The translations under genes and the position numbers were made by a program. From assembly GCF_000517085.1 (NCBI RefSeq), contig NZ_KI912107.1:3283980-3347979 (forward strand): a stretch of DNA of 64,000 nucleotides, given 5' to 3'. Positions 1-64,000 of the stretch are shown here, piece after piece (positions within the stretch are counted from its first letter, which is position 1; the number at the start of each line of letters is the position of its first letter). The notes below the pieces were generated by a model. It did no database searches, was not told where the DNA came from, and saw nothing but the letters and a program-made list of their open reading frames with translations. Origin of the DNA: Saccharicrinis fermentans DSM 9555 = JCM 21142 (GTDB taxonomy: Bacteria; Bacteroidota; Bacteroidia; Bacteroidales; Marinilabiliaceae).

Positions 1-3000
1 CATATTGTGAGCACAACAACTTCCACAACTATCACATATAAATAAACCATTATCACACCGTTTTGAAATTCTGCTATCTATAATATTGTTACATTGTCCA
101 TTAAGGCAATGATTTAAGTATATTTCTTCATTGTTTTCACATTCATCATTCCGACATTGAAATCTTACAACAGTGTGTGCAGCAAAGTGACCTGTTCCGA
201 AATCAGAAGGATACAAAATGTGCCCACAGTCTTTACAGTATAGTTTTTCTAATAATCTATTAAAGCGATTTATTAAAGCAATAAATTGATAATATTTGCC
301 TTTGGGAATGAAGTCTCCCATTTTGTTTATTTCATCAGTATTTAAGTCTAAAATTTCACAAAAGTCAAGTAATGTATATTTTTCCCATTCGTCTGTTTTG
401 TGGATTGTTTCGCATTTACTAAAACACAGTTGTCCGCCACACCACCAAAATTTCCTTTTAAACATTACGTGTGGTTTGTTTGCTAATCTACCCTCGCAAA
501 ACGAAATTCCATTTGGAATATCTTCCCTTTTAAAATCTGCTAAGTGAATGTTATTTGCATAATTACTTCCTTCAAAGTCAAGAAAAAATCTTTGCTCTTT
601 CGCAAAATTCAAAACTTCCGTTTCGTATTGTGATGGAACACCCCAATGCTTTTCATTTGGATTCCATTTAACCCCTGAAATTTTCTTAACCGCTTCTTTT
701 AGGTTTTCAAAATTTGGATTTGGGGAATAAACTTCTCTGCCACCCCAACGATTATTAACCCAATGAGTATTTCCCGTAGAAAAGCTAATGGCAAAATAAA
801 ACTGATTGTTACCATATTTAATCTTTCTAATTTCGCCTTCTCTTGACCAGTCAAATTTTGCAGTCTGTCGTCCTAAGCAATCTTCAAAATAATTTGCCAA
901 TATAAAACGTCTTGTTTTGTCAAGTTTTAAGTCATTCAATATAATCGTCAAAAGTTCGCTTTCAACAAAGAAACGTTTGTTTTGCTGATATGACAATAAC
1001 GCTTTGACAACTACGTCTGTTGAAATATCAATAGGTATCTCGGGATTGAATTCTAAGTTTGTTTTGTATAAATCTAAATCAAATCTTGTAAGTTCATTTA
1101 GCTTTTCAATGGTCAAATCAAACTGACCATTTGCTTTAATAAAAAACAATTTTCTAATTATTCTTATTTGTTCATCAGGAGCGAAGTAGATGAATTTCTG
1201 TTTTAGTAATTCAAAATTTAAAACATCATCTTTGTCTAATACCCACAGAATTACAGTGTAAAAATCGTTTTGAATTTGTTTTATCTGTTCTAAATGCAAT
1301 TCGTTTAACTGCAACAGATATTTTATGTGATTTAACTGTTTGTAGAAAATTTTTCTGTCTGTTACTGGAACCTGCTTATTTAGAAATGAGAACAAAAAAT
1401 CCGATATTTCCTCGGTTGTTGTTGCATTGTTTTTAATCCAATTATCTATTTGAGCATAGTTTTCAAATTCATCTTGTAATAATTCTTCAATTTGGTGTTG
1501 TGGAAATAATTTTGCTTTCCCTATTTCCCAAAATTTGAAGTATTCAGAATGTTCGGTGGTGTCAAATGCTTTCTTGTCAAAAGTGTTGAAATTTTCTATG
1601 TCTAAAAATTCTATTGCCAAATCATAAAGCCAACTCAAAGAAACTGTATTTTCAAATGTTACCTTTTCAGTTAAAATGTCCCTAATGAAAGGTTTGTTTT
1701 CTGATATGCTTTTAAATATCTTTTTGCAATCTTCTTTTTCAAGTTGGTGTATGTTTTGTCTAACGATGTTTTGCGGAACATCCTTTATATAACCGATTAA
1801 AAACAAATCGTATTTCTGTTCATCGTTGCTTTGGTCATTTACGTAATCAGTAAATGATTCAATCAACTCTTTTCCTTTTTTATCTTTCCAAAATTCAGTA
1901 TTGAAAAGAACTTCTAAAAGGTCAAAATAATAATTTAGTGAATTTTCTTTTTTGACTAGTTCTTCAAGCAAAGCAAAACCCTTTTCAAAAGTATATTCGT
2001 CAGCATATTTTTTTAAAAGTTCAAATTGCCTGTCTGTTTGTAACTTAGTAAGGATTGATATTCGCTTGTCTGATTGAGTATCTTTATTAAGAAAATATTT
2101 TGAAACAAATTCTAATGATACTTCTTCTATTATACCTTTAATCCAAAGCTCTGGTTTAAATTCATCTGAACACTTTTGAGCTATTATTTTATGAATTGAT
2201 TTTGTTACTTTGTTTTTGTCAGTATCAGTAAAGCGATTGGGAATAAGTTGTAGTAAACGATTATAATTATTGAAATCATCACTATTTCTTATTGTGTCAA
2301 GTTGGTTGGCTTTTTCAGTTAATTCAACTTCAATTCTTTGAGTGTATAAATTATCAAGTTGATGTTTTCTGTTTTCTTGTTCAGTTTCCTTTTCAAATTC
2401 TACAAATTGATATAGTTCTTTTATTTCGTCAGATGTAAGAGTTTCAATGTTGCTGAATTTATTATTTACATAATAAGAACCAAACTCTGACCCAAAACTA
2501 AAATTTAAAATACGGCTTAATTCTGACTTTCCGATTTCAAGAATATTTGCTCTTAAAACACTTTCAGGTATTTCGTAATCGTCCATTTCATTGTATGAAA
2601 TGAATTTAAACTTCTTTTGTTTCCAAACAGCATATAGTATTTCTTCATTCAAGTTTTTACCAAAGTGTGAAAAAACAATGTTTAGAATATTGGTTGATAT
2701 TTCGTTTGAAAAATGCTTTGGAAGACTATCTTCAATTAATTCGCAATATGAAATGAATTGTTTTGTGTTTAAGTCATTGTCATAATAGTCAATGATAAAA
2801 TTTGATATTTCTTCTTCATTTTTATCTTGAAAGAAATATTTTAATGACAGTCCAATTAGACTAAATGACTGCATTTCTTTTCGGTGGTATGGGTTACCTC
2901 TTCTTCCGTGTCCTCTTACTTCAACTTCTATTCTTACACTGTCAGGCTTTCCTAAATGATTCAAAATAACTTTCCAATCTTCTGAATTACCAACTAATCG

Positions 3001-3192
3001 ACTGCTTTCAGCGGAATTCCTATTTTTTCTATTGTCAGTTTTTGGTGAAAAAGCAATTGGCGTTCCTTTTAGTATTTTATCTGGTTTTGTAGTAAAACTA
3101 TTAATATGAAGAAAATACTCTTCGCCATCAGGTGTTCCAACAACACCAAAACCTTTGTCTTTGTCAAACCATTTTACAAGTCCAATTAACAT
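1..3192 (-). CDS. Large cold-shock-domain-like protein, partial at left edge
   Basis: An open frame runs from ATG at 3192 to the left edge (about 1064 codons) with no stop. Residues 5-18 read LVKWFDKDKGFGVV, the RNP-1-like signature of a cold-shock/OB nucleic-acid-binding domain, followed by FLHINSF. The middle (about 100-800) is long, charged and helical with no family I recognise. Around residue 840 the stretch WNPNEKHWGVP resembles the HARP-type module seen in some helicases (weak). The last 80 residues carry repeated CxxC pairs (CKDCG near 986, further pairs after 1030), suggesting zinc ribbons. It is the cassette directly downstream of group II intron A and of an attC-like site, so it may be an unusually large cassette gene. 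A nucleic-acid-binding role is inference from the end domains; the C-terminus is not visible. Confidence 0.7.
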   Translation of the reverse strand, partial: MLIGLVKWFDKDKGFGVVGTPDGEEYFLHINSFTTKPDKILKGTPIAFSPKTDNRKNRNSAESSRLVGNSEDWKVILNHLGKPDSVRIEVEVRGHGRRGNPYHRKEMQSFSLIGLSLKYFFQDKNEEEISNFIIDYYDNDLNTKQFISYCELIEDSLPKHFSNEISTNILNIVFSHFGKNLNEEILYAVWKQKKFKFISYNEMDDYEIPESVLRANILEIGKSELSRILNFSFGSEFGSYYVNNKFSNIETLTSDEIKELYQFVEFEKETEQENRKHQLDNLYTQRIEVELTEKANQLDTIRNSDDFNNYNRLLQLIPNRFTDTDKNKVTKSIHKIIAQKCSDEFKPELWIKGIIEEVSLEFVSKYFLNKDTQSDKRISILTKLQTDRQFELLKKYADEYTFEKGFALLEELVKKENSLNYYFDLLEVLFNTEFWKDKKGKELIESFTDYVNDQSNDEQKYDLFLIGYIKDVPQNIVRQNIHQLEKEDCKKIFKSISENKPFIRDILTEKVTFENTVSLSWLYDLAIEFLDIENFNTFDKKAFDTTEHSEYFKFWEIGKAKLFPQHQIEELLQDEFENYAQIDNWIKNNATTTEEISDFLFSFLNKQVPVTDRKIFYKQLNHIKYLLQLNELHLEQIKQIQNDFYTVILWVLDKDDVLNFELLKQKFIYFAPDEQIRIIRKLFFIKANGQFDLTIEKLNELTRFDLDLYKTNLEFNPEIPIDISTDVVVKALLSYQQNKRFFVESELLTIILNDLKLDKTRRFILANYFEDCLGRQTAKFDWSREGEIRKIKYGNNQFYFAISFSTGNTHWVNNRWGGREVYSPNPNFENLKEAVKKISGVKWNPNEKHWGVPSQYETEVLNFAKEQRFFLDFEGSNYANNIHLADFKREDIPNGISFCEGRLANKPHVMFKRKFWWCGGQLCFSKCETIHKTDEWEKYTLLDFCEILDLNTDEINKMGDFIPKGKYYQFIALINRFNRLLEKLYCKDCGHILYPSDFGTGHFAAHTVVRFQCRNDECENNEEIYLNHCLNGQCNNIIDSRISKRCDNGLFICDSCGSCCAHNM

Positions 3193-3216
3193 ACTATCGT
3201 GATTTTTGTGCGTTGG

Positions 3217-3282
3217 AGCAAAAGCAAATGTGCTGCATTGGGTTGGCTTTGAGCGTAGGGATGCAGCTCTTTTGATTTTGCT
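3217..3282. repeat. Long imperfect inverted repeat upstream of the cold-shock-like gene
   Basis: Arms at 3217-3238 and 3261-3282 (22 nt each, 18 paired) enclose a 22-nt loop in the leader of the cold-shock-like gene, 25 bp before its ATG. The outer flanks are both GTTGG on the plus strand, so they form a direct rather than inverted pair. It is not a clean attC site, but it could be a degenerate cassette-boundary structure or a leader hairpin. Confidence 0.5.
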
Positions 3283-3354
3283 GAAGCGTTGGCATTTTAT
3301 CTTTCATTTTTCTGTACATTTTCTGTCGGTCTTGTCGTTTTTTAGGGTTGCACA

Positions 3355-5328
3355 GTAGAGTAGAGCCTGATAGCTTACTCCCATTATTACTTCTAAAAGT
3401 AGCAATAATAAGTAAACTATCAGCGCCCCCTTCATCAAACCGTACGTGAAGTTTTCCCTCATACGGCTTACCGATAGAGTTCTTCATTGAGCTTTCGCAA
3501 GGGTTTTCAAGCGTGCATACTTTTCCAAGTCTAACAGCCTTTTGCTTTGTACAAAAGTACTGTATGGTCGCTGGCGAAGCGACTTGTGCGCTTTACGTCC
3601 TTTGCTTTTGAGCCATTTAAATAGTTTATAATCCAAGTGTTTGATGATAACCTTTATGGTTTCCCAAATGTGCGTTACCTTACTTATAGAGAAATAATTA
3701 AGCCAACCTATTAATAATGAGTTGAGCTTGTAAAGCAAAGGTTCAATCTTCCAATGCCTACGTTTTGCTAAAAGCTCACGAATGTTGGCAAAGAGTTTAC
3801 TCCTTGATTTCATACTCGGGCGGACGTTGGTATAGTTCTTCCTGTTCCAAGCGAATTTGGAGCGGATTACCCTGAACTCAAACCCCAAAAAGAATAGGCT
3901 TTTCTTATGCACATGCAAAATAGTTGTCTTTTCCTTATTGATGGTAAGCCCCATCCGTGTCATTAATGAATCGATATGTGCTAATATTTCTCTGCTGTAA
4001 TAGTAAGTTCCCATAAGCACAAAGTCATCGGCATAACGCACAATTCGTATGTTTGCTTTGGAGAATTTACTCTTTGAATTATTGACTATTCGGTCAAAAG
4101 CATGTAGGTAAATATTCGATAACAATGGACTAATAACCCCTCCTTGCGGCGTACCTGCTGTACTCGACAACAACTTTCCGTTCTTTAATTGTTTTGGGGC
4201 TGTTAACCACTGTTCGATAATATCCAGAATTCCTTTGTCACTGATGCGTTCTTTAAGCAGTACAAACAGTTTATCGTGAGGAATGGTATCGAAGTATTTC
4301 GATAAATCTGCATCATAGATGAAATGATGTCCATCGTAGATATTCTGTTTGATTTGCTTGATTGCATCCTGTGCCCCCCGTTTGGGTCTAAATCCATATG
4401 AAGTAGTAATAAAGTCGGCTTCCCAAAGTGGCTCAATCAGCATCTTAACAGCCATTTGTGCTACTCTGTCTTTTTTGGTGGGAATACCCAACATGCGAAA
4501 CTCACCTTTCTTCTCCTTCGGGATTTCTACCTGACGAACAGCCTGACTTCGGTAGGTATTGGTACGAAGTTCTGTTTGCAACTCCTTGAGGAATTTGGAT
4601 ACACCATATTTCTCAATATCTGCAAACGACATCTTGTCAACTCCTGTGCCTTTGGAATAATTCTGTTTTACTCTACGATAGGATTCCTCTATCACATAGT
4701 CTAAGCTCATCTTGTCGCTTAAACTATAAGCTTTAAATTCTTGTCTTGCTTGGCTCTAATGTATAGCTTCCTTTGGAATTCACGAACTCTTTCATCGGTC
4801 AGAAATGACGATGGACTTACTAATAGACTTGCGTCAATATAGGTCGTTCTGTTTTCCATATAAGCTTCTCTAAAGTAGAGCCCCTTCCCTATGCAGCGTT
4901 TTGTTGTCGCTACAGTCTGTGGTACTATGGGCTCCTCCGACTTCTCTTGTTTCCTTGCTGAATTTCGCTATGCTTATATCAGCCTGTTTAAGATTGCCAA
5001 ACTTTAAAACAAGAGACCTCCCACGTTCCGTAATAATCCATCTATAACCACGCCATCCCTATGACTCCGGTAGACCGTTGTATTTCAAATTGCTGTTAAT
5101 TCATACAACGTAACAGGGTTCGAAGACCGTCAAAACTCTCCCCATCTACTGATACACTTCTCGAAGCTACCACGGGTTCACGCTTGCGCATTACGGCTTG
5201 GTCATTTGAACATACCGAGCTTCAGCGAAGACCCTCACGGGCTTAACTGTCGGCAGCTCTTCTAAATGAACAGCAAATTATTTAGGTAGGATTTACACCT
5301 ACTGGATTACCACAGCTTCGTGGCACAC
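3355..5328 (-). mobile_element. Group II intron, copy A (reverse transcriptase frameshifted)
   Basis: Comparison of three near-identical copies in this window fixes the ends. The intron starts with GTGTGCCACG at 5328 (matching the GUGYG 5' consensus) and ends with CTCTAC at 3355. Length is 1974 bp. The 5' exon ends ACGTTG and the 3' exon starts TGTGCAACCC. The intron encodes one LtrA-like protein and has about 470 nt of non-coding 5' RNA. The target is the R' (GTTR) box of an attC-like site at 5329-5456. The short protein without an endonuclease domain and the attC target fit the group IIC-attC type; the class is inferred, not folded. Confidence 0.9.
3484..4859 (-). pseudogene. ltrA: Group II intron reverse transcriptase/maturase, frameshifted (copy A)
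   Basis: This corresponds to the intact 458-aa protein of copy C, but a one-base deletion near 4740 (one C lost, compared with copies B and C) separates the first about 40 codons (from ATG 4859) from the rest. An internal ATG at 4710 still opens a 408-aa frame containing all reverse-transcriptase motifs (the YADD active site and TPQGGVISPLLSN) and the maturase X domain (GWLNYFSI). Truncation removes only the N-terminal extension, so residual activity cannot be excluded. No HNH endonuclease domain follows the maturase domain. Confidence 0.88.
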
Positions 5329-5456
5329 CAACGTACGGTATAAGAATAGTAGCCGACTGCGGTGTGCTTAACTGTCACAATACACGAAGGTTGCAGCGGG
5401 TTGCAATGCTCGAATATACTACAAACTCGGCTATTATTTTTATACATTGTACAATA
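5329..5456 (-). repeat. attC-like recombination site (5' exon of intron A)
   Basis: This is an imperfect palindrome: ATAAGAATAGTAGCC at the left pairs with GGCTATTATTTTTAT at the right. It is the same sequence family as the sites at 42121-42251 and 45199-45326. The R' box (CGTTG in minus-strand sense) is split by intron A. The outer R'' box is degenerate (TTGTAC instead of CCTAAC). No cassette gene remains upstream, because the next gene (5650) is on the other strand. Confidence 0.65.
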
Positions 5457-5649
5457 CTTACTTTTTATTACTCGATAGTGCTTTATAGTTCGTTTTCAGT
5501 CTTTTAGCCAATTTTTATTTTCGTTTTATTACCCGAAATTACTATATTTGACATGTATTTGTATGTTAGAAAGTATATGAAGTAAAACATTCCAAATGCC
5601 TAATAAATAAGGGAACTACAATATAGTAAAAATACGAAAATCAATTAGT

Positions 5650-6681
5650 ATGGGAGCAAAAGTTACTACAGCAATAGTTTTATATAAGGCTCAGTCAAAG
5701 AAAAATGGTAAGCACCCTGCTAAACTAAGGGTTACTTTTAACCGAAAACAAATGTATTATAGCATTGACAACAAAGAGCGTGTTTATGAATTTACCCCTG
5801 AAGAGTTTAATAAAGTCATTGCCCCAAAACCAAGAGGTGTTTTTAAAGATATCAAATTAGAATTTTCATTAATTGAGGATAAAGCCAATAAAATAATTGG
5901 CTCAATGGAAACTTTCTCTTTCAGGCAATTTAAAACCAAATTTGGCATTGCTGGAGGTGACCTTACAAATATCCTATTCTATTTTGAAAGACGTATTAAA
6001 GAGTTTGGCGATAATGACCAATGGTGTAGTTGGGCACAATTCACGACTACAATGAGAACTATTAAAAAATATTTTGGTAGCAATCAAGTTGACTTTAGAG
6101 AATTAACGGTACACGAATTAGAAAAATTTGAACAATGGATGACAGCACAAGACCTCTCCATGTCATCCATTAAAACTTATATGGCTTCGACCAGAACAAT
6201 ATTCAAGATTGCACAACGTGAGGGAGCCATTTCTAAAGATATTTACCCCTTTGGAGAAGGTGGTTACAAACTACCTTCAAGTCAGAATATAAAACGAGCT
6301 TTGAAAATGAATGAAATTGAAAAAATATACAAATACGAATGTAAGGAGTTTTCATATCGTGACGAGGCTAAAGATTTGTGGCTTTTCAGTTACCTTCTAA
6401 ATGGTGCGAATATGAACGATATTATAAGATTAAAGTATAAGAATGTAGATGATGAGTTCATTACTTTTATTCGAAGAAAGACAAGAAAAACTACAAAATC
6501 ATCCAAACCAATCAGTGTTGCTTATACTGATGATTTAAAAAGGCTAATTGACAAGTGGGGAAATAAAGACCGCTCACCTGAAAACTATATATTTCGTTTT
6601 ATCAATGAAGATATGACCGAAAAACAGGTAAGGCGCGGTTTAGACAGACTTATAAAAAGAACAAACGACCACATGAAAAAA
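5650..6681 (+). pseudogene. Tyrosine recombinase, N-terminal segment (split by IS256)
   Basis: Bacteroidota-type phage integrase. The N-terminal arm (about residues 1-100) is followed by a SAM-like core-binding domain (110-190) and the start of the catalytic domain, including the first catalytic Arg region (LLNGANMNDIIRLKYKNV). The coding sequence is interrupted after codon 344 (HMKK) by the IS256-family element at 6682; the open frame then runs a few codons into the IS. The rest lies at 8178-8266 and 10801-10933. Joining the three segments at the target duplications restores one uninterrupted frame of about 418 aa. A TATATTTG box at 5553-5560 is a possible -7 element. It is not IntI-like: I see no integron-specific insertion and the architecture is that of mobile-element integrases. 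Confidence 0.9.
6674..6681. repeat. 8-bp target duplication of the IS256-family element (left copy)
   Basis: TGAAAAAA at 6674-6681 is repeated at 8170-8177, immediately outside the inverted ends of the IS. Eight bp is the usual duplication length for IS256 insertion. Confidence 0.9.
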
Positions 6682-6734
6682 GAGACTGTAAACTCAACTC
6701 TGTCCATAATTTAAAAATTATATTTTTGAGGATT

Positions 6735-7970
6735 ATGGAAAAAAAAGAATTGAACCCCGAGTATATCGCTATGCGTGATATGGCACTCGAACAGTTAAAG
6801 AGCGGTAAATCCCTGACGGGTAAGGGTGGAGTATTTGCACCCATTATAAAGGAGTTTTTGGAGAGCGCTTTGGAGGCCGAGATGGACGAGCATTTGACCT
6901 CCGAGCGTCGCTCCCAGGGCAATAAGCGCAACGGCAAGGGTAACAAAACGGTTAGATCCGAAGGCGGTAGTGTGGACATTGAACCGCCCTATGACCGCCA
7001 CGGGGATTTTGAGCCCGAAATAGTAAAGAAGCGGCAGACCGTTTTGGCAGACAGCCTTGCCCCCAAGATTATTAGCCTTTACGGCAAGGGTATGAGCCTA
7101 CGTGACATCGGATCATATATCCGGGACATGTACGACGTTGAGGTTTCCCCAACCGTTTTGAGCAACATTACCGACAGGGTGATCCCACAGGTCAAGGAGT
7201 GGCAGAACCGACCCCTAGACGATGTTTACCCCATTGTTTGGATGGATGCTATGCAACTACAAGGTAAGGGACGGGGGAAGGGTAGTATCGCGCGCCGTAT
7301 ACAATATTTTGGCTATCAACAAAAGCGGCAGGAAGGAACTCATAGGGATGTACATTTCCGAAAGCGAGGGCGCTAACTTCTGGCTGTCGGTATTAACAGA
7401 CCTAAAGAGCCGCGGAGTAAAGGATATCCTGGTTGCCTGTACGGATAATCTGACGGGTTTTTCACAGGCGATATTAAGCATATTCCCCGATACAGAAATT
7501 CAAAAGTGCGTGATACACCAAATTCGGAATTCGCTCAAATACGTGGTCTCCAAAGACCAGAAAGAATTTATGAAGGACTTGAAAAAAGTGTACCAAGCCC
7601 CAACCAAGCCCCAACCAAGTCACAAGCCGAGAGCGAGCTGATTAACCTAGAAGTAACGTGGGGCAAAAAGTACCCCGTGGTGCTGCGCTCGTGGAACGAC
7701 AACTGGGAGGAGCTGTCCGCTTACTTTAAATATGACGCCCCCATTAGGAAGCTGATTTATACCACAAACGCCGTTGAAGGCTTCCACAGGCAGGTTCGCA
7801 AGGTAACCAAGACCAAGGGTGCGTTTTCCAGCGACATGGCTTTGATGAAATTCATTTATCTGGCCACCGAAAACATATCGAAAAAGTGGACTCAACCCAT
7901 ACAGAACTGGGCATTGACAGCCCAGCAGCTTTGTATCATGTTTGAGGGGAGGTTTGTTATCAATCTGTGA
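6735..7970 (+). pseudogene. IS256-family transposase, two frameshifts
   Basis: Mutator-type DDE transposase (about 410 aa when the frames are joined). The frame starts at ATG 6735 with MEKKELNPEY. A one-base A insertion near 7254 (in ATGCAACTAC) shifts the frame just after the first catalytic Asp (VWMDAM). A tandem duplication of 11 bp (7598-7608 copied at 7609-7619) shifts it back. Visible family motifs are LVACTDNLTGF (second Asp), HQIRNS, and TTNAVEGFHRQVRK with the final catalytic Glu. The element can probably no longer move unless a helper copy acts in trans. Confidence 0.93.
7598..7619. repeat. 11-bp tandem duplication inside the IS256 transposase
   Basis: CCCCAACCAAG occurs twice in direct succession; one copy is expected from the transposase frame. 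It causes the second frameshift of the gene. A tandem duplication of the same length occurs in the recombinase remnant at 38596-38617. Confidence 0.88.
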
Positions 7971-8003
7971 GCACACACCAAATTATAAAAGCGAAGGTAG
8001 GTC

Positions 8004-8075
8004 CGCTTATGAGTTCTGCCAAGGGTATATAAACGGCTTCGTACCTCAGCCGCCCTTGGCAAAAATCATAAGCTC
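8004..8075 (+). terminator. Hairpin downstream of the IS256 transposase
   Basis: Nested stems: GCTTATGA with TCATAAGC outside, and TGCCAAGGG (8017-8025) with CCCTTGGCA (8053-8061) inside. No long T-run follows. It is plausible as an IS-internal terminator or an end structure. Confidence 0.5.
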
Positions 8076-8177
8076 CCCGATGAAGCTTTTAGAAATTGGT
8101 TAAAAGAAAAATAATGAGTTAATTTGAAATCGTAAAAAAACAACAGGACAGAGTTCAGCTAACATTCCCTGAAAAAA

Positions 8178-8266
8178 ATTGCCACAGAAGTAGGTATTGA
8201 TAAAACAGTAACTACCTATACAGCAAGACATAGTTTTTCAACTGTTTTAAAGCGTTCCGGAGTTTC
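8178..8266 (+). pseudogene. Tyrosine recombinase, middle segment (between IS256 and IS21)
   Basis: Continues the recombinase from 6681: it reads IATEVGIDKTVTTYTARHSF and then STVLKRSGVS, containing the catalytic HxxR-type region (TARHSF). The left edge is the second copy of the IS256 duplication. The right edge is the GTTTC target duplication of the IS21 element that starts at 8267. Confidence 0.88.
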
Positions 8267-8355
8267 TGGACATTCTGTTTTATTCGGACACCCATTCCGG
8301 TTTTATCCGGACACTTTTTAGGTCTGCGATTTTTTCAAAAATAGGTATTATTTTT

Positions 8356-9087
8356 TTAACGTTTTGCTATCATTTTTCTCATTGATTCGCCTTGCATTTC
8401 GATACGGTATGACCCGTTAACCAACCTATCCATTACTGCATCGGCAACCACGGGGTCACCTATCGATTCAAACCATTGTTTTAAAGGAACTTGAGATGTT
8501 ATCATTGTTGATTTTAGGTTATGTCTGTCGTCAATAATTTCAAGCAACATATTTCTTGAGCCGGTGTCCAAAGCTTTGAGGCCAAAATCATCTATAATAA
8601 GTAAATCACATTTAAGTATTTTCTTTATTTCTCTGGGGTAACTACCATCTGCCTTGGCATACATCAACTTGTCAAAAAGCTTGTTGGCCGTTACATAAAG
8701 AGTACTCATCCCATTGGTGCAGGCATGATATCCCAGGGCGCACGCAACAAAGGACTTGCCCACGCCCGTAGGTCCCGTCAATAGGATGTCGCGGCCTTTT
8801 TCTACCCATTGGCACATCTGGAGTTTTACCAAAAGATTTTTGTCCAGGTTCCTGTGGGTATTAAAATCAACCTGATCTATTGATGCGCTTTGTTTCAGGT
8901 TGGCCATTTTGATATACCGTTCGAGCTTTCTATTGTACCGTTCGTCATACTCCGCATCGATTAATATAGCGAGCAGTTCGTCGAAGGTTAGACCTTGACT
9001 GCTGCCTGATTCGAACACTTGGTTGTACGCTCTTTCTATACCGTACAACTTCATTTGCTTTACTTTTTCAATAGTTTGTGCGTTCAT
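8356..9087 (-). CDS. istB: IS21-family helper ATPase IstB
   Basis: This 243-aa DnaA/AAA+-type ATPase assists the IstA transposase in target selection. The Walker A motif GPTGVGKS lies near residue 105 and Walker B LLIIDDFG near 168; an N-terminal helical IstB domain covers about 1-80. The length is normal for the family. It lies 5 bp downstream of istA on the same strand, the standard IS21 operon. No damage is visible. Confidence 0.95.
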   Translation of the reverse strand: MNAQTIEKVKQMKLYGIERAYNQVFESGSSQGLTFDELLAILIDAEYDERYNRKLERYIKMANLKQSASIDQVDFNTHRNLDKNLLVKLQMCQWVEKGRDILLTGPTGVGKSFVACALGYHACTNGMSTLYVTANKLFDKLMYAKADGSYPREIKKILKCDLLIIDDFGLKALDTGSRNMLLEIIDDRHNLKSTMITSQVPLKQWFESIGDPVVADAVMDRLVNGSYRIEMQGESMRKMIAKR

Positions 9088-9092
9088 CTTTT

Positions 9093-10619
9093 TTAGTTTA
9101 ATATGTCCAGTCCTCTGGTTTCGTTATCATCCATAATTCTTCGTATCTCCTCCTCGGCATCAAGGTTAAAGGTTTTATATTTCAGTGTGTTGCCAATAAA
9201 TTTGCAGGTATAAACTTTCATCTCCAGAGCCTTTTTGCATGCCCTTCCAAAATCTTCGGGTGCGTGTTTCTTACTTTCCGATAGTATGCCCATACATGCT
9301 GAGAAGGCCTGTTCTGGGTGTGCTTTGCTTTCTATTAGTCCCTTGATGAAGGATTCTGTTTGGGGTGATACCTTGGCAGCCCAGCGGATAAAACGGTCGG
9401 CATCCCATTCCGACACGAATTTGTGTTGGGATGGCCTATGTTCCCCGTCTGTGGTATACCCGTAACGGTGCGGGTTACGTTGGTGTATGGCCACACGTAC
9501 GTTGTTATAGCTTACCTCCACCACACGGCTGTTGTAACTGAGTTGTACTTTTTTCCCCGTCAACTGGAAGGGCATGCTATAATAGTGACGATCTTCCCTC
9601 AGGTATACATGGTGGTTGTATTGCACTTTGACAATGGCAAAAGCACGCAGGTCGTAAAACGACACGGGCAAGGGCTGCAGCTCCTCCTTTTCAACAGTAT
9701 CGAACAAATACTCGCGGGAGTAGTCCTTGCCCTGAAAAGGCATCCCGTTGTGCTTATCGAGCTCTTCCCACATGGCATGGTTGCACTCTTTCAGCGAAAA
9801 GAACGGTACGTTGCGTAAGGGTGCAAAAATTCGGGTATATGCTGTTTTTACAAAGTTCTCGGCCAAGGATTTGTCCTTGGGGTGCAAGACCCTGGCAGGC
9901 AAGATAACCGTGCTGTAATGGTCGCCAAAGTCTTTGTAGGTCGCATTAATCTGAGGCTCGTACCGATCGGCCTTCACAACTGCCGACTTGAGACAGTCGG
10001 GCACGATGCAGCGCGGAACGCCCCGAAAGAACCGCAATGCATTCTCGTTGACCTTTATCCAATCCGCCTTTTTCTGACTCTCGACGGCTTCTATGTAAGC
10101 TTTTTGGCTGCTGCCCAGAACACCAACAAAGACCTCTGCCTCCCTAATTTCACCAGTTGCGGCATCTATAATCTTCTGCTTTACCCCGGTAAAATCGACA
10201 TATAGTTTGTCGCCTGCCTTGTGTTCCATGTGCATCCCCACTTTCTGCTTCTTGGCCCATTGTTGATAATGGAAACAAAATTGGGAGTAACTGTACGATT
10301 TCTCACGTGCTGCAAAAAGCTCCTGCCACAGAAGCTGTAGAGTAACACCCGGACGTAAGAGTTCTTTTTCTATATATCCGAAGAGGGAAATCAAATGGGC
10401 ATAACGTTCGTTTGCCTGCTTTCCGTTGGGTCCGGTTATGGCCCATAGTAATTCACTGTCGGTCAGCTTCGACATTTTATCCAGTTCTATCCCGCTCGTT
10501 TTGAAGCCGCTGACATACTCGCTGGCGCTGCTCTTGCTCATGCCGGCAATCTTGGCTGCCTGACGTGAACTATGGCCTTGCCCAATAACTAGATGTAATA
10601 ATTCGCGTACTTTTTTCAT
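9093..10619 (-). CDS. istA: IS21-family transposase IstA
   Basis: DDE transposase of the IS21 family, 508 aa from the ATG at 10619; an upstream TTG at 10658 would add 13 residues, but the ATG reading (MKKVRELLHLVIGQGHSSRQ) looks more natural. Features: N-terminal helix-turn-helix (about 5-50), RNase-H-fold catalytic core starting LYVDFTG near 140, DCLKSAV near 210, and PKDKSLAENFV carrying the last acidic residue near 255. The C-terminal domain (about 320-400) is the usual Mu-type beta domain. The gene is intact, so this copy could be active and could act on related ends. Confidence 0.94.
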   Translation of the reverse strand: MKKVRELLHLVIGQGHSSRQAAKIAGMSKSSASEYVSGFKTSGIELDKMSKLTDSELLWAITGPNGKQANERYAHLISLFGYIEKELLRPGVTLQLLWQELFAAREKSYSYSQFCFHYQQWAKKQKVGMHMEHKAGDKLYVDFTGVKQKIIDAATGEIREAEVFVGVLGSSQKAYIEAVESQKKADWIKVNENALRFFRGVPRCIVPDCLKSAVVKADRYEPQINATYKDFGDHYSTVILPARVLHPKDKSLAENFVKTAYTRIFAPLRNVPFFSLKECNHAMWEELDKHNGMPFQGKDYSREYLFDTVEKEELQPLPVSFYDLRAFAIVKVQYNHHVYLREDRHYYSMPFQLTGKKVQLSYNSRVVEVSYNNVRVAIHQRNPHRYGYTTDGEHRPSQHKFVSEWDADRFIRWAAKVSPQTESFIKGLIESKAHPEQAFSACMGILSESKKHAPEDFGRACKKALEMKVYTCKFIGNTLKYKTFNLDAEEEIRRIMDDNETRGLDILN

Positions 10620-10800
10620 GTCTGTTTTTTCATCGCTTTCCTTTTTTTGGAAAAGCAAGATAAACAGACCTAAATCAATGTCCGGATGTTTCCGGAACGA
10701 CTGTCCGAATGTTTCCAGAATGAGTGTCCGAATAATTCCGGAATGCCTGTCCGGATGTTTTCAGAATGGGTGTCCGAATACTTCCAGAATATGCAGTTTC

Positions 10801-10933
10801 AACTGAATATATCGGGGAAAGCTTGGGACACAACAGTCTAAGAACAACAGAACTTTACCTTGATAGCTTTGAGGATGAAACAAAAAAAGAAGTAGCAAAA
10901 CATTTAACTGCATTTCAAAAAGAGAGTAATTAA
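10801..10933 (+). pseudogene. Tyrosine recombinase, C-terminal segment
   Basis: Completes the recombinase after the IS21 element: TEYIGESLGHNSLRTTELYL with the conserved LGH motif and the catalytic tyrosine in LYLDSFED, ending KEVAKHLTAFQKESN and a TAA at 10931-10933. All catalytic residues exist across the three segments, so precise loss of both IS elements would restore a complete gene. Confidence 0.88.
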
Positions 10934-11208
10934 TTAATTCGCACTTCATTATTGCTCATACAATCAACCGTAAAAAGGAAGTAGCCTAGCCAAGTAATAT
11001 ACTTATATCCTGTAGGATATAGTTGTTTTATTTGAGAGAGTGGAAATACAATTAACCACAAAAGGAGATACACAAACATCTGAAAAACAGTTGATAACTT
11101 TTATTTATGTGTATGTAGTTTTATATGGAAACCTAAAGAAAATGATGTTTATTTAAGTTCTATATAAAAAATGCTATCCGGTTGTATGTTTTCGAAGGTT
11201 TTATTAAA
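10934..11208. other. Intergenic stretch without recognisable gene
   Basis: About 275 bp between the recombinase tail and a bidirectional hairpin. It contains a short palindrome (ATATCCTGTAGGATAT near 11016) and AT-rich sequence; I see no coding region in it. Confidence 0.6.
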
Positions 11209-11252
11209 GGCATTATTATAGTTATACTTTACAGTATAACTATAATAATGCC
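11209..11252. terminator. Perfect 20-bp stem hairpin, bidirectional terminator
   Basis: The arms 11209-11228 and 11233-11252 are perfectly complementary with a TTAC loop, flanked by A-rich and T-rich runs. It sits between the convergent recombinase remnant (plus) and the LytTR gene (minus), 8 bp after the LytTR stop codon. It is a good candidate transcription terminator for the YcaO operon. Confidence 0.75.
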
Positions 11253-11259
11253 TAATCTT

Positions 11260-11571
11260 TCAATTTAACACCTCCCTTATTTCATGTAATCTTTTTCGAG
11301 AAATATTTACATAAGTATCTTTGAACAGTCTTATACTCCTTTTGTCGCCAAGCTTAATGTTAGAATCAATAAAAGATGTATTTACCAAAGTATTATTGTT
11401 AACTTGTAAGAATCCTTGTTTTTTTAACTTCCTCTTAATTAGATAAAAGGGTTCTGTTGAAGTGTTATTTTTGCCATTTATTGTAAATATAATATTTAGG
11501 TTCGACTCATTTTTAATGTGAGTGATATGCTTAAGTTTAATGCTGTAATTTTCGGGAATTATAGTTAACAT
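11260..11571 (-). CDS. Stand-alone LytTR DNA-binding regulator
   Basis: This 103-aa protein consists almost entirely of a LytTR domain. The family pattern is visible as KKQGFLQVNNNTLVNTSFI in the middle and ISRKRLHEIREVL at the end. It has no receiver or membrane part, so its input must come from a partner or from its own level. It is the last gene of the minus-strand run precursor peptide, YcaO protein, MutS-like ATPase, LytTR (118-bp gap to the ATPase gene). LytTR regulators often control bacteriocin and peptide genes, so it may regulate this locus; that role is inference. Confidence 0.85.
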   Translation of the reverse strand: MLTIIPENYSIKLKHITHIKNESNLNIIFTINGKNNTSTEPFYLIKRKLKKQGFLQVNNNTLVNTSFIDSNIKLGDKRSIRLFKDTYVNISRKRLHEIREVLN

Positions 11572-11689
11572 TGGTTACGAATTATTGTTAATTTTTATAG
11601 TTAAGAAAACCAACAATCCCAAAAATGTAATTAGATTTTAATTGACATTCAAGAAATTGTTTTCTAATAACAAATTTGGGATTAGATAT

Positions 11690-13333
11690 TTAGATAAAAA
11701 AATTTAATTTTTGGGTTGATATTGCATTACTTAGTTCATTTGCTATTGAATATGACTCATTGATAACACCGATAGGAAAACCATACAATTCAAGTATTCT
11801 AATCGCATTTCTTGATGTTAATTTTCCATTCTTTAGTTTATAATCAAACTCAATCTTATCATTCTTTACAATTTCACTAAAGTGAAATAAGTCATACTCA
11901 TCTTTTAGCATGTCGGTAAGCTCTATATCATGGGTCGCTGCGAATACTATATTTTTATAGTTATTTAAATAGGAAAGTATCGATTTACTAGCTGCTATTC
12001 TCTCAATAGTATTTGTACCTTTTAATAATTCATCAAGTAAATATAGATTCCCATAATTATTACTCTCATCTGTCATCATTTCTTTAATTGTCAGAACTTC
12101 TTCTAAATAGTAACTCTTTTCATTAAGTAAATCATCACTAATTCGTATCGAAGTGTGCAAAATCATATTTGGAAATGCAATTGACTCTGCAAAACATGTA
12201 TTAATCGTTTGTCCTAGGATATAATTAATACCAATAGTTCTTATAAATGATGTCTTTCCTGACATATTAGAACCTGTAAGTAAAATTGACCTATTGCTAA
12301 TTGAGACTGAGTTAGTAACACAGTTTTCTATTAATGGGTGATATATATTTTTCGCATCAAATTGATTATAATTATCAGAAATAGTTGGAACGGAATATTT
12401 ATCTGTAGAAGAACGCAGATCGCTTATTGAACATAGAGCATCTACTTTCCCTGCGAAATTAAATACTCTCTCAATATCACTTTTGTGAGTATCTATTTTT
12501 CCTAAAATACTAAAAAGTAAGATTGGTTCGAGTAAAAATAAAGTTTTGAATAATTCTACAACCAACCAAAAAATTAAATAAATGTCATTTTGAAGTTTAC
12601 TGCTAAATAAATTAAGTATTAATTGCTTTCTTATCTTATCTATAGCTTTTAAGCTATCCCTTAATAAGGGATCAATGCACCTTAAGTGATTAAATTTATA
12701 TAATTCCTTGGCAACATTATTGAGTATTAAAACTTGTGGGATAGATATAGAATTTATGATTAGATTCTTTTTATTCCAATAATGAATGCCAACATTAATA
12801 ACCAACAATCCAATTAGTAAAAAAATAAGTTTTGGGAAAAATGGAAGTAAAGTTAAGCTTATAAGGCTTGTGATAGATAAAATTAAGATTATAAAATACC
12901 AACTAGGACGAACCAGTAGTTCGTCTTGAAATAAACTACTTATATAATATGCATCATCGTTGTTTAATTTACTCAACAATACCCTTAATTGACTCTTATC
13001 TTTTCTTATGTTATTTAAAATATTTTCTTCCTCATATTTATTATCAATGTCATTCTTTAATACTCTAAACCTATTGTATAGAAATTGTTGACCCACTTTA
13101 GAACTAGTCCGATCTATAAATTTAAATATTTCATCTAAATCTAAGTCATTATTAGTCCTGTCAGTTATTACTTGAAAACTATCTTTATGGTTATTCTTTT
13201 TAAAATACCTTTTAATTAGGTCAAAACTAAAAGAGCAAGTTTTGGGTGCAGAGAAATCTTCTTTTTGTTTAGAATTGTTGATTTTACTATAAAATGAATT
13301 TCTAGCATAACGTATAATATTTAAAACATCCAT
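11690..13333 (-). CDS. Membrane-anchored MutS-like ATPase
   Basis: This 547-aa protein carries a MutS domain V ATPase: Walker A LTGSNMSGKTS near residue 350, Walker B LYLLDELLKGT near 430, and a later FAATHDIELTD. Two hydrophobic segments at about 143-182 (FIILILSITSLISLTLLPFF and the following stretch), with a further hydrophobic stretch near 250-275, suggest membrane attachment. It lacks mismatch-binding domain I and the Smr nuclease, so it is neither MutS1 nor MutS2. It follows the YcaO gene by 12 bp and is clearly cotranscribed with it. In this setting a role in peptide maturation, export or immunity rather than DNA repair is likely, but unproven. Confidence 0.85.
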   Translation of the reverse strand: MDVLNIIRYARNSFYSKINNSKQKEDFSAPKTCSFSFDLIKRYFKKNNHKDSFQVITDRTNNDLDLDEIFKFIDRTSSKVGQQFLYNRFRVLKNDIDNKYEEENILNNIRKDKSQLRVLLSKLNNDDAYYISSLFQDELLVRPSWYFIILILSITSLISLTLLPFFPKLIFLLIGLLVINVGIHYWNKKNLIINSISIPQVLILNNVAKELYKFNHLRCIDPLLRDSLKAIDKIRKQLILNLFSSKLQNDIYLIFWLVVELFKTLFLLEPILLFSILGKIDTHKSDIERVFNFAGKVDALCSISDLRSSTDKYSVPTISDNYNQFDAKNIYHPLIENCVTNSVSISNRSILLTGSNMSGKTSFIRTIGINYILGQTINTCFAESIAFPNMILHTSIRISDDLLNEKSYYLEEVLTIKEMMTDESNNYGNLYLLDELLKGTNTIERIAASKSILSYLNNYKNIVFAATHDIELTDMLKDEYDLFHFSEIVKNDKIEFDYKLKNGKLTSRNAIRILELYGFPIGVINESYSIANELSNAISTQKLNFFI

Positions 13334-13345
13334 ACAAAATAAGAT

Positions 13346-15199
13346 TTAAGAAAATAACATATATAGTTCATTCTGGTTTGTATTTGAGTTTTTGGCATAG
13401 TTATTTACATTTACTGTTAAGTTGATCGTTTCGTAAGTTTTACAATCATTAATCAATACACAATTTTTACAATCGGGACATATTGGTATGTGAATTCCAT
13501 TTAGCACATTATTAGGGTTAAAATCATTAATCACTTCATCGGCTATACCTGTGCCAAATTTTTTACTTAGTTTCAAATAAGTTTGCTCCATATCAATTTT
13601 ATTTACCTTATCTTTTAGATATAGCATTGCCGCTTTATAATATGGAAACTTTCTTAAATCAATTTCACTTGTGTGCATATTCAAGAAGTTAACTGCTTTA
13701 ATATAATCTTCAGTATAAATGGATAAGACAACGAGAAAGTAACTCACCCTCAATTGTCCCCACATACTATTATTTACAAAGTCTAATTTTAGAACATCTT
13801 TCATTAATTCCATTGGTTCGTTTTCTAAGGCTAAAATTAGAAATTTAGCTTTGGTCTTATCCATTTTCAGAAATGGAAAAAATGCATCTTCAACTTTATC
13901 ACTTATAAAGCTTCGTTGAACTTCCTTTTCATCCCTATTTCGCATAAGCGAAGGACTTTTCTTTCCTATTACAGATATTTCAGGTATAAATATATGATAA
14001 GCTGGAAATCCTAAAAATGATACATCTCTGATATATAAGCTAAAGCCTAGCTGTTCAATAAAACTATTTAAAGACTTAATTTGATCTTCATAAGAACTGT
14101 CTCCTTCAAATATACTTAAATCCGATTCATAGCTATTTTCGGATCCAAATAGACTCTTTGGAAAAACACCACTACCATTAATTGTAAATTGCATAAATTG
14201 CTCCTTACGCTTATCTACTGAGGATTTATCACTATTCAAAAAATACTCATGTTCTACATCAGGAATAGGAAGCATAACATCCTCAAGATGTTTTCGTTCT
14301 TTTATTCCTTGAAAAATTTCTTGAAGAGATCTTGAGAGTGCAATAGGGAAATGTGTATCAGAACCGACGTTTAGTCTATAATAGTTGCGTTTTTCATCAA
14401 TAATAATAGTACCAATGCATGGTAATTTCTTACCAGCAGAAAAGTCCTTTATAATTACTTTATAGCCTTCTCTTTCAATCTCTTCAATTTTAGCATATTG
14501 TTTCTTAAATTTCTTTAATATCTGTTTAGATATTGTTGGTGGCGTTAACTGTTTGTTATATATTAAATTGGTTGAGTATCTCTCTAGGAGTTCGCAAATT
14601 CCTTGAAAGATAGCTTCAGCTGGACTATTCCCAGCGCACATACCATTTGATCCCGTTAAACTATGAAGAATATTGAATGGAAAATATTGTATGCTCTTAT
14701 TTTTAATATCATAGAAAGGTATACTTATAGCTCCGTTAAAGCTATTTTCCTTTAATCTATTAAAATATAATTCGAGATATTCGTTTAAATCAGTTTCAAT
14801 ATCTTTTTCAAATACCTTCAAAAAATCAGATGGTAATTCAAATATTTCTTCGTAGGTAATAATACGTTCATCCGGATAAAAGCAAAAACCAGTTTCTTCT
14901 TTTATTTTTGAATAAAGCCTTCTGGTCAAAGCTTTTGAGCCTAAATGCATATTATTCTGCAGTCTTTCAAGAAATTCTCCATAGGCACTAGCTAATGCAT
15001 ATTCTTTATTATCTCCCTTCCCATTAGTACCAAAACCATCTATAGTTTCAATTCTAACAGAATGAAATCCCTTAAAAATATTTTGCCATATAATTTCATA
15101 TGTAAAACAATCTATGTTAGAAAGTATATTTCTAATATTGTTAATAGTTGTAAGTGGTTTATGAGTTTTATAGTCTCTGTTTTTTAGATAATATTCCAT
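13346..15199 (-). CDS. YcaO-domain peptide-modifying enzyme
   Basis: This 617-aa protein has a YcaO core. ATP-binding signatures are visible as ALASAYGEFLERLQN (near residue 75) and GNSPAEAIFQGICELLERY (about 188-206). YcaO enzymes use ATP to activate backbone amides, forming azolines, thioamides or amidines in ribosomal peptides. The C-terminal third (about 400-617) looks like a helical, TPR-like extension ending in a cysteine cluster CPDCKNCVLINDC (about 573-585), a possible metal site. No E1-like partner or dehydrogenase is nearby. It lies 159 bp downstream of a 48-aa precursor-like peptide and directly upstream of the MutS-like ATPase. The exact chemistry cannot be read from the sequence. 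Confidence 0.88.
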   Translation of the reverse strand: MEYYLKNRDYKTHKPLTTINNIRNILSNIDCFTYEIIWQNIFKGFHSVRIETIDGFGTNGKGDNKEYALASAYGEFLERLQNNMHLGSKALTRRLYSKIKEETGFCFYPDERIITYEEIFELPSDFLKVFEKDIETDLNEYLELYFNRLKENSFNGAISIPFYDIKNKSIQYFPFNILHSLTGSNGMCAGNSPAEAIFQGICELLERYSTNLIYNKQLTPPTISKQILKKFKKQYAKIEEIEREGYKVIIKDFSAGKKLPCIGTIIIDEKRNYYRLNVGSDTHFPIALSRSLQEIFQGIKERKHLEDVMLPIPDVEHEYFLNSDKSSVDKRKEQFMQFTINGSGVFPKSLFGSENSYESDLSIFEGDSSYEDQIKSLNSFIEQLGFSLYIRDVSFLGFPAYHIFIPEISVIGKKSPSLMRNRDEKEVQRSFISDKVEDAFFPFLKMDKTKAKFLILALENEPMELMKDVLKLDFVNNSMWGQLRVSYFLVVLSIYTEDYIKAVNFLNMHTSEIDLRKFPYYKAAMLYLKDKVNKIDMEQTYLKLSKKFGTGIADEVINDFNPNNVLNGIHIPICPDCKNCVLINDCKTYETINLTVNVNNYAKNSNTNQNELYMLFS

Positions 15200-15320
15200 A
15201 AAAAAAATAATAAAAGAGGTAAATAGTCAAAAAAATAATGCAGTAATCTCATATCTTTATTATTAATGCAGCCATTCTTGATTCGTAGATGTATTGATTA
15301 ACGAATCGTGATTAAATATA

Positions 15321-15347
15321 AAAGGCTACCTCATTAAGATAGCCTTT
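15321..15347 (-). terminator. Hairpin between precursor-like peptide and YcaO gene
   Basis: AAAGGCTA (15321-15328) pairs with TAGCCTTT (15340-15347), followed on the minus strand by TTATATTTAATC. Lying between the small peptide gene and the enzymes, it could act as a partial terminator giving a high peptide-to-enzyme ratio, as is common in RiPP operons (inference). Confidence 0.65.
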
Positions 15348-15357
15348 ACAATTTAAA

Positions 15358-15504
15358 TTAAATAACTGCTCGTTCTGATGTAATAGCAATACACCCTGCA
15401 GCAAACATTGCACCAATGATGTATTCTTCCGCTGATGCTTTAACAATTACACCATTTTCAAATAAATGTTTCATTTGTTTCATGATTTTAGGTTTTGGTT
15501 GCAT
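15358..15504 (-). CDS. Candidate RiPP precursor peptide (48 aa)
   Basis: A short frame from ATG 15504 to TAA 15358. It begins MQPKPKIMKQMKHLFENGV and ends AMFAAGCIAITSERAVI. The charged N-terminal half fits a leader; the C-terminal part is small and hydrophobic with one Cys, one Thr and one Ser, residues a YcaO enzyme can use. AAG before Cys resembles a double-glycine-type cleavage site. It lies upstream of the YcaO gene on the same strand and is followed by a hairpin. The next upstream ATG is closed by a stop after five codons, which fixes this start. It was found from position, composition and size, not from a known family; no second precursor is seen. Confidence 0.65.
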   Translation of the reverse strand: MQPKPKIMKQMKHLFENGVIVKASAEEYIIGAMFAAGCIAITSERAVI

Positions 15505-15781
15505 TATAGTGGCATCACCATTCACTATTAACACTCTTTATGTACTATTTCATAGTAGTTATCCTACTAAATCTTAGGAACAACAAAGAATATGGAGTGA
15601 AATTAGTAATTTTTTTAATAAAAATTTAATATATTGATTCATTTGTTTATCAATAAGTATTAAATTAATAATTAGATATTATGATTCTTTTCCTTCAAAT
15701 GCTAATTGTGAGTGGAAGTTTATAGAATACAAAATCCTAATAAATCCTACGCTTGAAGGAAGAAACCTACCAAATAAGGTA
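15505..15781. other. Intergenic region between peptide locus and virus-like element
   Basis: 277 bp of AT-rich DNA. It should hold the promoter of the precursor-like peptide (a CAAAGAATA stretch near 15583 resembles an inverted -7 box with one extra base). No gene is seen. Confidence 0.5.
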
Positions 15782-16345
15782 CTATTTTGATTTAAAATTC
15801 ATAGAGTTCACTCTTGTTAACCAACCATCAAGGAACAAATGACTTTTACCTTTCTTGGCAATTTTATGGTAATAGCGGATTCTTGCTTTCTTAATCTCCC
15901 GAAACAAATCTTTTGGGTTGTGGATATTTATAGCTGTTAGGGTATTGAAGCCGATAATGCCATCCATCTTCAAATCTTCATCAAAGAACTGGTTTAGTAC
16001 ACGCTGAACACCTCTCGCTCCCCAATGACCACTATTGACACACCAATCAAAGATTATTTCTTGTAGAGAGCCATCAAGAATACCATCTATTTTGAACTTC
16101 TCAAAAAACGTCTCTTTATAAAAATCCTTAACGAATTGTGTCAGTTCAGGAACATCTATTTTGAAGTTCCACTTAATTGTGCCGTATGTTTCTTTATAGG
16201 CATCAATAAACTCCCAACCTTTCCAATTAGGATGTAAATTCCGGGCAACACCCATGTAGGTTTCCCCACCTCGGTCGCCCTCTACATTGGCATAATAGCC
16301 CTCATGTTTGATTACTCCATCAAACAAGTCATCAAATGTTTTCAT
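15782..16345 (-). CDS. GH108-type N-acetylmuramidase (endolysin)
   Basis: This 187-aa protein has an N-terminal glycoside hydrolase 108 motif, HEGYYANVEGDRGGETYMGV (about residues 14-33), in which Glu of HEG is the expected catalytic residue. A C-terminal PG_binding_3-like domain follows (QRVLNQFF.., DGIIGFNTLTAI). The family is typical of phage lysozymes that cut peptidoglycan. It overlaps the holin-like gene by 14 bp; together with the coiled-coil membrane protein they form a lysis module at the downstream end of the virus-like block. There is no signal peptide, so export through the holin is expected. Confidence 0.9.
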   Translation of the reverse strand: MKTFDDLFDGVIKHEGYYANVEGDRGGETYMGVARNLHPNWKGWEFIDAYKETYGTIKWNFKIDVPELTQFVKDFYKETFFEKFKIDGILDGSLQEIIFDWCVNSGHWGARGVQRVLNQFFDEDLKMDGIIGFNTLTAINIHNPKDLFREIKKARIRYYHKIAKKGKSHLFLDGWLTRVNSMNFKSK

Positions 16346-16775
16346 GCTTACGTCTGTTTTTAAGTTTGATATTATTTACTGCCGATACAGAACCACCAAA
16401 AAGGAAGTCGATAATGGTGCTTAGCTTGGTGGATATACCACCGTTGATACTGCTTATAAAAGCGATTTGCCAATCTTGTAACTCAATGGTTTGAAAAACA
16501 AAGTAGTTGAGCATCACGAAAGTCAAACCACACCAAGCAGCAAGAAAAAAGATGGCAAACATCTTTTGTAGCCAACTATCGTTAGCGTACATGGTTCGTG
16601 CAGAATCTCTATCTGCCACAGCCATTTTAAATAGCTCCATTTTCCCCTGAAGCTTTTCTTCTTTCGTGGTAAAAATTTCATCAATCAGCTTTGTTCCCTC
16701 TTTTAAGGTTTCTGCTACACCAGCTTGTGTTAGTTTCCTAAATAATTTCATTTGATTTTTTATTATCTCAGGCAT
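16332..16775 (-). CDS. Holin-like membrane protein
   Basis: 147 aa. A long amphipathic N-terminus is followed by DRDSARTMYA (about 73-82), two hydrophobic segments (KMFAIFFLAAWCGLTFVMLNYF and a weaker one near 110-130) and a basic tail KLKNRRKH. The RDSAR motif before the first membrane helix is typical of 3TM-type phage/GTA holins. It sits between the muramidase gene and a coiled-coil membrane protein, the expected place for a holin. Confidence 0.75.
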   Translation of the reverse strand: MPEIIKNQMKLFRKLTQAGVAETLKEGTKLIDEIFTTKEEKLQGKMELFKMAVADRDSARTMYANDSWLQKMFAIFFLAAWCGLTFVMLNYFVFQTIELQDWQIAFISSINGGISTKLSTIIDFLFGGSVSAVNNIKLKNRRKHENI

Positions 16776-16781
16776 TGCCTG

Positions 16782-17114
16782 TCATCGTTCTACAAATTTT
16801 AATATGGTATCAAGCTTCTCGTTAAGCTGCTTTATGGTTTGATGGAACAGCTCTTTGCTGACATAAATCTCTTTAGAACTATCCCTTAAATCAGAAACTC
16901 GCTTATGCAGTATGGTAAATTTGGTTTCAGCTCCTTCAAGTTCTTTTGTTAGATGCAGAATATCCTTTTCAAGCAAATCAGTTTTAGCTTCAACGCTTTC
17001 CTTTGTGGCATTCTTGGTTATCGCATTGCGGATAACGAAAGAGACTACACCTACAATGAGCGAGCTGAACCCTGCAATGACTACCCAATAGAATTTAATT
17101 GTCATTTCATCCAT
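16782..17114 (-). CDS. Small membrane protein with coiled coil (lysis-module partner?)
   Basis: 110 aa: one N-terminal transmembrane helix (about 8-28, WVVIAGFSSLIVGVVSFVI) and then a heptad-rich coiled coil to the C-terminus. The shape resembles an inner-membrane spanin subunit, or a virion membrane protein. It is 6 bp upstream of the holin-like gene. I do not recognise the family; the spanin idea comes from topology and location only. Confidence 0.65.
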   Translation of the reverse strand: MDEMTIKFYWVVIAGFSSLIVGVVSFVIRNAITKNATKESVEAKTDLLEKDILHLTKELEGAETKFTILHKRVSDLRDSSKEIYVSKELFHQTIKQLNEKLDTILKFVER

Positions 17115-17116
17115 AC

Positions 17117-17644
17117 TTAAAAGATTTTAATGGTTTCAGTACTACCTTCCGGAAAGCGATTTTTCTCCATTGTGGCGCTCCTGTTTTCGATGTGCATAAT
17201 GGCATCTACTAGGTGTTCGTATTTCGTCCCACCTTTCGATGTGCCATCACGGTTTGCTTGATTAATAATCACAAATGAGGTTCGTGGAAATTGCTTTTTC
17301 AACTCGACCAATTCCTCGTGCGAGACTTCTGTTGTTTGGGTACTGTCGATAAAAACCACATCGTAATCCTTGAATAGTTTAGGATTATAGTCTTCGATAA
17401 TTCCAATTGGACTATTGATGCCAAGACGTACAACTTTCTCTTGCATCGTTCCTTTTGCACCCTCTTCATTGGCTACATAGAGGACTTTAAAACCATGCTG
17501 CTTTACTAATTCATCGGCAAACATTAAAGCAACCGTACTTTTGCCATGAAAGCGTGAGCCGTAAATCATTATGTAAAATGGGAAATATAGCTTACCTAAG
17601 AGCTTGCCAAATTTGCCTTTTATAGTGATGGTCTTAAAATTCAT
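17117..17644 (-). CDS. RecA-fold P-loop ATPase of the virus-like element
   Basis: 175 aa from the ATG at 17644. Walker A GSRFHGKST near residue 29, KVLYVANEEG as in RadA/DnaB-type proteins, and Walker B DVVFIDSTQ near 95. It could be a packaging or helicase-loading ATPase. The reading frame stays open for a further 123 bp upstream of the ATG and would encode NATTKITPNGSG onwards, ending VLANDLAK. That stretch looks like real protein but has no canonical start codon before the stop of the gene at 17767. So either the start is here, or an unusual or mutated start lies near 17766. Confidence 0.75.
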   Translation of the reverse strand: MNFKTITIKGKFGKLLGKLYFPFYIMIYGSRFHGKSTVALMFADELVKQHGFKVLYVANEEGAKGTMQEKVVRLGINSPIGIIEDYNPKLFKDYDVVFIDSTQTTEVSHEELVELKKQFPRTSFVIINQANRDGTSKGGTKYEHLVDAIMHIENRSATMEKNRFPEGSTETIKIF

Positions 17645-17766
17645 CTTGGCAAGGTCATTTGCTAAAACAACCTGATCGGATGCAATGGCTGTGGTTCTTG
17701 CAGTACTTCGGGTTATTGCCCTGTTTTTTAAGCCACTACCGTTGGGCGTAATTTTGGTAGTGGCAT

Positions 17767-18684
17767 TTACTTTCCCAATCCGGCAATACCTTGTAAACCT
17801 TTAAGCTGAACATTGGTAACAAGCAATTTGTCACTCTCCAGATAATCATGTAAGTGTTTCTGAACGTTCTTAACCTGTTCAAACTCCTTTTCGGACTTCT
17901 TAACCTTACCATTTTTTAATGAGTTGGTAACAGAAGTTAATAGTCGTTGTGCTTTTGCTTTTGTGATATTACCATATAGATTGATAAAACGTTTTATCAA
18001 TGCAACTGCAGGAGTTACACCATAATCATCAACTATGTTCTTGAGTTTATTGTAAAGTGAATCAGGAACTTCAAACTTACATGTGCCATTCATGGACTTG
18101 TAGGTCTTAATAAGGTCATTTCCGATGCTTTTAATCTCAGCTGCATACTTGCTTGATTTGCGAATGGTCTTTTCTGTAGCAGCCTTTTGAATAACCTTAT
18201 ACAATAGCGATACTTGACGTTCGCTAACCCTTTTGTTGTGGAAGTTCAGATAACGCCTGATTATCTTTATCTCCAATGGCATTAGGTCAACCTCGATAGG
18301 CTTTCGTTGTGCCTGTTTAGATGTTCTGTTCATGGAGCTTTTGGGTGCGACTGTTTTTCTTTTGGTTGTTTTGGGTTTTGATGTAGGTTTCTTCTTTTTA
18401 CTTTCACGATATTCCTTTAACACTTCTTTGTACTGACCTGATTCTTTATCTAGGATATTTAAAGGATGCCTATCTTCAAGTTCAGGGAAGCGTTTTGTGT
18501 TCTGTTTCAAATATGGCTCAACTATCTTGAAATGATTATCAAGCATTTCTTTAATGTCCTTGTCTTCATTGTAGAAATCAGCAAATGAATCAAACTCTTT
18601 ATGTGCTTCACGAGCTGCTTCTGGTAGTTTTTTGAAATCTATATTTCTAGTAGCTTCTTTGTAATTTTTAACTGTAAGTTTCAT
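17767..18684 (-). CDS. Uncharacterised basic protein of the virus-like element
   Basis: 305 aa, Lys-rich, with a central disordered basic stretch (KKKKPTSKPKTTKRKTVAPK, about 96-115) between two helical regions. The C-terminal half (about 130-300) is helical and ends LQGIAGLGK. No known domain is recognised. It lies between the SNO helicase and the ATPase on the same strand. The SNO protein ends in a similar KLVKLRAKAILIKQKQLR motif also found at the end of the methyltransferase, but this protein lacks it. A nucleic-acid-binding or core-protein role is possible. Confidence 0.65.
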   Translation of the reverse strand: MKLTVKNYKEATRNIDFKKLPEAAREAHKEFDSFADFYNEDKDIKEMLDNHFKIVEPYLKQNTKRFPELEDRHPLNILDKESGQYKEVLKEYRESKKKKPTSKPKTTKRKTVAPKSSMNRTSKQAQRKPIEVDLMPLEIKIIRRYLNFHNKRVSERQVSLLYKVIQKAATEKTIRKSSKYAAEIKSIGNDLIKTYKSMNGTCKFEVPDSLYNKLKNIVDDYGVTPAVALIKRFINLYGNITKAKAQRLLTSVTNSLKNGKVKKSEKEFEQVKNVQKHLHDYLESDKLLVTNVQLKGLQGIAGLGK

Positions 18685-18715
18685 CGTATAAATATTTTAT
18701 AGTTTCTGAATTGGT

Positions 18716-21700
18716 TTAAAGCCCGGCTACTGCTCGAAGCTGTTTCTGCTTAATTAGGATTGCTTTTGCACGGAGTTTTACAAGCTTTAATTGCTTTCCG
18801 CTATCAAGCTTTATCTTTTTGCCTTTCGGTGCTGCTTGTTTCTGCTTGGCTAGTCGTTTTGGGAACTCCTTTTTATCTTGCTCAAACATCTGCATTGCCT
18901 CATTGGTAAGGCTGTCTGTGGTGGTGTCCCGTTTTGTTCCTTTATCCAAATACTCATCGTAATAATGACGTGGTATTTTAACCGATAAACTGAATCGCTC
19001 TCCAAGTAGGTTAATCAGCTTGGGCATTTTACTTTCTTCTACCGAAGCTCTCATATTACCCGATACCATCTCAAAACCGTCACGATTATTGACCAAAAGC
19101 TTTAACACTTCTTTATCCGTGTATATTGGAATATGGCTTTTAGTTTTAGGCATGATGACCTTGAAAGTATCATCATAATGCCTAGCTATTGTGATTCTGT
19201 TTTCGGTGGCAATAGTTGAGCCATTGCGTAGGCTCATAATATGTTTTTGAAGTTTGGCTATTGGAGCTACAACGTAATTATCTGCCTTATTATCGTTGTT
19301 GTCAGGCGACCAGGCTTCTGACATTAAAATTCCTTTCTGAACACCTCTACCTTTGGTTGTAAAGCTTACCAACTTGCCTGAAAAATCGGCAGCTCCTTGT
19401 AAGATATTTCCTGTTACGATGTAGCGGTTTTGCCTATCTGCTGTAAAGGCTTTAATCGCTTCATCCCATCGGTCAATTAATATTTCTTTCTGATTTGATG
19501 TGAGCTGTATACTACGGCTCATAATCCGCTCAATTTCCTTGGCTGTATCGCCCGATGCAGCCAACACGATGTATTTACGACTGTCTGAAATGGCAAAGCG
19601 TAACTTTACCGAAGATGGCGCATAAGGATTCTTGCGTTTTGTGTTAATATCAAAGCCTAAAAAGATACAATAGGAATTATCGCTACTATCGGTTTCAAAG
19701 CTTACCGCAGGATAGAAATAGCCATGCCCAACCTTGAAGTATTTGAAGAAGTTATTTAAGTAGCGTTGACGGTTTTCGCTTTGTGTTTTTATTCGAGTGG
19801 TATCAAGCCCTTTGGCTTTAATGATTTCATCTTCACGCTCAACGATATATTGCATTCGCTGTTGCTTCTCAAACACAGGGATTTTCTGATACCCTTTTTC
19901 TTCAGGAATACCATCCAACAAGTCTTTATACTTCTCTTCTAAGTCCTTTATATCGGAACTCAGCTTATTTTGCACATACTTCTCATGTGCGAAAACTATA
20001 TCTTCAGAAATGCCATCTGGCTGTTTATTACCGAGAGCCTTTTGTATCAATTTCTCAACATCAGCTTTGACATAAGGCTTTTTGAGTACATTACATTCAC
20101 ATTTTTCTAATAGTGTATCGTTACCAAAAACCGAGCGTCCACCTTTCCCGGCAATGACCACATTCTTATCAATGGATTCCGCTTTTAGATTTAAAATCTC
20201 CACTTCTAAGTCATATTCATCGGCTTGTTTGAGGTATTCGATATAATCGTTATAACGCTCAATAATCTCGCTATAAAATTTCTCTTGTTCCTTTACAGAA
20301 AGAACGGCTACACGACCCGTTACTTTTGAAGCATCGCCCTCTGTTGGCGTTCCATCACTATCCTTACCATCAAACTTTAATGGGTTGTCCAAAGCTTTGT
20401 TTAGCTCTTCGTTTTCCAACATGTATTGACGTACCACTTTGTCTCCGTACTTATTTAAAAAGTCGTCCGATTCCAATTGTGATTTACTGTTCTTTTGGTT
20501 GGAGGTAGTATTCGCATCCAATGATTTCAGCTTCTTTTTAAGCATCATCATAAAACGCTTTTGTGCAGGAATAGCAGAAATAATGTAATCGTAAATCGGT
20601 TTCATTATTTGCCCTGTACGATTGATTCTACCACGCTTTTGAATCTCGGTGTTGATGTTCAATTCCGGTTGGAGTATCACCATCACACGCTGCTTCACTT
20701 TATCAGCTGATACTTTATCGGTAACAATGGCATGTGCTGAAGCTCCTGTCGAACCACTTTGATTGATAAGCAAACAATCCAATTCATTCTCATTAAACTG
20801 ACGAAATAAATCCGCTGTATTTTCTTTTTTACGCCTCATTACCAATGCCGTTGTATTCTTAGCTTTGGTAGAGTTGTATTGTACACAAAGCTTACGCCCC
20901 GTAACTTCGCCAACTGAATAGCCGGCTTCTTTTATTTTTTGGATGATTAGGTCCAGTGGGCTAATGGTAATTCCTGTTGAAGCTTGTTCAATTCGTCTGA
21001 TAATATCATGGTAAGCCAATTGAGCATCTTCGGACAAATCTGATATGTTAAAGGTTTTCCCTTGACCTTCGCCATCAATATCTTTCTCTGTATAGCGGAG
21101 AACTGAATCCAATCCTTTCTCCAATACGATAGAAAAATCTCCGTTTATCACATCATCGGGTTTTGCCATGCCTTCTAAAAAACTTCCCATTGTGGAGGCA
21201 AAAGCAATGATCGGCTTTTTGCCTTGCTTCAATCTCTGTATGGCATGTTCGGCAACATCGGAGGCATTGATACTAAACAGCAATTGGTTAATGACATTAA
21301 AGACCTTTGAGAAATACGGTACATTATCAACCCCTGCTTTGCTTGTTCCTTTTCTGGTTTCAACTTCCTTTCCCTCGGCTGCTGCAATGCCATCTAGCTC
21401 CTTTACTTGCTTGTTGATATACTTCTCCTGGAAGCCTATAATATCACGAATGATAGCCGTAACCTTGTCTGCAATATCAGCCTGTTCTTTGGCTTTTTCT
21501 TTTAGTTCAATGTAGTTTACTTCAACACCCTCGAAAGAGCGTTCACGCCTTATCATTTGTCCCTCACTCACCAATTGTGCAGCGAGTACTTCTTGCAAGG
21601 CTACACCGCCTTTCATAATCGCCTCTACCAAATCTTCTTTGCTCATATTGGCATCACTCATAGATGTTTTTTGAGCATAAATTGGCATGTTATCTGGACG

Positions 21701-22633
21701 CTTAGCAAATGTGGCGGATAGGAAACAAACACCTTTGGTTTGGCGCAATACATCTTGCATAAATTCGCCTGTATTAGAACTTCCTGAAGCATTGTGAGCT
21801 TCGTCCATGATAATGACATTACCATTGGCTACAGAACTTAGAAACTGCTGTTTGGCTGGTTTTTTCGGTTGGTTGAATTGTGAATAGGTAGCACAAATAA
21901 AATTGTAATTATTGGGTGCTTTCTTACTCTTAATAATCCGCTCCTGAGTAGGCTTTTCGGGAGCTGTATAAATCACTTCTCCGCTTTTATCCTTGATATT
22001 GGTTTTACTCTCTTTGGTATTCACTATAAACGGAACCAGGGCAGAACTTCCTATGTCTGATAAATCGCGATACAAGTCCGTAAACAGATTGGGCTTTTCA
22101 GATAAGAACACAGGCTGCAAACCACTTTTCACACCGTAGCGAATTAAAGCTGCTGCCGTTCTCCCTTTACCAATGCCTGTTTGGTCGCCAACGATGATTC
22201 CTTGCTTACGTTTTTCAATATTGTAGATAGCTAATGATACAGCATCAATCTGTTCACACGAAAGAGACTTTACCAAGTCATCATTTTCGTAATCGAGTTT
22301 CTCGGCAACGAAATCAAACAGAGGCATCCCAATGCTTTTCTTGATTTTACGGATGGCAATGTGCATTTCATGCCCCATCGAATCGGGTACTGTAGTATCT
22401 AGTATAAAACCTTTCTCGGCTGTTGGAATATAAGCCATACCCAAGCCTTGAACACCAAGCATACCTTGTAGGTATTCATGCTCATTCTGAGCCAGCTTTT
22501 TGGTGCGCACAAAGCTTTTGTTGTTGGTGGTTTTAAAACCTAGCTCAATAAGCCTTGTAGATATATGTTGTGGTGGAACACTACCAAACTTGACGGTAAT
22601 GCTATTTTTAGTGAATGCTATTGCCTGTTTCAT
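18716..22633 (-). CDS. Strawberry-notch (SNO)-type helicase/ATPase
   Basis: 1305 aa. The superfamily 2 core has Walker A GDQTGIGKGRT near residue 150, MDEAHN near 276, SATFAKRP near 305, and helicase motif VI INRTGQI near 671, followed by a long C-terminal region. Strawberry-notch-like SF2 proteins are found in large phages and mobile elements, next to DNA methyltransferases. The gene overlaps the methyltransferase by 4 bp and was likely translated with it. Both proteins end with a near-identical peptide (KLVKLRAKAI.IKQKQL in this one, KLLKLHAKAISIKQKQL in the other), an odd shared tail. Substrate unknown; remodelling or replication of element DNA is inferred. Confidence 0.85.
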   Translation of the reverse strand: MKQAIAFTKNSITVKFGSVPPQHISTRLIELGFKTTNNKSFVRTKKLAQNEHEYLQGMLGVQGLGMAYIPTAEKGFILDTTVPDSMGHEMHIAIRKIKKSIGMPLFDFVAEKLDYENDDLVKSLSCEQIDAVSLAIYNIEKRKQGIIVGDQTGIGKGRTAAALIRYGVKSGLQPVFLSEKPNLFTDLYRDLSDIGSSALVPFIVNTKESKTNIKDKSGEVIYTAPEKPTQERIIKSKKAPNNYNFICATYSQFNQPKKPAKQQFLSSVANGNVIIMDEAHNASGSSNTGEFMQDVLRQTKGVCFLSATFAKRPDNMPIYAQKTSMSDANMSKEDLVEAIMKGGVALQEVLAAQLVSEGQMIRRERSFEGVEVNYIELKEKAKEQADIADKVTAIIRDIIGFQEKYINKQVKELDGIAAAEGKEVETRKGTSKAGVDNVPYFSKVFNVINQLLFSINASDVAEHAIQRLKQGKKPIIAFASTMGSFLEGMAKPDDVINGDFSIVLEKGLDSVLRYTEKDIDGEGQGKTFNISDLSEDAQLAYHDIIRRIEQASTGITISPLDLIIQKIKEAGYSVGEVTGRKLCVQYNSTKAKNTTALVMRRKKENTADLFRQFNENELDCLLINQSGSTGASAHAIVTDKVSADKVKQRVMVILQPELNINTEIQKRGRINRTGQIMKPIYDYIISAIPAQKRFMMMLKKKLKSLDANTTSNQKNSKSQLESDDFLNKYGDKVVRQYMLENEELNKALDNPLKFDGKDSDGTPTEGDASKVTGRVAVLSVKEQEKFYSEIIERYNDYIEYLKQADEYDLEVEILNLKAESIDKNVVIAGKGGRSVFGNDTLLEKCECNVLKKPYVKADVEKLIQKALGNKQPDGISEDIVFAHEKYVQNKLSSDIKDLEEKYKDLLDGIPEEKGYQKIPVFEKQQRMQYIVEREDEIIKAKGLDTTRIKTQSENRQRYLNNFFKYFKVGHGYFYPAVSFETDSSDNSYCIFLGFDINTKRKNPYAPSSVKLRFAISDSRKYIVLAASGDTAKEIERIMSRSIQLTSNQKEILIDRWDEAIKAFTADRQNRYIVTGNILQGAADFSGKLVSFTTKGRGVQKGILMSEAWSPDNNDNKADNYVVAPIAKLQKHIMSLRNGSTIATENRITIARHYDDTFKVIMPKTKSHIPIYTDKEVLKLLVNNRDGFEMVSGNMRASVEESKMPKLINLLGERFSLSVKIPRHYYDEYLDKGTKRDTTTDSLTNEAMQMFEQDKKEFPKRLAKQKQAAPKGKKIKLDSGKQLKLVKLRAKAILIKQKQLRAVAGL

Positions 22634-23655
22634 ATAGAGAGTTGTTTTTGTTTTATGGAGATTGCTTTAGCGTGTAGCTTTAATAATTTCAGCTTGTCGG
22701 TATCGTTGCTAATAAGCTGAGGTTCTAGCCATACTCTATCCCAAAGCTCTTCATGGTTATTGACAATGGTGCTATGCAATTTATTTTTAAGTGGAGCTGC
22801 GCCTGATGGTGTTTCTTTAGCTCCATCAATCAGAATCAATCGTGTATTGATTGAAGTTCCTTGTCTGGAGTAAAGCTTCTTGCCGTTAATTAGGATGATG
22901 TCTTCTACATTGTAAAAATGATAGAGGTAATTCAGGAAAATGCGATTGTTCCCCGCAGTTACTCTGCCTTGTTCATCCCAGGTGGTATGACCACCTATGA
23001 TAATGGCTGCTTTGCCCTTGTCTTTCATGCAGCGTAAGGCATTCAGAGCCATAGCATGTTCTAATCGTTTGATTTTGAATTTCCCAAATAGAATGGGTTC
23101 AGAAAGTGAACCGAAAGGTGGATTGGTAACTATTCCATCAAAATTTTCGTCATATACTTTGGGAGGTTGCAAGGCATCCCAACTACTAATATTTGCAAAT
23201 GGCTGCTGCTTGAGGTTTTCAAGTCTTACATCATCCAATTCATTTACAAATGTCTTTCTGTATGGAAGTGCAATGGTCAATAAACCATTGCCTGCTGATG
23301 GTTCGAGGTAAATGGATTCATTGCTCGAATTAAGAATATAACTCGAAGCCAAAAACGAAATAGGTGCAGGAGTGGAATATTGCTGCATGAGAACGCTCAT
23401 GCTCGTTCTCATGGACAGGTTAACCTGTGATTGGTAAAGGGCTACAATATCAAGGTACTTTTCGTAAGTGCTTAACGAACTATCGTGTGCTACCTCTCTT
23501 GCGTTAAGGATTATTGCCAGTTCGGTAAACTCTTTAACAAGGTTCTTATTGGTAATACCGAAGCTTTTAGCAATACTTTCTATTGTGGTTTTAGAGTGCT
23601 TGCGAGCGCCCAGTAAATCCTCACGAACTCTTGATATGTAGCCCTTTTTATCCAT
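22630..23655 (-). CDS. Adenine-N6 DNA methyltransferase-like protein
   Basis: 341 aa. Class I methyltransferase fold: SAM-binding motif EPSAGNGLLTIAL near residue 118 and catalytic TNPPFGS near 180, the NPPF motif of N6-adenine methyltransferases. A helical N-terminus (1-90) precedes it. The gene starts 8 bp after the fibre gene ends and overlaps the SNO helicase start. The C-terminus carries the same KLLKLHAKAISIKQKQL tail as the helicase. It probably protects element DNA from restriction or marks it for the helicase; specificity is unknown. Confidence 0.85.
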   Translation of the reverse strand: MDKKGYISRVREDLLGARKHSKTTIESIAKSFGITNKNLVKEFTELAIILNAREVAHDSSLSTYEKYLDIVALYQSQVNLSMRTSMSVLMQQYSTPAPISFLASSYILNSSNESIYLEPSAGNGLLTIALPYRKTFVNELDDVRLENLKQQPFANISSWDALQPPKVYDENFDGIVTNPPFGSLSEPILFGKFKIKRLEHAMALNALRCMKDKGKAAIIIGGHTTWDEQGRVTAGNNRIFLNYLYHFYNVEDIILINGKKLYSRQGTSINTRLILIDGAKETPSGAAPLKNKLHSTIVNNHEELWDRVWLEPQLISNDTDKLKLLKLHAKAISIKQKQLSI

Positions 23656-23663
23656 TTAGAGAT

Positions 23664-26453
23664 TTAATCAAGTGTGATTGTCTTATCTGTTTCGTCTTTG
23701 AATGTCAGTTTCAAGTTATTCCCTGCTACATCAACCGAAAGACTGTCCACATCTGCATCTACAAAGTTTTTCATGAAGTTGATTTGGAAGTTTAGAAGCT
23801 CAGCCAATTTTGCTTCCCAGTCTTCTCCAGAAAAGATTCCTGAATCAGCATATATCTGTAGGAACTTTTTTAAGAAATCAGGAATGTTCTGTAAGTTGGT
23901 ATCCCAATCAGCTCCATTAGAAGCGTTTTCCTCAATACCTGAAAGCTTGTCTTCATCGGCTTGTGGATAACTACGTTTCTCCGTATTGGCTTCAATAGCC
24001 GTTGCCTGTTCCTCTGATATGGTAGTAGGTTTGTTACTCACATTAGCCTCCCAATCTGCCCCGGCAGTAGCATTCTCTTCAATACCTGATAACTTATTCT
24101 CGTCCGTTTCGGGATAAGAACGCTTTTCAGTATTCGCCTCAATTGCTGTGGCTTGGTCTTCTGAGATAGTCGTTGGTTTATTCGCAATATTGGATTCCCA
24201 GTCTGCTCCATTAGTAGCGTTTTCTTCAATGCCAGAAAGCTTATCTTCATCAGATTGTGAGTAGCTACGTTTTTCTGTATTGGCTTCGATAGCCGTTGCC
24301 TGTCCCTCTGATATGGTAGTTGGTTTGTTACTCACATTAGCCTCCCAATCTGCCCCGGAAGTTGCATTCTCTTCAATACCAGATAACTTATTTTCATCCG
24401 TTTCAGGATAAGAACGCTTTTCAGTATTAGCCTCAATCGCTGTAGCTTGGTCTTCCGATATAGTTATTGGTTTATTGGCAATATTCGATTCCCAGTCTGC
24501 GCCATTTGTAGCGTTTTCCTCTATACCAGAAAGCTTGTCTTCATCAGATTGTGGATAGCTACGTTTCTCTGTATTGGCTTCGATAGCCGTTGCCTGTTCC
24601 TCTGATATGGTAGTAGGTTTGTTACTCACATTAGCCTCCCAGTCTGCCCCGGCAGTAGCATTCTCTTCAACACCTGCCAGTTTGTTTTCGTCCGTTTCAG
24701 GGTAAGAACGCTTTTCAGTATTTGCCTCAATCGCTGTAGCCTGGTCTTCTGAAATGGTAGTTGGTTTATTGGCAATATTGGATTCCCAGTCTGCGCCATT
24801 CGTGGCGTTTTCCTCTATGCTAGAAAGCTTGTCTTCATCGGCTTGTGGATAACTACGTTTCTCAGTATTGGTTTCAATAGCTGTTGCCTGTTCCTCTGAT
24901 ATGGTAGTCGGCTTATTGCTTATATTTTCATTCCAATCAGCCCCGGCAGTAGCATTCTCTTCAATACCTGATAACTTATTTTCATCCGCTTCAGGATAAG
25001 AACGCTTTTCAGTATTAGCCTCAATAGCTGTGGCTTGGTCTTCCGATATAGTCGTTGGTTTATTGGCAATATTCGATTCCCAATCTGCGCCATTTGTAGC
25101 GTTTTCCTCTATACCAGAAAGCTTGTCTTCATCAGTTTGTGGATAGCTACGTTTCTCACTATTGGCTTCGATAGCTGTTGCCTGTTCCTCTGATATGGTA
25201 GTGGGTTTGTTACTCACGTTTTCATTCCAGTCTGCACCCTTAGTTGCATCAGATGGAGCATGGTCAGCCTGGCTGTGTTCATAAGCTGTTTTACCGTGGT
25301 CACCTCGATGGGCAGTTGTTTCTGTTTCGCCCAACTCAAGCGCATTACCTACAAAAATGTATTCCGAACCACTCCAACGATAGGTTTTATTCCTTTCCTT
25401 ATCGAGATATATTTTGCCTGTTTCTCCACTTTCAGGGAAGCCGGCAAGAGTTGCATATTCTAATACGTCATCCACATATGATGGTAACTGTACCGATGGT
25501 ATTTGACCATCAACCAAATCTGCCTTATAAGCTAAATCAGGTTTGTCAGCAAGGTCGTTGTAACTGATACCAGTAACAGAACCGCTGATACTATCCGCAA
25601 AAGTGGTGCGTATTTCAATACCGCCATGCTCGTTTGACGTAGGGCTTGTCTGTAAAGAATCTTCGCCCGATGGCTTGATGTTGTTTGCATTACCAATAAT
25701 GATAATACCACCTTTTAAAAGCCCTGCTGCTGTTCGTGGTGCATAAGCTGAATCCGATAGTGTTGGATTAACTAGATTTGCTGTAGTTCCTGATTCAATT
25801 ACATCAAAAATACTACCCACATTATTGGCTTCCATTTTGAATGATGGCTTGACAACCACAATTCTATTCAGTCCCAAATCTTTGAAAACAATATCGCCTG
25901 CAGCAACATCTTGTTTGGCTTCAAAACCACAATCACTAAGCGTAGTCGAACTATTAAAAAGCTCCAATGCCCCTTTAGATGCAGGATACTGAAAATTGAT
26001 TTTTTCAAAGTTTACATTGCTGTTATTAATCAGGAAAGCGTTGTCTATATTGAAAAGCACATTGCTACCTGTTGCCAAAGGTTTCAGGTTGATGGTGTAG
26101 GAAAAATCACGAAAGGCAATCCTGGAACCTGTATCATCCATATACGGACTATCTTCAAACAACAAATTGATACTTGTTGCGTCATCATCGTTATACTTTA
26201 ATGCCTTGGGCAATGAATTGATTAAGTCCACGATTTGTGAAAAAGGTGTATCTTTTTTAATGATAAAACCTTTCTGCTCAGGCTCAAAATCAAATCCTGA
26301 TACCGACTGTGATTCACTTAAATCAAAAATGCCCTGGAACACTTTATACTCATCAAAAGGCATTCCTAAATAGGCGTAATTGCCATTGGTTGCCCATTCT
26401 CCGTTTCTAAGTGTTGGAGGTACGCCTCCTTTGAATTTCTTTATAGTACCCAT
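23664..26453 (-). CDS. Repeat-rich phage-type fibre or spike protein
   Basis: 929 aa. The N-terminus (1-330) is rich in beta-prone sequence with parallel-beta-helix-like texture. Around 340-400, GKIYLDKERNKTYRWSGSEY and TAHRGDHGKTAYEHSQ are motifs common in phage tail and head fibres. Residues about 400-850 hold nine 49-aa repeats that alternate between two types (GADWEANVSNKPTTIS and GADWESNIANKPTTIS), giving a 98-aa super-period. The C-terminus (850-929) is a small distinct domain ending DETDKTITLD. It lies 19 bp downstream of the membrane-anchored peptidoglycan hydrolase gene. Host binding is the likely role. Confidence 0.85.
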   Translation of the reverse strand: MGTIKKFKGGVPPTLRNGEWATNGNYAYLGMPFDEYKVFQGIFDLSESQSVSGFDFEPEQKGFIIKKDTPFSQIVDLINSLPKALKYNDDDATSINLLFEDSPYMDDTGSRIAFRDFSYTINLKPLATGSNVLFNIDNAFLINNSNVNFEKINFQYPASKGALELFNSSTTLSDCGFEAKQDVAAGDIVFKDLGLNRIVVVKPSFKMEANNVGSIFDVIESGTTANLVNPTLSDSAYAPRTAAGLLKGGIIIIGNANNIKPSGEDSLQTSPTSNEHGGIEIRTTFADSISGSVTGISYNDLADKPDLAYKADLVDGQIPSVQLPSYVDDVLEYATLAGFPESGETGKIYLDKERNKTYRWSGSEYIFVGNALELGETETTAHRGDHGKTAYEHSQADHAPSDATKGADWNENVSNKPTTISEEQATAIEANSEKRSYPQTDEDKLSGIEENATNGADWESNIANKPTTISEDQATAIEANTEKRSYPEADENKLSGIEENATAGADWNENISNKPTTISEEQATAIETNTEKRSYPQADEDKLSSIEENATNGADWESNIANKPTTISEDQATAIEANTEKRSYPETDENKLAGVEENATAGADWEANVSNKPTTISEEQATAIEANTEKRSYPQSDEDKLSGIEENATNGADWESNIANKPITISEDQATAIEANTEKRSYPETDENKLSGIEENATSGADWEANVSNKPTTISEGQATAIEANTEKRSYSQSDEDKLSGIEENATNGADWESNIANKPTTISEDQATAIEANTEKRSYPETDENKLSGIEENATAGADWEANVSNKPTTISEEQATAIEANTEKRSYPQADEDKLSGIEENASNGADWDTNLQNIPDFLKKFLQIYADSGIFSGEDWEAKLAELLNFQINFMKNFVDADVDSLSVDVAGNNLKLTFKDETDKTITLD
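23905..25250. repeat. 147-bp coding repeats within the fibre gene
   Basis: Nine tandem units of 147 bp (49 codons), with odd and even units more alike to each other than to their neighbours, forming a 294-bp higher-order repeat. The nucleotide identity is high, which allows copy-number change by recombination. The repeats are coding and in frame throughout. Confidence 0.85.
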
Positions 26454-26472
26454 TTTAATATCTTATAAGTTT

Positions 26473-27096
26473 TTAAATCATTGAATAGGCTTGCTCAAAG
26501 AGTTGCGGAGTGATAAAGCTCTTGCCATTTTCCACTTTTGTCATTGAGAGAACCAAAAGGCGAAGCGTGTTTTTTGTTGGTCGTAGCTTGGTTTGTGGCT
26601 GCACCTTTAAATCTTTACAGACTGTATTGATGTATGCCTTTGTGTTATTTTCAAAGCTTGGAGCATAACGCTTTACAATCTTCTCAACCGTAGTAAATCC
26701 TTTGCCCATATAGTTCTGCAAAAGCTTTATCATAGCCCTAACACCATATTCAGGAGCCATAAACATCTCAAATCGTCTGTCTTTGTTCTGGTCCTTGGAT
26801 AGCTTACCATGCCACTTACTATTGCTTTGAATGATATTGCCCGGATTGTTATTACGAATCCCTCTGGGCATTGATGCGAGGTAAGTGCTGCTACCATTCC
26901 AATTCTTAAAATTAGGAGGCAGCGCATTGTTATTTGTAGTTAGAATATTTGCAGGACTTTTGTCAGAACCACCTTGGGGCAATAGCCCACGTTTGCGTTT
27001 GTTTCTTCTGCGAATCAAAACAATTGTGGTCACTATCGCCCCGGTGGTTAACACCCCTCCCGAAATAAATAATATCTTCTTTTTCTTTGCATCCAT
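26473..27096 (-). CDS. Membrane-anchored virion-type peptidoglycan hydrolase
   Basis: 207 aa. An N-terminal membrane helix (about 8-28, ILFISGGVLTTGAIVTTIVL) is followed by RRRNKRKRG. A lysozyme-like domain begins RGIRNNNPGNI near residue 78 and continues EYGVRAMIKLLQNYM and RYAPSFENNTKAYI. The RGIRNNNPGNI module occurs in phage structural and lytic proteins. A transmembrane anchor plus a transglycosylase-like domain recalls P7 of membrane-containing phage PRD1; that comparison rests on architecture, not alignment. Confidence 0.75.
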   Translation of the reverse strand: MDAKKKKILFISGGVLTTGAIVTTIVLIRRRNKRKRGLLPQGGSDKSPANILTTNNNALPPNFKNWNGSSTYLASMPRGIRNNNPGNIIQSNSKWHGKLSKDQNKDRRFEMFMAPEYGVRAMIKLLQNYMGKGFTTVEKIVKRYAPSFENNTKAYINTVCKDLKVQPQTKLRPTKNTLRLLVLSMTKVENGKSFITPQLFEQAYSMI

Positions 27097-27109
27097 AGTT
27101 TACTGTGTT

Positions 27110-27586
27110 TTAGAGAGGGATTCCCCAACTGTCGAACTTAGGTTTGATTTTGGCAATCTCTTTGTCGCCTAACTCAAAACGAAGCCAACCAATCAGGTTG
27201 TGGTTTTGTCCTAAAAGAGCAGCCCGCCCTCCAATCAAGTACATCTTTAGACCAAAGGCTTTAATTACAAGCAGCATGTCATCCTTGGTTTTCACCTTGT
27301 CTATGGTGCTATAAATCGTTTCTTCATCTGTACCAAAATCAAGCATTGCACCGTAAAGGGTGTTGGCAAATAAGGCAGCATCCGATGGCGATATGGTCAG
27401 ATTCTGTTGTTTTATCTCCATTTTCTTTATCGAAGGAGCTGCACTGGCTGATGTGCCGTCAGGATTCCTACGCTTTTTGATGGCACGATAAATCAAGAAT
27501 CCCCCAATGCTTAAAGCGACAAAGGGAATACCTACACGAATGCCTGTGCCAATGAGTGCTGATTTGCTTGCCTTATCCAACTCCAT
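27110..27586 (-). CDS. Small single-span membrane protein
   Basis: 158 aa. A membrane helix at about 10-30 (ALIGTGIRVGIPFVALSIGG) is followed by AIKKRRNPDG and a soluble C-terminal domain (about 50-158) with no known family match. It is positioned 14 bp before the hydrolase gene, which has the same N-terminal layout. The two may both be anchored in a virion or host membrane. Confidence 0.65.
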   Translation of the reverse strand: MELDKASKSALIGTGIRVGIPFVALSIGGFLIYRAIKKRRNPDGTSASAAPSIKKMEIKQQNLTISPSDAALFANTLYGAMLDFGTDEETIYSTIDKVKTKDDMLLVIKAFGLKMYLIGGRAALLGQNHNLIGWLRFELGDKEIAKIKPKFDSWGIPL

Positions 27587-27596
27587 AGCTTAATTT

Positions 27597-27773
27597 TTAG
27601 ATGTATCGTAATGCCGTTTTTACAATCGTTGGATTCTTCGCCACCTTGCTCAGCAGCTTAACAATATCCTCTTGTTCCACCTTATCAACTGCGTTTTGAA
27701 TAAGGTTTCCAACTTGCTTAACCGTCTCTGTTGTATCGGCTTCAATCGTTATTCCTACTTTGAATTTTCTCAT
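27597..27773 (-). CDS. 58-aa conserved-looking small protein
   Basis: ATG at 27773 to TAA at 27597. It reads MRKFKVGITIEADTTETV, with a helical middle, and ends KNPTIVKTALRYI. It is on the same strand as, and tightly packed with, the genes at 27110 and 27798. Its composition (strand then amphipathic helix) looks like a real small protein; family unknown. Confidence 0.65.
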   Translation of the reverse strand: MRKFKVGITIEADTTETVKQVGNLIQNAVDKVEQEDIVKLLSKVAKNPTIVKTALRYI

Positions 27774-27797
27774 AATCGTCTATTTTTTTTAGTTGAC

Positions 27798-28901
27798 TTA
27801 TTCTTCGTTATCTAATTCGGTTTCTCCTGGTTCTGAAATGCCATTAACCGCTTGATTCAGGAACATGAGGGTTTTATTAATGAGTTCTGCTTTGTCTAAG
27901 CATAGACCTACGATATTTGCGATTTTAGCCACCTCTTGTAATTCCCATGTTCTAAGGGCATCGGATAAGTTCTTGATAATCTCTGCTTTCTTCTTGTCTT
28001 CGGGAGAGTTGGAAGAACCCATATCAGTAATCTCCACATTGGTTTCAGGGATTTGAGCTGATTCGTCAGAACCATCATCAACCATTCCTAAAGCTCCTTT
28101 GAGTTCATCTGCTGATAAACCTAATAGCTCTGCTGTTTTGGGACTATTGGTAAGGATGCGAGAACCGATACCTACTAATGCGCCTGTGGCAACACGCTTC
28201 ATTACTTCGTTTGGAGCATATCCGGCAAGACGACTTTCAAGGTCTGTTTTATCGGTTTTTAGCTCTTTATTTTCGCCATAATAGCGTTCTTTTTCAGCTC
28301 TTAGTTCAGCGTTCTCATTGCGCAAGCGTTCGTACCTTTCTTCTAGGTTGGTATAGCGTGTTTCAAACTTGAAGTCATCCAATTGCTTTTGGTAAGAGAT
28401 TCTTTCAACCTCTTTGTTGTTTCCAGATAAGGCATTGAACAGACCAAACAAGCTTTCAACTTTGCCTTTTGCCTGTTCGTTTTCTCCTGTAATCAAACCT
28501 AATAAACCGTTGATTTCGCCCAATCCATCGTTACTACTCTGAATTTGTTGCTTTTCAACTTCCTGTTGCACGATAGTTTGAATATCGCCACGTTCCAAAG
28601 GTGCTTTGGGTGGATTCATTAATCCACTAACGTTGATGGTGTAATCGTTCAAATGTTTGGCATTATGGCTTTTACCACCATACACATTCACACGCAATGT
28701 ACCGTGTGCCTGTTTTGCCTTCTCAATGGCTTTCTCAATATCACTATTGAACATCTCTGTTCCGGCAGTTCTTGAAGTCAATGCCGTTTCATCAATGCCT
28801 GTTACCAGGTATATTTCATAGGCGTATGGGTATTTTTGTTCTACCTCTGAACGCTTTATAAACTCGAATATGCTTTGTATCTGCTCTCTGTAATCTAACA
28901 T
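27798..28901 (-). CDS. Coiled-coil protein of the virus-like element
   Basis: 367 aa. The N-terminal domain (1-110) has mixed secondary structure. A strong coiled coil at about 175-225 (RYERLRNENAELRAEKERYY) precedes a Gly/Ala-rich hydrophobic stretch (VATGALVGIGSRIL) and a helical C-terminus with an acidic tail ETELDNEE. It could be a scaffold or structural protein. I do not recognise the family. Confidence 0.65.
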   Translation of the reverse strand: MLDYREQIQSIFEFIKRSEVEQKYPYAYEIYLVTGIDETALTSRTAGTEMFNSDIEKAIEKAKQAHGTLRVNVYGGKSHNAKHLNDYTINVSGLMNPPKAPLERGDIQTIVQQEVEKQQIQSSNDGLGEINGLLGLITGENEQAKGKVESLFGLFNALSGNNKEVERISYQKQLDDFKFETRYTNLEERYERLRNENAELRAEKERYYGENKELKTDKTDLESRLAGYAPNEVMKRVATGALVGIGSRILTNSPKTAELLGLSADELKGALGMVDDGSDESAQIPETNVEITDMGSSNSPEDKKKAEIIKNLSDALRTWELQEVAKIANIVGLCLDKAELINKTLMFLNQAVNGISEPGETELDNEE

Positions 28902-28991
28902 TTTAATAGTATCAAGTAGTTAGTATCAAGTATCAAGACTATTTACAGCTTGTAAAATCTTGATGTATATATCCAATTATCAACTCACGTT

Positions 28992-29345
28992 TTACGTGCG
29001 GTGGGGAATAATCTTTACAAATTCCAAGCGGTAAGGCTTGAATGTTTCTGCAATGGTTTTGATGTCGATGTAATCTGTGAAAACACGGAATCGAAACTCA
29101 TCCATAAAGTCGTATTCTTCGGGGGTAGCCGTAAACACATTATCGCTGCTAATCATTTCAATTTCCTCGATATGTGCAGGAAGAGATTTGGTATTCAGAA
29201 TCCACATATCATTATTCAGGTCGATGCTGTGGTTTGCCGATGTTACTGTTATCATTACAGGCTTCAATTGATAGCTGTCTATCGTGCGAAGTCCTTCAAT
29301 GCGGTCTTTGGCAATGGTGTGTAACAGTTCGCTTGTGTTCATCAT
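28992..29345 (-). CDS. Uncharacterised 117-aa protein of the virus-like element
   Basis: A compact alpha/beta-looking protein beginning MMNTSELLHTIAKDRIEGLR. No known domain. It overlaps the upstream truncated gene by 4 bp (translational coupling). The small size and beta-rich texture would fit a virion protein. Confidence 0.6.
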   Translation of the reverse strand: MMNTSELLHTIAKDRIEGLRTIDSYQLKPVMITVTSANHSIDLNNDMWILNTKSLPAHIEEIEMISSDNVFTATPEEYDFMDEFRFRVFTDYIDIKTIAETFKPYRLEFVKIIPHRT

Positions 29346-29596
29346 GATTCAGCCTCCTGTTTTTTGGATTCAACTTTTGCCAATGGCTCTTTAAAATCTT
29401 CGTACTGAATGTAAATGCGAATGTTCAATGGTTCAGCACCACTTTTCATATTGCTTTTATAAACTGTATGAATGCTGCTATTCACGTCCAGCGGTTCGCT
29501 GAAAGGAATAACTTCTTTGGATAGATATTTGATGTTTCTGTTTGCGGTATGTAAATAGGAAATTAGTACCATCAAAATTTCGCAATAGAACATCAC
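29342..29596 (-). CDS. Virus-like element gene truncated by IS21 (hybrid start)
   Basis: An 84-aa frame whose first 16 or so codons lie inside the right-hand IS21 element (its end is at 29550). Only the part from about residue 17 on (YLHTANRNIKYLSK..) is native. The original N-terminus and everything upstream of it in the element are missing. The frame being open from an ATG in the IS may be chance. The C-terminus overlaps the next gene by 4 bp, as elsewhere in this block. Confidence 0.6.
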   Translation of the reverse strand: MMFYCEILMVLISYLHTANRNIKYLSKEVIPFSEPLDVNSSIHTVYKSNMKSGAEPLNIRIYIQYEDFKEPLAKVESKKQEAES

Positions 29597-29658
29597 CAGT
29601 TGTAGAAATAAAAAATAGCCTCCATTTTTAGGTTGTGAAATCTAAAAAAACAAAGGCT

Positions 29659-31214
29659 ATGAATAAAAACCAAAAAGTTTTTATGTGGTACAAAGTTAAT
29701 GAATTATGGAAACAAGGACTCAATAAGAGTCAAATAAGTAGAGAGCTTGAGATAGATAGAGGCACTGTCCGTAAATATTTAGCAATGGATGAACAGACTT
29801 TTATGTTGTGGATAAATAAGCCGCATCGCCTGTCAAAAAAGCTCTCTGGTTATTATAAATATGTAAAAACACTTCTCGAAAGCACGCCTTACTTGTCAGC
29901 CGCCCAGGTAGAAGATCGTTTAAAAGAATCATTTGAAGATTTACCGAAAGCAGATAGCAAAACGGTCTATAACTTCGTAAAAACGATTCGGGAGAAGCAT
30001 GCCATCAATAAGTACAAAGAAGTGGGTTCCCGTCAATATCAAAAGCTGCCTGAGGTAGCTTATGGTAGCGAGGCTCAGGTTGATTTTGGCGAGATTACTA
30101 TGCAGAGTGGAGAAGGTCATCGTATCAAAGTGTATTTCTTCGCCATGGTACTTTCGCGTTCTCGCTACAAGTACGTTTATTGTCAACGCTGCCCTTTTAC
30201 CACCCAAACTGCGGTATATGCTCACGAGTTAGCTTTTAATTACTTTAACGGTATACCAAGTAAGATCATTTACGATCAGGATAAAGTATTTATAAAGGGG
30301 GAAAATCTTGGTGATGTTTTATTAACAGAAGGATTTCGAAGTTTTTGCCAGCAATACTCTTTTGAAACTATTTTTTGCAGGAAAGCAGATCCTGAATCCA
30401 AGGGAAAGGTTGAGAATGTGGTGAAATATGTCAAATATAACTTCCTGAAAGGTCGTACATTTCAGGATCAAAACACCCTTCAGGAAGATTGCCTGGTATG
30501 GCTTAAACGTACAGCAAATGCCAAGCTTCACGGAACCACCAGGAAAGTCCCTTATGAACAATGGTTGATTGAACAATCACATCTGGAACCTTACCGCGAC
30601 ACCCCTGAAAAACCATTAATATTACTGCCTGGTTACAAGGTTCGAAAAGACAACACCGTTGCCTACAAGGGAAATTTTTACAGTTTACCAATAGGGACTT
30701 ACAAAGATGCCGATACAACCGTGCTTCTTGATGACAAAGGGATACCCTGGACTTGTTATCTGATGTAAATACGCTTGTTGCGTCTCATAAGATTCCGCTG
30801 GGAAAGGGTGTTTTGGTGCGCAACACGGATCACTGCCGCGAAAAATCAAAGACGCTACAACAGAGATATGAACTTTTATTAAACGCTTTTGGCAATACAC
30901 CAGAATCACAAAGCTATTTGGCTGACCTGGAAAATGACAAACCGCGTTATTTTCATGATAATATAAGGAAAATTTTAAAAGCTATAAACAATGCGAACGA
31001 TCGGGTAAAAACGGAAACTTTAAACTTCTGCATCGAAAACAAAGTGTTTAATGGGTATCGATTTGCGGAGGTACTTGCCCATCTTCAAAACGAAGAAAAA
31101 CAAATATCGGAGGCGAGTAAAATAAACATCAGTAAAGTGAATGTGGAACCCCCTAAGGAGTCGATTGCTCCTGCCCAAAGTAGTATCGAAATTTATGAAA
31201 CATTATTGAGATAG
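29659..31214 (+). pseudogene. istA: IS21-family transposase IstA, one frameshift
   Basis: About 518 aa when joined. From ATG 29659 (a GTG at 29635 would add eight residues) it has a helix-turn-helix (about 15-50), the RNase-H-fold start EAQVDFGEI, IIYDQDKVFI and a PESKGKVENVV region with the last acidic residue. At about 30738-30742 a run of G residues is one short: the upstream frame ends at 30768, while the true continuation (DTLDLLSDVNTLVASHKIP) is in the next frame and runs to 31214. Only this single-base change breaks the gene. The end of istA is 3 bp from istB. Confidence 0.92.
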
Positions 31215-31217
31215 ATC

Positions 31218-31973
31218 ATGAAGCAAATAGAACAAATCAAGCAGTATGCCGAATTATTGCGGCTTACCCAGACAAAGAAGTCCCCAGAAGAAATCTTGCA
31301 TCAGGCGCAAATAGATAAGCTTTCATATACGGAATTCACCCTGGAGTTATTGAAAAAAGAAGTCCTTCACAGGCAAAATACCGATCTGGAGCGAAGACTC
31401 AAACTAGCCAGATTACCGAAGAAACATCAGCTGGATAACTACGATTTTAATGTTGCCAACGGTATTACAAAACCCCAACTAAAACAACTGCGTGAGTTGA
31501 TGTGGCTGGAACAAAACTACAATCTGGTTTTAATGGGACCATCCGGAACCGGTAAAACCTATATTGCGGCGGGCCTTGTGCATGATGCTGTAGTTGCCGG
31601 GTACAAATCTTATTTCATCACAATGGAAGAACTTGTTACCATATTAAAAATGAAAGAAATGACATCTTCTGCTTTAAATGCTTACAACCGACTGACAAAA
31701 GCTCATTTAATTGCGATTGATGATATAATGCTTTTTCCTATTAAGAAACATGAAGCTGTGGCATTTTTCAACCTTGTAAATCACCTACATGAACAGACCT
31801 CTGTGATTATTACAACAAATAAATCGCCTAAACAATGGGCTGAAACCCTCGAGGATGAAGTCCTGGCCACGGCACTGTTAGATCGCTTGCTTTATCGATG
31901 TGAAGTCTTGAAATTGGAAGGGAAAAGCTATCGGATGGAAAACAGAAAAACAATCTTTTCTCATGAACACTAA
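31218..31973 (+). CDS. istB: IS21-family helper ATPase IstB (copy 2)
   Basis: 251 aa. Walker A GPSGTGKT near residue 108 and Walker B LIAIDDIM near 170, with a normal N-terminal helical domain. It starts 3 bp after istA, as usual in this family. It is intact although its partner istA is frameshifted. Confidence 0.94.
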   Translation: MKQIEQIKQYAELLRLTQTKKSPEEILHQAQIDKLSYTEFTLELLKKEVLHRQNTDLERRLKLARLPKKHQLDNYDFNVANGITKPQLKQLRELMWLEQNYNLVLMGPSGTGKTYIAAGLVHDAVVAGYKSYFITMEELVTILKMKEMTSSALNAYNRLTKAHLIAIDDIMLFPIKKHEAVAFFNLVNHLHEQTSVIITTNKSPKQWAETLEDEVLATALLDRLLYRCEVLKLEGKSYRMENRKTIFSHEH

Positions 31974-32022
31974 TCCCTTGCATGCTTCGTTCGCTACGCT
32001 CTCTTTGCATGCAAGGGATTAG
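31970..32022 (+). terminator. Perfect 16-bp hairpin after istB
   Basis: CTAATCCCTTGCATGC (31970-31985) pairs perfectly with 32007-32022 around a 21-nt loop; the stem overlaps the istB stop codon. It probably ends the IS transcript. Confidence 0.75.
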
Positions 32023-32160
32023 CAATATATTTTTTAATCATAAGTGATGGAATACTATTGCGAAAAATTGCTGATGTATAATTTGCTATTCTCAATGTCA
32101 TGCTGAAAACATAACTTCAACCAACGTTTGGCAAGGGGTCAACATGCTCCAGAATATCCA

Positions 32161-32426
32161 CCAGTGATGTAAATCCTCGCAGATGGCTTACGGATGTATT
32201 TTCTAAGATGGCGTTATACAACAGTAGTTATGATTTAGACTTGGCTGATCTTTTACCGCACAATTGGAAAAAGTCTAATAGTTGTCAGAATATTCCAAAA
32301 AACACCCACTAATTTCGATTAATTCCAAAAGATTCCAGTAAAACTTAGAGAATTCCAACGCTCCAATCGACATCCCGATTGGAGCGTTTTTTTACTTTTG
32401 CAATATGCAGCAGACCGCATATTTAC
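32161..32426 (+). pseudogene. IS66 transposase C-terminal remnant, copy 1
   Basis: This 266-bp stretch is nearly identical to 40241-40506. It encodes SDVNPREWLTDVF-like residues (PRR variant here: DVNPRRWLTDVF) and DLADLLPHNWK, the conserved C-terminus of IS66 transposases, ending at TAA 32310-32312. It is followed by a terminator hairpin and by 20 bp of a second IS66 gene, then stops abruptly at 32426. Confidence 0.85.
32359..32386 (+). terminator. Terminator of the IS66 remnant (copy 1)
   Basis: CGCTCCAATCG pairs with CGATTGGAGCG and is followed by seven T residues; a classic rho-independent terminator. Confidence 0.85.
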
Positions 32427-32506
32427 TTTATAAGGTATTTTCAATCTACTGACTTTATATTTATATCTTATGATAATTTCTATTTACGGTAGTTTTTTTG
32501 CATGTT

Positions 32507-32639
32507 GCCCAACGGTTTGGGTATGGTTTAGTGGCAAATTTTCGGAGAGAATTTCTGTCCGGCAGGACGAAATTAAATGCGAGAATCCGCCCGACAAAAA
32601 AACAACCAAGCCCGCCATTAATTATACACAGTGTTAGCC
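32507..32639 (-). repeat. attC-like site after toxin-antitoxin cassette 1
   Basis: Box R' is GTTGGGC in minus-strand sense (complement of GCCCAAC, 32507-32513), a perfect GTTRRRY match; the other box is GGCTAAC (complement of 32633-32639). The interior is a long imperfect palindrome. It starts 18 bp after the antitoxin stop codon, the normal gene-to-attC spacing. Confidence 0.65.
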
Positions 32640-32656
32640 CCTGTACTCTTCTATAA

Positions 32657-32947
32657 TTAGAGTTCTATTTGAATTTTAACTTTTCCACCCAGTCCTTTTT
32701 CAACAATGTCATAAAGGGTTTTTAAAGTCAAGTTGCTACCATTATTTTCTACACGTGATATATATGTGCGTTTTTTATCTACTCTGTCAGCAAGTTCTGT
32801 TTGTGTTAGATGTTTTTCCTCTCTTGCTTGGCGTAATAAAAGTCCTATTTTAAAAGATTCAAAATCACGTTCCAGTTCGTCACGTCTTTCTGTACCTTTT
32901 TCACCATATACATCATTCTTTATTTCAGACCAACTTTTAGTTTTCAT
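32657..32947 (-). CDS. higA: XRE-type antitoxin, HigA-like (cassette 1)
   Basis: 96 aa from ATG 32947, which lies 1 bp after the toxin stop. A helix-turn-helix domain occupies about 35-90 (LTQTELADRVDKKRTYISRV). The N-terminus is charged and probably binds the toxin. Toxin-first order is the HigBA arrangement. It likely represses its own promoter and neutralises HigB. The pair forms one cassette with the attC at 32507-32639. Confidence 0.85.
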   Translation of the reverse strand: MKTKSWSEIKNDVYGEKGTERRDELERDFESFKIGLLLRQAREEKHLTQTELADRVDKKRTYISRVENNGSNLTLKTLYDIVEKGLGGKVKIQIEL

Positions 32948-32948
32948 A

Positions 32949-33299
32949 TTATTCACCCTTTCTTTTTTCGTCAAAATACTCCATCATTAATTTTTTTGCT
33001 TTTTCAATTTCTTTCTTTGGTGTTTTCTGTGTTTTCTTCTGAAATCCATTAAGTAAAATCACCAATTTCCCTTTGTCAAAAAAGCAAAAGACTCTCCAAA
33101 TATCTGAAGCCAATTTTACTCGTGCTTCATAAAGTCCGTCAGTTCCAGTAATTGCTTTAAGATATTGAGACGGTATTCTTTCGTATGTCTCAATTATTTC
33201 AATGACTTTAAATATTTTGTCCTGAACTTTAATTGTTTGGTTTTTCAGGAAGTCTTGAAAATAATTTTTATATGCAATTACTTCTCTTACTCTATTCAC
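32949..33299 (-). CDS. higB: RelE/HigB-type toxin (phage Gp49-like, cassette 1)
   Basis: 116 aa with a GTG start at 33299. RelE-fold features: a helical first half, YEARVKLASDIWRVFCFFD and LVILLNGFQKKTQKTPKKEI, the signature of the Gp49-like HigB family of ribosome-dependent mRNA endonucleases. Its antitoxin follows immediately. The 96-bp leader back to attC2 would carry the cassette's own promoter. Confidence 0.87.
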   Translation of the reverse strand: MNRVREVIAYKNYFQDFLKNQTIKVQDKIFKVIEIIETYERIPSQYLKAITGTDGLYEARVKLASDIWRVFCFFDKGKLVILLNGFQKKTQKTPKKEIEKAKKLMMEYFDEKRKGE

Positions 33300-33394
33300 A
33301 CAGCAAAGGTAACTTTAAAGTTACAAAAAGCAAAATATGAACTATTTCTGAATTTCTATAATTATGATTTTTTTTAGTTGTGAAAATGTATAGG

Positions 33395-33526
33395 GGCTAA
33401 CGGTCACTTGTATGTGGCGTGGCAGAGTGCGTGTGCTTTCCTGTCTCAGGACCCACCGGTTTTGGAGCGGGGTAGATCGCTGGAATTTGCACTACAACTG
33501 CCATGATCACATACAATTTGTTAACA
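33395..33526 (-). repeat. attC-like site after toxin-antitoxin cassette 2
   Basis: Outer boxes GTTAGCC (complement of 33395-33401) and GTTAAC near 33520-33526; the arms TTGTATGTGGC and GCC..ACATACAA pair across the site. It lies 9 bp after the HigA-2 stop codon. The sequence is unlike the 45199 family, as expected for exchangeable cassettes. Confidence 0.62.
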
Positions 33527-33534
33527 ATAGTGCT

Positions 33535-33891
33535 TTAATAATTCGCAATCAACGACTCATACGGAATATTCATCTTGTCATGAAGTTTGCGAATCATATT
33601 TATATTTAGTTTTCTCTTTTTACTAAAAATCTCTGAAACTCTACTTTTGTACCCAAGCACATCTGCTAAATCTTTTTTTGTCATGTCCATTTGTTCCATT
33701 CTGAACAATATCGCCTCAATTGGATCTGGTGCTTCAATAGGATAGTTCTCATCTTCGTATTTTTCAATTAGTATTGATAGAACTTCTGCTTCATCTCCCT
33801 CAATAGAATTAATGGGTGCATGAAATATTTTCTCAAGTCTTTGAAGTGCTTGATTATAATCCTCTTCTGTTTTTATAGCTTTAATATTCAT
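33535..33891 (-). CDS. higA: HigA-type antitoxin (cassette 2)
   Basis: 118 aa. The N-terminal HigA extension IKTEEDYNQALQRLEKIF (5-22) and acidic linker EDENYPIEAPDPIEAILFRM precede a C-terminal helix-turn-helix (about 72-115, MTKKDLADVLGYKSRVSEIF). Paired with HigB at 33896, 4 bp upstream. Confidence 0.9.
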   Translation of the reverse strand: MNIKAIKTEEDYNQALQRLEKIFHAPINSIEGDEAEVLSILIEKYEDENYPIEAPDPIEAILFRMEQMDMTKKDLADVLGYKSRVSEIFSKKRKLNINMIRKLHDKMNIPYESLIANY

Positions 33892-33895
33892 AATC

Positions 33896-34189
33896 TTAAA
33901 TTTTGTCTGCGTTTATTTTGTCATACTCTTTATGTGTCCCAATAAATAGGATAAATACCCATTGTCTTTCATAATTTATGTCGACTATTAATCGATATTT
34001 ATTGCCACAAATATTAAAAACAACTTTCCCATTTTTTAAGATACTCGATTTCGCATATTCATCTTTAATATCGTTTGGGGTTTTCCAATCGGCTTTTGAA
34101 GCTTCTTTATACCAAGTCTTTAATTGTTGCTCTGAGTCGGTATATTTCTCCCAAAAATCACGAAGTATCTTTTTTGCAATTACTCTCAT
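33896..34189 (-). CDS. higB: HigB-type mRNA endonuclease toxin (cassette 2)
   Basis: 97 aa, the normal HigB length. Motifs: MRVIAKKILRDFWEKY at the N-terminus, LKTWYKEASKADWKTPNDIK in the middle, FNICGNKYRLIVDINYE, and a C-terminal FIGTHKEYDKI with the conserved His of HigB. It cleaves mRNA on the ribosome. It is the first cassette gene downstream of group II intron B, 97 bp from the intron's 3' end. Confidence 0.92.
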   Translation of the reverse strand: MRVIAKKILRDFWEKYTDSEQQLKTWYKEASKADWKTPNDIKDEYAKSSILKNGKVVFNICGNKYRLIVDINYERQWVFILFIGTHKEYDKINADKI

Positions 34190-34285
34190 TTTTTATCTTT
34201 ATCAAACAAAGATAATTAAAAGTTACCAGTTTGGTAATTTAGAGTTGTTTTATTTTTGTGCAGAATGTTTTTTTAGCATTATTGT

Positions 34286-36260
34286 GTAGAGTAGAGCCTG
34301 ATAGCTTACTCCCATTATTACTTCTAAAAGTAGCAATAATAAGTAAACTATCAGCGCCCCCTTCATCAAACCGTACGTGAAGTTTTCCCTCATACGGCTT
34401 ACCGATAGAGTTCTTCATTGAGCTTTCGCAAGGGTTTTCAAGCGTGCATACTTTTCCAAGTCTAACAGCCTTTTGCTTTGTACAAAAGTACTGTATGGTC
34501 GCTGGCGAAGCGACTTGTGCGCTTTACGTCCTTTGCTTTTGAGCCATTTAAATAGTTTATAATCCAAGTGTTTGATGATAACCTTTATGGTTTCCCAAAT
34601 GTGCGTTACCTTATTTATAGAGAAATAATTAAGCCAACCTATTAATAATGAGTTGAGCTTGTAAAGCAAAGGTTCAATCTTCCAATGCCTACGTTTTGCT
34701 AAAAGCTCACGAATGTTGGCAAAGAGTTTACTCCTTGATTTCATACTCGGGCGGACGTTGGTATAGTTCTTCCTGTTCCAAGCGAATTTGGAGCGGATTA
34801 CCCTGAACTCAAACCCCAAAAAGAATAGGCTTTTCTTATGCACATGCAAAATAGTTGTCTTTTCCTTATTGATGGTAAGCCCCATCCGTGTCATTAATGA
34901 ATCGATATGTGCTAATATTTCTCTGCTGTAATAGTAAGTTCCCATAAGCACAAAGTCATCGGCATAACGCACAATTCGTATGTTTGCTTTGGAGAATTTA
35001 CTCTTTGAATTATTGACTATTCGGTCAAAAGCATGTAGGTAAATATTCGATAACAATGGACTAATAACCCCTCCTTGCGGCGTACCTGCTGTACTCGACA
35101 ACAACTTTCCGTTCTTTAATTGTTTTGGGGCTGTTAACCACTGTTCGATAATATCCAGAATTCCTTTGTCACTGATGCGTTCTTTAAGCAGTACAAACAG
35201 TTTATCGTGAGGAATGGTATCGAAGTATTTCGATAAATCTGCATCATAGATGAAATGATGTCCATCGTAGATATTCTGTTTGATTTGCTTGATTGCATCC
35301 TGTGCCCCCCGTTTGGGTCTAAATCCATATGAAGTAGTAATAAAGTCGGCTTCTCAAAGTGGCTCAATCAGCATCTTAACAGCCATTTGTGCTACTCTGT
35401 CTTTTATGGTGGGAATACCCAACATGCGAAACTCACCTTTCTTCTCCTTCGGGATTTCTACCTGACGAACAGCCTGACTTCGGTAGGTATTGGTACGAAG
35501 TTCTGTTTGCAACTCCTTGAGGAATTTGGATACACCATATTTCTCAATATCTGCAAACGACATCTTGTCAACTCCTGTGCCTTTGGAATAATTCTGTTTT
35601 ACTCTACGATAGGATTCCTCTATCACATAGTCTAAGCTCATCTTGTCGCTTAAACTATAAGCTTTAAATTCCTTGTCTTGCTTGGCTCTAACGTATAGCT
35701 TCCTTTGGAATTCACGAACTCTTTCATCGGTCAGAAATGACGATGGACTTACTAATAGACTTGCGTCAATATAGGTCGTTCTGTTTTCCATATAAGCTTC
35801 TCTAAAGTAGAGCCCCTTCCCTATGCAGCGTTTTGTTGTCGCTACAGTCTGTGGTACTATGGGCTCCTCCGACTTCTCTTGTTTCCTTGCTGAATTTCGC
35901 TATGCTTATATCAGCCTGTTTAAGATTGCCAAACTTTAAAACAAGAGTCCTCCCACGTTCCGTAATAATCCATCTATAACCACGCCATCCCTATGACTCC
36001 GGTAGACCGTTGTATTTCAAATTGCTGTTAATTCATACAACGTAACAGGGTTCGAAGACCGTCAAAACTCTCCCCATCTACTGATACACTTCTCGAAGCT
36101 ACCACGGGTTCACGCTTGCGCATTACGGCTTGGTCATTTGAACATACCGAGCTTCAGCGAAGACCCTCACGGGCTTAACTGTCGGCAGCTCTTCTAAATG
36201 AACAGCAAATTATTTAGGTAGGATTTACACCTACTGGATTACCACAGCTTCGTGGCACAC
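34286..36260 (-). mobile_element. Group II intron, copy B (reverse transcriptase has a stop)
   Basis: 1975 bp, nearly identical to copies A and C, with the same ends (GTGTGCC..., ...CTCTAC). The 5' exon ends CGTTA and the 3' exon begins ACAATAATGC, so it splits the R' box GTTA|ACA of the attC that follows the RloAB cassette. It differs from A and C by few substitutions, so the three copies spread recently. Confidence 0.92.
34415..35791 (-). pseudogene. ltrA: Group II intron reverse transcriptase/maturase with nonsense codon (copy B)
   Basis: Same 458-codon frame as copy C, but Trp-146 (TGG in LIEPLWEADF) is TGA at 35354-35356. This leaves a 145-residue N-terminal fragment and a downstream fragment that still contains YADD and the maturase domain but lacks a start near the break. 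The intron RNA itself looks intact and might splice with protein from copy C in trans. Confidence 0.92.
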
Positions 36261-36388
36261 TAACGTTGGCGGTATGAGTAGTTTGGCACTTTACAACACC
36301 ATATTCATTAATTCCTCTCAACCTAATTAAAAAGCTCAAACCTACGCAAATCACTTGCAGCCAAATTACTTATTACCGCGTGTTGGCT
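36261..36388 (-). repeat. attC-like site after the RloAB cassette (5' exon of intron B)
   Basis: Boxes AGCCAAC (complement of 36382-36388) and CGTTA at the intron junction; inner arms GCGGTATGAG and CTTATTACCGC pair imperfectly. It starts 17 bp after the RloB-like stop codon. Intron B occupies its R' box. Confidence 0.62.
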
Positions 36389-36404
36389 GCTGGTGTTTAT
36401 TTAA

Positions 36405-36965
36405 TTAAATCTCACCCTTTGCTTGTTCAAGCTCTTCAAGGAATTCAAAGATATTAGAACTCGGATTCTCATACAATCTTGTTTGTTTTGCTCTCTTATT
36501 AGCTTCATTTTGTTTTGTATCCAGCTGCTGTTTCAATTTGTCGTCAATTAACCCTTTCTTATAAGTATTGTGGTTTCGATTACACAATTGGCGTATACAC
36601 TCGGCTTCACTAATAGATCCAGTTTGATTTTTGTAGTGAAGTAAAAACCAATATTCAATAGTAGGATTAGTAGCTAATAATTTTCCTTTCTTAATAGCCT
36701 TCAACCGATTTAAAACATCAGGTACATCTGCATCATAGATTAAGAAAGTTTTATCTTTTATATGTGTTTCCTTTTTATTTTTATGCCTTTCTATCAAATC
36801 ATCACTAATATTTTGACCAATTATTTTTGGAATTATTTTAAAAGGTAAACGATATTTCGCTTTCAGATAATAAATAAATGCCTCTTCTGTTTCTCCCTCG
36901 CAGAAAACCCAGAATTTTGGATTAACTTTTTTGCCTTTAGGAGCTTTTCGTTTTCTACTAGCCAT
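36405..36965 (-). CDS. RloB-like TOPRIM-type protein
   Basis: 186 aa. FCEGETEEAFIYYL (about 17-30) supplies the catalytic-type Glu of a TOPRIM fold, and FLIYDADVPD (about 73-82) the DxD motif; the basic N-terminus is ASRKRKAPKGKK. RloB proteins accompany AAA ATPases of the RloA type and resemble the effector partners of OLD/PARIS-like defence systems. It overlaps the ATPase by 8 bp. A nuclease or sensing role against phages is inferred from the family and pairing. Confidence 0.85.
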   Translation of the reverse strand: MASRKRKAPKGKKVNPKFWVFCEGETEEAFIYYLKAKYRLPFKIIPKIIGQNISDDLIERHKNKKETHIKDKTFLIYDADVPDVLNRLKAIKKGKLLATNPTIEYWFLLHYKNQTGSISEAECIRQLCNRNHNTYKKGLIDDKLKQQLDTKQNEANKRAKQTRLYENPSSNIFEFLEELEQAKGEI

Positions 36966-38223
36966 CTATTAATTGTTTTAGGTTCTTGATCGAATCATTA
37001 ACAAAAGGAACAGCGTCAAAACGCCCTTGCAGATATGCTTTTTCTAAATCCATTGTGTCACGAAAATCACTATAATCATACAATGAGTATAAATCAGTTG
37101 AAGCATCTTCCTTTTTGTTTACAAAATAAAATTGGTCTTTTCGAAATTTCTTTAAACTCAAGAAGCGAGTATTATGCGTCGTACAGATAAGCTGTGCCTT
37201 ACCACTTGCTCTAAATAAATTAAAAATATACTCAATTATATCAGTATGTAAACTATCTCCAATTTCATCAACCAACAATACTTTATTATTTGCTATGATG
37301 TCAAGAATACTCAACATAACAATAAACAACTTTTTTGTACCAGCAGATTCCTCTGTAAATAGGTCAAAACTAATGCTAGGATCCGCTTTATGAAACGTTT
37401 TTATTTGCAATTGCTCCCTCATTGTATCTTCCATTCGAGCATCTTTCAGTTCTGTACCTGTAAAGCTTACATTCAAAGCTTTTCCTTGTGCTTTAATCTT
37501 TTTTACTGTAATATTAACAATATCACTATCTGCTATTTGCAGGGCTTTTAGTAAATGTGGCTTGTATGCTTTGAATAAATCATCTATCTGTCTTTCATTA
37601 TGCCCTAGATAACCTAATATAAAAGTATTATTAAAATACATAAACAAATCTTTTGCTATGTCTCTATCCATTTGACTAGCACGAGATAAGTATAAAGTTT
37701 TATCTGATGTACTTTCCGCTACATCCAACGGTCTTTTTATGTCTGTCCCGAAATTGTACTTATCTTTTTTTGTTTTCCCTTTACGTTCATCCCGTGTAAA
37801 AATCTTCTTTATTCTACCTTTGGGGTAATAATGTAAAGATTCTGTAACAATCTTATCTTGCATTACAGAAAAAGAATATTCATACTCAATGTCATTAACC
37901 ACAAAATTGATGAAAAAATTACTCGGTTTATTTTCACAATTACCGAATTTGAATTTGCGATAATTAAACTTAATATTTCCATTGTGATTAGTTGAATTTA
38001 AAATCATTGCACAACAAAATCTAATAGCTTTAATAATATTACTTTTTCCTGATGCATTAGCACCGTAAATAGCTATTGTTTTAAGGACTTCTTCATTGTC
38101 AAATGAAAAAACATTATCAGAAAGTTCTTTTACATTTTTACTCTTAAGACTAGCAGCTTTCATATCAATAACTACTTCGTCTTTAATTGAGAAAAAATTA
38201 CTTAGCCGAATTTCTAAAATCAT
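36958..38223 (-). CDS. RloA-like AAA ATPase (abortive infection type)
   Basis: 421 aa, ABC/SMC-type ATPase of the AAA_15/AAA_21 kind. Walker A YGANASGKSN near residue 55, signature-like TEESAGTKKLFIVMLS near 290, Walker B KVLLVDEIGDSLHT near 315, and a switch His in CTTHNTRFL near 345. It forms a two-gene operon with the RloB-like TOPRIM protein, occupying one integron-type cassette (boundaries about 38391 and 36261). Such pairs sense phage proteins and stop the infected cell; no trigger can be read here. Confidence 0.87.
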   Translation of the reverse strand: MILEIRLSNFFSIKDEVVIDMKAASLKSKNVKELSDNVFSFDNEEVLKTIAIYGANASGKSNIIKAIRFCCAMILNSTNHNGNIKFNYRKFKFGNCENKPSNFFINFVVNDIEYEYSFSVMQDKIVTESLHYYPKGRIKKIFTRDERKGKTKKDKYNFGTDIKRPLDVAESTSDKTLYLSRASQMDRDIAKDLFMYFNNTFILGYLGHNERQIDDLFKAYKPHLLKALQIADSDIVNITVKKIKAQGKALNVSFTGTELKDARMEDTMREQLQIKTFHKADPSISFDLFTEESAGTKKLFIVMLSILDIIANNKVLLVDEIGDSLHTDIIEYIFNLFRASGKAQLICTTHNTRFLSLKKFRKDQFYFVNKKEDASTDLYSLYDYSDFRDTMDLEKAYLQGRFDAVPFVNDSIKNLKQLIDG

Positions 38224-38443
38224 TTTAGTATCATGTTTTGTAAAATATTTTCAAATATATAGAATAAAACATTTAAAATCGATTTTTGTTGTATTTTTAA
38301 ATTGTCTATTATTTTTAAAATTGACTCTCTTTTCAAACTGGTTACACGAAAGTATAGACTTACACTTGCAGCCAACGTATGTGTAAATGCATATTGTGTT
38401 TATATCTATTATGTCGACATTTGTTTAATTATCAGTTATTGAG

Positions 38444-38724
38444 TTATTTATGTTCCGTAATTTGGTCTAAAGGGCTTTTTATATTTGCAAGAGATCGTTT
38501 GCTTACATGTGTGTAAATTTCTGTTGTGGTACTCGATACATGACCTAAAAACGTTTGAATGTATCTAAGGTCGACACCATGTTCTAATAAATGAGTTGCA
38601 AATGAGTTGCAAATGAGTGGCGTAGCATATGTGGAGTCACCTTTTTGTTTATTCCTATTTTTACAACATCCATCTTCCGGTGTTGTGCTAAAGAGAGGAT
38701 TATTTTGGGCTTTACAGGCATCAA
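38444..38724 (-). pseudogene. Tyrosine recombinase C-terminal remnant, frameshifted
   Basis: The same sequence as the 93-aa frame at 48896-49177 ([31 protein letters not shown]), but the 11-bp tandem duplication TTGCAAATGAG at 38596-38617 shifts the frame. It ends [10 protein letters not shown]. Only the catalytic C-terminus remains. Confidence 0.82.
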
Positions 38725-38917
38725 ATCATGTTTTTATATATACAAATATATAAAATCTGTTTATATCCAAGTGTTTGTAAATTCTATTTTTGTGGGGTGA
38801 TGAAGTTAATCTCTGTCGTCAATTTGGAAAAAACGGTCTATACCCACCCTGTGAAAACGGCCATACCCGTTCACTTTTTTTAATCAGCTATGAATTTACA
38901 AAAAATTATTCATTCTG

Positions 38918-39160
38918 TTATTTACGCCTTGTATCTCCTTTAAGATCGAAGCGGTATGCGGTATGTACGATTCTACCCATAATGGCATCGGCAGCCGCAG
39001 TGTTCGACAACATTACATCGTACCAGCCTACAACCTTTAACTGGCGCATGATAATAGTGGAATTTCTTGCGTGTTGGTCTTCAATAAGCTCCATAAATTC
39101 CAGTAACTGTTGGCCATCCATTTTTCTTACAGCAAAATCATCAATGATGAGCAGATCCAT
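38918..39160 (-). pseudogene. IstB C-terminal remnant, copy 1
   Basis: About 80 residues from MDLLIIDDFAVRKMDGQQLL (Walker B) to the normal IstB C-terminus DLKGDTRRK. The N-terminal half with Walker A is missing. A second, slightly different copy is at 49358-49612. Confidence 0.85.
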
Positions 39161-39320
39161 TGGCTCATTCGTTTAGGTTTTCCTGCCATAATCGGCATCA
39201 GTTAGTAGTTATGACTCCAAAAGTAGAACATAGAAGTTCTCAGTTATAAAATTCTATATTTAAGATTTTTCTATTAATAGTTATCTTTCATTTGAATATT
39301 AAACTATCAATAAAACGACC

Positions 39321-39517
39321 GCAGGGCAGGCCAGAACAATAGCCCCGGGGCCGGCGTTGGCGAGAGAGCTTCAAGGGCGCACTCGAGGTGGTAGTGTGGC
39401 TGGCCTAGCGCGAAAGAAGAGTGTGCAGGATGGAATTGGAGCTCGGTGCGGATTGATAGCGATCTATTGTTCTAGACTTTTTTGGTCCTTTTTGTGGCAA
39501 TGACAAAAAGGACATGA
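39321..39517. repeat. GC-rich structured repeat, full copy 1
   Basis: About 197 bp, clearly GC-richer than its surroundings, starting GCAGGGCAGGCCAGAACAATAG and ending in a hairpin GTCCTTTTTGT/ACAAAAAGGAC. AGAACAATAG near the start and CTATTGTTCT near the end are exact complements. Other copies: full at 39751-39947 and 49774-49970, diverged at 50246-50490, partial at 39577-39640, 40007-40050 and 50029-50090. No coding frame fits; it may be a MITE-like element or a structured RNA. Confidence 0.75.
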
Positions 39518-39576
39518 CGATAATTTTCAATCAATGAGTGATTCTCATTTGAAAGCTCAACTATCAGGTTAACGAG

Positions 39577-39640
39577 CGCAGGGTTGGCCAGAACAATAGC
39601 GCCGGGGCCGGCGTTGGCGAGAAGCTTGAGGGTGGCGAGT
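39577..39640. repeat. GC-rich structured repeat, 5' fragment
   Basis: Only the first about 60 bp of the unit (to GGCGAGAAGCTTG) is present, followed by GTTG-rich low-complexity DNA (39630-39690). Confidence 0.7.
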
Positions 39641-39750
39641 TGTTGGAGTTGTTATAGTTGGCGAGTTGGTAAAGTCATGGAGTTGTTGAGTTGTGTTTTT
39701 CATTTAATCGACATCTTCCATTTGCATAAGAAACTATCAGTTAGTGTATT

Positions 39751-39947
39751 GCATGGTTGGCCAGAACAATAGCCCCGGGGCCGGCGTTGGCGAGAGAGCT
39801 TCAAGGGCGCACTCGAGGTGGTAGTGTGGCTGGCCTAGCGCGAAAGAAGAGTGTGCAGGATGGAATTGGAGCTCGGTGCGGGTTGATAGCGATCTATTGT
39901 TCTAGACTTTTTTGGTCCTTTTTGTGGCAATGACAAAAAGGACATGA
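39751..39947. repeat. GC-rich structured repeat, full copy 2
   Basis: Nearly identical to the unit at 39321-39517, in the same orientation, with the same terminal complement pair and end hairpin. The intervening 430 bp includes a partial unit. Confidence 0.75.
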
Positions 39948-40006
39948 CGATAATTTTCAATCAATGAGTGATTCTCATTTGAAAGCTCAACTATCAGGTT
40001 AACGAG

Positions 40007-40050
40007 CGCAGGGTTGGCCAGAACAATAGCCGTGGTCGGCGGCGAGAGCT
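40007..40050. repeat. GC-rich structured repeat, short fragment
   Basis: GCAGGGTTGGCCAGAACAAT followed by a shortened GC-rich stretch; it breaks off next to the IS66 remnant. Confidence 0.6.
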
Positions 40051-40184
40051 GTAACCCGGAAAATGCATTAGAAAATCTATTACGCCTTTAAATGGCTTCA
40101 AAAGAAGTCACTACGTTACTTTTCTTCAACTCACCATAGTAGTTGCTATGCCTCGTCTCAGAAAAGCCTTCTTTTTTGTAGTAA

Positions 40185-40392
40185 CCATGATGCCACAGAA
40201 AATGCAGCAATTATGGACTCACTACTGGGATGCTGCAAAGCCAGTGATGTAAATCCTCGCGAATGGCTTACGGATGTATTTTCTAAGATGGCGTTATACA
40301 ACAGTAGTTATGATTTAGACTTGGCTGATCTTTTACCGCACAATTGGAAAAAGTCTAATAGTTGTCAGAATATTCCAAAAAACACCCACTAA
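40185..40392 (+). pseudogene. IS66 transposase C-terminal remnant, copy 2
   Basis: NHDATENAAIMDSLLGCCKA, then VNPREWLTDVF and DLADLLPHNWK to TAA 40390-40392: the last about 68 residues of an IS66 transposase. Bases 40241-40506 are duplicated at 32161-32426. Confidence 0.87.
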
Positions 40393-40439
40393 TTTCGATT
40401 AATTCCAAAAGATTCCAGTAAAACTTAGAGAATTCCAAC

Positions 40440-40472
40440 GCTCCAATCGACATCCGGATTGGAGCATTTTTT
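40440..40472 (+). terminator. Terminator of IS66 remnant (copy 2)
   Basis: GCTCCAATC (40440-40448) pairs with GATTGGAGC (40457-40465), followed by a T-run. Same structure as at 32359-32386 with one base difference at each stem end. Confidence 0.8.
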
Positions 40473-40477
40473 TACTT

Positions 40478-41632
40478 TTGCAATATGTAGCAGACCGCAT
40501 ATTTACGGATTATACACCTGCAAAATTGTTTAAGAACCATTACATCCGTTACAAGTTTATTACCAAAGAGGACGAGAAAGCCGATCAAAAGCAAGTAATT
40601 GCTCCTTTAAACAGACCTCTTCATAAATGCATCGCTAGTGCCAATCTACTGGGAATGATCTTTACCAATAAATACCTCTACCACTTACCGATTTACCGCA
40701 CCCGCCAGATGCTCATCCAAATGGGAGTTACCATTCCGGACTCCACGCTGGAATCATGGATAAAACTTGGAGCCAATTTATTGCGACCTTTATACGTGGT
40801 ACATCGATTACATGTTTTCAGGGAAATTTATCAGATGATCGATGAATCACCAATAAAAGTGCAGGATCGCAACAAAAAAGGAACGTGTCATCAGGGGTAC
40901 ATGTGGGTTCGGTATGCCCCATTGTCAAAAAGCGTCCTGTTTGAGTACTACAAGAGCCGATCGGCCAATGGCCCCATCGACGACTTGAGTTCGTTCCGTG
41001 GATTTGTTCAAACCGACGGTTATAGTGGCTATACCTTTTTGGCAAAAAAAGCAGGACTGACTCATTTATCATGCTGGGCACATGCCAGACGGTATTTTGA
41101 TGCCGCACTGAAGAACGATCAGGAACGGGCCTCGCACGTGCTAAGCCTCATTCAGCTTCTCTATGCCATTGAGGCCATTGCACGGGAACAAAATCTATCC
41201 CATGAGCAACGGCATGCTCTGCGGCTGGAAAAAGCTCTGCCTGTAATTAACGAAATTGGAGCATATATTAACAAGCACAAAGGATCTGTAATACCAAGAA
41301 GTCCTCTGGGCAAAGCTTTTGAATATTGCAAAAATCGCTGGACAAGCCTGCAAAACTATCTTACCAACGGAATGCTGGAGATAGACAGCAATCTGGTTGA
41401 GAACTCTATTCGCCCTTTGGCTCTGGGACGTAAGAACTATTTGTTTGCCGGTTCACATGATGCTGCCAGAAATATCGCAATGTTCTACAGCTTCTTTGGA
41501 ACTTGCAAGAAACTTGACATTGATCCGCAAAAATGGCTAAAGTACGTCATGGAAAACATCCACATTACACCCGCCGAAAATTTCAAAGAACTTTTGCCGC
41601 AATTTATTGATAAAAGTTTGCTTCAGGAATAA
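40478..41632 (+). pseudogene. IS66-family DDE transposase, N-terminally truncated
   Basis: 384 residues from a TTG; family members are about 500-530 aa. The N-terminal leucine-zipper/helix-turn-helix and zinc-finger region is missing. Present are the start of the catalytic core MIDESPIKVQDR (first Asp), FVQTDGYSGY (second Asp) and the final acidic residue in EIDSNLVENSIRPLALGRKN. The C-terminus is complete (WLKYVMENI), although the usual PHNWK end is replaced by LLPQFIDKSL. It lies next to the C-terminal remnant of another IS66. The accessory tnpA/tnpB genes are absent. Confidence 0.88.
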
Positions 41633-41659
41633 GTATTTGCTCGGGCGGATACGGTCAAA

Positions 41660-42080
41660 TTGAAATAATCCATATCAAATTGATTTGTATTTTTAATATC
41701 TATTTCATCAATTGCTGTCACTAATTCTGGTCTCATTGTCCATTCGAAGTGTTCACCTTTATACTTCCCAGTCATTGCAATAATCCAAAAAGAGGATTCC
41801 CCATCAGTTCCTATAACTTCAAAACGATTAAGCTTTTCTGGGTAGCTTTCGCAAAGTTGGTTATAGTGCCATTAAACGACTGAGGGGATTTATTATGTTT
41901 AATTCCAAGCTCTTTACAAGTTGATTTATGTTCAGGTTCAGAATGAAATTTCAATAAGACATCTACATAATTCTTATTCATTATGGATTTGTCCTGAAGT
42001 ATATTTTTCCATTCATCAACTGTCACATCAATATCACATTTATATTCTCCGTCTTGTTTTATTACTTTTTTTATTTCCAT
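41660..42080 (-). pseudogene. Broken cassette gene, cut by IS66 and frameshifted
   Basis: The first frame reads MEIKKVIKQDGEYKCDIDVT to about 41860. After a one-base shift the same protein clearly continues as LCESYPEKLNRFEVIGT, SSFWIIAMTGKYKGEHFEW and MRPELVTAIDEI, then meets the IS66 end near 41650. I do not recognise the family. It has its own cassette leader (41 bp from the GTTATCG box at 42121). Confidence 0.65.
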
Positions 42081-42120
42081 TTTCAGGTTTTATGCTTGGC
42101 ACTGTCTTTTTTAGCATTAG

Positions 42121-42251
42121 CGATAACGACTCACATAAGAATATGTAGCCGATTGCGGGCTTCATTCCTGTCAAGTTGCAAGAAAGTTGAAGCGGGCTAC
42201 AACCCTTTATATCACTACTGTTTCGGCTATAATTTTTATGCATTGTTGCCA
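42121..42251 (-). repeat. attC-like site between small-ORF cassettes
   Basis: Same sequence family as 5329-5456 and 45199-45326: ATAAGAATATGTAGCCGA pairs with TCGGCTATAATTTTTATG. Boxes are TGGCAAC (complement of 42245-42251) and GTTATCG (complement of 42121-42127). It starts 8 bp after the stop of the gene at 42259. This is an uninterrupted example of the site that intron copies A and C have split. Confidence 0.72.
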
Positions 42252-42258
42252 GTAGTTG

Positions 42259-42585
42259 TTACTCATTTTTCTTTAAAATACCTTCATGCCAACACATCCA
42301 AATGAGCCAACTGTTTAAAGCTTTAATTCCTTTGTCATTAATCCAGTCAATTTTATTCTCGCAAAAATCATGACATATTACCTCTATTTCATCACCTGTC
42401 AATTGTAAATCAGGTTCTGTGAATTTATATATATAATCATAAACCATGCTTTGTATTGTATTAAATTCAAGAATTAGTTCTTTAAAATCCACTATTCCAT
42501 TACTTTTCGCATAATCAATAAATTTATTCTCAGAATTTCCCATTGGAGCAGAGAATTGGTCTAGAAGTTCATTTCTATCAATCAT
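42259..42585 (-). CDS. Small acidic cassette protein, unknown function
   Basis: 108 aa, acidic and helical, starting MIDRNELLDQFSAPMGNSEN, with a Trp-rich end WLIWMCWHEGIL. Its start overlaps the upstream gene's stop by one base. It is the last gene of a three-gene cassette. The layout of two or three small tightly linked genes would fit an antitoxin/immunity or small defence unit, but no family is recognised. Confidence 0.6.
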   Translation of the reverse strand: MIDRNELLDQFSAPMGNSENKFIDYAKSNGIVDFKELILEFNTIQSMVYDYIYKFTEPDLQLTGDEIEVICHDFCENKIDWINDKGIKALNSWLIWMCWHEGILKKNE

Positions 42586-42866
42586 TATAAATCAGTAATT
42601 TTAAATGTCCTATCATGTTTTTGAAAGCATCTCTCTATATCATTGTGGTTTCCTAGCTTAACATCTAATTCTGAATACTTAATAATCACAAATGAATGAG
42701 TTGATAAGTAATCCATAATCGCTTTCATTCTTGTTTTGAAAAATCCTTGACCAGAAGCTACTTGAAATGCTTGAAAAATTTCATCAATGTATTTAGAGTC
42801 AATTGAACCTTTATTGTTATCTAGAATCTCATACATTTCCTCATAAACATTTTTGTTGTAATCCAT
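42585..42866 (-). CDS. Small cassette protein, unknown function
   Basis: 93 aa from ATG 42866 (a TTG two codons upstream is possible). The middle, VASGQGFFKTRMKAIMDYLS, and basic end KHDRTFKITDL have no known domain. Coupled by overlap to the gene at 42259. Confidence 0.6.
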   Translation of the reverse strand: MDYNKNVYEEMYEILDNNKGSIDSKYIDEIFQAFQVASGQGFFKTRMKAIMDYLSTHSFVIIKYSELDVKLGNHNDIERCFQKHDRTFKITDL

Positions 42867-42907
42867 TTGCAAATATTATTCATCATCAAAAATATAATCA
42901 GTCCGAC

Positions 42908-43132
42908 TCAATGCTCTGGAGAAATAATCTTTGTATTTATTTCTGAGAAGTCAATTAAAAACTGTCGGTTTTTTTGTGCATTAGCTTTTTCATTATCGGT
43001 CAATTCAAGCAAAATAGACAAATCTATAAAACTCTGAGGTGAATAAGGAAAATCTGCGAACCAATTTCCTTCAGCAGACTCATATAGTGTGAATCTCCAG
43101 TTTTCCGAATCAATCTTTTTTAATTGCATCAT
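42908..43132 (-). CDS. Small cassette protein, unknown function
   Basis: 74 aa from ATG 43132: MMQLKKIDSENWRFTLYE, then GNWFADFPYSPQSFIDLSIL. The GNW-ADFPYSP pattern resembles small immunity-like or phage-related cassette proteins, but I cannot name a family. It begins 19 bp downstream of the 3' end of intron C, in a leader that starts at the split attC box. Confidence 0.6.
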   Translation of the reverse strand: MMQLKKIDSENWRFTLYESAEGNWFADFPYSPQSFIDLSILLELTDNEKANAQKNRQFLIDFSEINTKIISPEH

Positions 43133-43280
43133 GTCTTTCTTCAATTACTGGGTAGAGTAGAGCCTGATAGCTTACTCCCATTATTACTTCTAAAAGTAGC
43201 AATAATAAGTAAACTATCAGCGCCCCCTTCATCAAACCGTACGTGAAGTTTTCCCTCATACGGCTTACCGATAGAGTTCT

Positions 43281-44657
43281 TCATTGAGCTTTCGCAAGGG
43301 TTTTCAAGCGTGCATACTTTTCCAAGTCTAACAGCCTTTTGCTTTGTACAAAAGTACTGTATGGTCGCTGGCGAAGCGACTTGTGCGCTTTACGTCCTTT
43401 GCTTTTGAGCCATTTAAATAGTTTATAATCCAAGTGTTTGATGATAACCTTTATGGTTTCCCAAATGTGCGTTACCTTACTTATAGAGAAATAATTAAGC
43501 CAACCTATTAATAATGAGTTGAGCTTGTAAAGCAAAGGTTCAATCTTCCAATGCCTACGTTTTGCTAAAAGCTCACGAATGTTGGCAAAGAGTTTACTCC
43601 TTGATTTCATACTCGGGCGGACGTTGGTATAGTTCTTCCTGTTCCAAGCGAATTTGGAGCGGATTACCCTGAACTCAAACCCCAAAAAGAATAGGCTTTT
43701 CTTATGCACATGCAAAATAGTTGTCTTTTCCTTATTGATGGTAAGCCCCATCCGTGTCATTAATGAATCGATATGTGCTAATATTTCTCTGCTGTAATAG
43801 TAAGTTCCCATAAGCACAAAGTCATCGGCATAACGCACAATTCGTATGTTTGCTTTGGAGAATTTACTCTTTGAATTATTGACTATTCGGTCAAAAGCAT
43901 GTAGGTAAATATTCGATAACAATGGACTAATAACCCCTCCTTGCGGCGTACCTGCTGTACTCGACAACAACTTTCCGTTCTTTAATTGTTTTGGGGCTGT
44001 TAACCACTGTTCGATAATATCCAGAATTCCTTTGTCACTGATGCGTTCTTTAAGCAGTACAAACAGTTTATCGTGAGGAATGGTATCGAAGTATTTCGAT
44101 AAATCTGCATCATAGATGAAATGATGTCCATCGTAGATATTCTGTTTGATTTGCTTGATTGCATCCTGTGCCCCCCGTTTGGGTCTAAATCCATATGAAG
44201 TAGTAATAAAGTCGGCTTCCCAAAGTGGCTCAATCAGCATCTTAACAGCCATTTGTGCTACTCTGTCTTTTATGGTGGGAATATCCAACATGCGAAACTC
44301 ACCTTTCTTCTCCTTCGGGATTTCTACCTGACGAACAGCCTGACTTCGGTAGGTATTGGTACGAAGTTCTGTTTGCAACTCCTTGAGGAATTTGGATACA
44401 CCATATTTCTCAATATCTGCAAACGACATCTTGTCAACTCCTGTGCCTTTGGAATAATTCTGTTTTACTCTACGATAGGATTCCTCTATCACATAGCCTA
44501 AGCTCATCTTGTCGCTTAAACTATATGCTTTAAATTCCTTGTCTTGCTTGGCTCTAATGTATAGCTTCCTTTGGAATTCACGAACTCTTTCATCGGTCAG
44601 AAATGACGATGGACTTACTAATAGACTTGCGTCAATATAGGTCGTTCTGTTTTCCAT
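43281..44657 (-). CDS. ltrA: Group II intron reverse transcriptase/maturase (intact)
   Basis: 458 aa. N-terminal extension (1-50), reverse-transcriptase domain with YGFRPKRGAQDAI, DADLSKYFDTIPH, TPQGGVISPLLSNIYLHAFD and the active site IVRYADDFVLMG near residue 275, followed by the maturase/X domain (WNRKNYTNVRPSMKSRSK, LIGWLNYFSI) and a short basic DNA-binding tail. No HNH endonuclease, which suggests priming from a nick or replication fork as for group IIC introns. It is the only one of the three copies without an inactivating mutation. Confidence 0.95.
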   Translation of the reverse strand: MENRTTYIDASLLVSPSSFLTDERVREFQRKLYIRAKQDKEFKAYSLSDKMSLGYVIEESYRRVKQNYSKGTGVDKMSFADIEKYGVSKFLKELQTELRTNTYRSQAVRQVEIPKEKKGEFRMLDIPTIKDRVAQMAVKMLIEPLWEADFITTSYGFRPKRGAQDAIKQIKQNIYDGHHFIYDADLSKYFDTIPHDKLFVLLKERISDKGILDIIEQWLTAPKQLKNGKLLSSTAGTPQGGVISPLLSNIYLHAFDRIVNNSKSKFSKANIRIVRYADDFVLMGTYYYSREILAHIDSLMTRMGLTINKEKTTILHVHKKSLFFLGFEFRVIRSKFAWNRKNYTNVRPSMKSRSKLFANIRELLAKRRHWKIEPLLYKLNSLLIGWLNYFSISKVTHIWETIKVIIKHLDYKLFKWLKSKGRKAHKSLRQRPYSTFVQSKRLLDLEKYARLKTLAKAQ

Positions 44658-45074
44658 ATAAGCTTCTCTAAAGTAGAGCCCCTTCCCTATGCAGCGTTTT
44701 GTTGTCGCTACAGTCTGTGGTACTATGGGCTCCTCCGACTTCTCTTGTTTCCTTGCTGAATTTCGCTATGCTTATATCAGCCTGTTTAAGATTGCCAAAC
44801 TTTAAAACAAGAGACCTCCCACGTTCCGTAATAATCCATCTATAACCACGCCATCCCTATGACTCCGGTAGACCGTTGTATTTCAAATTGCTGTTAATTC
44901 ATACAACGTAACAGGGTTCGAAGACCGTCAAAACTCTCCCCATCTACTGATACACTTCTCGAAGCTACCACGGGTTCACGCTTGCGCATTACGGCTTGGT
45001 CATTTGAACATACCGAGCTTCAGCGAAGACCCTCACGGGCTTAACTGTCGGCAGCTCTTCTAAATGAACAGCAA

Positions 45075-45146
45075 TTATTGCCATAAGCGAACGCAGAGCC
45101 AAGTTTACTTGGGCTATGCTGAGCGAAGCAATAATCTTTTAACAAA
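45075..45146 (-). repeat. 72-bp stem-loop present only in intron copy C
   Basis: Relative to A and B, copy C has an extra segment in the 5' non-coding part of the intron. ATTATTGC pairs with GCAATAAT at its edges and AGCCAAG with CTTGGGCT inside, forming an extended hairpin. Its position near the intron 5' end puts it in domain I. Confidence 0.75.
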
Positions 45147-45198
45147 ATTATTTAGGTAGGATTTACACCTACTGGATTACCACAGCTTCGTGGCACAC

Positions 45199-45326
45199 CA
45201 ACGGCCACGTATAAGAATAGTAGCCGACTGCGTGGTACTTTCCTGTCAAGTTACAAGAAAATTGGAGCGTGCTACAACCCTTGAATTTACTGCTATCTCG
45301 GCTATTATTTTTATACATTGTTAGGC
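45199..45326 (-). repeat. attC-like site after metallopeptidase cassette (5' exon of intron C)
   Basis: R'' is GCCTAAC (complement of 45320-45326), a perfect RYYYAAC match; R' is CGTTG at the intron junction. Arms ATAAGAATAGTAGCCGA and TCGGCTATTATTTTTAT pair with few mismatches. It starts 12 bp after the peptidase stop codon. Confidence 0.75.
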
Positions 45327-45337
45327 AAAGTAGTTAT

Positions 45338-46393
45338 TTAGGTATTCATCTTATTTTCAAAGTCTTTAATCACTTTGTCAAGTTTTTCTCCAAACACCAA
45401 TTTAGCATTATCATATGTCTGGTTACCAAAAAACTCAATATATTTTTCTCTACCAAAATTATCAATCAACTCTTTCACAAATAACCCAGACAATGGATAT
45501 GTCAGTTCCGCTGGATAACCTTTCCAGTCTGTCCAAATGTCCTTAATTGAAACTGATTTGTTATTGTTTTTCAACCAATCTTTTACAATTTTCTCTTTAT
45601 CTTGATTAGTTTGGTCAAAACAAACAGCCGTACCTTCATTTATCAATCCAGTCTTATTAACCATCTTAGTAGAATAGTTTGAAATTATATGTGTCATTTC
45701 ATGTCCTTTTGTTTGCTGAAAATGCGAATGTAAAACACAAAATCTGGGCTTGGCAAATCCTAAATTAGCTCTTAGCAACCTTTTTGCATCATCTCTTGAG
45801 TCCCAAACGAAAAAGTCAATCTTTTTAGGAATTTCACTATCAAAAAAATCATTAATGTTTAGAAACGCTTCCTGTCTTGTTGAGACATATCTTTTAATAT
45901 CATTATCAGTCATGTTCTGAAAGTGGAATCTAAAGTTATCAGTTTCAACAATTTTCCAAGTTTTATAAAATTCATTAAACCCAAAAAGCAGAGCTTGCCC
46001 GTAAGCATTATTAGTGGCATTTTTTGTTGCATTCAGTTTTATACATTGGTTAAGCGAAGATTCAGAATCATTATAATCTTGCACCATAAAATAGCAAGTC
46101 CCAAGATAACTTAGTGCCCATGCTTTTCTCCATGAATTATTTTCGTCCTTAGTTACTACAGTCTCAAGAAAAGTGAGCGCATTTTTAAATTCTCCGATGT
46201 CTGCATATGAACGTCCAATAATTAAATTTAAGTCGATATTATTTGGCTCATTTTCAAGAAATATTTTTGCTTTTTCTATAGCTGATTTATATTTCTGAGA
46301 ATTATATAATTTCCATAAATTGTCAACTTGGGAGTTTTGTCCAAATGCAATTATGCTTATTAGTATTAGAAATGATGTAAAAATTTGTTTCAT
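45338..46393 (-). CDS. Secreted TPR/metallopeptidase cassette protein
   Basis: 351 aa. A signal peptide (1-18, MKQIFTSFLILISIIAFG) is followed by TPR-like repeats (about 25-150; PNNIDLNLIIGRSYADIG). The C-terminal half contains GHEMTHIIS (HExxH zinc-binding, near residue 230) and NEGTAVCFD 25 residues later, the third ligand Glu of a gluzincin-type peptidase. It would act in the periplasm or outside the cell. The leader begins at a GTTAGGC attC box (46435-46441), so this is a complete cassette of about 1.2 kb. Confidence 0.82.
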   Translation of the reverse strand: MKQIFTSFLILISIIAFGQNSQVDNLWKLYNSQKYKSAIEKAKIFLENEPNNIDLNLIIGRSYADIGEFKNALTFLETVVTKDENNSWRKAWALSYLGTCYFMVQDYNDSESSLNQCIKLNATKNATNNAYGQALLFGFNEFYKTWKIVETDNFRFHFQNMTDNDIKRYVSTRQEAFLNINDFFDSEIPKKIDFFVWDSRDDAKRLLRANLGFAKPRFCVLHSHFQQTKGHEMTHIISNYSTKMVNKTGLINEGTAVCFDQTNQDKEKIVKDWLKNNNKSVSIKDIWTDWKGYPAELTYPLSGLFVKELIDNFGREKYIEFFGNQTYDNAKLVFGEKLDKVIKDFENKMNT

Positions 46394-46434
46394 AATATTT
46401 TTGCTTTTATCTGGGTTACGGGTTTTTCTATTTT

Positions 46435-46550
46435 GCCTAACTTATAAGGATTTTATCCTTTGTTCGACCAAGATAAGTAAAAAGTTGAACATTGATAAAT
46501 ATCCAAAATTATGATTGCTAATATTTATTAGTCATGAAGGATAAAATTAC
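46435..46550. other. Remnant attC boundary and junction to the IS91-type element
   Basis: GCCTAAC at 46435-46441 is a perfect attC box (GTTAGGC on the minus strand), the start of the metallopeptidase cassette. The rest of that attC is missing; 46442-46550 is AT-rich with a small palindrome AAGGATTTTATCCTT, then the IS91-type element begins at 46551. Confidence 0.6.
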
Positions 46551-46761
46551 GTTGAACGAAGGCGGCCTAACCTATGCACATTTCATCTAGTTCTTTTTCT
46601 TTGTAAACGCTCTGATCCTAATATTTCTCTGTTATTTATACAACATTCTTTCATCAGCATGTTAATTTCGTTTGGTTTAAGGCATAACAATCCCGTTACA
46701 CCCACATGAACGGTTGTTTTATTTGCATCCATGAAACAAAGAACGTTTTATCTGCTTAATG

Positions 46762-47923
46762 TCATTCTAGTTGGTGCAATATCCTTGTGCGAACCATTAT
46801 GCCTTTATTGCATTTGGGGCATATGCAAGGATCCTTTCCTATTAATGCTCTTAACACTTCATATGAGGTAAGGCCTTCGAGGTTTGACAACCACATATTT
46901 TCACCCACTAGTGCAATTACCTGTTCTCGTTTACCATGTATATGTACCGTTGCAAGTATGCCAACATATCTGATTTTAAAGAATCCGCTAGGTAAGACGT
47001 GATGTATAAAACGCCTCACAAATTCAAGTTGATTTAAGGTCATTTGTTTTTGCTTGCTATTTTGTCTGTAATCTTTATAGGTAAAGCTCACTTGCTTGTC
47101 CGATAAAGATGTTAGCCTATTATTAGATATAGCTACCCGATGGGTGTATCTGCCCAAGTATTGTAATACACTGTTGATACCCCCAAACGCCTTTTTACAG
47201 TATACATTCCATCGTTTACTGTACAGTTCTGATTTCAACATTTGAGCTCCTTCAAACTCCTTAGGTAACCTCAGTTTTTCCTTGATCAGTATTTTTTCGA
47301 GTTGCTTAACTAGTATACCTCTAAACATGCCAGACAATGCCTTTACGGGCACAAAGAACTTCTTGGGCGAAGCAACCCATTCCATACCATCCGTAGACAG
47401 GCCGCCAGCGGGAACCAGCATATGAATATGGGGATGATACATTAATGTTTGCCCCCAGGTATGCAGTACACATAGTGCTCCAACATCAGCACCTAAAAAT
47501 GAAGGATTGCGTCCTGCATTTGTAAAGCTTGGGAGGCAGAACGAAACAGTAAGTCATAACATGCTTGTTGGTTGATGTAAAACAATGGATGTAGCTCCCT
47601 TGGTATGGTAAATACAATATGAAAGTAGCGTCCGGGCATTAATCGACTAGTGAGCTTATTGACCCATTGCTACTGCTTTAAATACTGACACTTGGGGCAA
47701 TGTCTATTGCGACAAGAGTTATAGGACTGTTGACTGTAACTACAGCTGCTGTTATTACAATACGCAATATGACCGCCTGCTTCTGATGTACGGCACCTTG
47801 TTATAGCTTCAATAGCTTTTGTTGTTCTTTGTTCAACCTTAACTTGGTAGCAATATCATCTTGACAGCTCCTCACAACATCGGCCACTTCTATTTTCTGT
47901 TTACTATTTTCGGTGTGACTCAT
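46762..47923 (-). pseudogene. IS91-family (HUH) transposase, several mutations
   Basis: The C-terminal 226 codons are open: HPHIHMLVPAGGLS supplies the HUH metal-binding motif, YLGRYTHRVAISNNRL the catalytic tyrosine region, and the end carries a CPKCNKG zinc motif. Upstream, the frame from ATG 47923 (MSHTENSKQKIEVADVV) is broken by a frameshift near 47808, a TAG where QQ is expected near 47670 (CPKCQYLKQ then QWVNKL), and another frameshift near 47510. The gene is inactive. Confidence 0.88.
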
Positions 47924-48767
47924 GGCTGTGCCTGTTTTATTGGAATTAACAAATTGGGAACTTCGCCAAGGTAAGGGTGAGCCAAATGAAGATAACCTGA
48001 GGTTGTTTTTAGTGAACTGTGTCCCATCAGTAACTGCAACCGTTTCAAATTGATACCTCTTTCAAGCATATGAGTAGCAAAACAATGTCGTAACACATGA
48101 GGCGATACGCCTTTATTTATACCTACTGATAAGGCAGCACGTGATACTATCTTACGAAAACTTGTTGCGGAATATTTCTTCCCTTTTTTAAAGCCCTACA
48201 AAAAGATACTTCGAAGGACGATACTGTTTAAAATAAATTCTGAGTTGTTCTAATATATCCTCTGGAAGTGGTACTTCTCGGCTTTTATTACCCTTGCCCT
48301 TTATGCGTACAACCAAACGTGCCGAATCTATTTGCTCAGGCAACAAACTTAGAGCTTCTTCGCACCGCATGCCCGTTGCATAAGTCAACATCATTAATGT
48401 ACGATGTTTGACATTATATGAACTTGTCACCAAACGATAGGCATCTGACTGAGACAAAACCGTGGGTAGTTTCTTCGCTACTCTTGGACGCTTTATCTTA
48501 ATGCCATCCCACTTGTTCCCAAGTATATCCACCCAAAATATTTTCCAGGCACTAATCATTTGGTTGATGGTACTGTTCGAAAGCTTTTTTCTTGAAGAAG
48601 ATAATAGCAGAAATCTTTTACTTCCTGATGACTAAGTGTTGACGGAGACCTCCTGTAATACTTTGCCAAAATCGAGAGCATAGATACATAAGTATCTACA
48701 GTTCTCTCACTGTAACCGCGTAAGCGCATTTCTTGAATGACCTGCGCGCGTAATGTTTTTTTTTCAT
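47920..48767 (-). pseudogene. Tyrosine recombinase of the IS91-type element, three frameshifts
   Basis: XerC-like integrase in pieces. The N-terminus (LRAQVIQEMRLRGYSERTVD) is displaced by an extra A in a poly-A run after ATG 48767. A shift near 48595 precedes the core INQMISAWKIFWVDILGNKW, YATGMRCEEALSLLPEQI and IKGKGNKSREVPLP. Another shift near 48195 precedes the C-terminus (VSPHVLRHCFATHMLERG, LLMGHSSLKTTSGYLH). Its TGA overlaps the ATG of the transposase gene. Confidence 0.88.
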
Positions 48768-48895
48768 CTTATAAAGTATTAATGAATAATACTTTAAGTT
48801 ACCACTTTTCTAATTAGCGACGAAGGAGCTTTCGTTCAACATATGTATAAATGCATATTGTGTTTATATATATTATGTCGATATTTATTTAATTA

Positions 48896-49177
48896 TCAGT
48901 TATTGAATTGTTTACATTCTGCAATTTGGTCTAAAGGGCTTTTTATATTTGCAAGAGATCGTTTGCTTACGTGTGTGTAAATTTCTGTTGTGGTACTCGA
49001 TACATGACCTAAAAACGTTTGAATGTATCTAAGGTCGACACCATGTTCTAATAAATGAGTTGCAAATGAGTGGCGTAGCATATGTGGAGTCACCTTTTTG
49101 TTTATTCCTATTTTTACAACATCCATCTTCCGGTGTTGTGCTAAAGAGAGGATTATTTTGGGCTTTACAGGCATCAA
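48896..49177 (-). pseudogene. Tyrosine recombinase C-terminal remnant, copy 2
   Basis: About 90 codons: [25 protein letters not shown] and [20 protein letters not shown] carry the HxxR, LGH and catalytic Tyr motifs of XerC/D-like recombinases. The N-terminal two thirds are missing. This copy keeps the frame that copy 1 lost. Confidence 0.85.
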
Positions 49178-49357
49178 ATCATGTTTTTATATATACAAAT
49201 ATATAAAATCTGTTTATATGCAAGTGTTTGTAAATTCTATTTTTGTGGGGTGATGAAGTTAATCTCTGTCGTCAATTTGGAAAAAACGGTCTATACCCAC
49301 CCTGTGAAAACGGCCATACCCGTTCACTTTTTAAATCAGCTATGAATTTACAAAAAA

Positions 49358-49612
49358 TTATTCATTCTGTTGTTTATGCCTTGTTTCTCCTTTAAGATCA
49401 AAGCGGTATGCGGTATGTACGATTCTACCCATAATGGCATCGGCAGCCGCAGTGTTCGACAACATTACATCATACCAGTCTGCAACCTTTAACTGGCGCA
49501 TGATAATAGTGGACTTTCTTGCGTGTCGGTCTTCAATAAGCTCCATAAATTCCAGTAACTGTTGGCCATCCATTTTTCTTACAGCAAAATCATCAATGAT
49601 GAGCAGATCCAT
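49358..49612 (-). pseudogene. IstB C-terminal remnant, copy 2
   Basis: 84 residues starting at Walker B (MDLLIIDDFAVRKMDGQQLL) and ending FDLKGETRHKQQNE; the Walker A half is missing. It is about 95 percent like the remnant at 38918-39160 by eye. Confidence 0.85.
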
Positions 49613-49773
49613 TGGCTCATTCGTTTAGGTTTTCCTGCCATAATCGGCATCAGTTAGTAGTTATGACTCCAAAAAGTAGAACATAGAAGTTCTCAGTTAT
49701 AAAATTCTATATTTAAGATTTTTCTATTAATAGTTATCTTTCATTTGAATATTAAACTATCAATAAAACGACC

Positions 49774-49970
49774 GCAGGGCAGGCCAGAACAATAGCCCCG
49801 GGGCCGGCGTTGGCGAGAGAGCTTCAAGGGCGCACTCGAGGTGGTAGTGTGGCTGGCCTAGCGCGAAAGAAGAGTGTGCAGGATGGAATTGGAGCTCGGT
49901 GCGGATTGATAGCGATCTATTGTTCTAGACTTTTTTGGTCCTTTTTGTGGCAATGACAAAAAGGACATGA
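49774..49970. repeat. GC-rich structured repeat, full copy 3
   Basis: Same unit as at 39321-39517, with AGAACAATAG/CTATTGTTCT ends and the GTCCTTTTTGT hairpin. A partial unit follows at 50029-50090. Confidence 0.75.
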
Positions 49971-50245
49971 CGATAATTTTCAATCAATGAGTGATTCTCA
50001 TTTGAAAGCTCAACTATCAGGTTAACGAGCGCAGGGTTGGCCAGAACAATAGCGCCGGGGCCGGCGTTGGCGAGAAGCTTGAGGGTGGCGAGTTGTTGGA
50101 GTTGTTATAGTTGGCGAGTTGGTAAAGTTGTTAGATAGTTAGGTCGTTAGGATGGCGAGTTGGTAAAGTCATGGAGTTGTTGAGTTGTGTTTTTCATTTA
50201 ATCGACATCTTCCATTTGCATAAGAAACTATCAGTTAGTGTATTG

Positions 50246-50490
50246 CAGCGTTGGCCAGAACAATAGCGCCGGGGCCGGCGTTGGCGAGAAGCTTCCTTGG
50301 GCGCACTTGAGGTGGTAGTGCTGTTGGCCTAGCGCGAAGGAAGTGTGCGCCGGACGGAAAGGGAAGTTGATGCAGGGCAGGTAGTGATCTATTGTTCTAG
50401 ACCTTTTTGGTCCTTTTTATGGCAATGATAATAACGAAGTTATCATGAGGACCTTTAAAAATATACCTTTCCGAGTAAAAAGGACATTAA
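50246..50490. repeat. GC-rich structured repeat, diverged copy 4
   Basis: The first 45 bp and the end are conserved, but the middle differs. CTTCC..GGGCGCACTT and GGAAGTGTGCGCC now form a clear compensating stem, and the terminal hairpin has grown by an inserted AACGAAGTT-type palindrome (50430-50450). Sequence change with preserved pairing supports a selected structure. Confidence 0.65.
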
Positions 50491-50545
50491 CGCAAGTTTC
50501 AAAAGCAAAGAAAAATATCATATAAATTAGAAACATTGCTCTCAA

Positions 50546-50674
50546 TTAGATAACGGAAGTACCAATGCTGCAGCAGAATCTTTCAATGCAAAAGTAAAGG
50601 ATTTCAGAATGCAATTCAGAGGTGTTGTTGATGTAAAATTCTTCTTATTCAGATTAACAAAAATATTTGCATGA
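50546..50674 (+). pseudogene. ISL3-type transposase C-terminal remnant
   Basis: About 42 codons reading STNAAAESFNAKVKDFRMQF then VVDVKFFLFRLTKIFA and TGA. The NA-AESFNAK-K pattern is the conserved C-terminus of ISL3/IS204-type transposases in Bacteroidota. Nothing else of the IS is present. Confidence 0.75.
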
Positions 50675-50725
50675 CAACTATAAACAACATTTACACCCAA
50701 CTTTTGGCACTGACCCATTGTAACC

Positions 50726-52478
50726 AATGAACAAGGAAAACCACTATCAGGTGCTAATGTTGCTATTAACGGCACTAATCATGGAACGGCAACAGATGAA
50801 CAAGGTCACTTTCAAATTACCAATATAACCAAAGGCTCGCACACATTTGTAGCTTCTTATATTGGTTATCTAAATGTTTCAAAGCAAGTTTTTGTTGATG
50901 CGAAAAAAGTAGTTGATTTTTCACTTCAAAAAAACCAATCCGAGTTGCAAGAGATTGATGTACAAGAGGAAAGCATTCATCCTACAGAAGAGTCTTTGAA
51001 AGTTATGGCGCCCTTAAAAGACATTCCTATTACTACTTCAACCGTTACCAGATCTTTACTTGACCAACGTCAGGTTTGGAATTTAAACGAAGCCGTAAAA
51101 TACACAACAGGTATTTCTCCAAGTCTTAATTACGGAGGATTTCAAACTTTTACTATGAGGGGATTTCGAGGTCCGGTAATAATGGTGGATGGTGCCAGGG
51201 ATGAGCGTATGAACCTCTCGAACAGTGCACCTGTTACTTCGTTAGCTTCGGTTGAAAAGATAGAATATTTAAAGGGACCCGCAGCCATATTATACGGACA
51301 CTCTGCTGTTGGAGGTATTTTAAATATTGTACGCAAAAAGCCTACAGAAGCTTTTACGGCTAATATGACAGCTACATACGGTAGCTGGAATACCAAGGAA
51401 GTTAATGCTGGTGCAGGTGGAGCAATTAATAGCAAGCGATAAGCAACTATATGCCCAAGGAGATTTTCCGAAAGGTTATAATCGTGAGCAACGATACAAC
51501 GATCCTGCTGATTTCTTAGATCATGAAAACTATAACCTTTCAGCTCGCTATATTCATAACTTCTCCCCCACTTCTAAACTGAAATTTCAGGCGGATTATG
51601 CTCATGATATCATAGATTACTTTTCAACAGAGTACTTGCCATTTCTAACAAGCGACGATCCCATTTATGATACTTATTATTTAAGTGGAAATAGTAGAAA
51701 ATATATCTGTCTTGACTCATTACAAAGAGAATTTCCTCTAAGGTTTTCGCATCATACAAATACTTATCAAAACTATCTTGATTATAGTTTTCAGGTAAAT
51801 ACCGGTTCCGTTGAGCACAAAATTTTAGCAGGGTATTATTTAATTAATATTGATAGAACTACATATAAAGGATACAATGTTGGAGAAGATGTAAATGGAG
51901 ACGGACTGTTTGCCAATATTGCTTATGAAAACCCAATATTAAATCAGGGCGATTTACAAACAAAATTTTCCGCTGCTAGTATTTACAACGAGTTATTAAA
52001 TAGTTTTTACGCTCAGGATCTTTTAAATATCAGCAATAAGCTAAAAGGTTTAGTGGGTATTCGTGCGGATATTTATCATATGACTTATCAATCCGCTTCT
52101 GTAGATGAAAGTACCCATACCTATGACCATAGCGCCAAAACAAAGCAAAACGAATTCGCCTTAACATACAGGGCAGGGCTTGTATATCAGCCAATTGACG
52201 ATTTATCTTTATATTCTTCTTATGCTAGCTATTTTCGACCAAACAGAACGTCATACAATCCAAATTATATTTATGTAGATAGAGATGGGAATACATTTAA
52301 ACCCGAAGATGGCGAGCCTTTCTTTGAACCAGAATCTGGATATCAATTGGAAGGTGGGTTAAAGTATAACTACAATTCTAAACTTCAATTAAATGCCAGT
52401 GTTTTTTATATACAAAAAAACGATATTGTTGAAAGCTTAGGAAAAACAGAAGATGGTACAAATGGCATCATATTTTAG
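50726..52478 (+). pseudogene. TonB-dependent receptor, truncated and internally deleted
   Basis: Starts inside a carboxypeptidase-like regulatory domain (NEQGKPLSGANVAINGT), followed by the plug domain (LNEAVKYTTGISPSLNYGG, FTMRGFRG, KIEYLKGPAAILYG) and part of the beta-barrel. The signal sequence is missing. At about 51425-51435 the frame changes and barrel strands are missing between AGGAINSK and SDKQLYAQGDFPKGY, i.e. a deletion. The barrel stops at KTEDGTNG near 52470, where the PepSY gene fragment is joined. The sequence is siderophore-receptor-like (iron uptake). Confidence 0.87.
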
Positions 52479-53194
52479 GATTTATCTTTGGGTTATTTGT
52501 CTTTACCTTTACATTTAGTGGTTTAATGTCTCTGGCAAACATTCCGGAATGGATGATACCTGTAAATGATAAAACTGATTATCGCAATATGCTATTCTCA
52601 GAGTCGGTGGATATTGATGCCTTTCAATTACCTCTGAAAAAAGCGCTGCAGGAAGAAAACCTAAAGAATGCAAAAAATATAGTTTGGAAAAAGTTCGCTG
52701 GTCAACCCTATTACCTTATTTATTCCGAAGACTTATATAATCCACAGATTGTAAACGCTCATCTATCGGATTCTGTCGGTTTTAAAAAGTTCACAAAGGA
52801 CGAAGTAATAATCTTTTTAAGCAAAGACTTAAACATTCCTGTATTAGAAACTCAATGGCTTACTACATCGGATGAATACTTTAAGTATAAAAACAAGAAC
52901 TACAATTCCATTTTAAAAGTTAGCTTAAACAATACGGATAACACTATTTTATATCTTGATTTAAATAATCTGAAACTATTAAAAGTATCCAATAAAAACA
53001 CTCGCCTGCGCAGATGGCTATACAAAGGGCTTCACTCCTTCGATTTTTCTTTTTTCGAAAAATACAGATGGCTAAGAGAAACATGGCTGATTCTCCTGAG
53101 TATTGGAGGGACCATTATTAGTTTAACCAGTTTAATTTTAGGTTATAGGTATTTTGACCGTAAAAAGAGCAAGTATTTACGAAAACGATTTTGA
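52475..53194 (+). pseudogene. PepSY-domain membrane protein, C-terminal part
   Basis: Joined directly to the broken receptor. LGFIFGLFVFTFTFSGLMSL is a membrane helix of PepSY_TM proteins, followed by MIPVNDKTDYRNM, a PepSY-like domain (VIIFLSKDLNIPVLETQW) and a final membrane helix (WLILLSIGGTIISLTSLIL). The N-terminal helices are missing. PepSY membrane proteins next to siderophore receptors are thought to reduce ferric siderophores. From the ATG at 52526 the last 222 aa could still be expressed. Confidence 0.8.
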
Positions 53195-53209
53195 GGTCAT
53201 TTATCATGA

Positions 53210-53550
53210 ATCTATACTTGCTTTCGTTGTGATTTGCCCATGCGCTTGATATTCCAGATTGCTGCTGGTTACGAAGATTGTAACGATTGTAATGATTTGC
53301 GTAGCGACATGGTTTTTAAGGCGTGTGCCGACCGGCTACCCCAAAGTGGTACATATTGGCTTCACAACCTACCATGAGCAGATTGGAAAACACCGTAACA
53401 AACTAGGATTTGTATCGCATAGGAGAAGCATTGCTGGATTCATTTATGACTTCTTATGCAAGCTTTCCCAGAATAATTATTATCGATTGCGACGACACCA
53501 ATAACAATACGTGCGGACAACAGGCGTCAAAGTGCATATTTTTTTGTGAA
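53210..53550 (+). pseudogene. IS1380-type transposase fragment, frameshifted
   Basis: In shifting frames: FQIAAGYEDCNDCNDLRSDM, then RLENTVTN-like residues, DLYRIGEALLDSFMTSYA and IIIDCDDTNNNTCGQQ. These are consecutive N-terminal parts of IS1380 transposases including the DDT motif. The remainder of the IS is absent. Confidence 0.78.
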
Positions 53551-53655
53551 AAATATTTTTACCCAGCCTTGGATTATACTGATTCCCAATAAAACTCTCA
53601 ACTTACCGAATTAATGATGACAAAACAGACTCATATAAAATTCAAGTTTAAATAT

Positions 53656-53663
53656 TAACTTTG
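53656..53663 (+). promoter_or_regulatory. Bacteroidota -7 box upstream of the B3/B4-domain gene
   Basis: TAACTTTG matches TAnnTTTG and lies 24 bp before the ATG at 53687. No clear -33 TTG is visible at the proper distance. Confidence 0.55.
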
Positions 53664-53686
53664 CACATCAATAAAAATCAGAATAA

Positions 53687-54346
53687 ATGCCTGCGATCAA
53701 CATAGAAGCCAAAATTAAAGACATACTACCCCATATAAAACTGGGATGTATCGAGGCGTCGGTAGATGTACACCCAAGCTCTCCTGAACAAAGCAAATGG
53801 ATCCATCAACAGCTGGAAAAGATAAAAATAAGCCTTAGCCCGGAATCGATCAGACAAACAACAACGGTAAAAGCCACAAAAGATGCTTACAGAGCATTGG
53901 GCAAAGACCCTAACCGCTATCGTCCGGCTGCAGAAGCACTTATGCGCAGAATTGCCAACGGCAAAGATCTTTATCAAATATCCAACGTGGTAGATGTACT
54001 AAACTACATCTCTATCAAAACAGGCTTTTCCATTTGCGGATACGATGCACAATTGATTAGCGAGGATATCACCTTGGGAATAGGAGCCGAAGGAGAACCA
54101 TACGAAGGTATTGGTCGCGGCACTGTCAACATAGACTCATTACCTGTTTTTAGAGATAATCAGGGCGCTTTCGGAACTCCTACAAGCGACTCCACTCGCA
54201 CCATGATCACTGACAAAACGAGAGATATACTATACATATTCATAAGCTTTAACCATAACAACGAATTGGAACAAGCCATCAGCGAGACAGCAGATCTACT
54301 TCAAAAATATGCAATGGCAAGCCATATAAAAACATACTATATTTAA
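53687..54346 (+). CDS. B3/B4 tRNA-binding-domain protein
   Basis: 219 aa, corresponding to a free-standing B3/B4 domain as in the phenylalanyl-tRNA synthetase beta chain: KATKDAYRALGKDPNRYRPA near 63-82, VVDVLNYISIKTGFSICGYD near 102-121, and GRGTVNIDSLPVFRD. Such proteins are proposed to edit or bind aminoacyl-tRNA or free amino acids. It is the first gene after the IS graveyard, 39 bp upstream of the hydrolase at 54386, and probably starts that operon. Confidence 0.85.
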   Translation: MPAINIEAKIKDILPHIKLGCIEASVDVHPSSPEQSKWIHQQLEKIKISLSPESIRQTTTVKATKDAYRALGKDPNRYRPAAEALMRRIANGKDLYQISNVVDVLNYISIKTGFSICGYDAQLISEDITLGIGAEGEPYEGIGRGTVNIDSLPVFRDNQGAFGTPTSDSTRTMITDKTRDILYIFISFNHNNELEQAISETADLLQKYAMASHIKTYYI

Positions 54347-54385
54347 TAGATTGATATTATTATTTCATTTAAAAATGCAAAAAAG

Positions 54386-55153
54386 ATGATTGAAATTTGT
54401 GCGTTGGCTTCAGGAAGTAACGGTAACTGTTATTACATAGGGAGTGACGAAGAAGCCATCATTATAGATGCAGGGATAAGCCGACGCAAGATAATGGAAC
54501 GGATGAAGTCCAGAGGTATCGACCCCACTAAGTTAAAAGCGGGCTTTATCACACATGAACACCAGGATCATTACCGTGGAGCCAAGATTTTAAGTAAAAA
54601 AGAAGAGATCCCCTTTTACATTTCGGAACAAACATTAAACCGCAGTCATTACACCATGCGTCCACCCCACATCAAGACATTTAGTCCGGGTGATACCATG
54701 CAAATTGGTCCTTTTACGGTTCATTCTTTTTCCAAGAACCACGATGCGGCCGACCCATGTAGCTTTAGAGTACAAATCAACGAGCTTAACATAGGTATTT
54801 TTACAGATATTGGTGAGGCTTGCGAAAATGTCAAGTCCCACTTAAGCCAATGCGACTTTCTTTTTCTGGAAGCAAACTATGACGAGGACATGCTAGAAAA
54901 CGGAAAATACCCCGCTTATCTAAAGCAAAGGGTTGCCGGCAATCAAGGTCACCTATCCAATAAACAGGCCGTTGAACTGATAGAAAATCACGCCTCAAAA
55001 AAACTAAAGACCATTTACTTATCCCATATATCCGAAGACAACAACCGAGGAGATATTGCGATGGAGGCCTTTGAACACTTGGCTGACAAATATGACATCA
55101 ACCTAACATCAAGATATGATGCAGCTGAACTAGTAACACTTCAGGACGAATAA
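54386..55153 (+). CDS. Metallo-beta-lactamase-fold hydrolase (YycJ/WalJ-like)
   Basis: 255 aa. The N-terminus ICALASGSNGNCYYIG is the YycJ-like signature; metal ligands appear as THEHQDHYRG (HxHxDH, near residue 56) and KNHDAADP (near 118). The length is typical. Family members are proposed to act in DNA or RNA phosphodiester cleavage. It is followed by the cysteine hydrolase gene after 19 bp. Confidence 0.9.
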   Translation: MIEICALASGSNGNCYYIGSDEEAIIIDAGISRRKIMERMKSRGIDPTKLKAGFITHEHQDHYRGAKILSKKEEIPFYISEQTLNRSHYTMRPPHIKTFSPGDTMQIGPFTVHSFSKNHDAADPCSFRVQINELNIGIFTDIGEACENVKSHLSQCDFLFLEANYDEDMLENGKYPAYLKQRVAGNQGHLSNKQAVELIENHASKKLKTIYLSHISEDNNRGDIAMEAFEHLADKYDINLTSRYDAAELVTLQDE

Positions 55154-55172
55154 AATTTAAAACGATAATACA

Positions 55173-55718
55173 ATGAGAATTCTAAAAGACGAAGCAATTG
55201 CAATAGCAGTAGACATTCAGGAAAGACTGTTTCCTCACATCCATGAGCACGAACAACTCAACAAAAACACTGAGATTTTAGTGGATGGACTAAAAGCCTT
55301 AGGCATTCCTATGATGGTGACAGAGCAATATAAAAAAGGCTTAGGAGATACCATCGAAAACATCAAAGCAAAAGTAGAAGATTGCCCTACTTTTGAAAAG
55401 ACTGCTTTTAGCTGCTGCGATGACGCCTCCTTCATGCATAAAATGGAAGAAGGCAGTCATAAAAGGTATGTAATTTTATTTGGTATAGAAGCCCACATCT
55501 GCCTGTTACAAACAGCGATCGATTTAAAAGAAAGAGGATTTCAACCAGTCATCATTGAAGATTGTGTCGGATCCAGAAACCCAGAAAACAAAAGAATAGC
55601 TATTAGTCGTATGTTACAAGAAGGCGTACTGGTAAGCAGCTATGAATCGATTCTTTTTGAGCTATGTCGTCATGCAGGTAGCGATACCTTTAAGGCTATC
55701 TCTAAATTAGTAAAATAA
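55173..55718 (+). CDS. Isochorismatase-family cysteine hydrolase
   Basis: 181 aa. The family triad is visible: Asp in AIAVDIQERLFP (near 14), Lys in EQYKKGLG (near 54), Cys in IEAHICLLQTAIDL (near 108). It resembles YcaC-like hydrolases with an unassigned amide substrate. It is likely cotranscribed with 54386. Confidence 0.9.
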   Translation: MRILKDEAIAIAVDIQERLFPHIHEHEQLNKNTEILVDGLKALGIPMMVTEQYKKGLGDTIENIKAKVEDCPTFEKTAFSCCDDASFMHKMEEGSHKRYVILFGIEAHICLLQTAIDLKERGFQPVIIEDCVGSRNPENKRIAISRMLQEGVLVSSYESILFELCRHAGSDTFKAISKLVK

Positions 55719-55909
55719 AATAAATAGGAGAACTTAAATAAGGGAGCTTAGGCCACATTGCTATACGTTAAAAAGATAAATAAGGTGTTCGCATTGGGAT
55801 ATTTCTTCACAGACAAGTATTTTGTAAACACATATCAAGACACCAACTCTTCTTACTGAGTTAGCATTAATCTAAGGTCTCTTATTTAACACTCATTCAA
55901 CAAAATAAA

Positions 55910-56830
55910 ATGCGTAGAATTTTTGGGTTGGGAGAAACAGTATTAGACGTGGTATTCAAAGAAGAACAAGCCTTGTCTGCCAAAGCTGGCGGTTCCGTTT
56001 TAAATGCATTGGTTTCCTTAGCCAGAATGGGACACACATGCTATTTCATCTCAGAAATAGGTAACGACAAAGTAGGTGATATCATCCTAGACTTCCTGCA
56101 TAAAAACAAAATTAACACACAATACATAAAGCGGCATAACGAAGGTCAAAGCGCCCTAGCACTGGCCTTTCTCGATAAAAACAACAATGCTAGCTACGAC
56201 TTCTACAAAAATTACCCACAGGAAAGGCGCAGGCTATCGCAGCCCGATTTCAAAGAAGGAGACATCGTTCTCTTTGGATCCTCCTATGCCGTCTCTCCTG
56301 ACATCAGAACGCAAGTGCACCCTATCTTAGACCAGGCAAACAAAAAAAATTGCATCCTACTATACGACCCTAATTTTCGAAAAAAACACGACAGCCATAA
56401 GGATTTATATCTTCAATATATCCAAGAGAATATAAGTTTAGCAAGTATCATAAGAGGCAGCAATGAAGATTTTGACAATATTTATCAAGCAGCATCATCC
56501 GAACAAACTTATTTAAAGATCCAAAAGCAGTGTGCTCACCTCATCTATACAGCCCATGCACATGGAGTATTCATGCACAGTGGTCATATGCAAAAACACT
56601 ACCCAGTTCCGCCTTTAAAACCTGTTAGTACCATTGGTGCCGGCGATAATTTCAATGCAGGAATCATTCATGGAATACTGATCAGCCATATTACAAAAAA
56701 CGACTTGCAGTCATTAAAAGAACAGGACTGGGACTTTTTGATCCAACAAGGCATCCAATTCTCTTCTGAAGTATGTAAAAGACAAGATAACTACGTCCCC
56801 CCTGGCTTCAGCACCTCCATAAAAAGATAA
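55910..56830 (+). CDS. PfkB-family carbohydrate kinase
   Basis: 306 aa ribokinase-like fold. N-terminal GETVLDVVF, substrate-site KAGGSVLNALVSLARMG, and C-terminal anion hole/catalytic base STIGAGDNFNAGIIHG near residue 240. Sugar specificity (fructose-type is common for Bacteroidota members) is not determinable. A 191-bp gap separates it from the previous gene, so it likely has its own promoter. Confidence 0.9.
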   Translation: MRRIFGLGETVLDVVFKEEQALSAKAGGSVLNALVSLARMGHTCYFISEIGNDKVGDIILDFLHKNKINTQYIKRHNEGQSALALAFLDKNNNASYDFYKNYPQERRRLSQPDFKEGDIVLFGSSYAVSPDIRTQVHPILDQANKKNCILLYDPNFRKKHDSHKDLYLQYIQENISLASIIRGSNEDFDNIYQAASSEQTYLKIQKQCAHLIYTAHAHGVFMHSGHMQKHYPVPPLKPVSTIGAGDNFNAGIIHGILISHITKNDLQSLKEQDWDFLIQQGIQFSSEVCKRQDNYVPPGFSTSIKR

Positions 56831-56909
56831 TTACAAAAAGACGAAACCCAATAATAGACAAGCAATAACATTATGTACCTATCATAACAGCCGTAGGTGA
56901 ATATCGATT

Positions 56910-57821
56910 CTATTCCAAGTCTAAAAGTCTATTTTTCAGCACCTGATAATCATCAAAATGCCCTACTTTTTTCATCTTACGAAAAACCCGGGAACCTCCT
57001 TCACGAAATTTCGAAGGATACTCCCAGAAACACTTCAGTTGGTTAAGTATCTGAGGCTCCGAGAAACCAAATTCCCTTAAATAATCCAAAAACAGATCAT
57101 GAAGTTTATTTACACAGTCTTTCCAATCCAAGTCAACCTTGAGCATACAAGGATTCATCAACAGCCCCCTACCTATCATCCATGCCTGCACATCAGTAAA
57201 ACGTTGCTGCATAGCCTCCAATCCCCTCGCTGTAATAATATCACCATTAGCCACTAAATGATAATCTTTACTCAATTGAGCAAAGGCATCCCAATCCGGA
57301 TTTCCCTTGTATCTCTGCACTCCCAATCGAGGATGCATAATAACTTCCGCTAAAGGATATTGCTTTAATACATCGAGTACTGCAGTTACCTCATTGACAT
57401 CATGCAAGCCCAACCTAAGTTTAACAGACAAGCGAACGGGTATTTTCTTCTGAAAAAAAAGCGACAACATTTGATCTACATCCTTGGGGTAAGGCAACAA
57501 ACCGGCGCCTAATCTACGCTTCACCACCATAGGAAACGGACACCCCAAATTAAGATTTACCTCATCAAATCCACGCTCTAACATCAGATGAGTAAAGAGC
57601 ACTAACTCCCCAGCACGATTGCTTAAAACTTGCGGAACAATATTAAGATGTGGTCGACTCAATAAATATTTCTCCAAGGAAAAATTACCCGCCCTATCTG
57701 CTCTATAAAAAGGCGTAAAATATTTATCAACCCCACCCACCACTTTTGCGAAGGCCATACAATAAGGCACTGTTGTAAAACTTTGTAATGGAGCCAAATA
57801 AATAGAAGAATTCAAGAACAT
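56910..57821 (-). CDS. dus: tRNA-dihydrouridine synthase
   Basis: About 303 aa from ATG 57821 (MFLNSSIYLAPLQSFTTVPY). The open frame reaches 57899, but the extra 26 residues are non-conserved and overlap a promoter box, so the shorter start is preferred. Flavin-dependent Dus features: APLQ at the N-terminus, NLNLGCPFP (catalytic Cys), VKLRLG, VANGDI and MIGRGLLMNPCM for FMN binding. It reduces uridines in tRNA. Confidence 0.92.
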   Translation of the reverse strand: MFLNSSIYLAPLQSFTTVPYCMAFAKVVGGVDKYFTPFYRADRAGNFSLEKYLLSRPHLNIVPQVLSNRAGELVLFTHLMLERGFDEVNLNLGCPFPMVVKRRLGAGLLPYPKDVDQMLSLFFQKKIPVRLSVKLRLGLHDVNEVTAVLDVLKQYPLAEVIMHPRLGVQRYKGNPDWDAFAQLSKDYHLVANGDIITARGLEAMQQRFTDVQAWMIGRGLLMNPCMLKVDLDWKDCVNKLHDLFLDYLREFGFSEPQILNQLKCFWEYPSKFREGGSRVFRKMKKVGHFDDYQVLKNRLLDLE

Positions 57822-57896
57822 AAAAAGAAAAAAGCAGATCCGCAAAAACTGCCTAAAAAGAATTAGTCTATTTCCCAGATAGCGGATTTTGAACCA

Positions 57897-57904
57897 CAAA
57901 GTTA
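57897..57904 (-). promoter_or_regulatory. -7 box for the dus gene
   Basis: TAACTTTG on the minus strand, matching TAnnTTTG, 76 bp upstream of ATG 57821. It supports the short start of the synthase. Confidence 0.5.
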
Positions 57905-57944
57905 CAAAATATTACATTACAACGTAATAACAAATTTGATTTTG

Positions 57945-57952
57945 TATTTTTG
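57945..57952 (+). promoter_or_regulatory. -7 box for the methyltransferase gene
   Basis: TATTTTTG matches TAnnTTTG and lies 34 bp before the start at 57986; divergent from the dus promoter. Confidence 0.5.
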
Positions 57953-57985
57953 TAGAAATTATATGGTACCAAAAAAACAAATGCT

Positions 57986-58702
57986 TTGAACATAATTACT
58001 GATCCATTAGGAAACGCTTGCCTAGACTTTATTAGCGGTGCAAAAAATGCTGAAATAACAGTTGAATCTAATATAGCAGAAGACGATGTACTTCCAGTAG
58101 AGTACCTTTTTAGATCATTCAACGAAATGCCTGATCTGGAAAAAAAGGCACTAACCCTAAGTCAAGGAAAAATTCTCGATGTAGGCGCAGGCGCAGGCAG
58201 TCACGCCTTATACCTTCAACAAAGTAATAAAGAAGTTTTTGCCAATGAAATAAGCCACACAGCCTGTTCGGTGATGCACCAACGCGGTGTAAAGAACATC
58301 ATAGAACAAGATTTTTTTGAGCTTCCCGAGACAGAAAAATACGATACCATATTAATGCTAATGAATGGCATCGGAATAGCACAGGAAACAGCCAAGTTAA
58401 AAACCTTTTTTACCAAAATAAAAGCGCTACTGGCACCAAACGGCAGTCTACTAATAGACAGTTCGGACATCAGGTATTTATTTGAAGACGATGACGGCAG
58501 TATCTTGATCAACTTAAACGGATCCTATTACGGAGAAATTACCTATAAAATGCATTATAAAGACATAAAAGGAAAATCATTTAAATGGCTTTTTATTGAT
58601 GACGAACTGCTAAAATTCTATGCAGAGAAAAATGGTTTTAAAATGGAAAAGATAGCCGATGGTCTACACTATGATTACCTCGCTAGACTCACCATTGAAT
58701 AA
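57986..58702 (+). CDS. Class I SAM-dependent methyltransferase
   Basis: 238 aa with a TTG start (NIITDPLGNACLDFISG). SAM-binding motif I KILDVGAGAGSHALYLQ near 63-79, acidic loop FANEISHTACSVM, and NGSLLIDSSDIRY. Substrate unknown. The usual start context in relatives (MTDPLG...) supports translation beginning at or just after this TTG; no in-frame ATG is available before the motif. Confidence 0.85.
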   Translation: MNIITDPLGNACLDFISGAKNAEITVESNIAEDDVLPVEYLFRSFNEMPDLEKKALTLSQGKILDVGAGAGSHALYLQQSNKEVFANEISHTACSVMHQRGVKNIIEQDFFELPETEKYDTILMLMNGIGIAQETAKLKTFFTKIKALLAPNGSLLIDSSDIRYLFEDDDGSILINLNGSYYGEITYKMHYKDIKGKSFKWLFIDDELLKFYAEKNGFKMEKIADGLHYDYLARLTIE

Positions 58703-58830
58703 TATGATTTACTCAAAACATATACTGACTTCGCAAAGTATTTGTTTTAATAATAAAAAATAAATGTACTTTTAACCTTGCTAATTATTTAGCACACACA
58801 TTTATCCAACAACCCATTAATTGTTAAACC

Positions 58831-58863
58831 AACCACCTCCACTTTTATTTTATAAAGGTGGTT
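58831..58863 (+). promoter_or_regulatory. Hairpin in the leader of the T9SS protein gene
   Basis: AACCACCT (58831-58838) pairs with AGGTGGTT (58856-58863), followed by TTAAAAT and the ATG 16 bp later. It could be the terminator of the methyltransferase transcript or a 5' stabilising/attenuating hairpin of the downstream mRNA. Confidence 0.55.
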
Positions 58864-58879
58864 TTAAAATATTAGTAAA

Positions 58880-61800
58880 ATGAAAAAGTTATTTTCATTA
58901 TTTTTTATTCTTTTTTTAGGTACGCTTGCTCACGGACAAGCATACAATGAAGGATATCCAACAGTTACAGGTATAGACGAAACTACCGCCACAGTGGTTA
59001 CTAACATAACCTTAACAGGTTACTATACTAATTTTATTATTTTAGAGGCAACAGAACCAACACCCACCATACAAGAGGTTATAGACTGGGCTTACAATGG
59101 CAAGGGAGGAACCTTAACAGAAGGTACTTATGGTGAAATTGCGGTTTCTGGAAGGGGAAGTGCAAATGCAGATAAAACATCTGAAGTTACTAACTTAGTA
59201 GGAAATACGAACTATACCCTCTATTGCGTTACCACAGACGGCAGCTATACCGCGGGATCGGGAATTGAAGATACGTCACCAACTGAATATGACTTTTCTA
59301 CAATTTCTGCCGCTCCACAATGGACGACGGTTGCTTACAACAATGGCTTAAGCAAGACAGACTTGACTGTTTCAGGTACTGTGGATAAATCGGGTACTTT
59401 TTATGCGGTGGTTACCTCCAGTCCTACCGTACCCAGTGAGGCACAAATAGTGGCTGGGACAGATGAAACAGACACCACAGTTCCCTACATATCAGGCGCA
59501 ACAGATGCGGATGTATTATTCTCGGGAACATTGGACATCTCATCCCTTTCTTCAGAAACACTTTACTATGTGCACACTGTTGCAAATGACGGCTCTAGCT
59601 ATTCCAGCATTGAATCATTCTCTTTCACAACCCTTGATACAGAAGCACCTAGCTACATAGCTTCTTATCCAAGTGTACAAATACTTGACGAAGCTTCTAT
59701 TTTTTTAAATATTCAAACCAGTGAAGAAGGTCAGTTTTACTATGTTATATTACCACCTGGTGAAACAACGCCTAGTACCAATCAAGTAATTAGCGGAACG
59801 GATGCCAGTGATGTATTTGTCACACTTTCAGGCAACGGACCGTTATTTGATGATATTGTAAGCTCCTATCCGGTATCCGGATTAAGCGAAAATACCGATT
59901 ATGTGGTTTATATTGTTTCTCAGGATGCCAATTCAAATCCTATTGAAACAAGTACACCTACGGCCATTGCATTTACCACACCCTATGCTGCCCCTGAGGT
60001 TACAGCTTATTTACCTACCCAAAACAGCACAAATGTAGCCATTAACCAAAGTCTGCAAATAACTTTTAATCAGAACATACAATTTATTTCAGGTTCTTCA
60101 GCCAGGGTATACATATTACGCGCAAGTGACGACTCTGAATTTATTTCCTATGGTATATCCAGTGGTCAGGTATCAATCAGCAATGCCACATTAACAATCA
60201 GTCACCTAACGGATTTTGAAGAGAACACATCTTACTATGTGATCATCGACGATGGATTCTTGGAGTCAGCATCTACCGAAGCAGAATTTTATGGGTTAGA
60301 GGATCCTACCGACTGGACATTCACCACAGAAACCAGAGGTGCACAATGGAACTCAGGTTTCCCTAGTATAGATAGTCCAAGTAGAGAAAATGTAGTTTTC
60401 AACGGGCAAGTAGACCGATCCGGAACCTACTACTATATTGTTACCCAAAGTAACACAGCCCCATCTGCAGCACAATTAAAACTAGGGAATGACGAAAATG
60501 ATGCCCTAGCCCTTTTATCAGGTACAGCAGCGGTTAACACCGCCGAAACCTTCAGTCCTTCCATTGACATTTCGGCCTTAGCGACCGAAACACAATATTG
60601 GATTTATGTGGTAGTAGAAACAAGCACCGATCTATTTTCAACAGTGGAATCTATGACGTTTACCACGCTTCAAACGGCATGGTCTGAAACCTATCCGAAC
60701 ATTCAAAACCAGACCAAAACAGACATGGATATATATGGTCAGGCAGATGGCAGCGGTAGTTATTACCTAGTGGTAACAGCCAGCAGTACAGTACCTACCG
60801 AAGCACAAATAAAATCCGGTTTGGATGAATTGGGAGATGCCGCCCTTATCACCGCAAACGCAGCTATTTCATCCGACACCGAATTTGTTGCCAACCTGGA
60901 CATATCCACATTAACTTCAGAAACCGATTATTGGGTTTATATAGTGGTGGAAGATACCTTTGGCCACTATTCAGCTATTTCTCAGCTAGCCTTTACTCAA
61001 TTGGATACCACTGCCCCTTTTTACACTGCATCTACCCCTCAGATAACAAATATTACGGGGATAACAGCAACTCTTGAGGTTCAGACCAATGAGGATGGAA
61101 GAACCTATTGGGTCATTCTACCTGAAGGCGCCACCGCTCCTTCCATTGCGCAGGTTCTGAGTGGGAGCGATGCAGATGACGCACCAGTAAGCTCTTCTGG
61201 CAACAGGGGATTAACAGCCAACGACCTGGAACAGGTAGTAACCAATAGTTACACCTCCGAAACCAGTTACATCGCCTATATCGTAAGCTGTGACAACAAC
61301 AGCAACTACATTGAGACAACATCACCTACAGCGATTCTGTTCTCTACTGCTGATGTTACGCCTCCCTCTGCAATATTTGATCCGGTGAATGCATCAGTGG
61401 ATATTGCCCTGGACAAGACCATCACGATCACATTTACAGAAGCTATTTATAACACCACAGACGAATTAATCACAAACAGCAACATATCTTCCATTATTAG
61501 TTTTACCGAATCCAACTCAGGAGGAACGCCGGTTGCTGCCACTATAAGTTATGACGAAATCAATTATGTTATCACCATTGACCCCACGGATAATTTAAAA
61601 GAACTACAACTATATAACATAGAACTATCCGATTTGCAAGATGCAGATGGAAATTTACGGAGCACTTCAAACACAACCTTTACCACAGAAGACACAACAC
61701 CTCCTACAACCACCTTTGTTGATCCGCAAAATGATGACACAAACGTATCAATTGGTGCACCATTGGAGATAAGCTTTAACGAATCTGTCAGAAAACTGGA

Positions 61801-63556
61801 CAACACCCCAATCAGTAATACTGATCTGGAGAGCATCATTACTTTCAGTCCGGCAGCCACATTTACAGCTACCATCAATGCTAGCAATGATGGAATTTTA
61901 ATATATCCCTATCCATACTTAAGCTCAGAAACAGAATATACAATTACCATCGATCCTGTGGAAGACTATTCAGGCAATGAGCAAATAGCGAGCAGCTCCA
62001 TCACCTTTACGACTGCCAAGTTCAATATTTGGAACGGCAACGCAGGTGATAATGACTTCTCCAACTCAGCCAACTATGAAATAGGCTATACGTATGGAGC
62101 TGGTGTTTTAGTGGCAGCCAATGAACCTTTAATGATCATCAGTGATGATGCTAACATACCCCATTTAATCATTGAACCATTAGCTAAGGTTACCATAGCA
62201 TCGGGCACAACAGTTACCTTAAGTGACGAACTAACCATCATCAGCGATGCCTCCGGCAGCGGTTCACTCATTATTGATGGAACGCTATCAGTAAGCAGCT
62301 CTAAAATCAACATCCAACAAAATATCACAGATGCCAGCCAGTATGAATTTGTCAGTCCTCCCGTACAGGGTGCCACGCATGCAAGCATAGGTGCAGACGG
62401 TGCCATATATTCCTGGAATAACCAAACAGGAAATTGGGACTCTCAAACTACAGATGCCAGTTTAAATCCCATGAGTGGATATATTCTTAAAAGCTCCAAT
62501 GACTTATTATACAACGGAGCACTTAACAGAGGTTCCTTTTCTATCGACGCAAAGGGGACTCCGAAAAATTCAGGTTTTACTTTAGCAGGAAACCCTTACA
62601 CAGCATCTATTGATTGGGATTTGATCGCTTCAGAAGATAAATTTAATATCAAAGATAAATTCTGGATATACAAAGATGGTATCTATGCCAACCATGATGT
62701 AAGCACTGGAATAGATACCGATTTAGAAGGTGATGCTTCCCTCATCCCTAGTGGACATGCCTTTTGGATTCAAGCCAACTGGAGTGAAGGGGAAACCGTT
62801 ACTGGTACCCTTTCTGTAAATGAAACCTACTTGGCTCACAATGAAACTTCCTATTTAAAATCAGGAAGCAGCGCTAACGAAGCCATTCCACACATTAAAC
62901 TGGCTGGAATCCACAATGGGGTTCAATGTGAAAAGGCCATTGGCTTTACGCCCAATGCCTCCGAGTTTTATGACGACTACGATACACCTCGCTTCTTTGG
63001 ATTTAGCCCAGATGCCATCGAGTTGTATTCGATTGTTGAAGACAAAAAATTAGCAATTAACTCCTACCCGGAACTAATCAATAACATGGTCATTCCTCTG
63101 GGTTATAAGACGCGCTCGTCGGGTACTTTTACCATTCGAATAAATAACATGACCAAAATGGAAGATGGCTTGCAAGTATTATTAACCGACCATCTTGAAA
63201 ATACAGTTATCGATCTTAATTCGGAAGGCTCCTATGAATTCACTTCGGAAGCAACAAGCTCCGATGACCGTTTCAGCATTCAACTAATAGGCGATGTCAG
63301 CACTGATGTTGACACACCCGCAACAGATGATAAATCAATCAATATATATAGTATAGAAAGCACCCTATATATTAAAGTAGACAATATCAAAAATCCCGAA
63401 TACACACTATACAACATCGATGGAAAGTTAATTGACATGGATCGATTAAATCCACAATCGTTAAACCACATTGAGATGAATGGTCAAAAAGGGATATTTA
63501 TTGTTAAAGTAATAGGCGATGGCTTTGTTACATCAAAAAAAGTAGTCATTAATTAG
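58880..63556 (+). CDS. Large secreted Ig-like repeat protein with T9SS sorting domain
   Basis: 1558 aa. Signal peptide (about 1-20, KKLFSLFFILFLGTLAHGQ). Residues 25-370 and 490-830 contain Ig/Fn-like repeats of about 110 aa (patterns such as YYVVTASSTVPTEAQIKSG and SETDYWVYIVVED). Big_5/SbsA-type Ig domains occur near 375-480, 840-940 and 945-1040 (DPQNDDTNVSIGAPLEISFN). Residues 1050-1450 are a beta-rich region seen in Bacteroidota surface proteins (NPMSGYILKS, FTLAGNPYTASIDWD). The last about 75 residues (YTLYNIDGKLI, KGIFIVKVIG, TSKKVVIN) form a type A T9SS C-terminal domain. Probably displayed on the surface, with an adhesive role. Confidence 0.88.
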   Translation: MKKLFSLFFILFLGTLAHGQAYNEGYPTVTGIDETTATVVTNITLTGYYTNFIILEATEPTPTIQEVIDWAYNGKGGTLTEGTYGEIAVSGRGSANADKTSEVTNLVGNTNYTLYCVTTDGSYTAGSGIEDTSPTEYDFSTISAAPQWTTVAYNNGLSKTDLTVSGTVDKSGTFYAVVTSSPTVPSEAQIVAGTDETDTTVPYISGATDADVLFSGTLDISSLSSETLYYVHTVANDGSSYSSIESFSFTTLDTEAPSYIASYPSVQILDEASIFLNIQTSEEGQFYYVILPPGETTPSTNQVISGTDASDVFVTLSGNGPLFDDIVSSYPVSGLSENTDYVVYIVSQDANSNPIETSTPTAIAFTTPYAAPEVTAYLPTQNSTNVAINQSLQITFNQNIQFISGSSARVYILRASDDSEFISYGISSGQVSISNATLTISHLTDFEENTSYYVIIDDGFLESASTEAEFYGLEDPTDWTFTTETRGAQWNSGFPSIDSPSRENVVFNGQVDRSGTYYYIVTQSNTAPSAAQLKLGNDENDALALLSGTAAVNTAETFSPSIDISALATETQYWIYVVVETSTDLFSTVESMTFTTLQTAWSETYPNIQNQTKTDMDIYGQADGSGSYYLVVTASSTVPTEAQIKSGLDELGDAALITANAAISSDTEFVANLDISTLTSETDYWVYIVVEDTFGHYSAISQLAFTQLDTTAPFYTASTPQITNITGITATLEVQTNEDGRTYWVILPEGATAPSIAQVLSGSDADDAPVSSSGNRGLTANDLEQVVTNSYTSETSYIAYIVSCDNNSNYIETTSPTAILFSTADVTPPSAIFDPVNASVDIALDKTITITFTEAIYNTTDELITNSNISSIISFTESNSGGTPVAATISYDEINYVITIDPTDNLKELQLYNIELSDLQDADGNLRSTSNTTFTTEDTTPPTTTFVDPQNDDTNVSIGAPLEISFNESVRKLDNTPISNTDLESIITFSPAATFTATINASNDGILIYPYPYLSSETEYTITIDPVEDYSGNEQIASSSITFTTAKFNIWNGNAGDNDFSNSANYEIGYTYGAGVLVAANEPLMIISDDANIPHLIIEPLAKVTIASGTTVTLSDELTIISDASGSGSLIIDGTLSVSSSKINIQQNITDASQYEFVSPPVQGATHASIGADGAIYSWNNQTGNWDSQTTDASLNPMSGYILKSSNDLLYNGALNRGSFSIDAKGTPKNSGFTLAGNPYTASIDWDLIASEDKFNIKDKFWIYKDGIYANHDVSTGIDTDLEGDASLIPSGHAFWIQANWSEGETVTGTLSVNETYLAHNETSYLKSGSSANEAIPHIKLAGIHNGVQCEKAIGFTPNASEFYDDYDTPRFFGFSPDAIELYSIVEDKKLAINSYPELINNMVIPLGYKTRSSGTFTIRINNMTKMEDGLQVLLTDHLENTVIDLNSEGSYEFTSEATSSDDRFSIQLIGDVSTDVDTPATDDKSINIYSIESTLYIKVDNIKNPEYTLYNIDGKLIDMDRLNPQSLNHIEMNGQKGIFIVKVIGDGFVTSKKVVIN

Positions 63557-63589
63557 TGAGTTTTAATTCTTTCAATTATTTTTGCAACA

Positions 63590-63784
63590 ATGAAAACAAT
63601 TAATAAGAAAACATATAATAAACCCACTGTCACTGCTCATTCCATAGATCACGAGATTTCCTTGGTTATGATGACCTATACGGATCCCGACGGTCCGCCT
63701 TTTCCACTAGATTCTGAGGCAGCAAGCCCGGCAGAGGATAGCCCTCAACCCAATAGTTTTGACGAAAATCCCTTTGGGGAATAA
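63590..63784 (+). CDS. Small acidic companion peptide (64 aa)
   Basis: MKTINKKTYNKPTVTAHSI at a basic N-terminus, then a Pro/Asp/Ser/Glu-rich acidic C-terminus ending FDENPFGE. It starts 34 bp after the T9SS protein gene and ends before a terminator, so it belongs to that transcript. Short proteins of this shape (K-K-Y-KP start) are seen after surface protein genes in this phylum; function unknown. No signal peptide. Confidence 0.7.
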   Translation: MKTINKKTYNKPTVTAHSIDHEISLVMMTYTDPDGPPFPLDSEAASPAEDSPQPNSFDENPFGE

Positions 63785-63789
63785 AATAC

Positions 63790-63822
63790 AAAGACCATCC
63801 ATTAATGATGGTCTTTTTTTTA
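63790..63822 (+). terminator. Rho-independent terminator
   Basis: AAAGACCATC (63790-63799) pairs with GATGGTCTTT (63807-63816) around a 7-nt loop, followed by a T-run. It ends the T9SS protein/companion peptide transcript. Confidence 0.9.
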
Positions 63823-63945
63823 TCTTTGCTGCCTGATAGAATGGTATATGTATCGTATACCAGCATACTATCACAAAAAAATAACAACCAAGGATTTACA
63901 ACCATAAAGCCTGGTTATTTTAATGCATGTATAAAGATAAATATT

Positions 63946-64000
63946 GTGGGAAGATCCAGAAAGAGGAAACCTCTGTTTGAACAAGTTGAAATAATTGATG
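63946..64000 (+). CDS. rlmD: Start of RlmD-like 23S rRNA uracil methyltransferase, partial
   Basis: From a GTG at 63946 the frame reads VGRSRKRKPLFEQVEIID to the right edge. The GRSRK-KP-FE-VEI-D start is characteristic of Bacteroidota RlmD/RumA proteins (TRAM domain N-terminus). Only 18 codons are visible, so the call is tentative; the start could also be further upstream with a non-standard codon. Confidence 0.55.
   Translation, partial: MGRSRKRKPLFEQVEIID

Follow-up and report, generated by a model that had tools for sequence, protein, structure and literature searches.

The DNA analysed here, a stretch of 64,000 nucleotides from Saccharicrinis fermentans DSM 9555 = JCM 21142 that is referred to as the window, contains a unit of four co-directional ORFs on the minus strand, framed by two stable hairpins. 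The unit begins with a 48-codon ORF (15358..15504) of coding-like composition, which encodes a putative precursor peptide, MQPKPKIMKQMKHLFENGVIVKASAEEYIIGAMFAAGCIAITSERAVI. The gap between this ORF and the YcaO gene harbors a terminator- or attenuator-like hairpin, AAAGGCTATCTTAATGAGGTAGCCTTT (15321..15347, minus strand), detected in the terminator scan with a folding energy of −17.6 kcal/mol (z −4.8). The YcaO gene (13346..15199) encodes a protein of 617 aa (Pfam YcaO PF02624, 1.2e-45) with a C-terminal Cys4 motif, CPDCKNCVLINDC. It is followed by a gene for a MutS domain-V ATPase of 547 aa (11690..13333; Pfam MutS_V, 2.9e-24), in which two hydrophobic stretches were located by hydropathy at residues 139–187 and 250–277, and by a gene for a LytTR DNA-binding protein of 103 aa without a receiver domain (11260..11571; Pfam LytTR, 7.1e-8). 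A long hairpin (11209..11252, minus strand; −29 kcal/mol, z −8.5; terminator scan) lies at the end of the unit, after LytTR. The four ORFs and both hairpins had been described in an earlier note made from the sequence alone, and their coordinates, strand, Pfam matches and folding energies all agree with that description, as do the spacing of 12 bp between the YcaO and ATPase genes (ORF coordinates 15199-13346 and 13333-11690) and the C-terminal Cys cluster of YcaO, which consists of Cys574/577/580/586. The gap between the ATPase and LytTR genes is 118 bp, and the GC content is 29% in the YcaO gene and 27% in the ATPase gene, versus 37.5% in the window. The listing of ORFs and Pfam matches also bears out that an exporter, an E1-like partner and a peptidase are absent from the four-gene unit, within which no immunity gene of a known type was found; two C39 ABC exporters are encoded elsewhere in the same genome.

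The structure of the YcaO protein was predicted by AlphaFold with a mean pLDDT of 87.7, and the closest solved structure to the model is that of E. coli YcaO (4q86; Z 43, rmsd 4.3, 22% identity over 552 residues), which is closer to it than any solved RiPP YcaO. The profile match to E. coli YcaO (E 2.3e-97) stops at 545 of 604, and the Cys4 motif lies beyond it. On the basis of the model and the sequence together, the protein groups with full-length, E. coli-type YcaO proteins. Among 33 homologues, the ATP residues E75, E78, E203, E206, R207, R290, E294 and Q297 are invariant, and three cysteines of the C-terminal cluster (Cys577, Cys580 and Cys586) show a conservation of 90% or more, the Cys4 motif being common to the family. 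The PF02624 match and the invariant ATP residues are as expected for a RiPP-type modifying enzyme. The model of the S12 methylthiotransferase accessory YcaO (NF040716) gave 205 bits, below its cut-off of 700 bits, and that of the SagD-type cyclodehydratase (TIGR03604) gave 67 bits, below its cut-off of 219. A precursor-recognition domain was not apparent in the YcaO, and the Pfam search of the unit revealed neither an E1-like nor an ocin-ThiF partner gene. The YcaO gene is rare, being present in 2 of 71 family genomes and, at a loose threshold and with the window's own genome counted, in 6 of the 393 genomes sampled from the order.

The length of the 48-codon ORF is within chance expectation for a gap this rich in AT (P about 0.13), its GC content by codon position (0.48/0.35/0.19) is coding-like (P 0.003), and so is its codon usage (P 0.008). 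An alternative GTG start at 15534 would extend it to 58 codons. No convincing Pfam family was obtained for the encoded peptide, and no homologues were found in the 71 family genomes or in plasmids. The Bacteroidetes-type −7 motif occurs in the window at chance-level frequency, with none just upstream of the peptide start. Residues 29–32 of the peptide, IIGA, resemble a double-glycine-type cleavage site. The earlier reader was probably right to regard this ORF as the precursor. A likeness to the precursor of L010, a Bacteroidales locus, which was noticed by eye (GCIAITSERAVI vs GFLITGREATVR), was discarded because BLASTP gave no alignment.

On its right-hand side, the unit is flanked by a GH108 endolysin (15782..16345, minus strand; Pfam 3.3e-18; PHROG endolysin; alignment with locus L172), together with a holin, an ATPase, a Strawberry-notch helicase and a methyltransferase. 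To the left is a tyrosine integrase broken by IS256-like (judged from ORF sequences) and IS21-type elements; its N-terminal part (5650..6714, plus strand; Phage_int_SAM_5, 1.2e-13) is homologous to L172 6818-8095, and its C-terminal remnant is found at 10766..10933 (plus strand), where 10796-10934 matches L172 7973-8114. The phage-type matches in the element comprise the endolysin, the holin, the ATPase and one of transglycosylase type, and no capsid or terminase of a complete prophage was recognised in it. Related modules are widespread in the family genomes, often in multiple copies and with helicases that are 82–90% identical, and the integrase of L172 is 80% identical to that of the window. 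The homology between L172 and the window stops at 10934 and resumes at 15819, so the extra DNA corresponds to the unit and its flanks; the distance from the end of the integrase to the endolysin homology is 258 bp in L172 versus 4,885 bp in the window. Across the sister elements, this gap is either short, as in L172, or otherwise filled. As judged from these alignments, the unit is cargo in a slot of a phage-like integrative element, bordered on the right by the endolysin and on the left by the integrase remnant, a mobile setting that the earlier note had missed.

Other occupants of the position between endolysin and integrase include viperin with NERD and a kinase (L185) and an RmrA-like protein (L174), among others, and Avs3a (L182), PtuA/PDC-M01A (L179) and PDC-M68 (L187) were detected beside the endolysin, as seen from the endolysin side. 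Clear PADLOC matches were obtained in 5 of the 12 slots whose proteins were checked, and some slot occupants are cargo without a defence match. A search of PADLOC-DB (E 0.001) returned 0 families for all four proteins of the unit. The sharing of the slot with viperin, Avs3a and other defence genes raises the question of whether such elements carry modified peptides as weapons or defences. Across L171-L187, the relatives of window 15782-28901, the endolysin-side slot also holds ABC-3C-like and many unknown genes, and it is a promising site for the discovery of new defence or accessory systems.

Relatives of the YcaO were gathered across bacteria and some archaea; the scan of genome contigs gave no match with the single YcaO as query and 79 loci with an alignment as query, and no relatives of the YcaO or of the MutS-like ATPase were found in viral contigs. 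The nearest relative, from an Oligoflexia bacterium (L071), has 37% identity and is sister to the window's YcaO in the tree (SH-aLRT 99). Its locus is arranged in the order MFS transporter, 25-aa ORF, hairpin, YcaO and M29-like peptidase, where the 25-aa ORF has a strong ribosome site (AAGGAG) and the hairpin a folding energy of −29 kcal/mol (z −4.6), and the order of peptide, hairpin and YcaO is common to L071 and the window. Among the Bacteroidales, relatives were observed with Lant_dehydr_N (LanB-like), LANC_like and radical SAM proteins (L110), with two radical SAM enzymes (L133), with a Cys-rich peptide of 44 aa, MKVSELLLEEATLLVENTNNNLVAEMAACGCFGCGMGCSGTVGM, plus a radical SAM enzyme (L091), and with an exporter of the C39 type alongside a double-glycine peptide and an outer-membrane receptor (L120 and L010), while a short ORF lies directly upstream of the YcaO relative in L100 and L103. 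A short ORF with a hairpin at any distance upstream was found for 9 of 39 YcaO genes versus 38 of 225 other genes and is thus not distinctive. At 40–200 bp upstream, the combination was found for 8 of 39 YcaO genes versus 19 of 225 other genes of these loci (P 0.03, an optimistic value since this limit was picked after the result at unlimited distance), and in the Bacteroidota subset for 4 of 10 versus 6 of 46, which is not significant (P 0.07). This enrichment lends modest support to the pairing of a precursor with the YcaO.

The MutS-like ATPase has MutS_V as its sole Pfam domain over cut-off, and its P-loop and other ATPase residues are invariant in 14 relatives. A mismatch repair MutS is not indicated, as the mutS1 model gave 82 bits against a cut-off of 641.7 and no other MutS domain was detected. 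The KamC model matches residues 278-525 (8e-24) with 84 bits against a cut-off of 300, and the protein is therefore not KamC; it resembles KamC and stand-alone MutS_V proteins in having MutS domain V and no mismatch-recognition domain, and differs from KamC in the low score and in its membrane-type hydrophobic stretches. Members of the subfamily are frequent in the family and the order, extend to Staphylococcus and are usually encoded by a stand-alone gene. The earlier note had taken the ATPase for a dedicated partner of the YcaO, a view to be given up if YcaO homologues were found without the ATPase. This is what was observed, since the ATPase adjoins the YcaO in none of 76 YcaO relatives, and the ATPase as a conserved YcaO partner was rejected. 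What stands of the RiPP reading in that note is that members of the YcaO family occur in RiPP clusters and that several of them are directly preceded by a short ORF and a hairpin. In L129, a weak match to the ATPase (25%) lies four genes from the YcaO.

In 5 of 24 loci examined (L055, L056, L059, L062 and L063), the ATPase gene lies beside, or at most two genes from, a co-directional ABC transporter gene, and in L059 and L062 double-glycine bacteriocin-like peptides are encoded near it, with no modifying enzyme seen. These neighbours make a role of the ATPase in export or immunity thinkable, and no paper linking MutS-like ATPases with bacteriocins was found in the literature searched. Two tandem MutS-like genes were also observed in the same genome (L063, contig C3, 2097538-2099642), downstream of genes for an ABC ATPase and a large membrane protein. 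As for the LytTR protein, a LytTR-only protein heads a second RiPP-like cluster of the window's genome (L221, 6313-12789), whose other genes encode a radical SAM enzyme, a beta-barrel protein of the outer membrane and a C39 exporter, along with an ORF of 56 aa; by analogy, this supports the view that LytTR-only proteins regulate peptide clusters.

Stand-alone YcaO enzymes without an E1-like partner are known in RiPP pathways, namely those of streptamidine (PMC8442711) and of ItfB and P. gulae BGC8 (PMC10352776), and this type of enzyme is therefore not new. ItfB has been shown to make a C-terminal backbone amidine, and Bacteroidales examples of stand-alone YcaO are among those given (PMC10352776). 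In the parts of these papers available to us, the streptamidine, ItfB and BGC8 clusters resemble the unit in having a stand-alone YcaO, a short precursor gene (putative in the window) and no E1-like partner; unlike the unit, they contain a dehydrogenase-like protein or a radical SAM enzyme, and they are not reported there to include a MutS-like ATPase. The Bacteroidales stand-alone-YcaO clusters, within the same portions of text, further differ from the unit in carrying a C39 exporter and an outer-membrane gene. Sublancin, a RiPP (glycocin), is located on the Bacillus subtilis prophage SPbeta and is an earlier case of a RiPP carried by phage DNA (PMC6391423). The unit probably represents a modified-peptide system that travels with its element and is new but has precedents. 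Sublancin differs from it in its glycocin chemistry, its dedicated immunity protein and its phylum, and we know of no YcaO in the sublancin system.

On balance, we lean towards the unit being a RiPP-like cassette with a stand-alone YcaO, carried as accessory cargo by the phage-like integrative element. The short ORF would then be the precursor gene and be highly transcribed; most transcripts would terminate at the hairpin that follows, and read-through of this hairpin would allow expression of the YcaO. The enzyme would bind ATP and activate a backbone amide towards the C terminus of the peptide, in the region of MFAAGCIAITSERAVI, possibly yielding an amidine, a thioamide or an azoline, and the LytTR protein may control transcription of the unit. 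Given the similarity of IIGA to a double-glycine site, cleavage and export of the product may fall to one of the two C39 exporters encoded outside the unit. The membrane ATPase might act as an immunity or export helper, or be an independent passenger; that it is a functional partner of the phage-carried YcaO and peptide in an anti-phage or inter-element weapon seems very improbable. Should the YcaO indeed modify the product of the short ORF, a peptide family with a stand-alone YcaO would be added to those of the described clusters.

Three other explanations were weighed against this cassette. The YcaO and peptide may form one cassette while the ATPase and LytTR genes are separate passengers in the same slot, which we regard as possible though rather doubtful. 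It agrees with the lack of any YcaO relative with an adjoining ATPase, with the mostly stand-alone occurrence of the ATPase subfamily and with the 118-bp gap before LytTR, whereas the 12-bp spacing and shared direction of the YcaO and ATPase genes, their similarly low GC content and the framing of the genes by hairpins argue for a single unit. A use of the cargo in defence, with a modified peptide, or the YcaO on an internal target, acting intracellularly against phages or elements and the ATPase as sensor or effector, appears unlikely. The defence genes found in the same slot (L185, L174) and adjoining the same endolysin (L182, L179, L187), as well as the lack of an exporter, would suit it; against these stand the empty PADLOC-DB search for the unit's proteins, the presence of non-defence-matching cargo in the slot and the RiPP clusters around YcaO relatives, several of which include exporters.

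Less likely still is that the YcaO modifies, or assists in modifying, a protein of the cell, in the way that E. coli YcaO acts on ribosomal protein S12, and that the short ORF is spurious. The full-length match to E. coli YcaO (4q84-4q86), its best solved relative in fold and profile, and the NF040716 score point in this direction, but that score is far under the 700-bit cut-off, and the Cys4 motif forms an extension outside the match to E. coli YcaO. The enzyme is moreover rare and located on mobile DNA here, unlike a housekeeping gene, and therefore fits a ribosomal role poorly. The occurrence of relatives in RiPP clusters and the coding-like composition of the 48-codon ORF also favor the RiPP-like cassette over this explanation.

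Several further features were observed among the YcaO loci and in the window. The Bacteroidales locus L110 (3122-15108) combines three YcaO genes with LanB-like, LanC-like and radical SAM genes. In Clostridia, short ORFs with tandem repeats (e.g., CIDCIDCIDC) lie downstream of the YcaO in L073, L083, L085, L092, L096 and L097, and a protein of 108-113 aa that looks YlbF-like is encoded upstream of it in L080, L083, L098 and L104. The ORFs at L011 9860-10573 and L012 9375-10070, from two different genomes, correspond to the C-terminal half of YcaO only and begin at nearly the same residue. The window itself also harbors three near-identical, group II intron-like reverse-transcriptase ORFs (3484-4710, 34415-35791 and 43281-44657), the middle one of which is broken.
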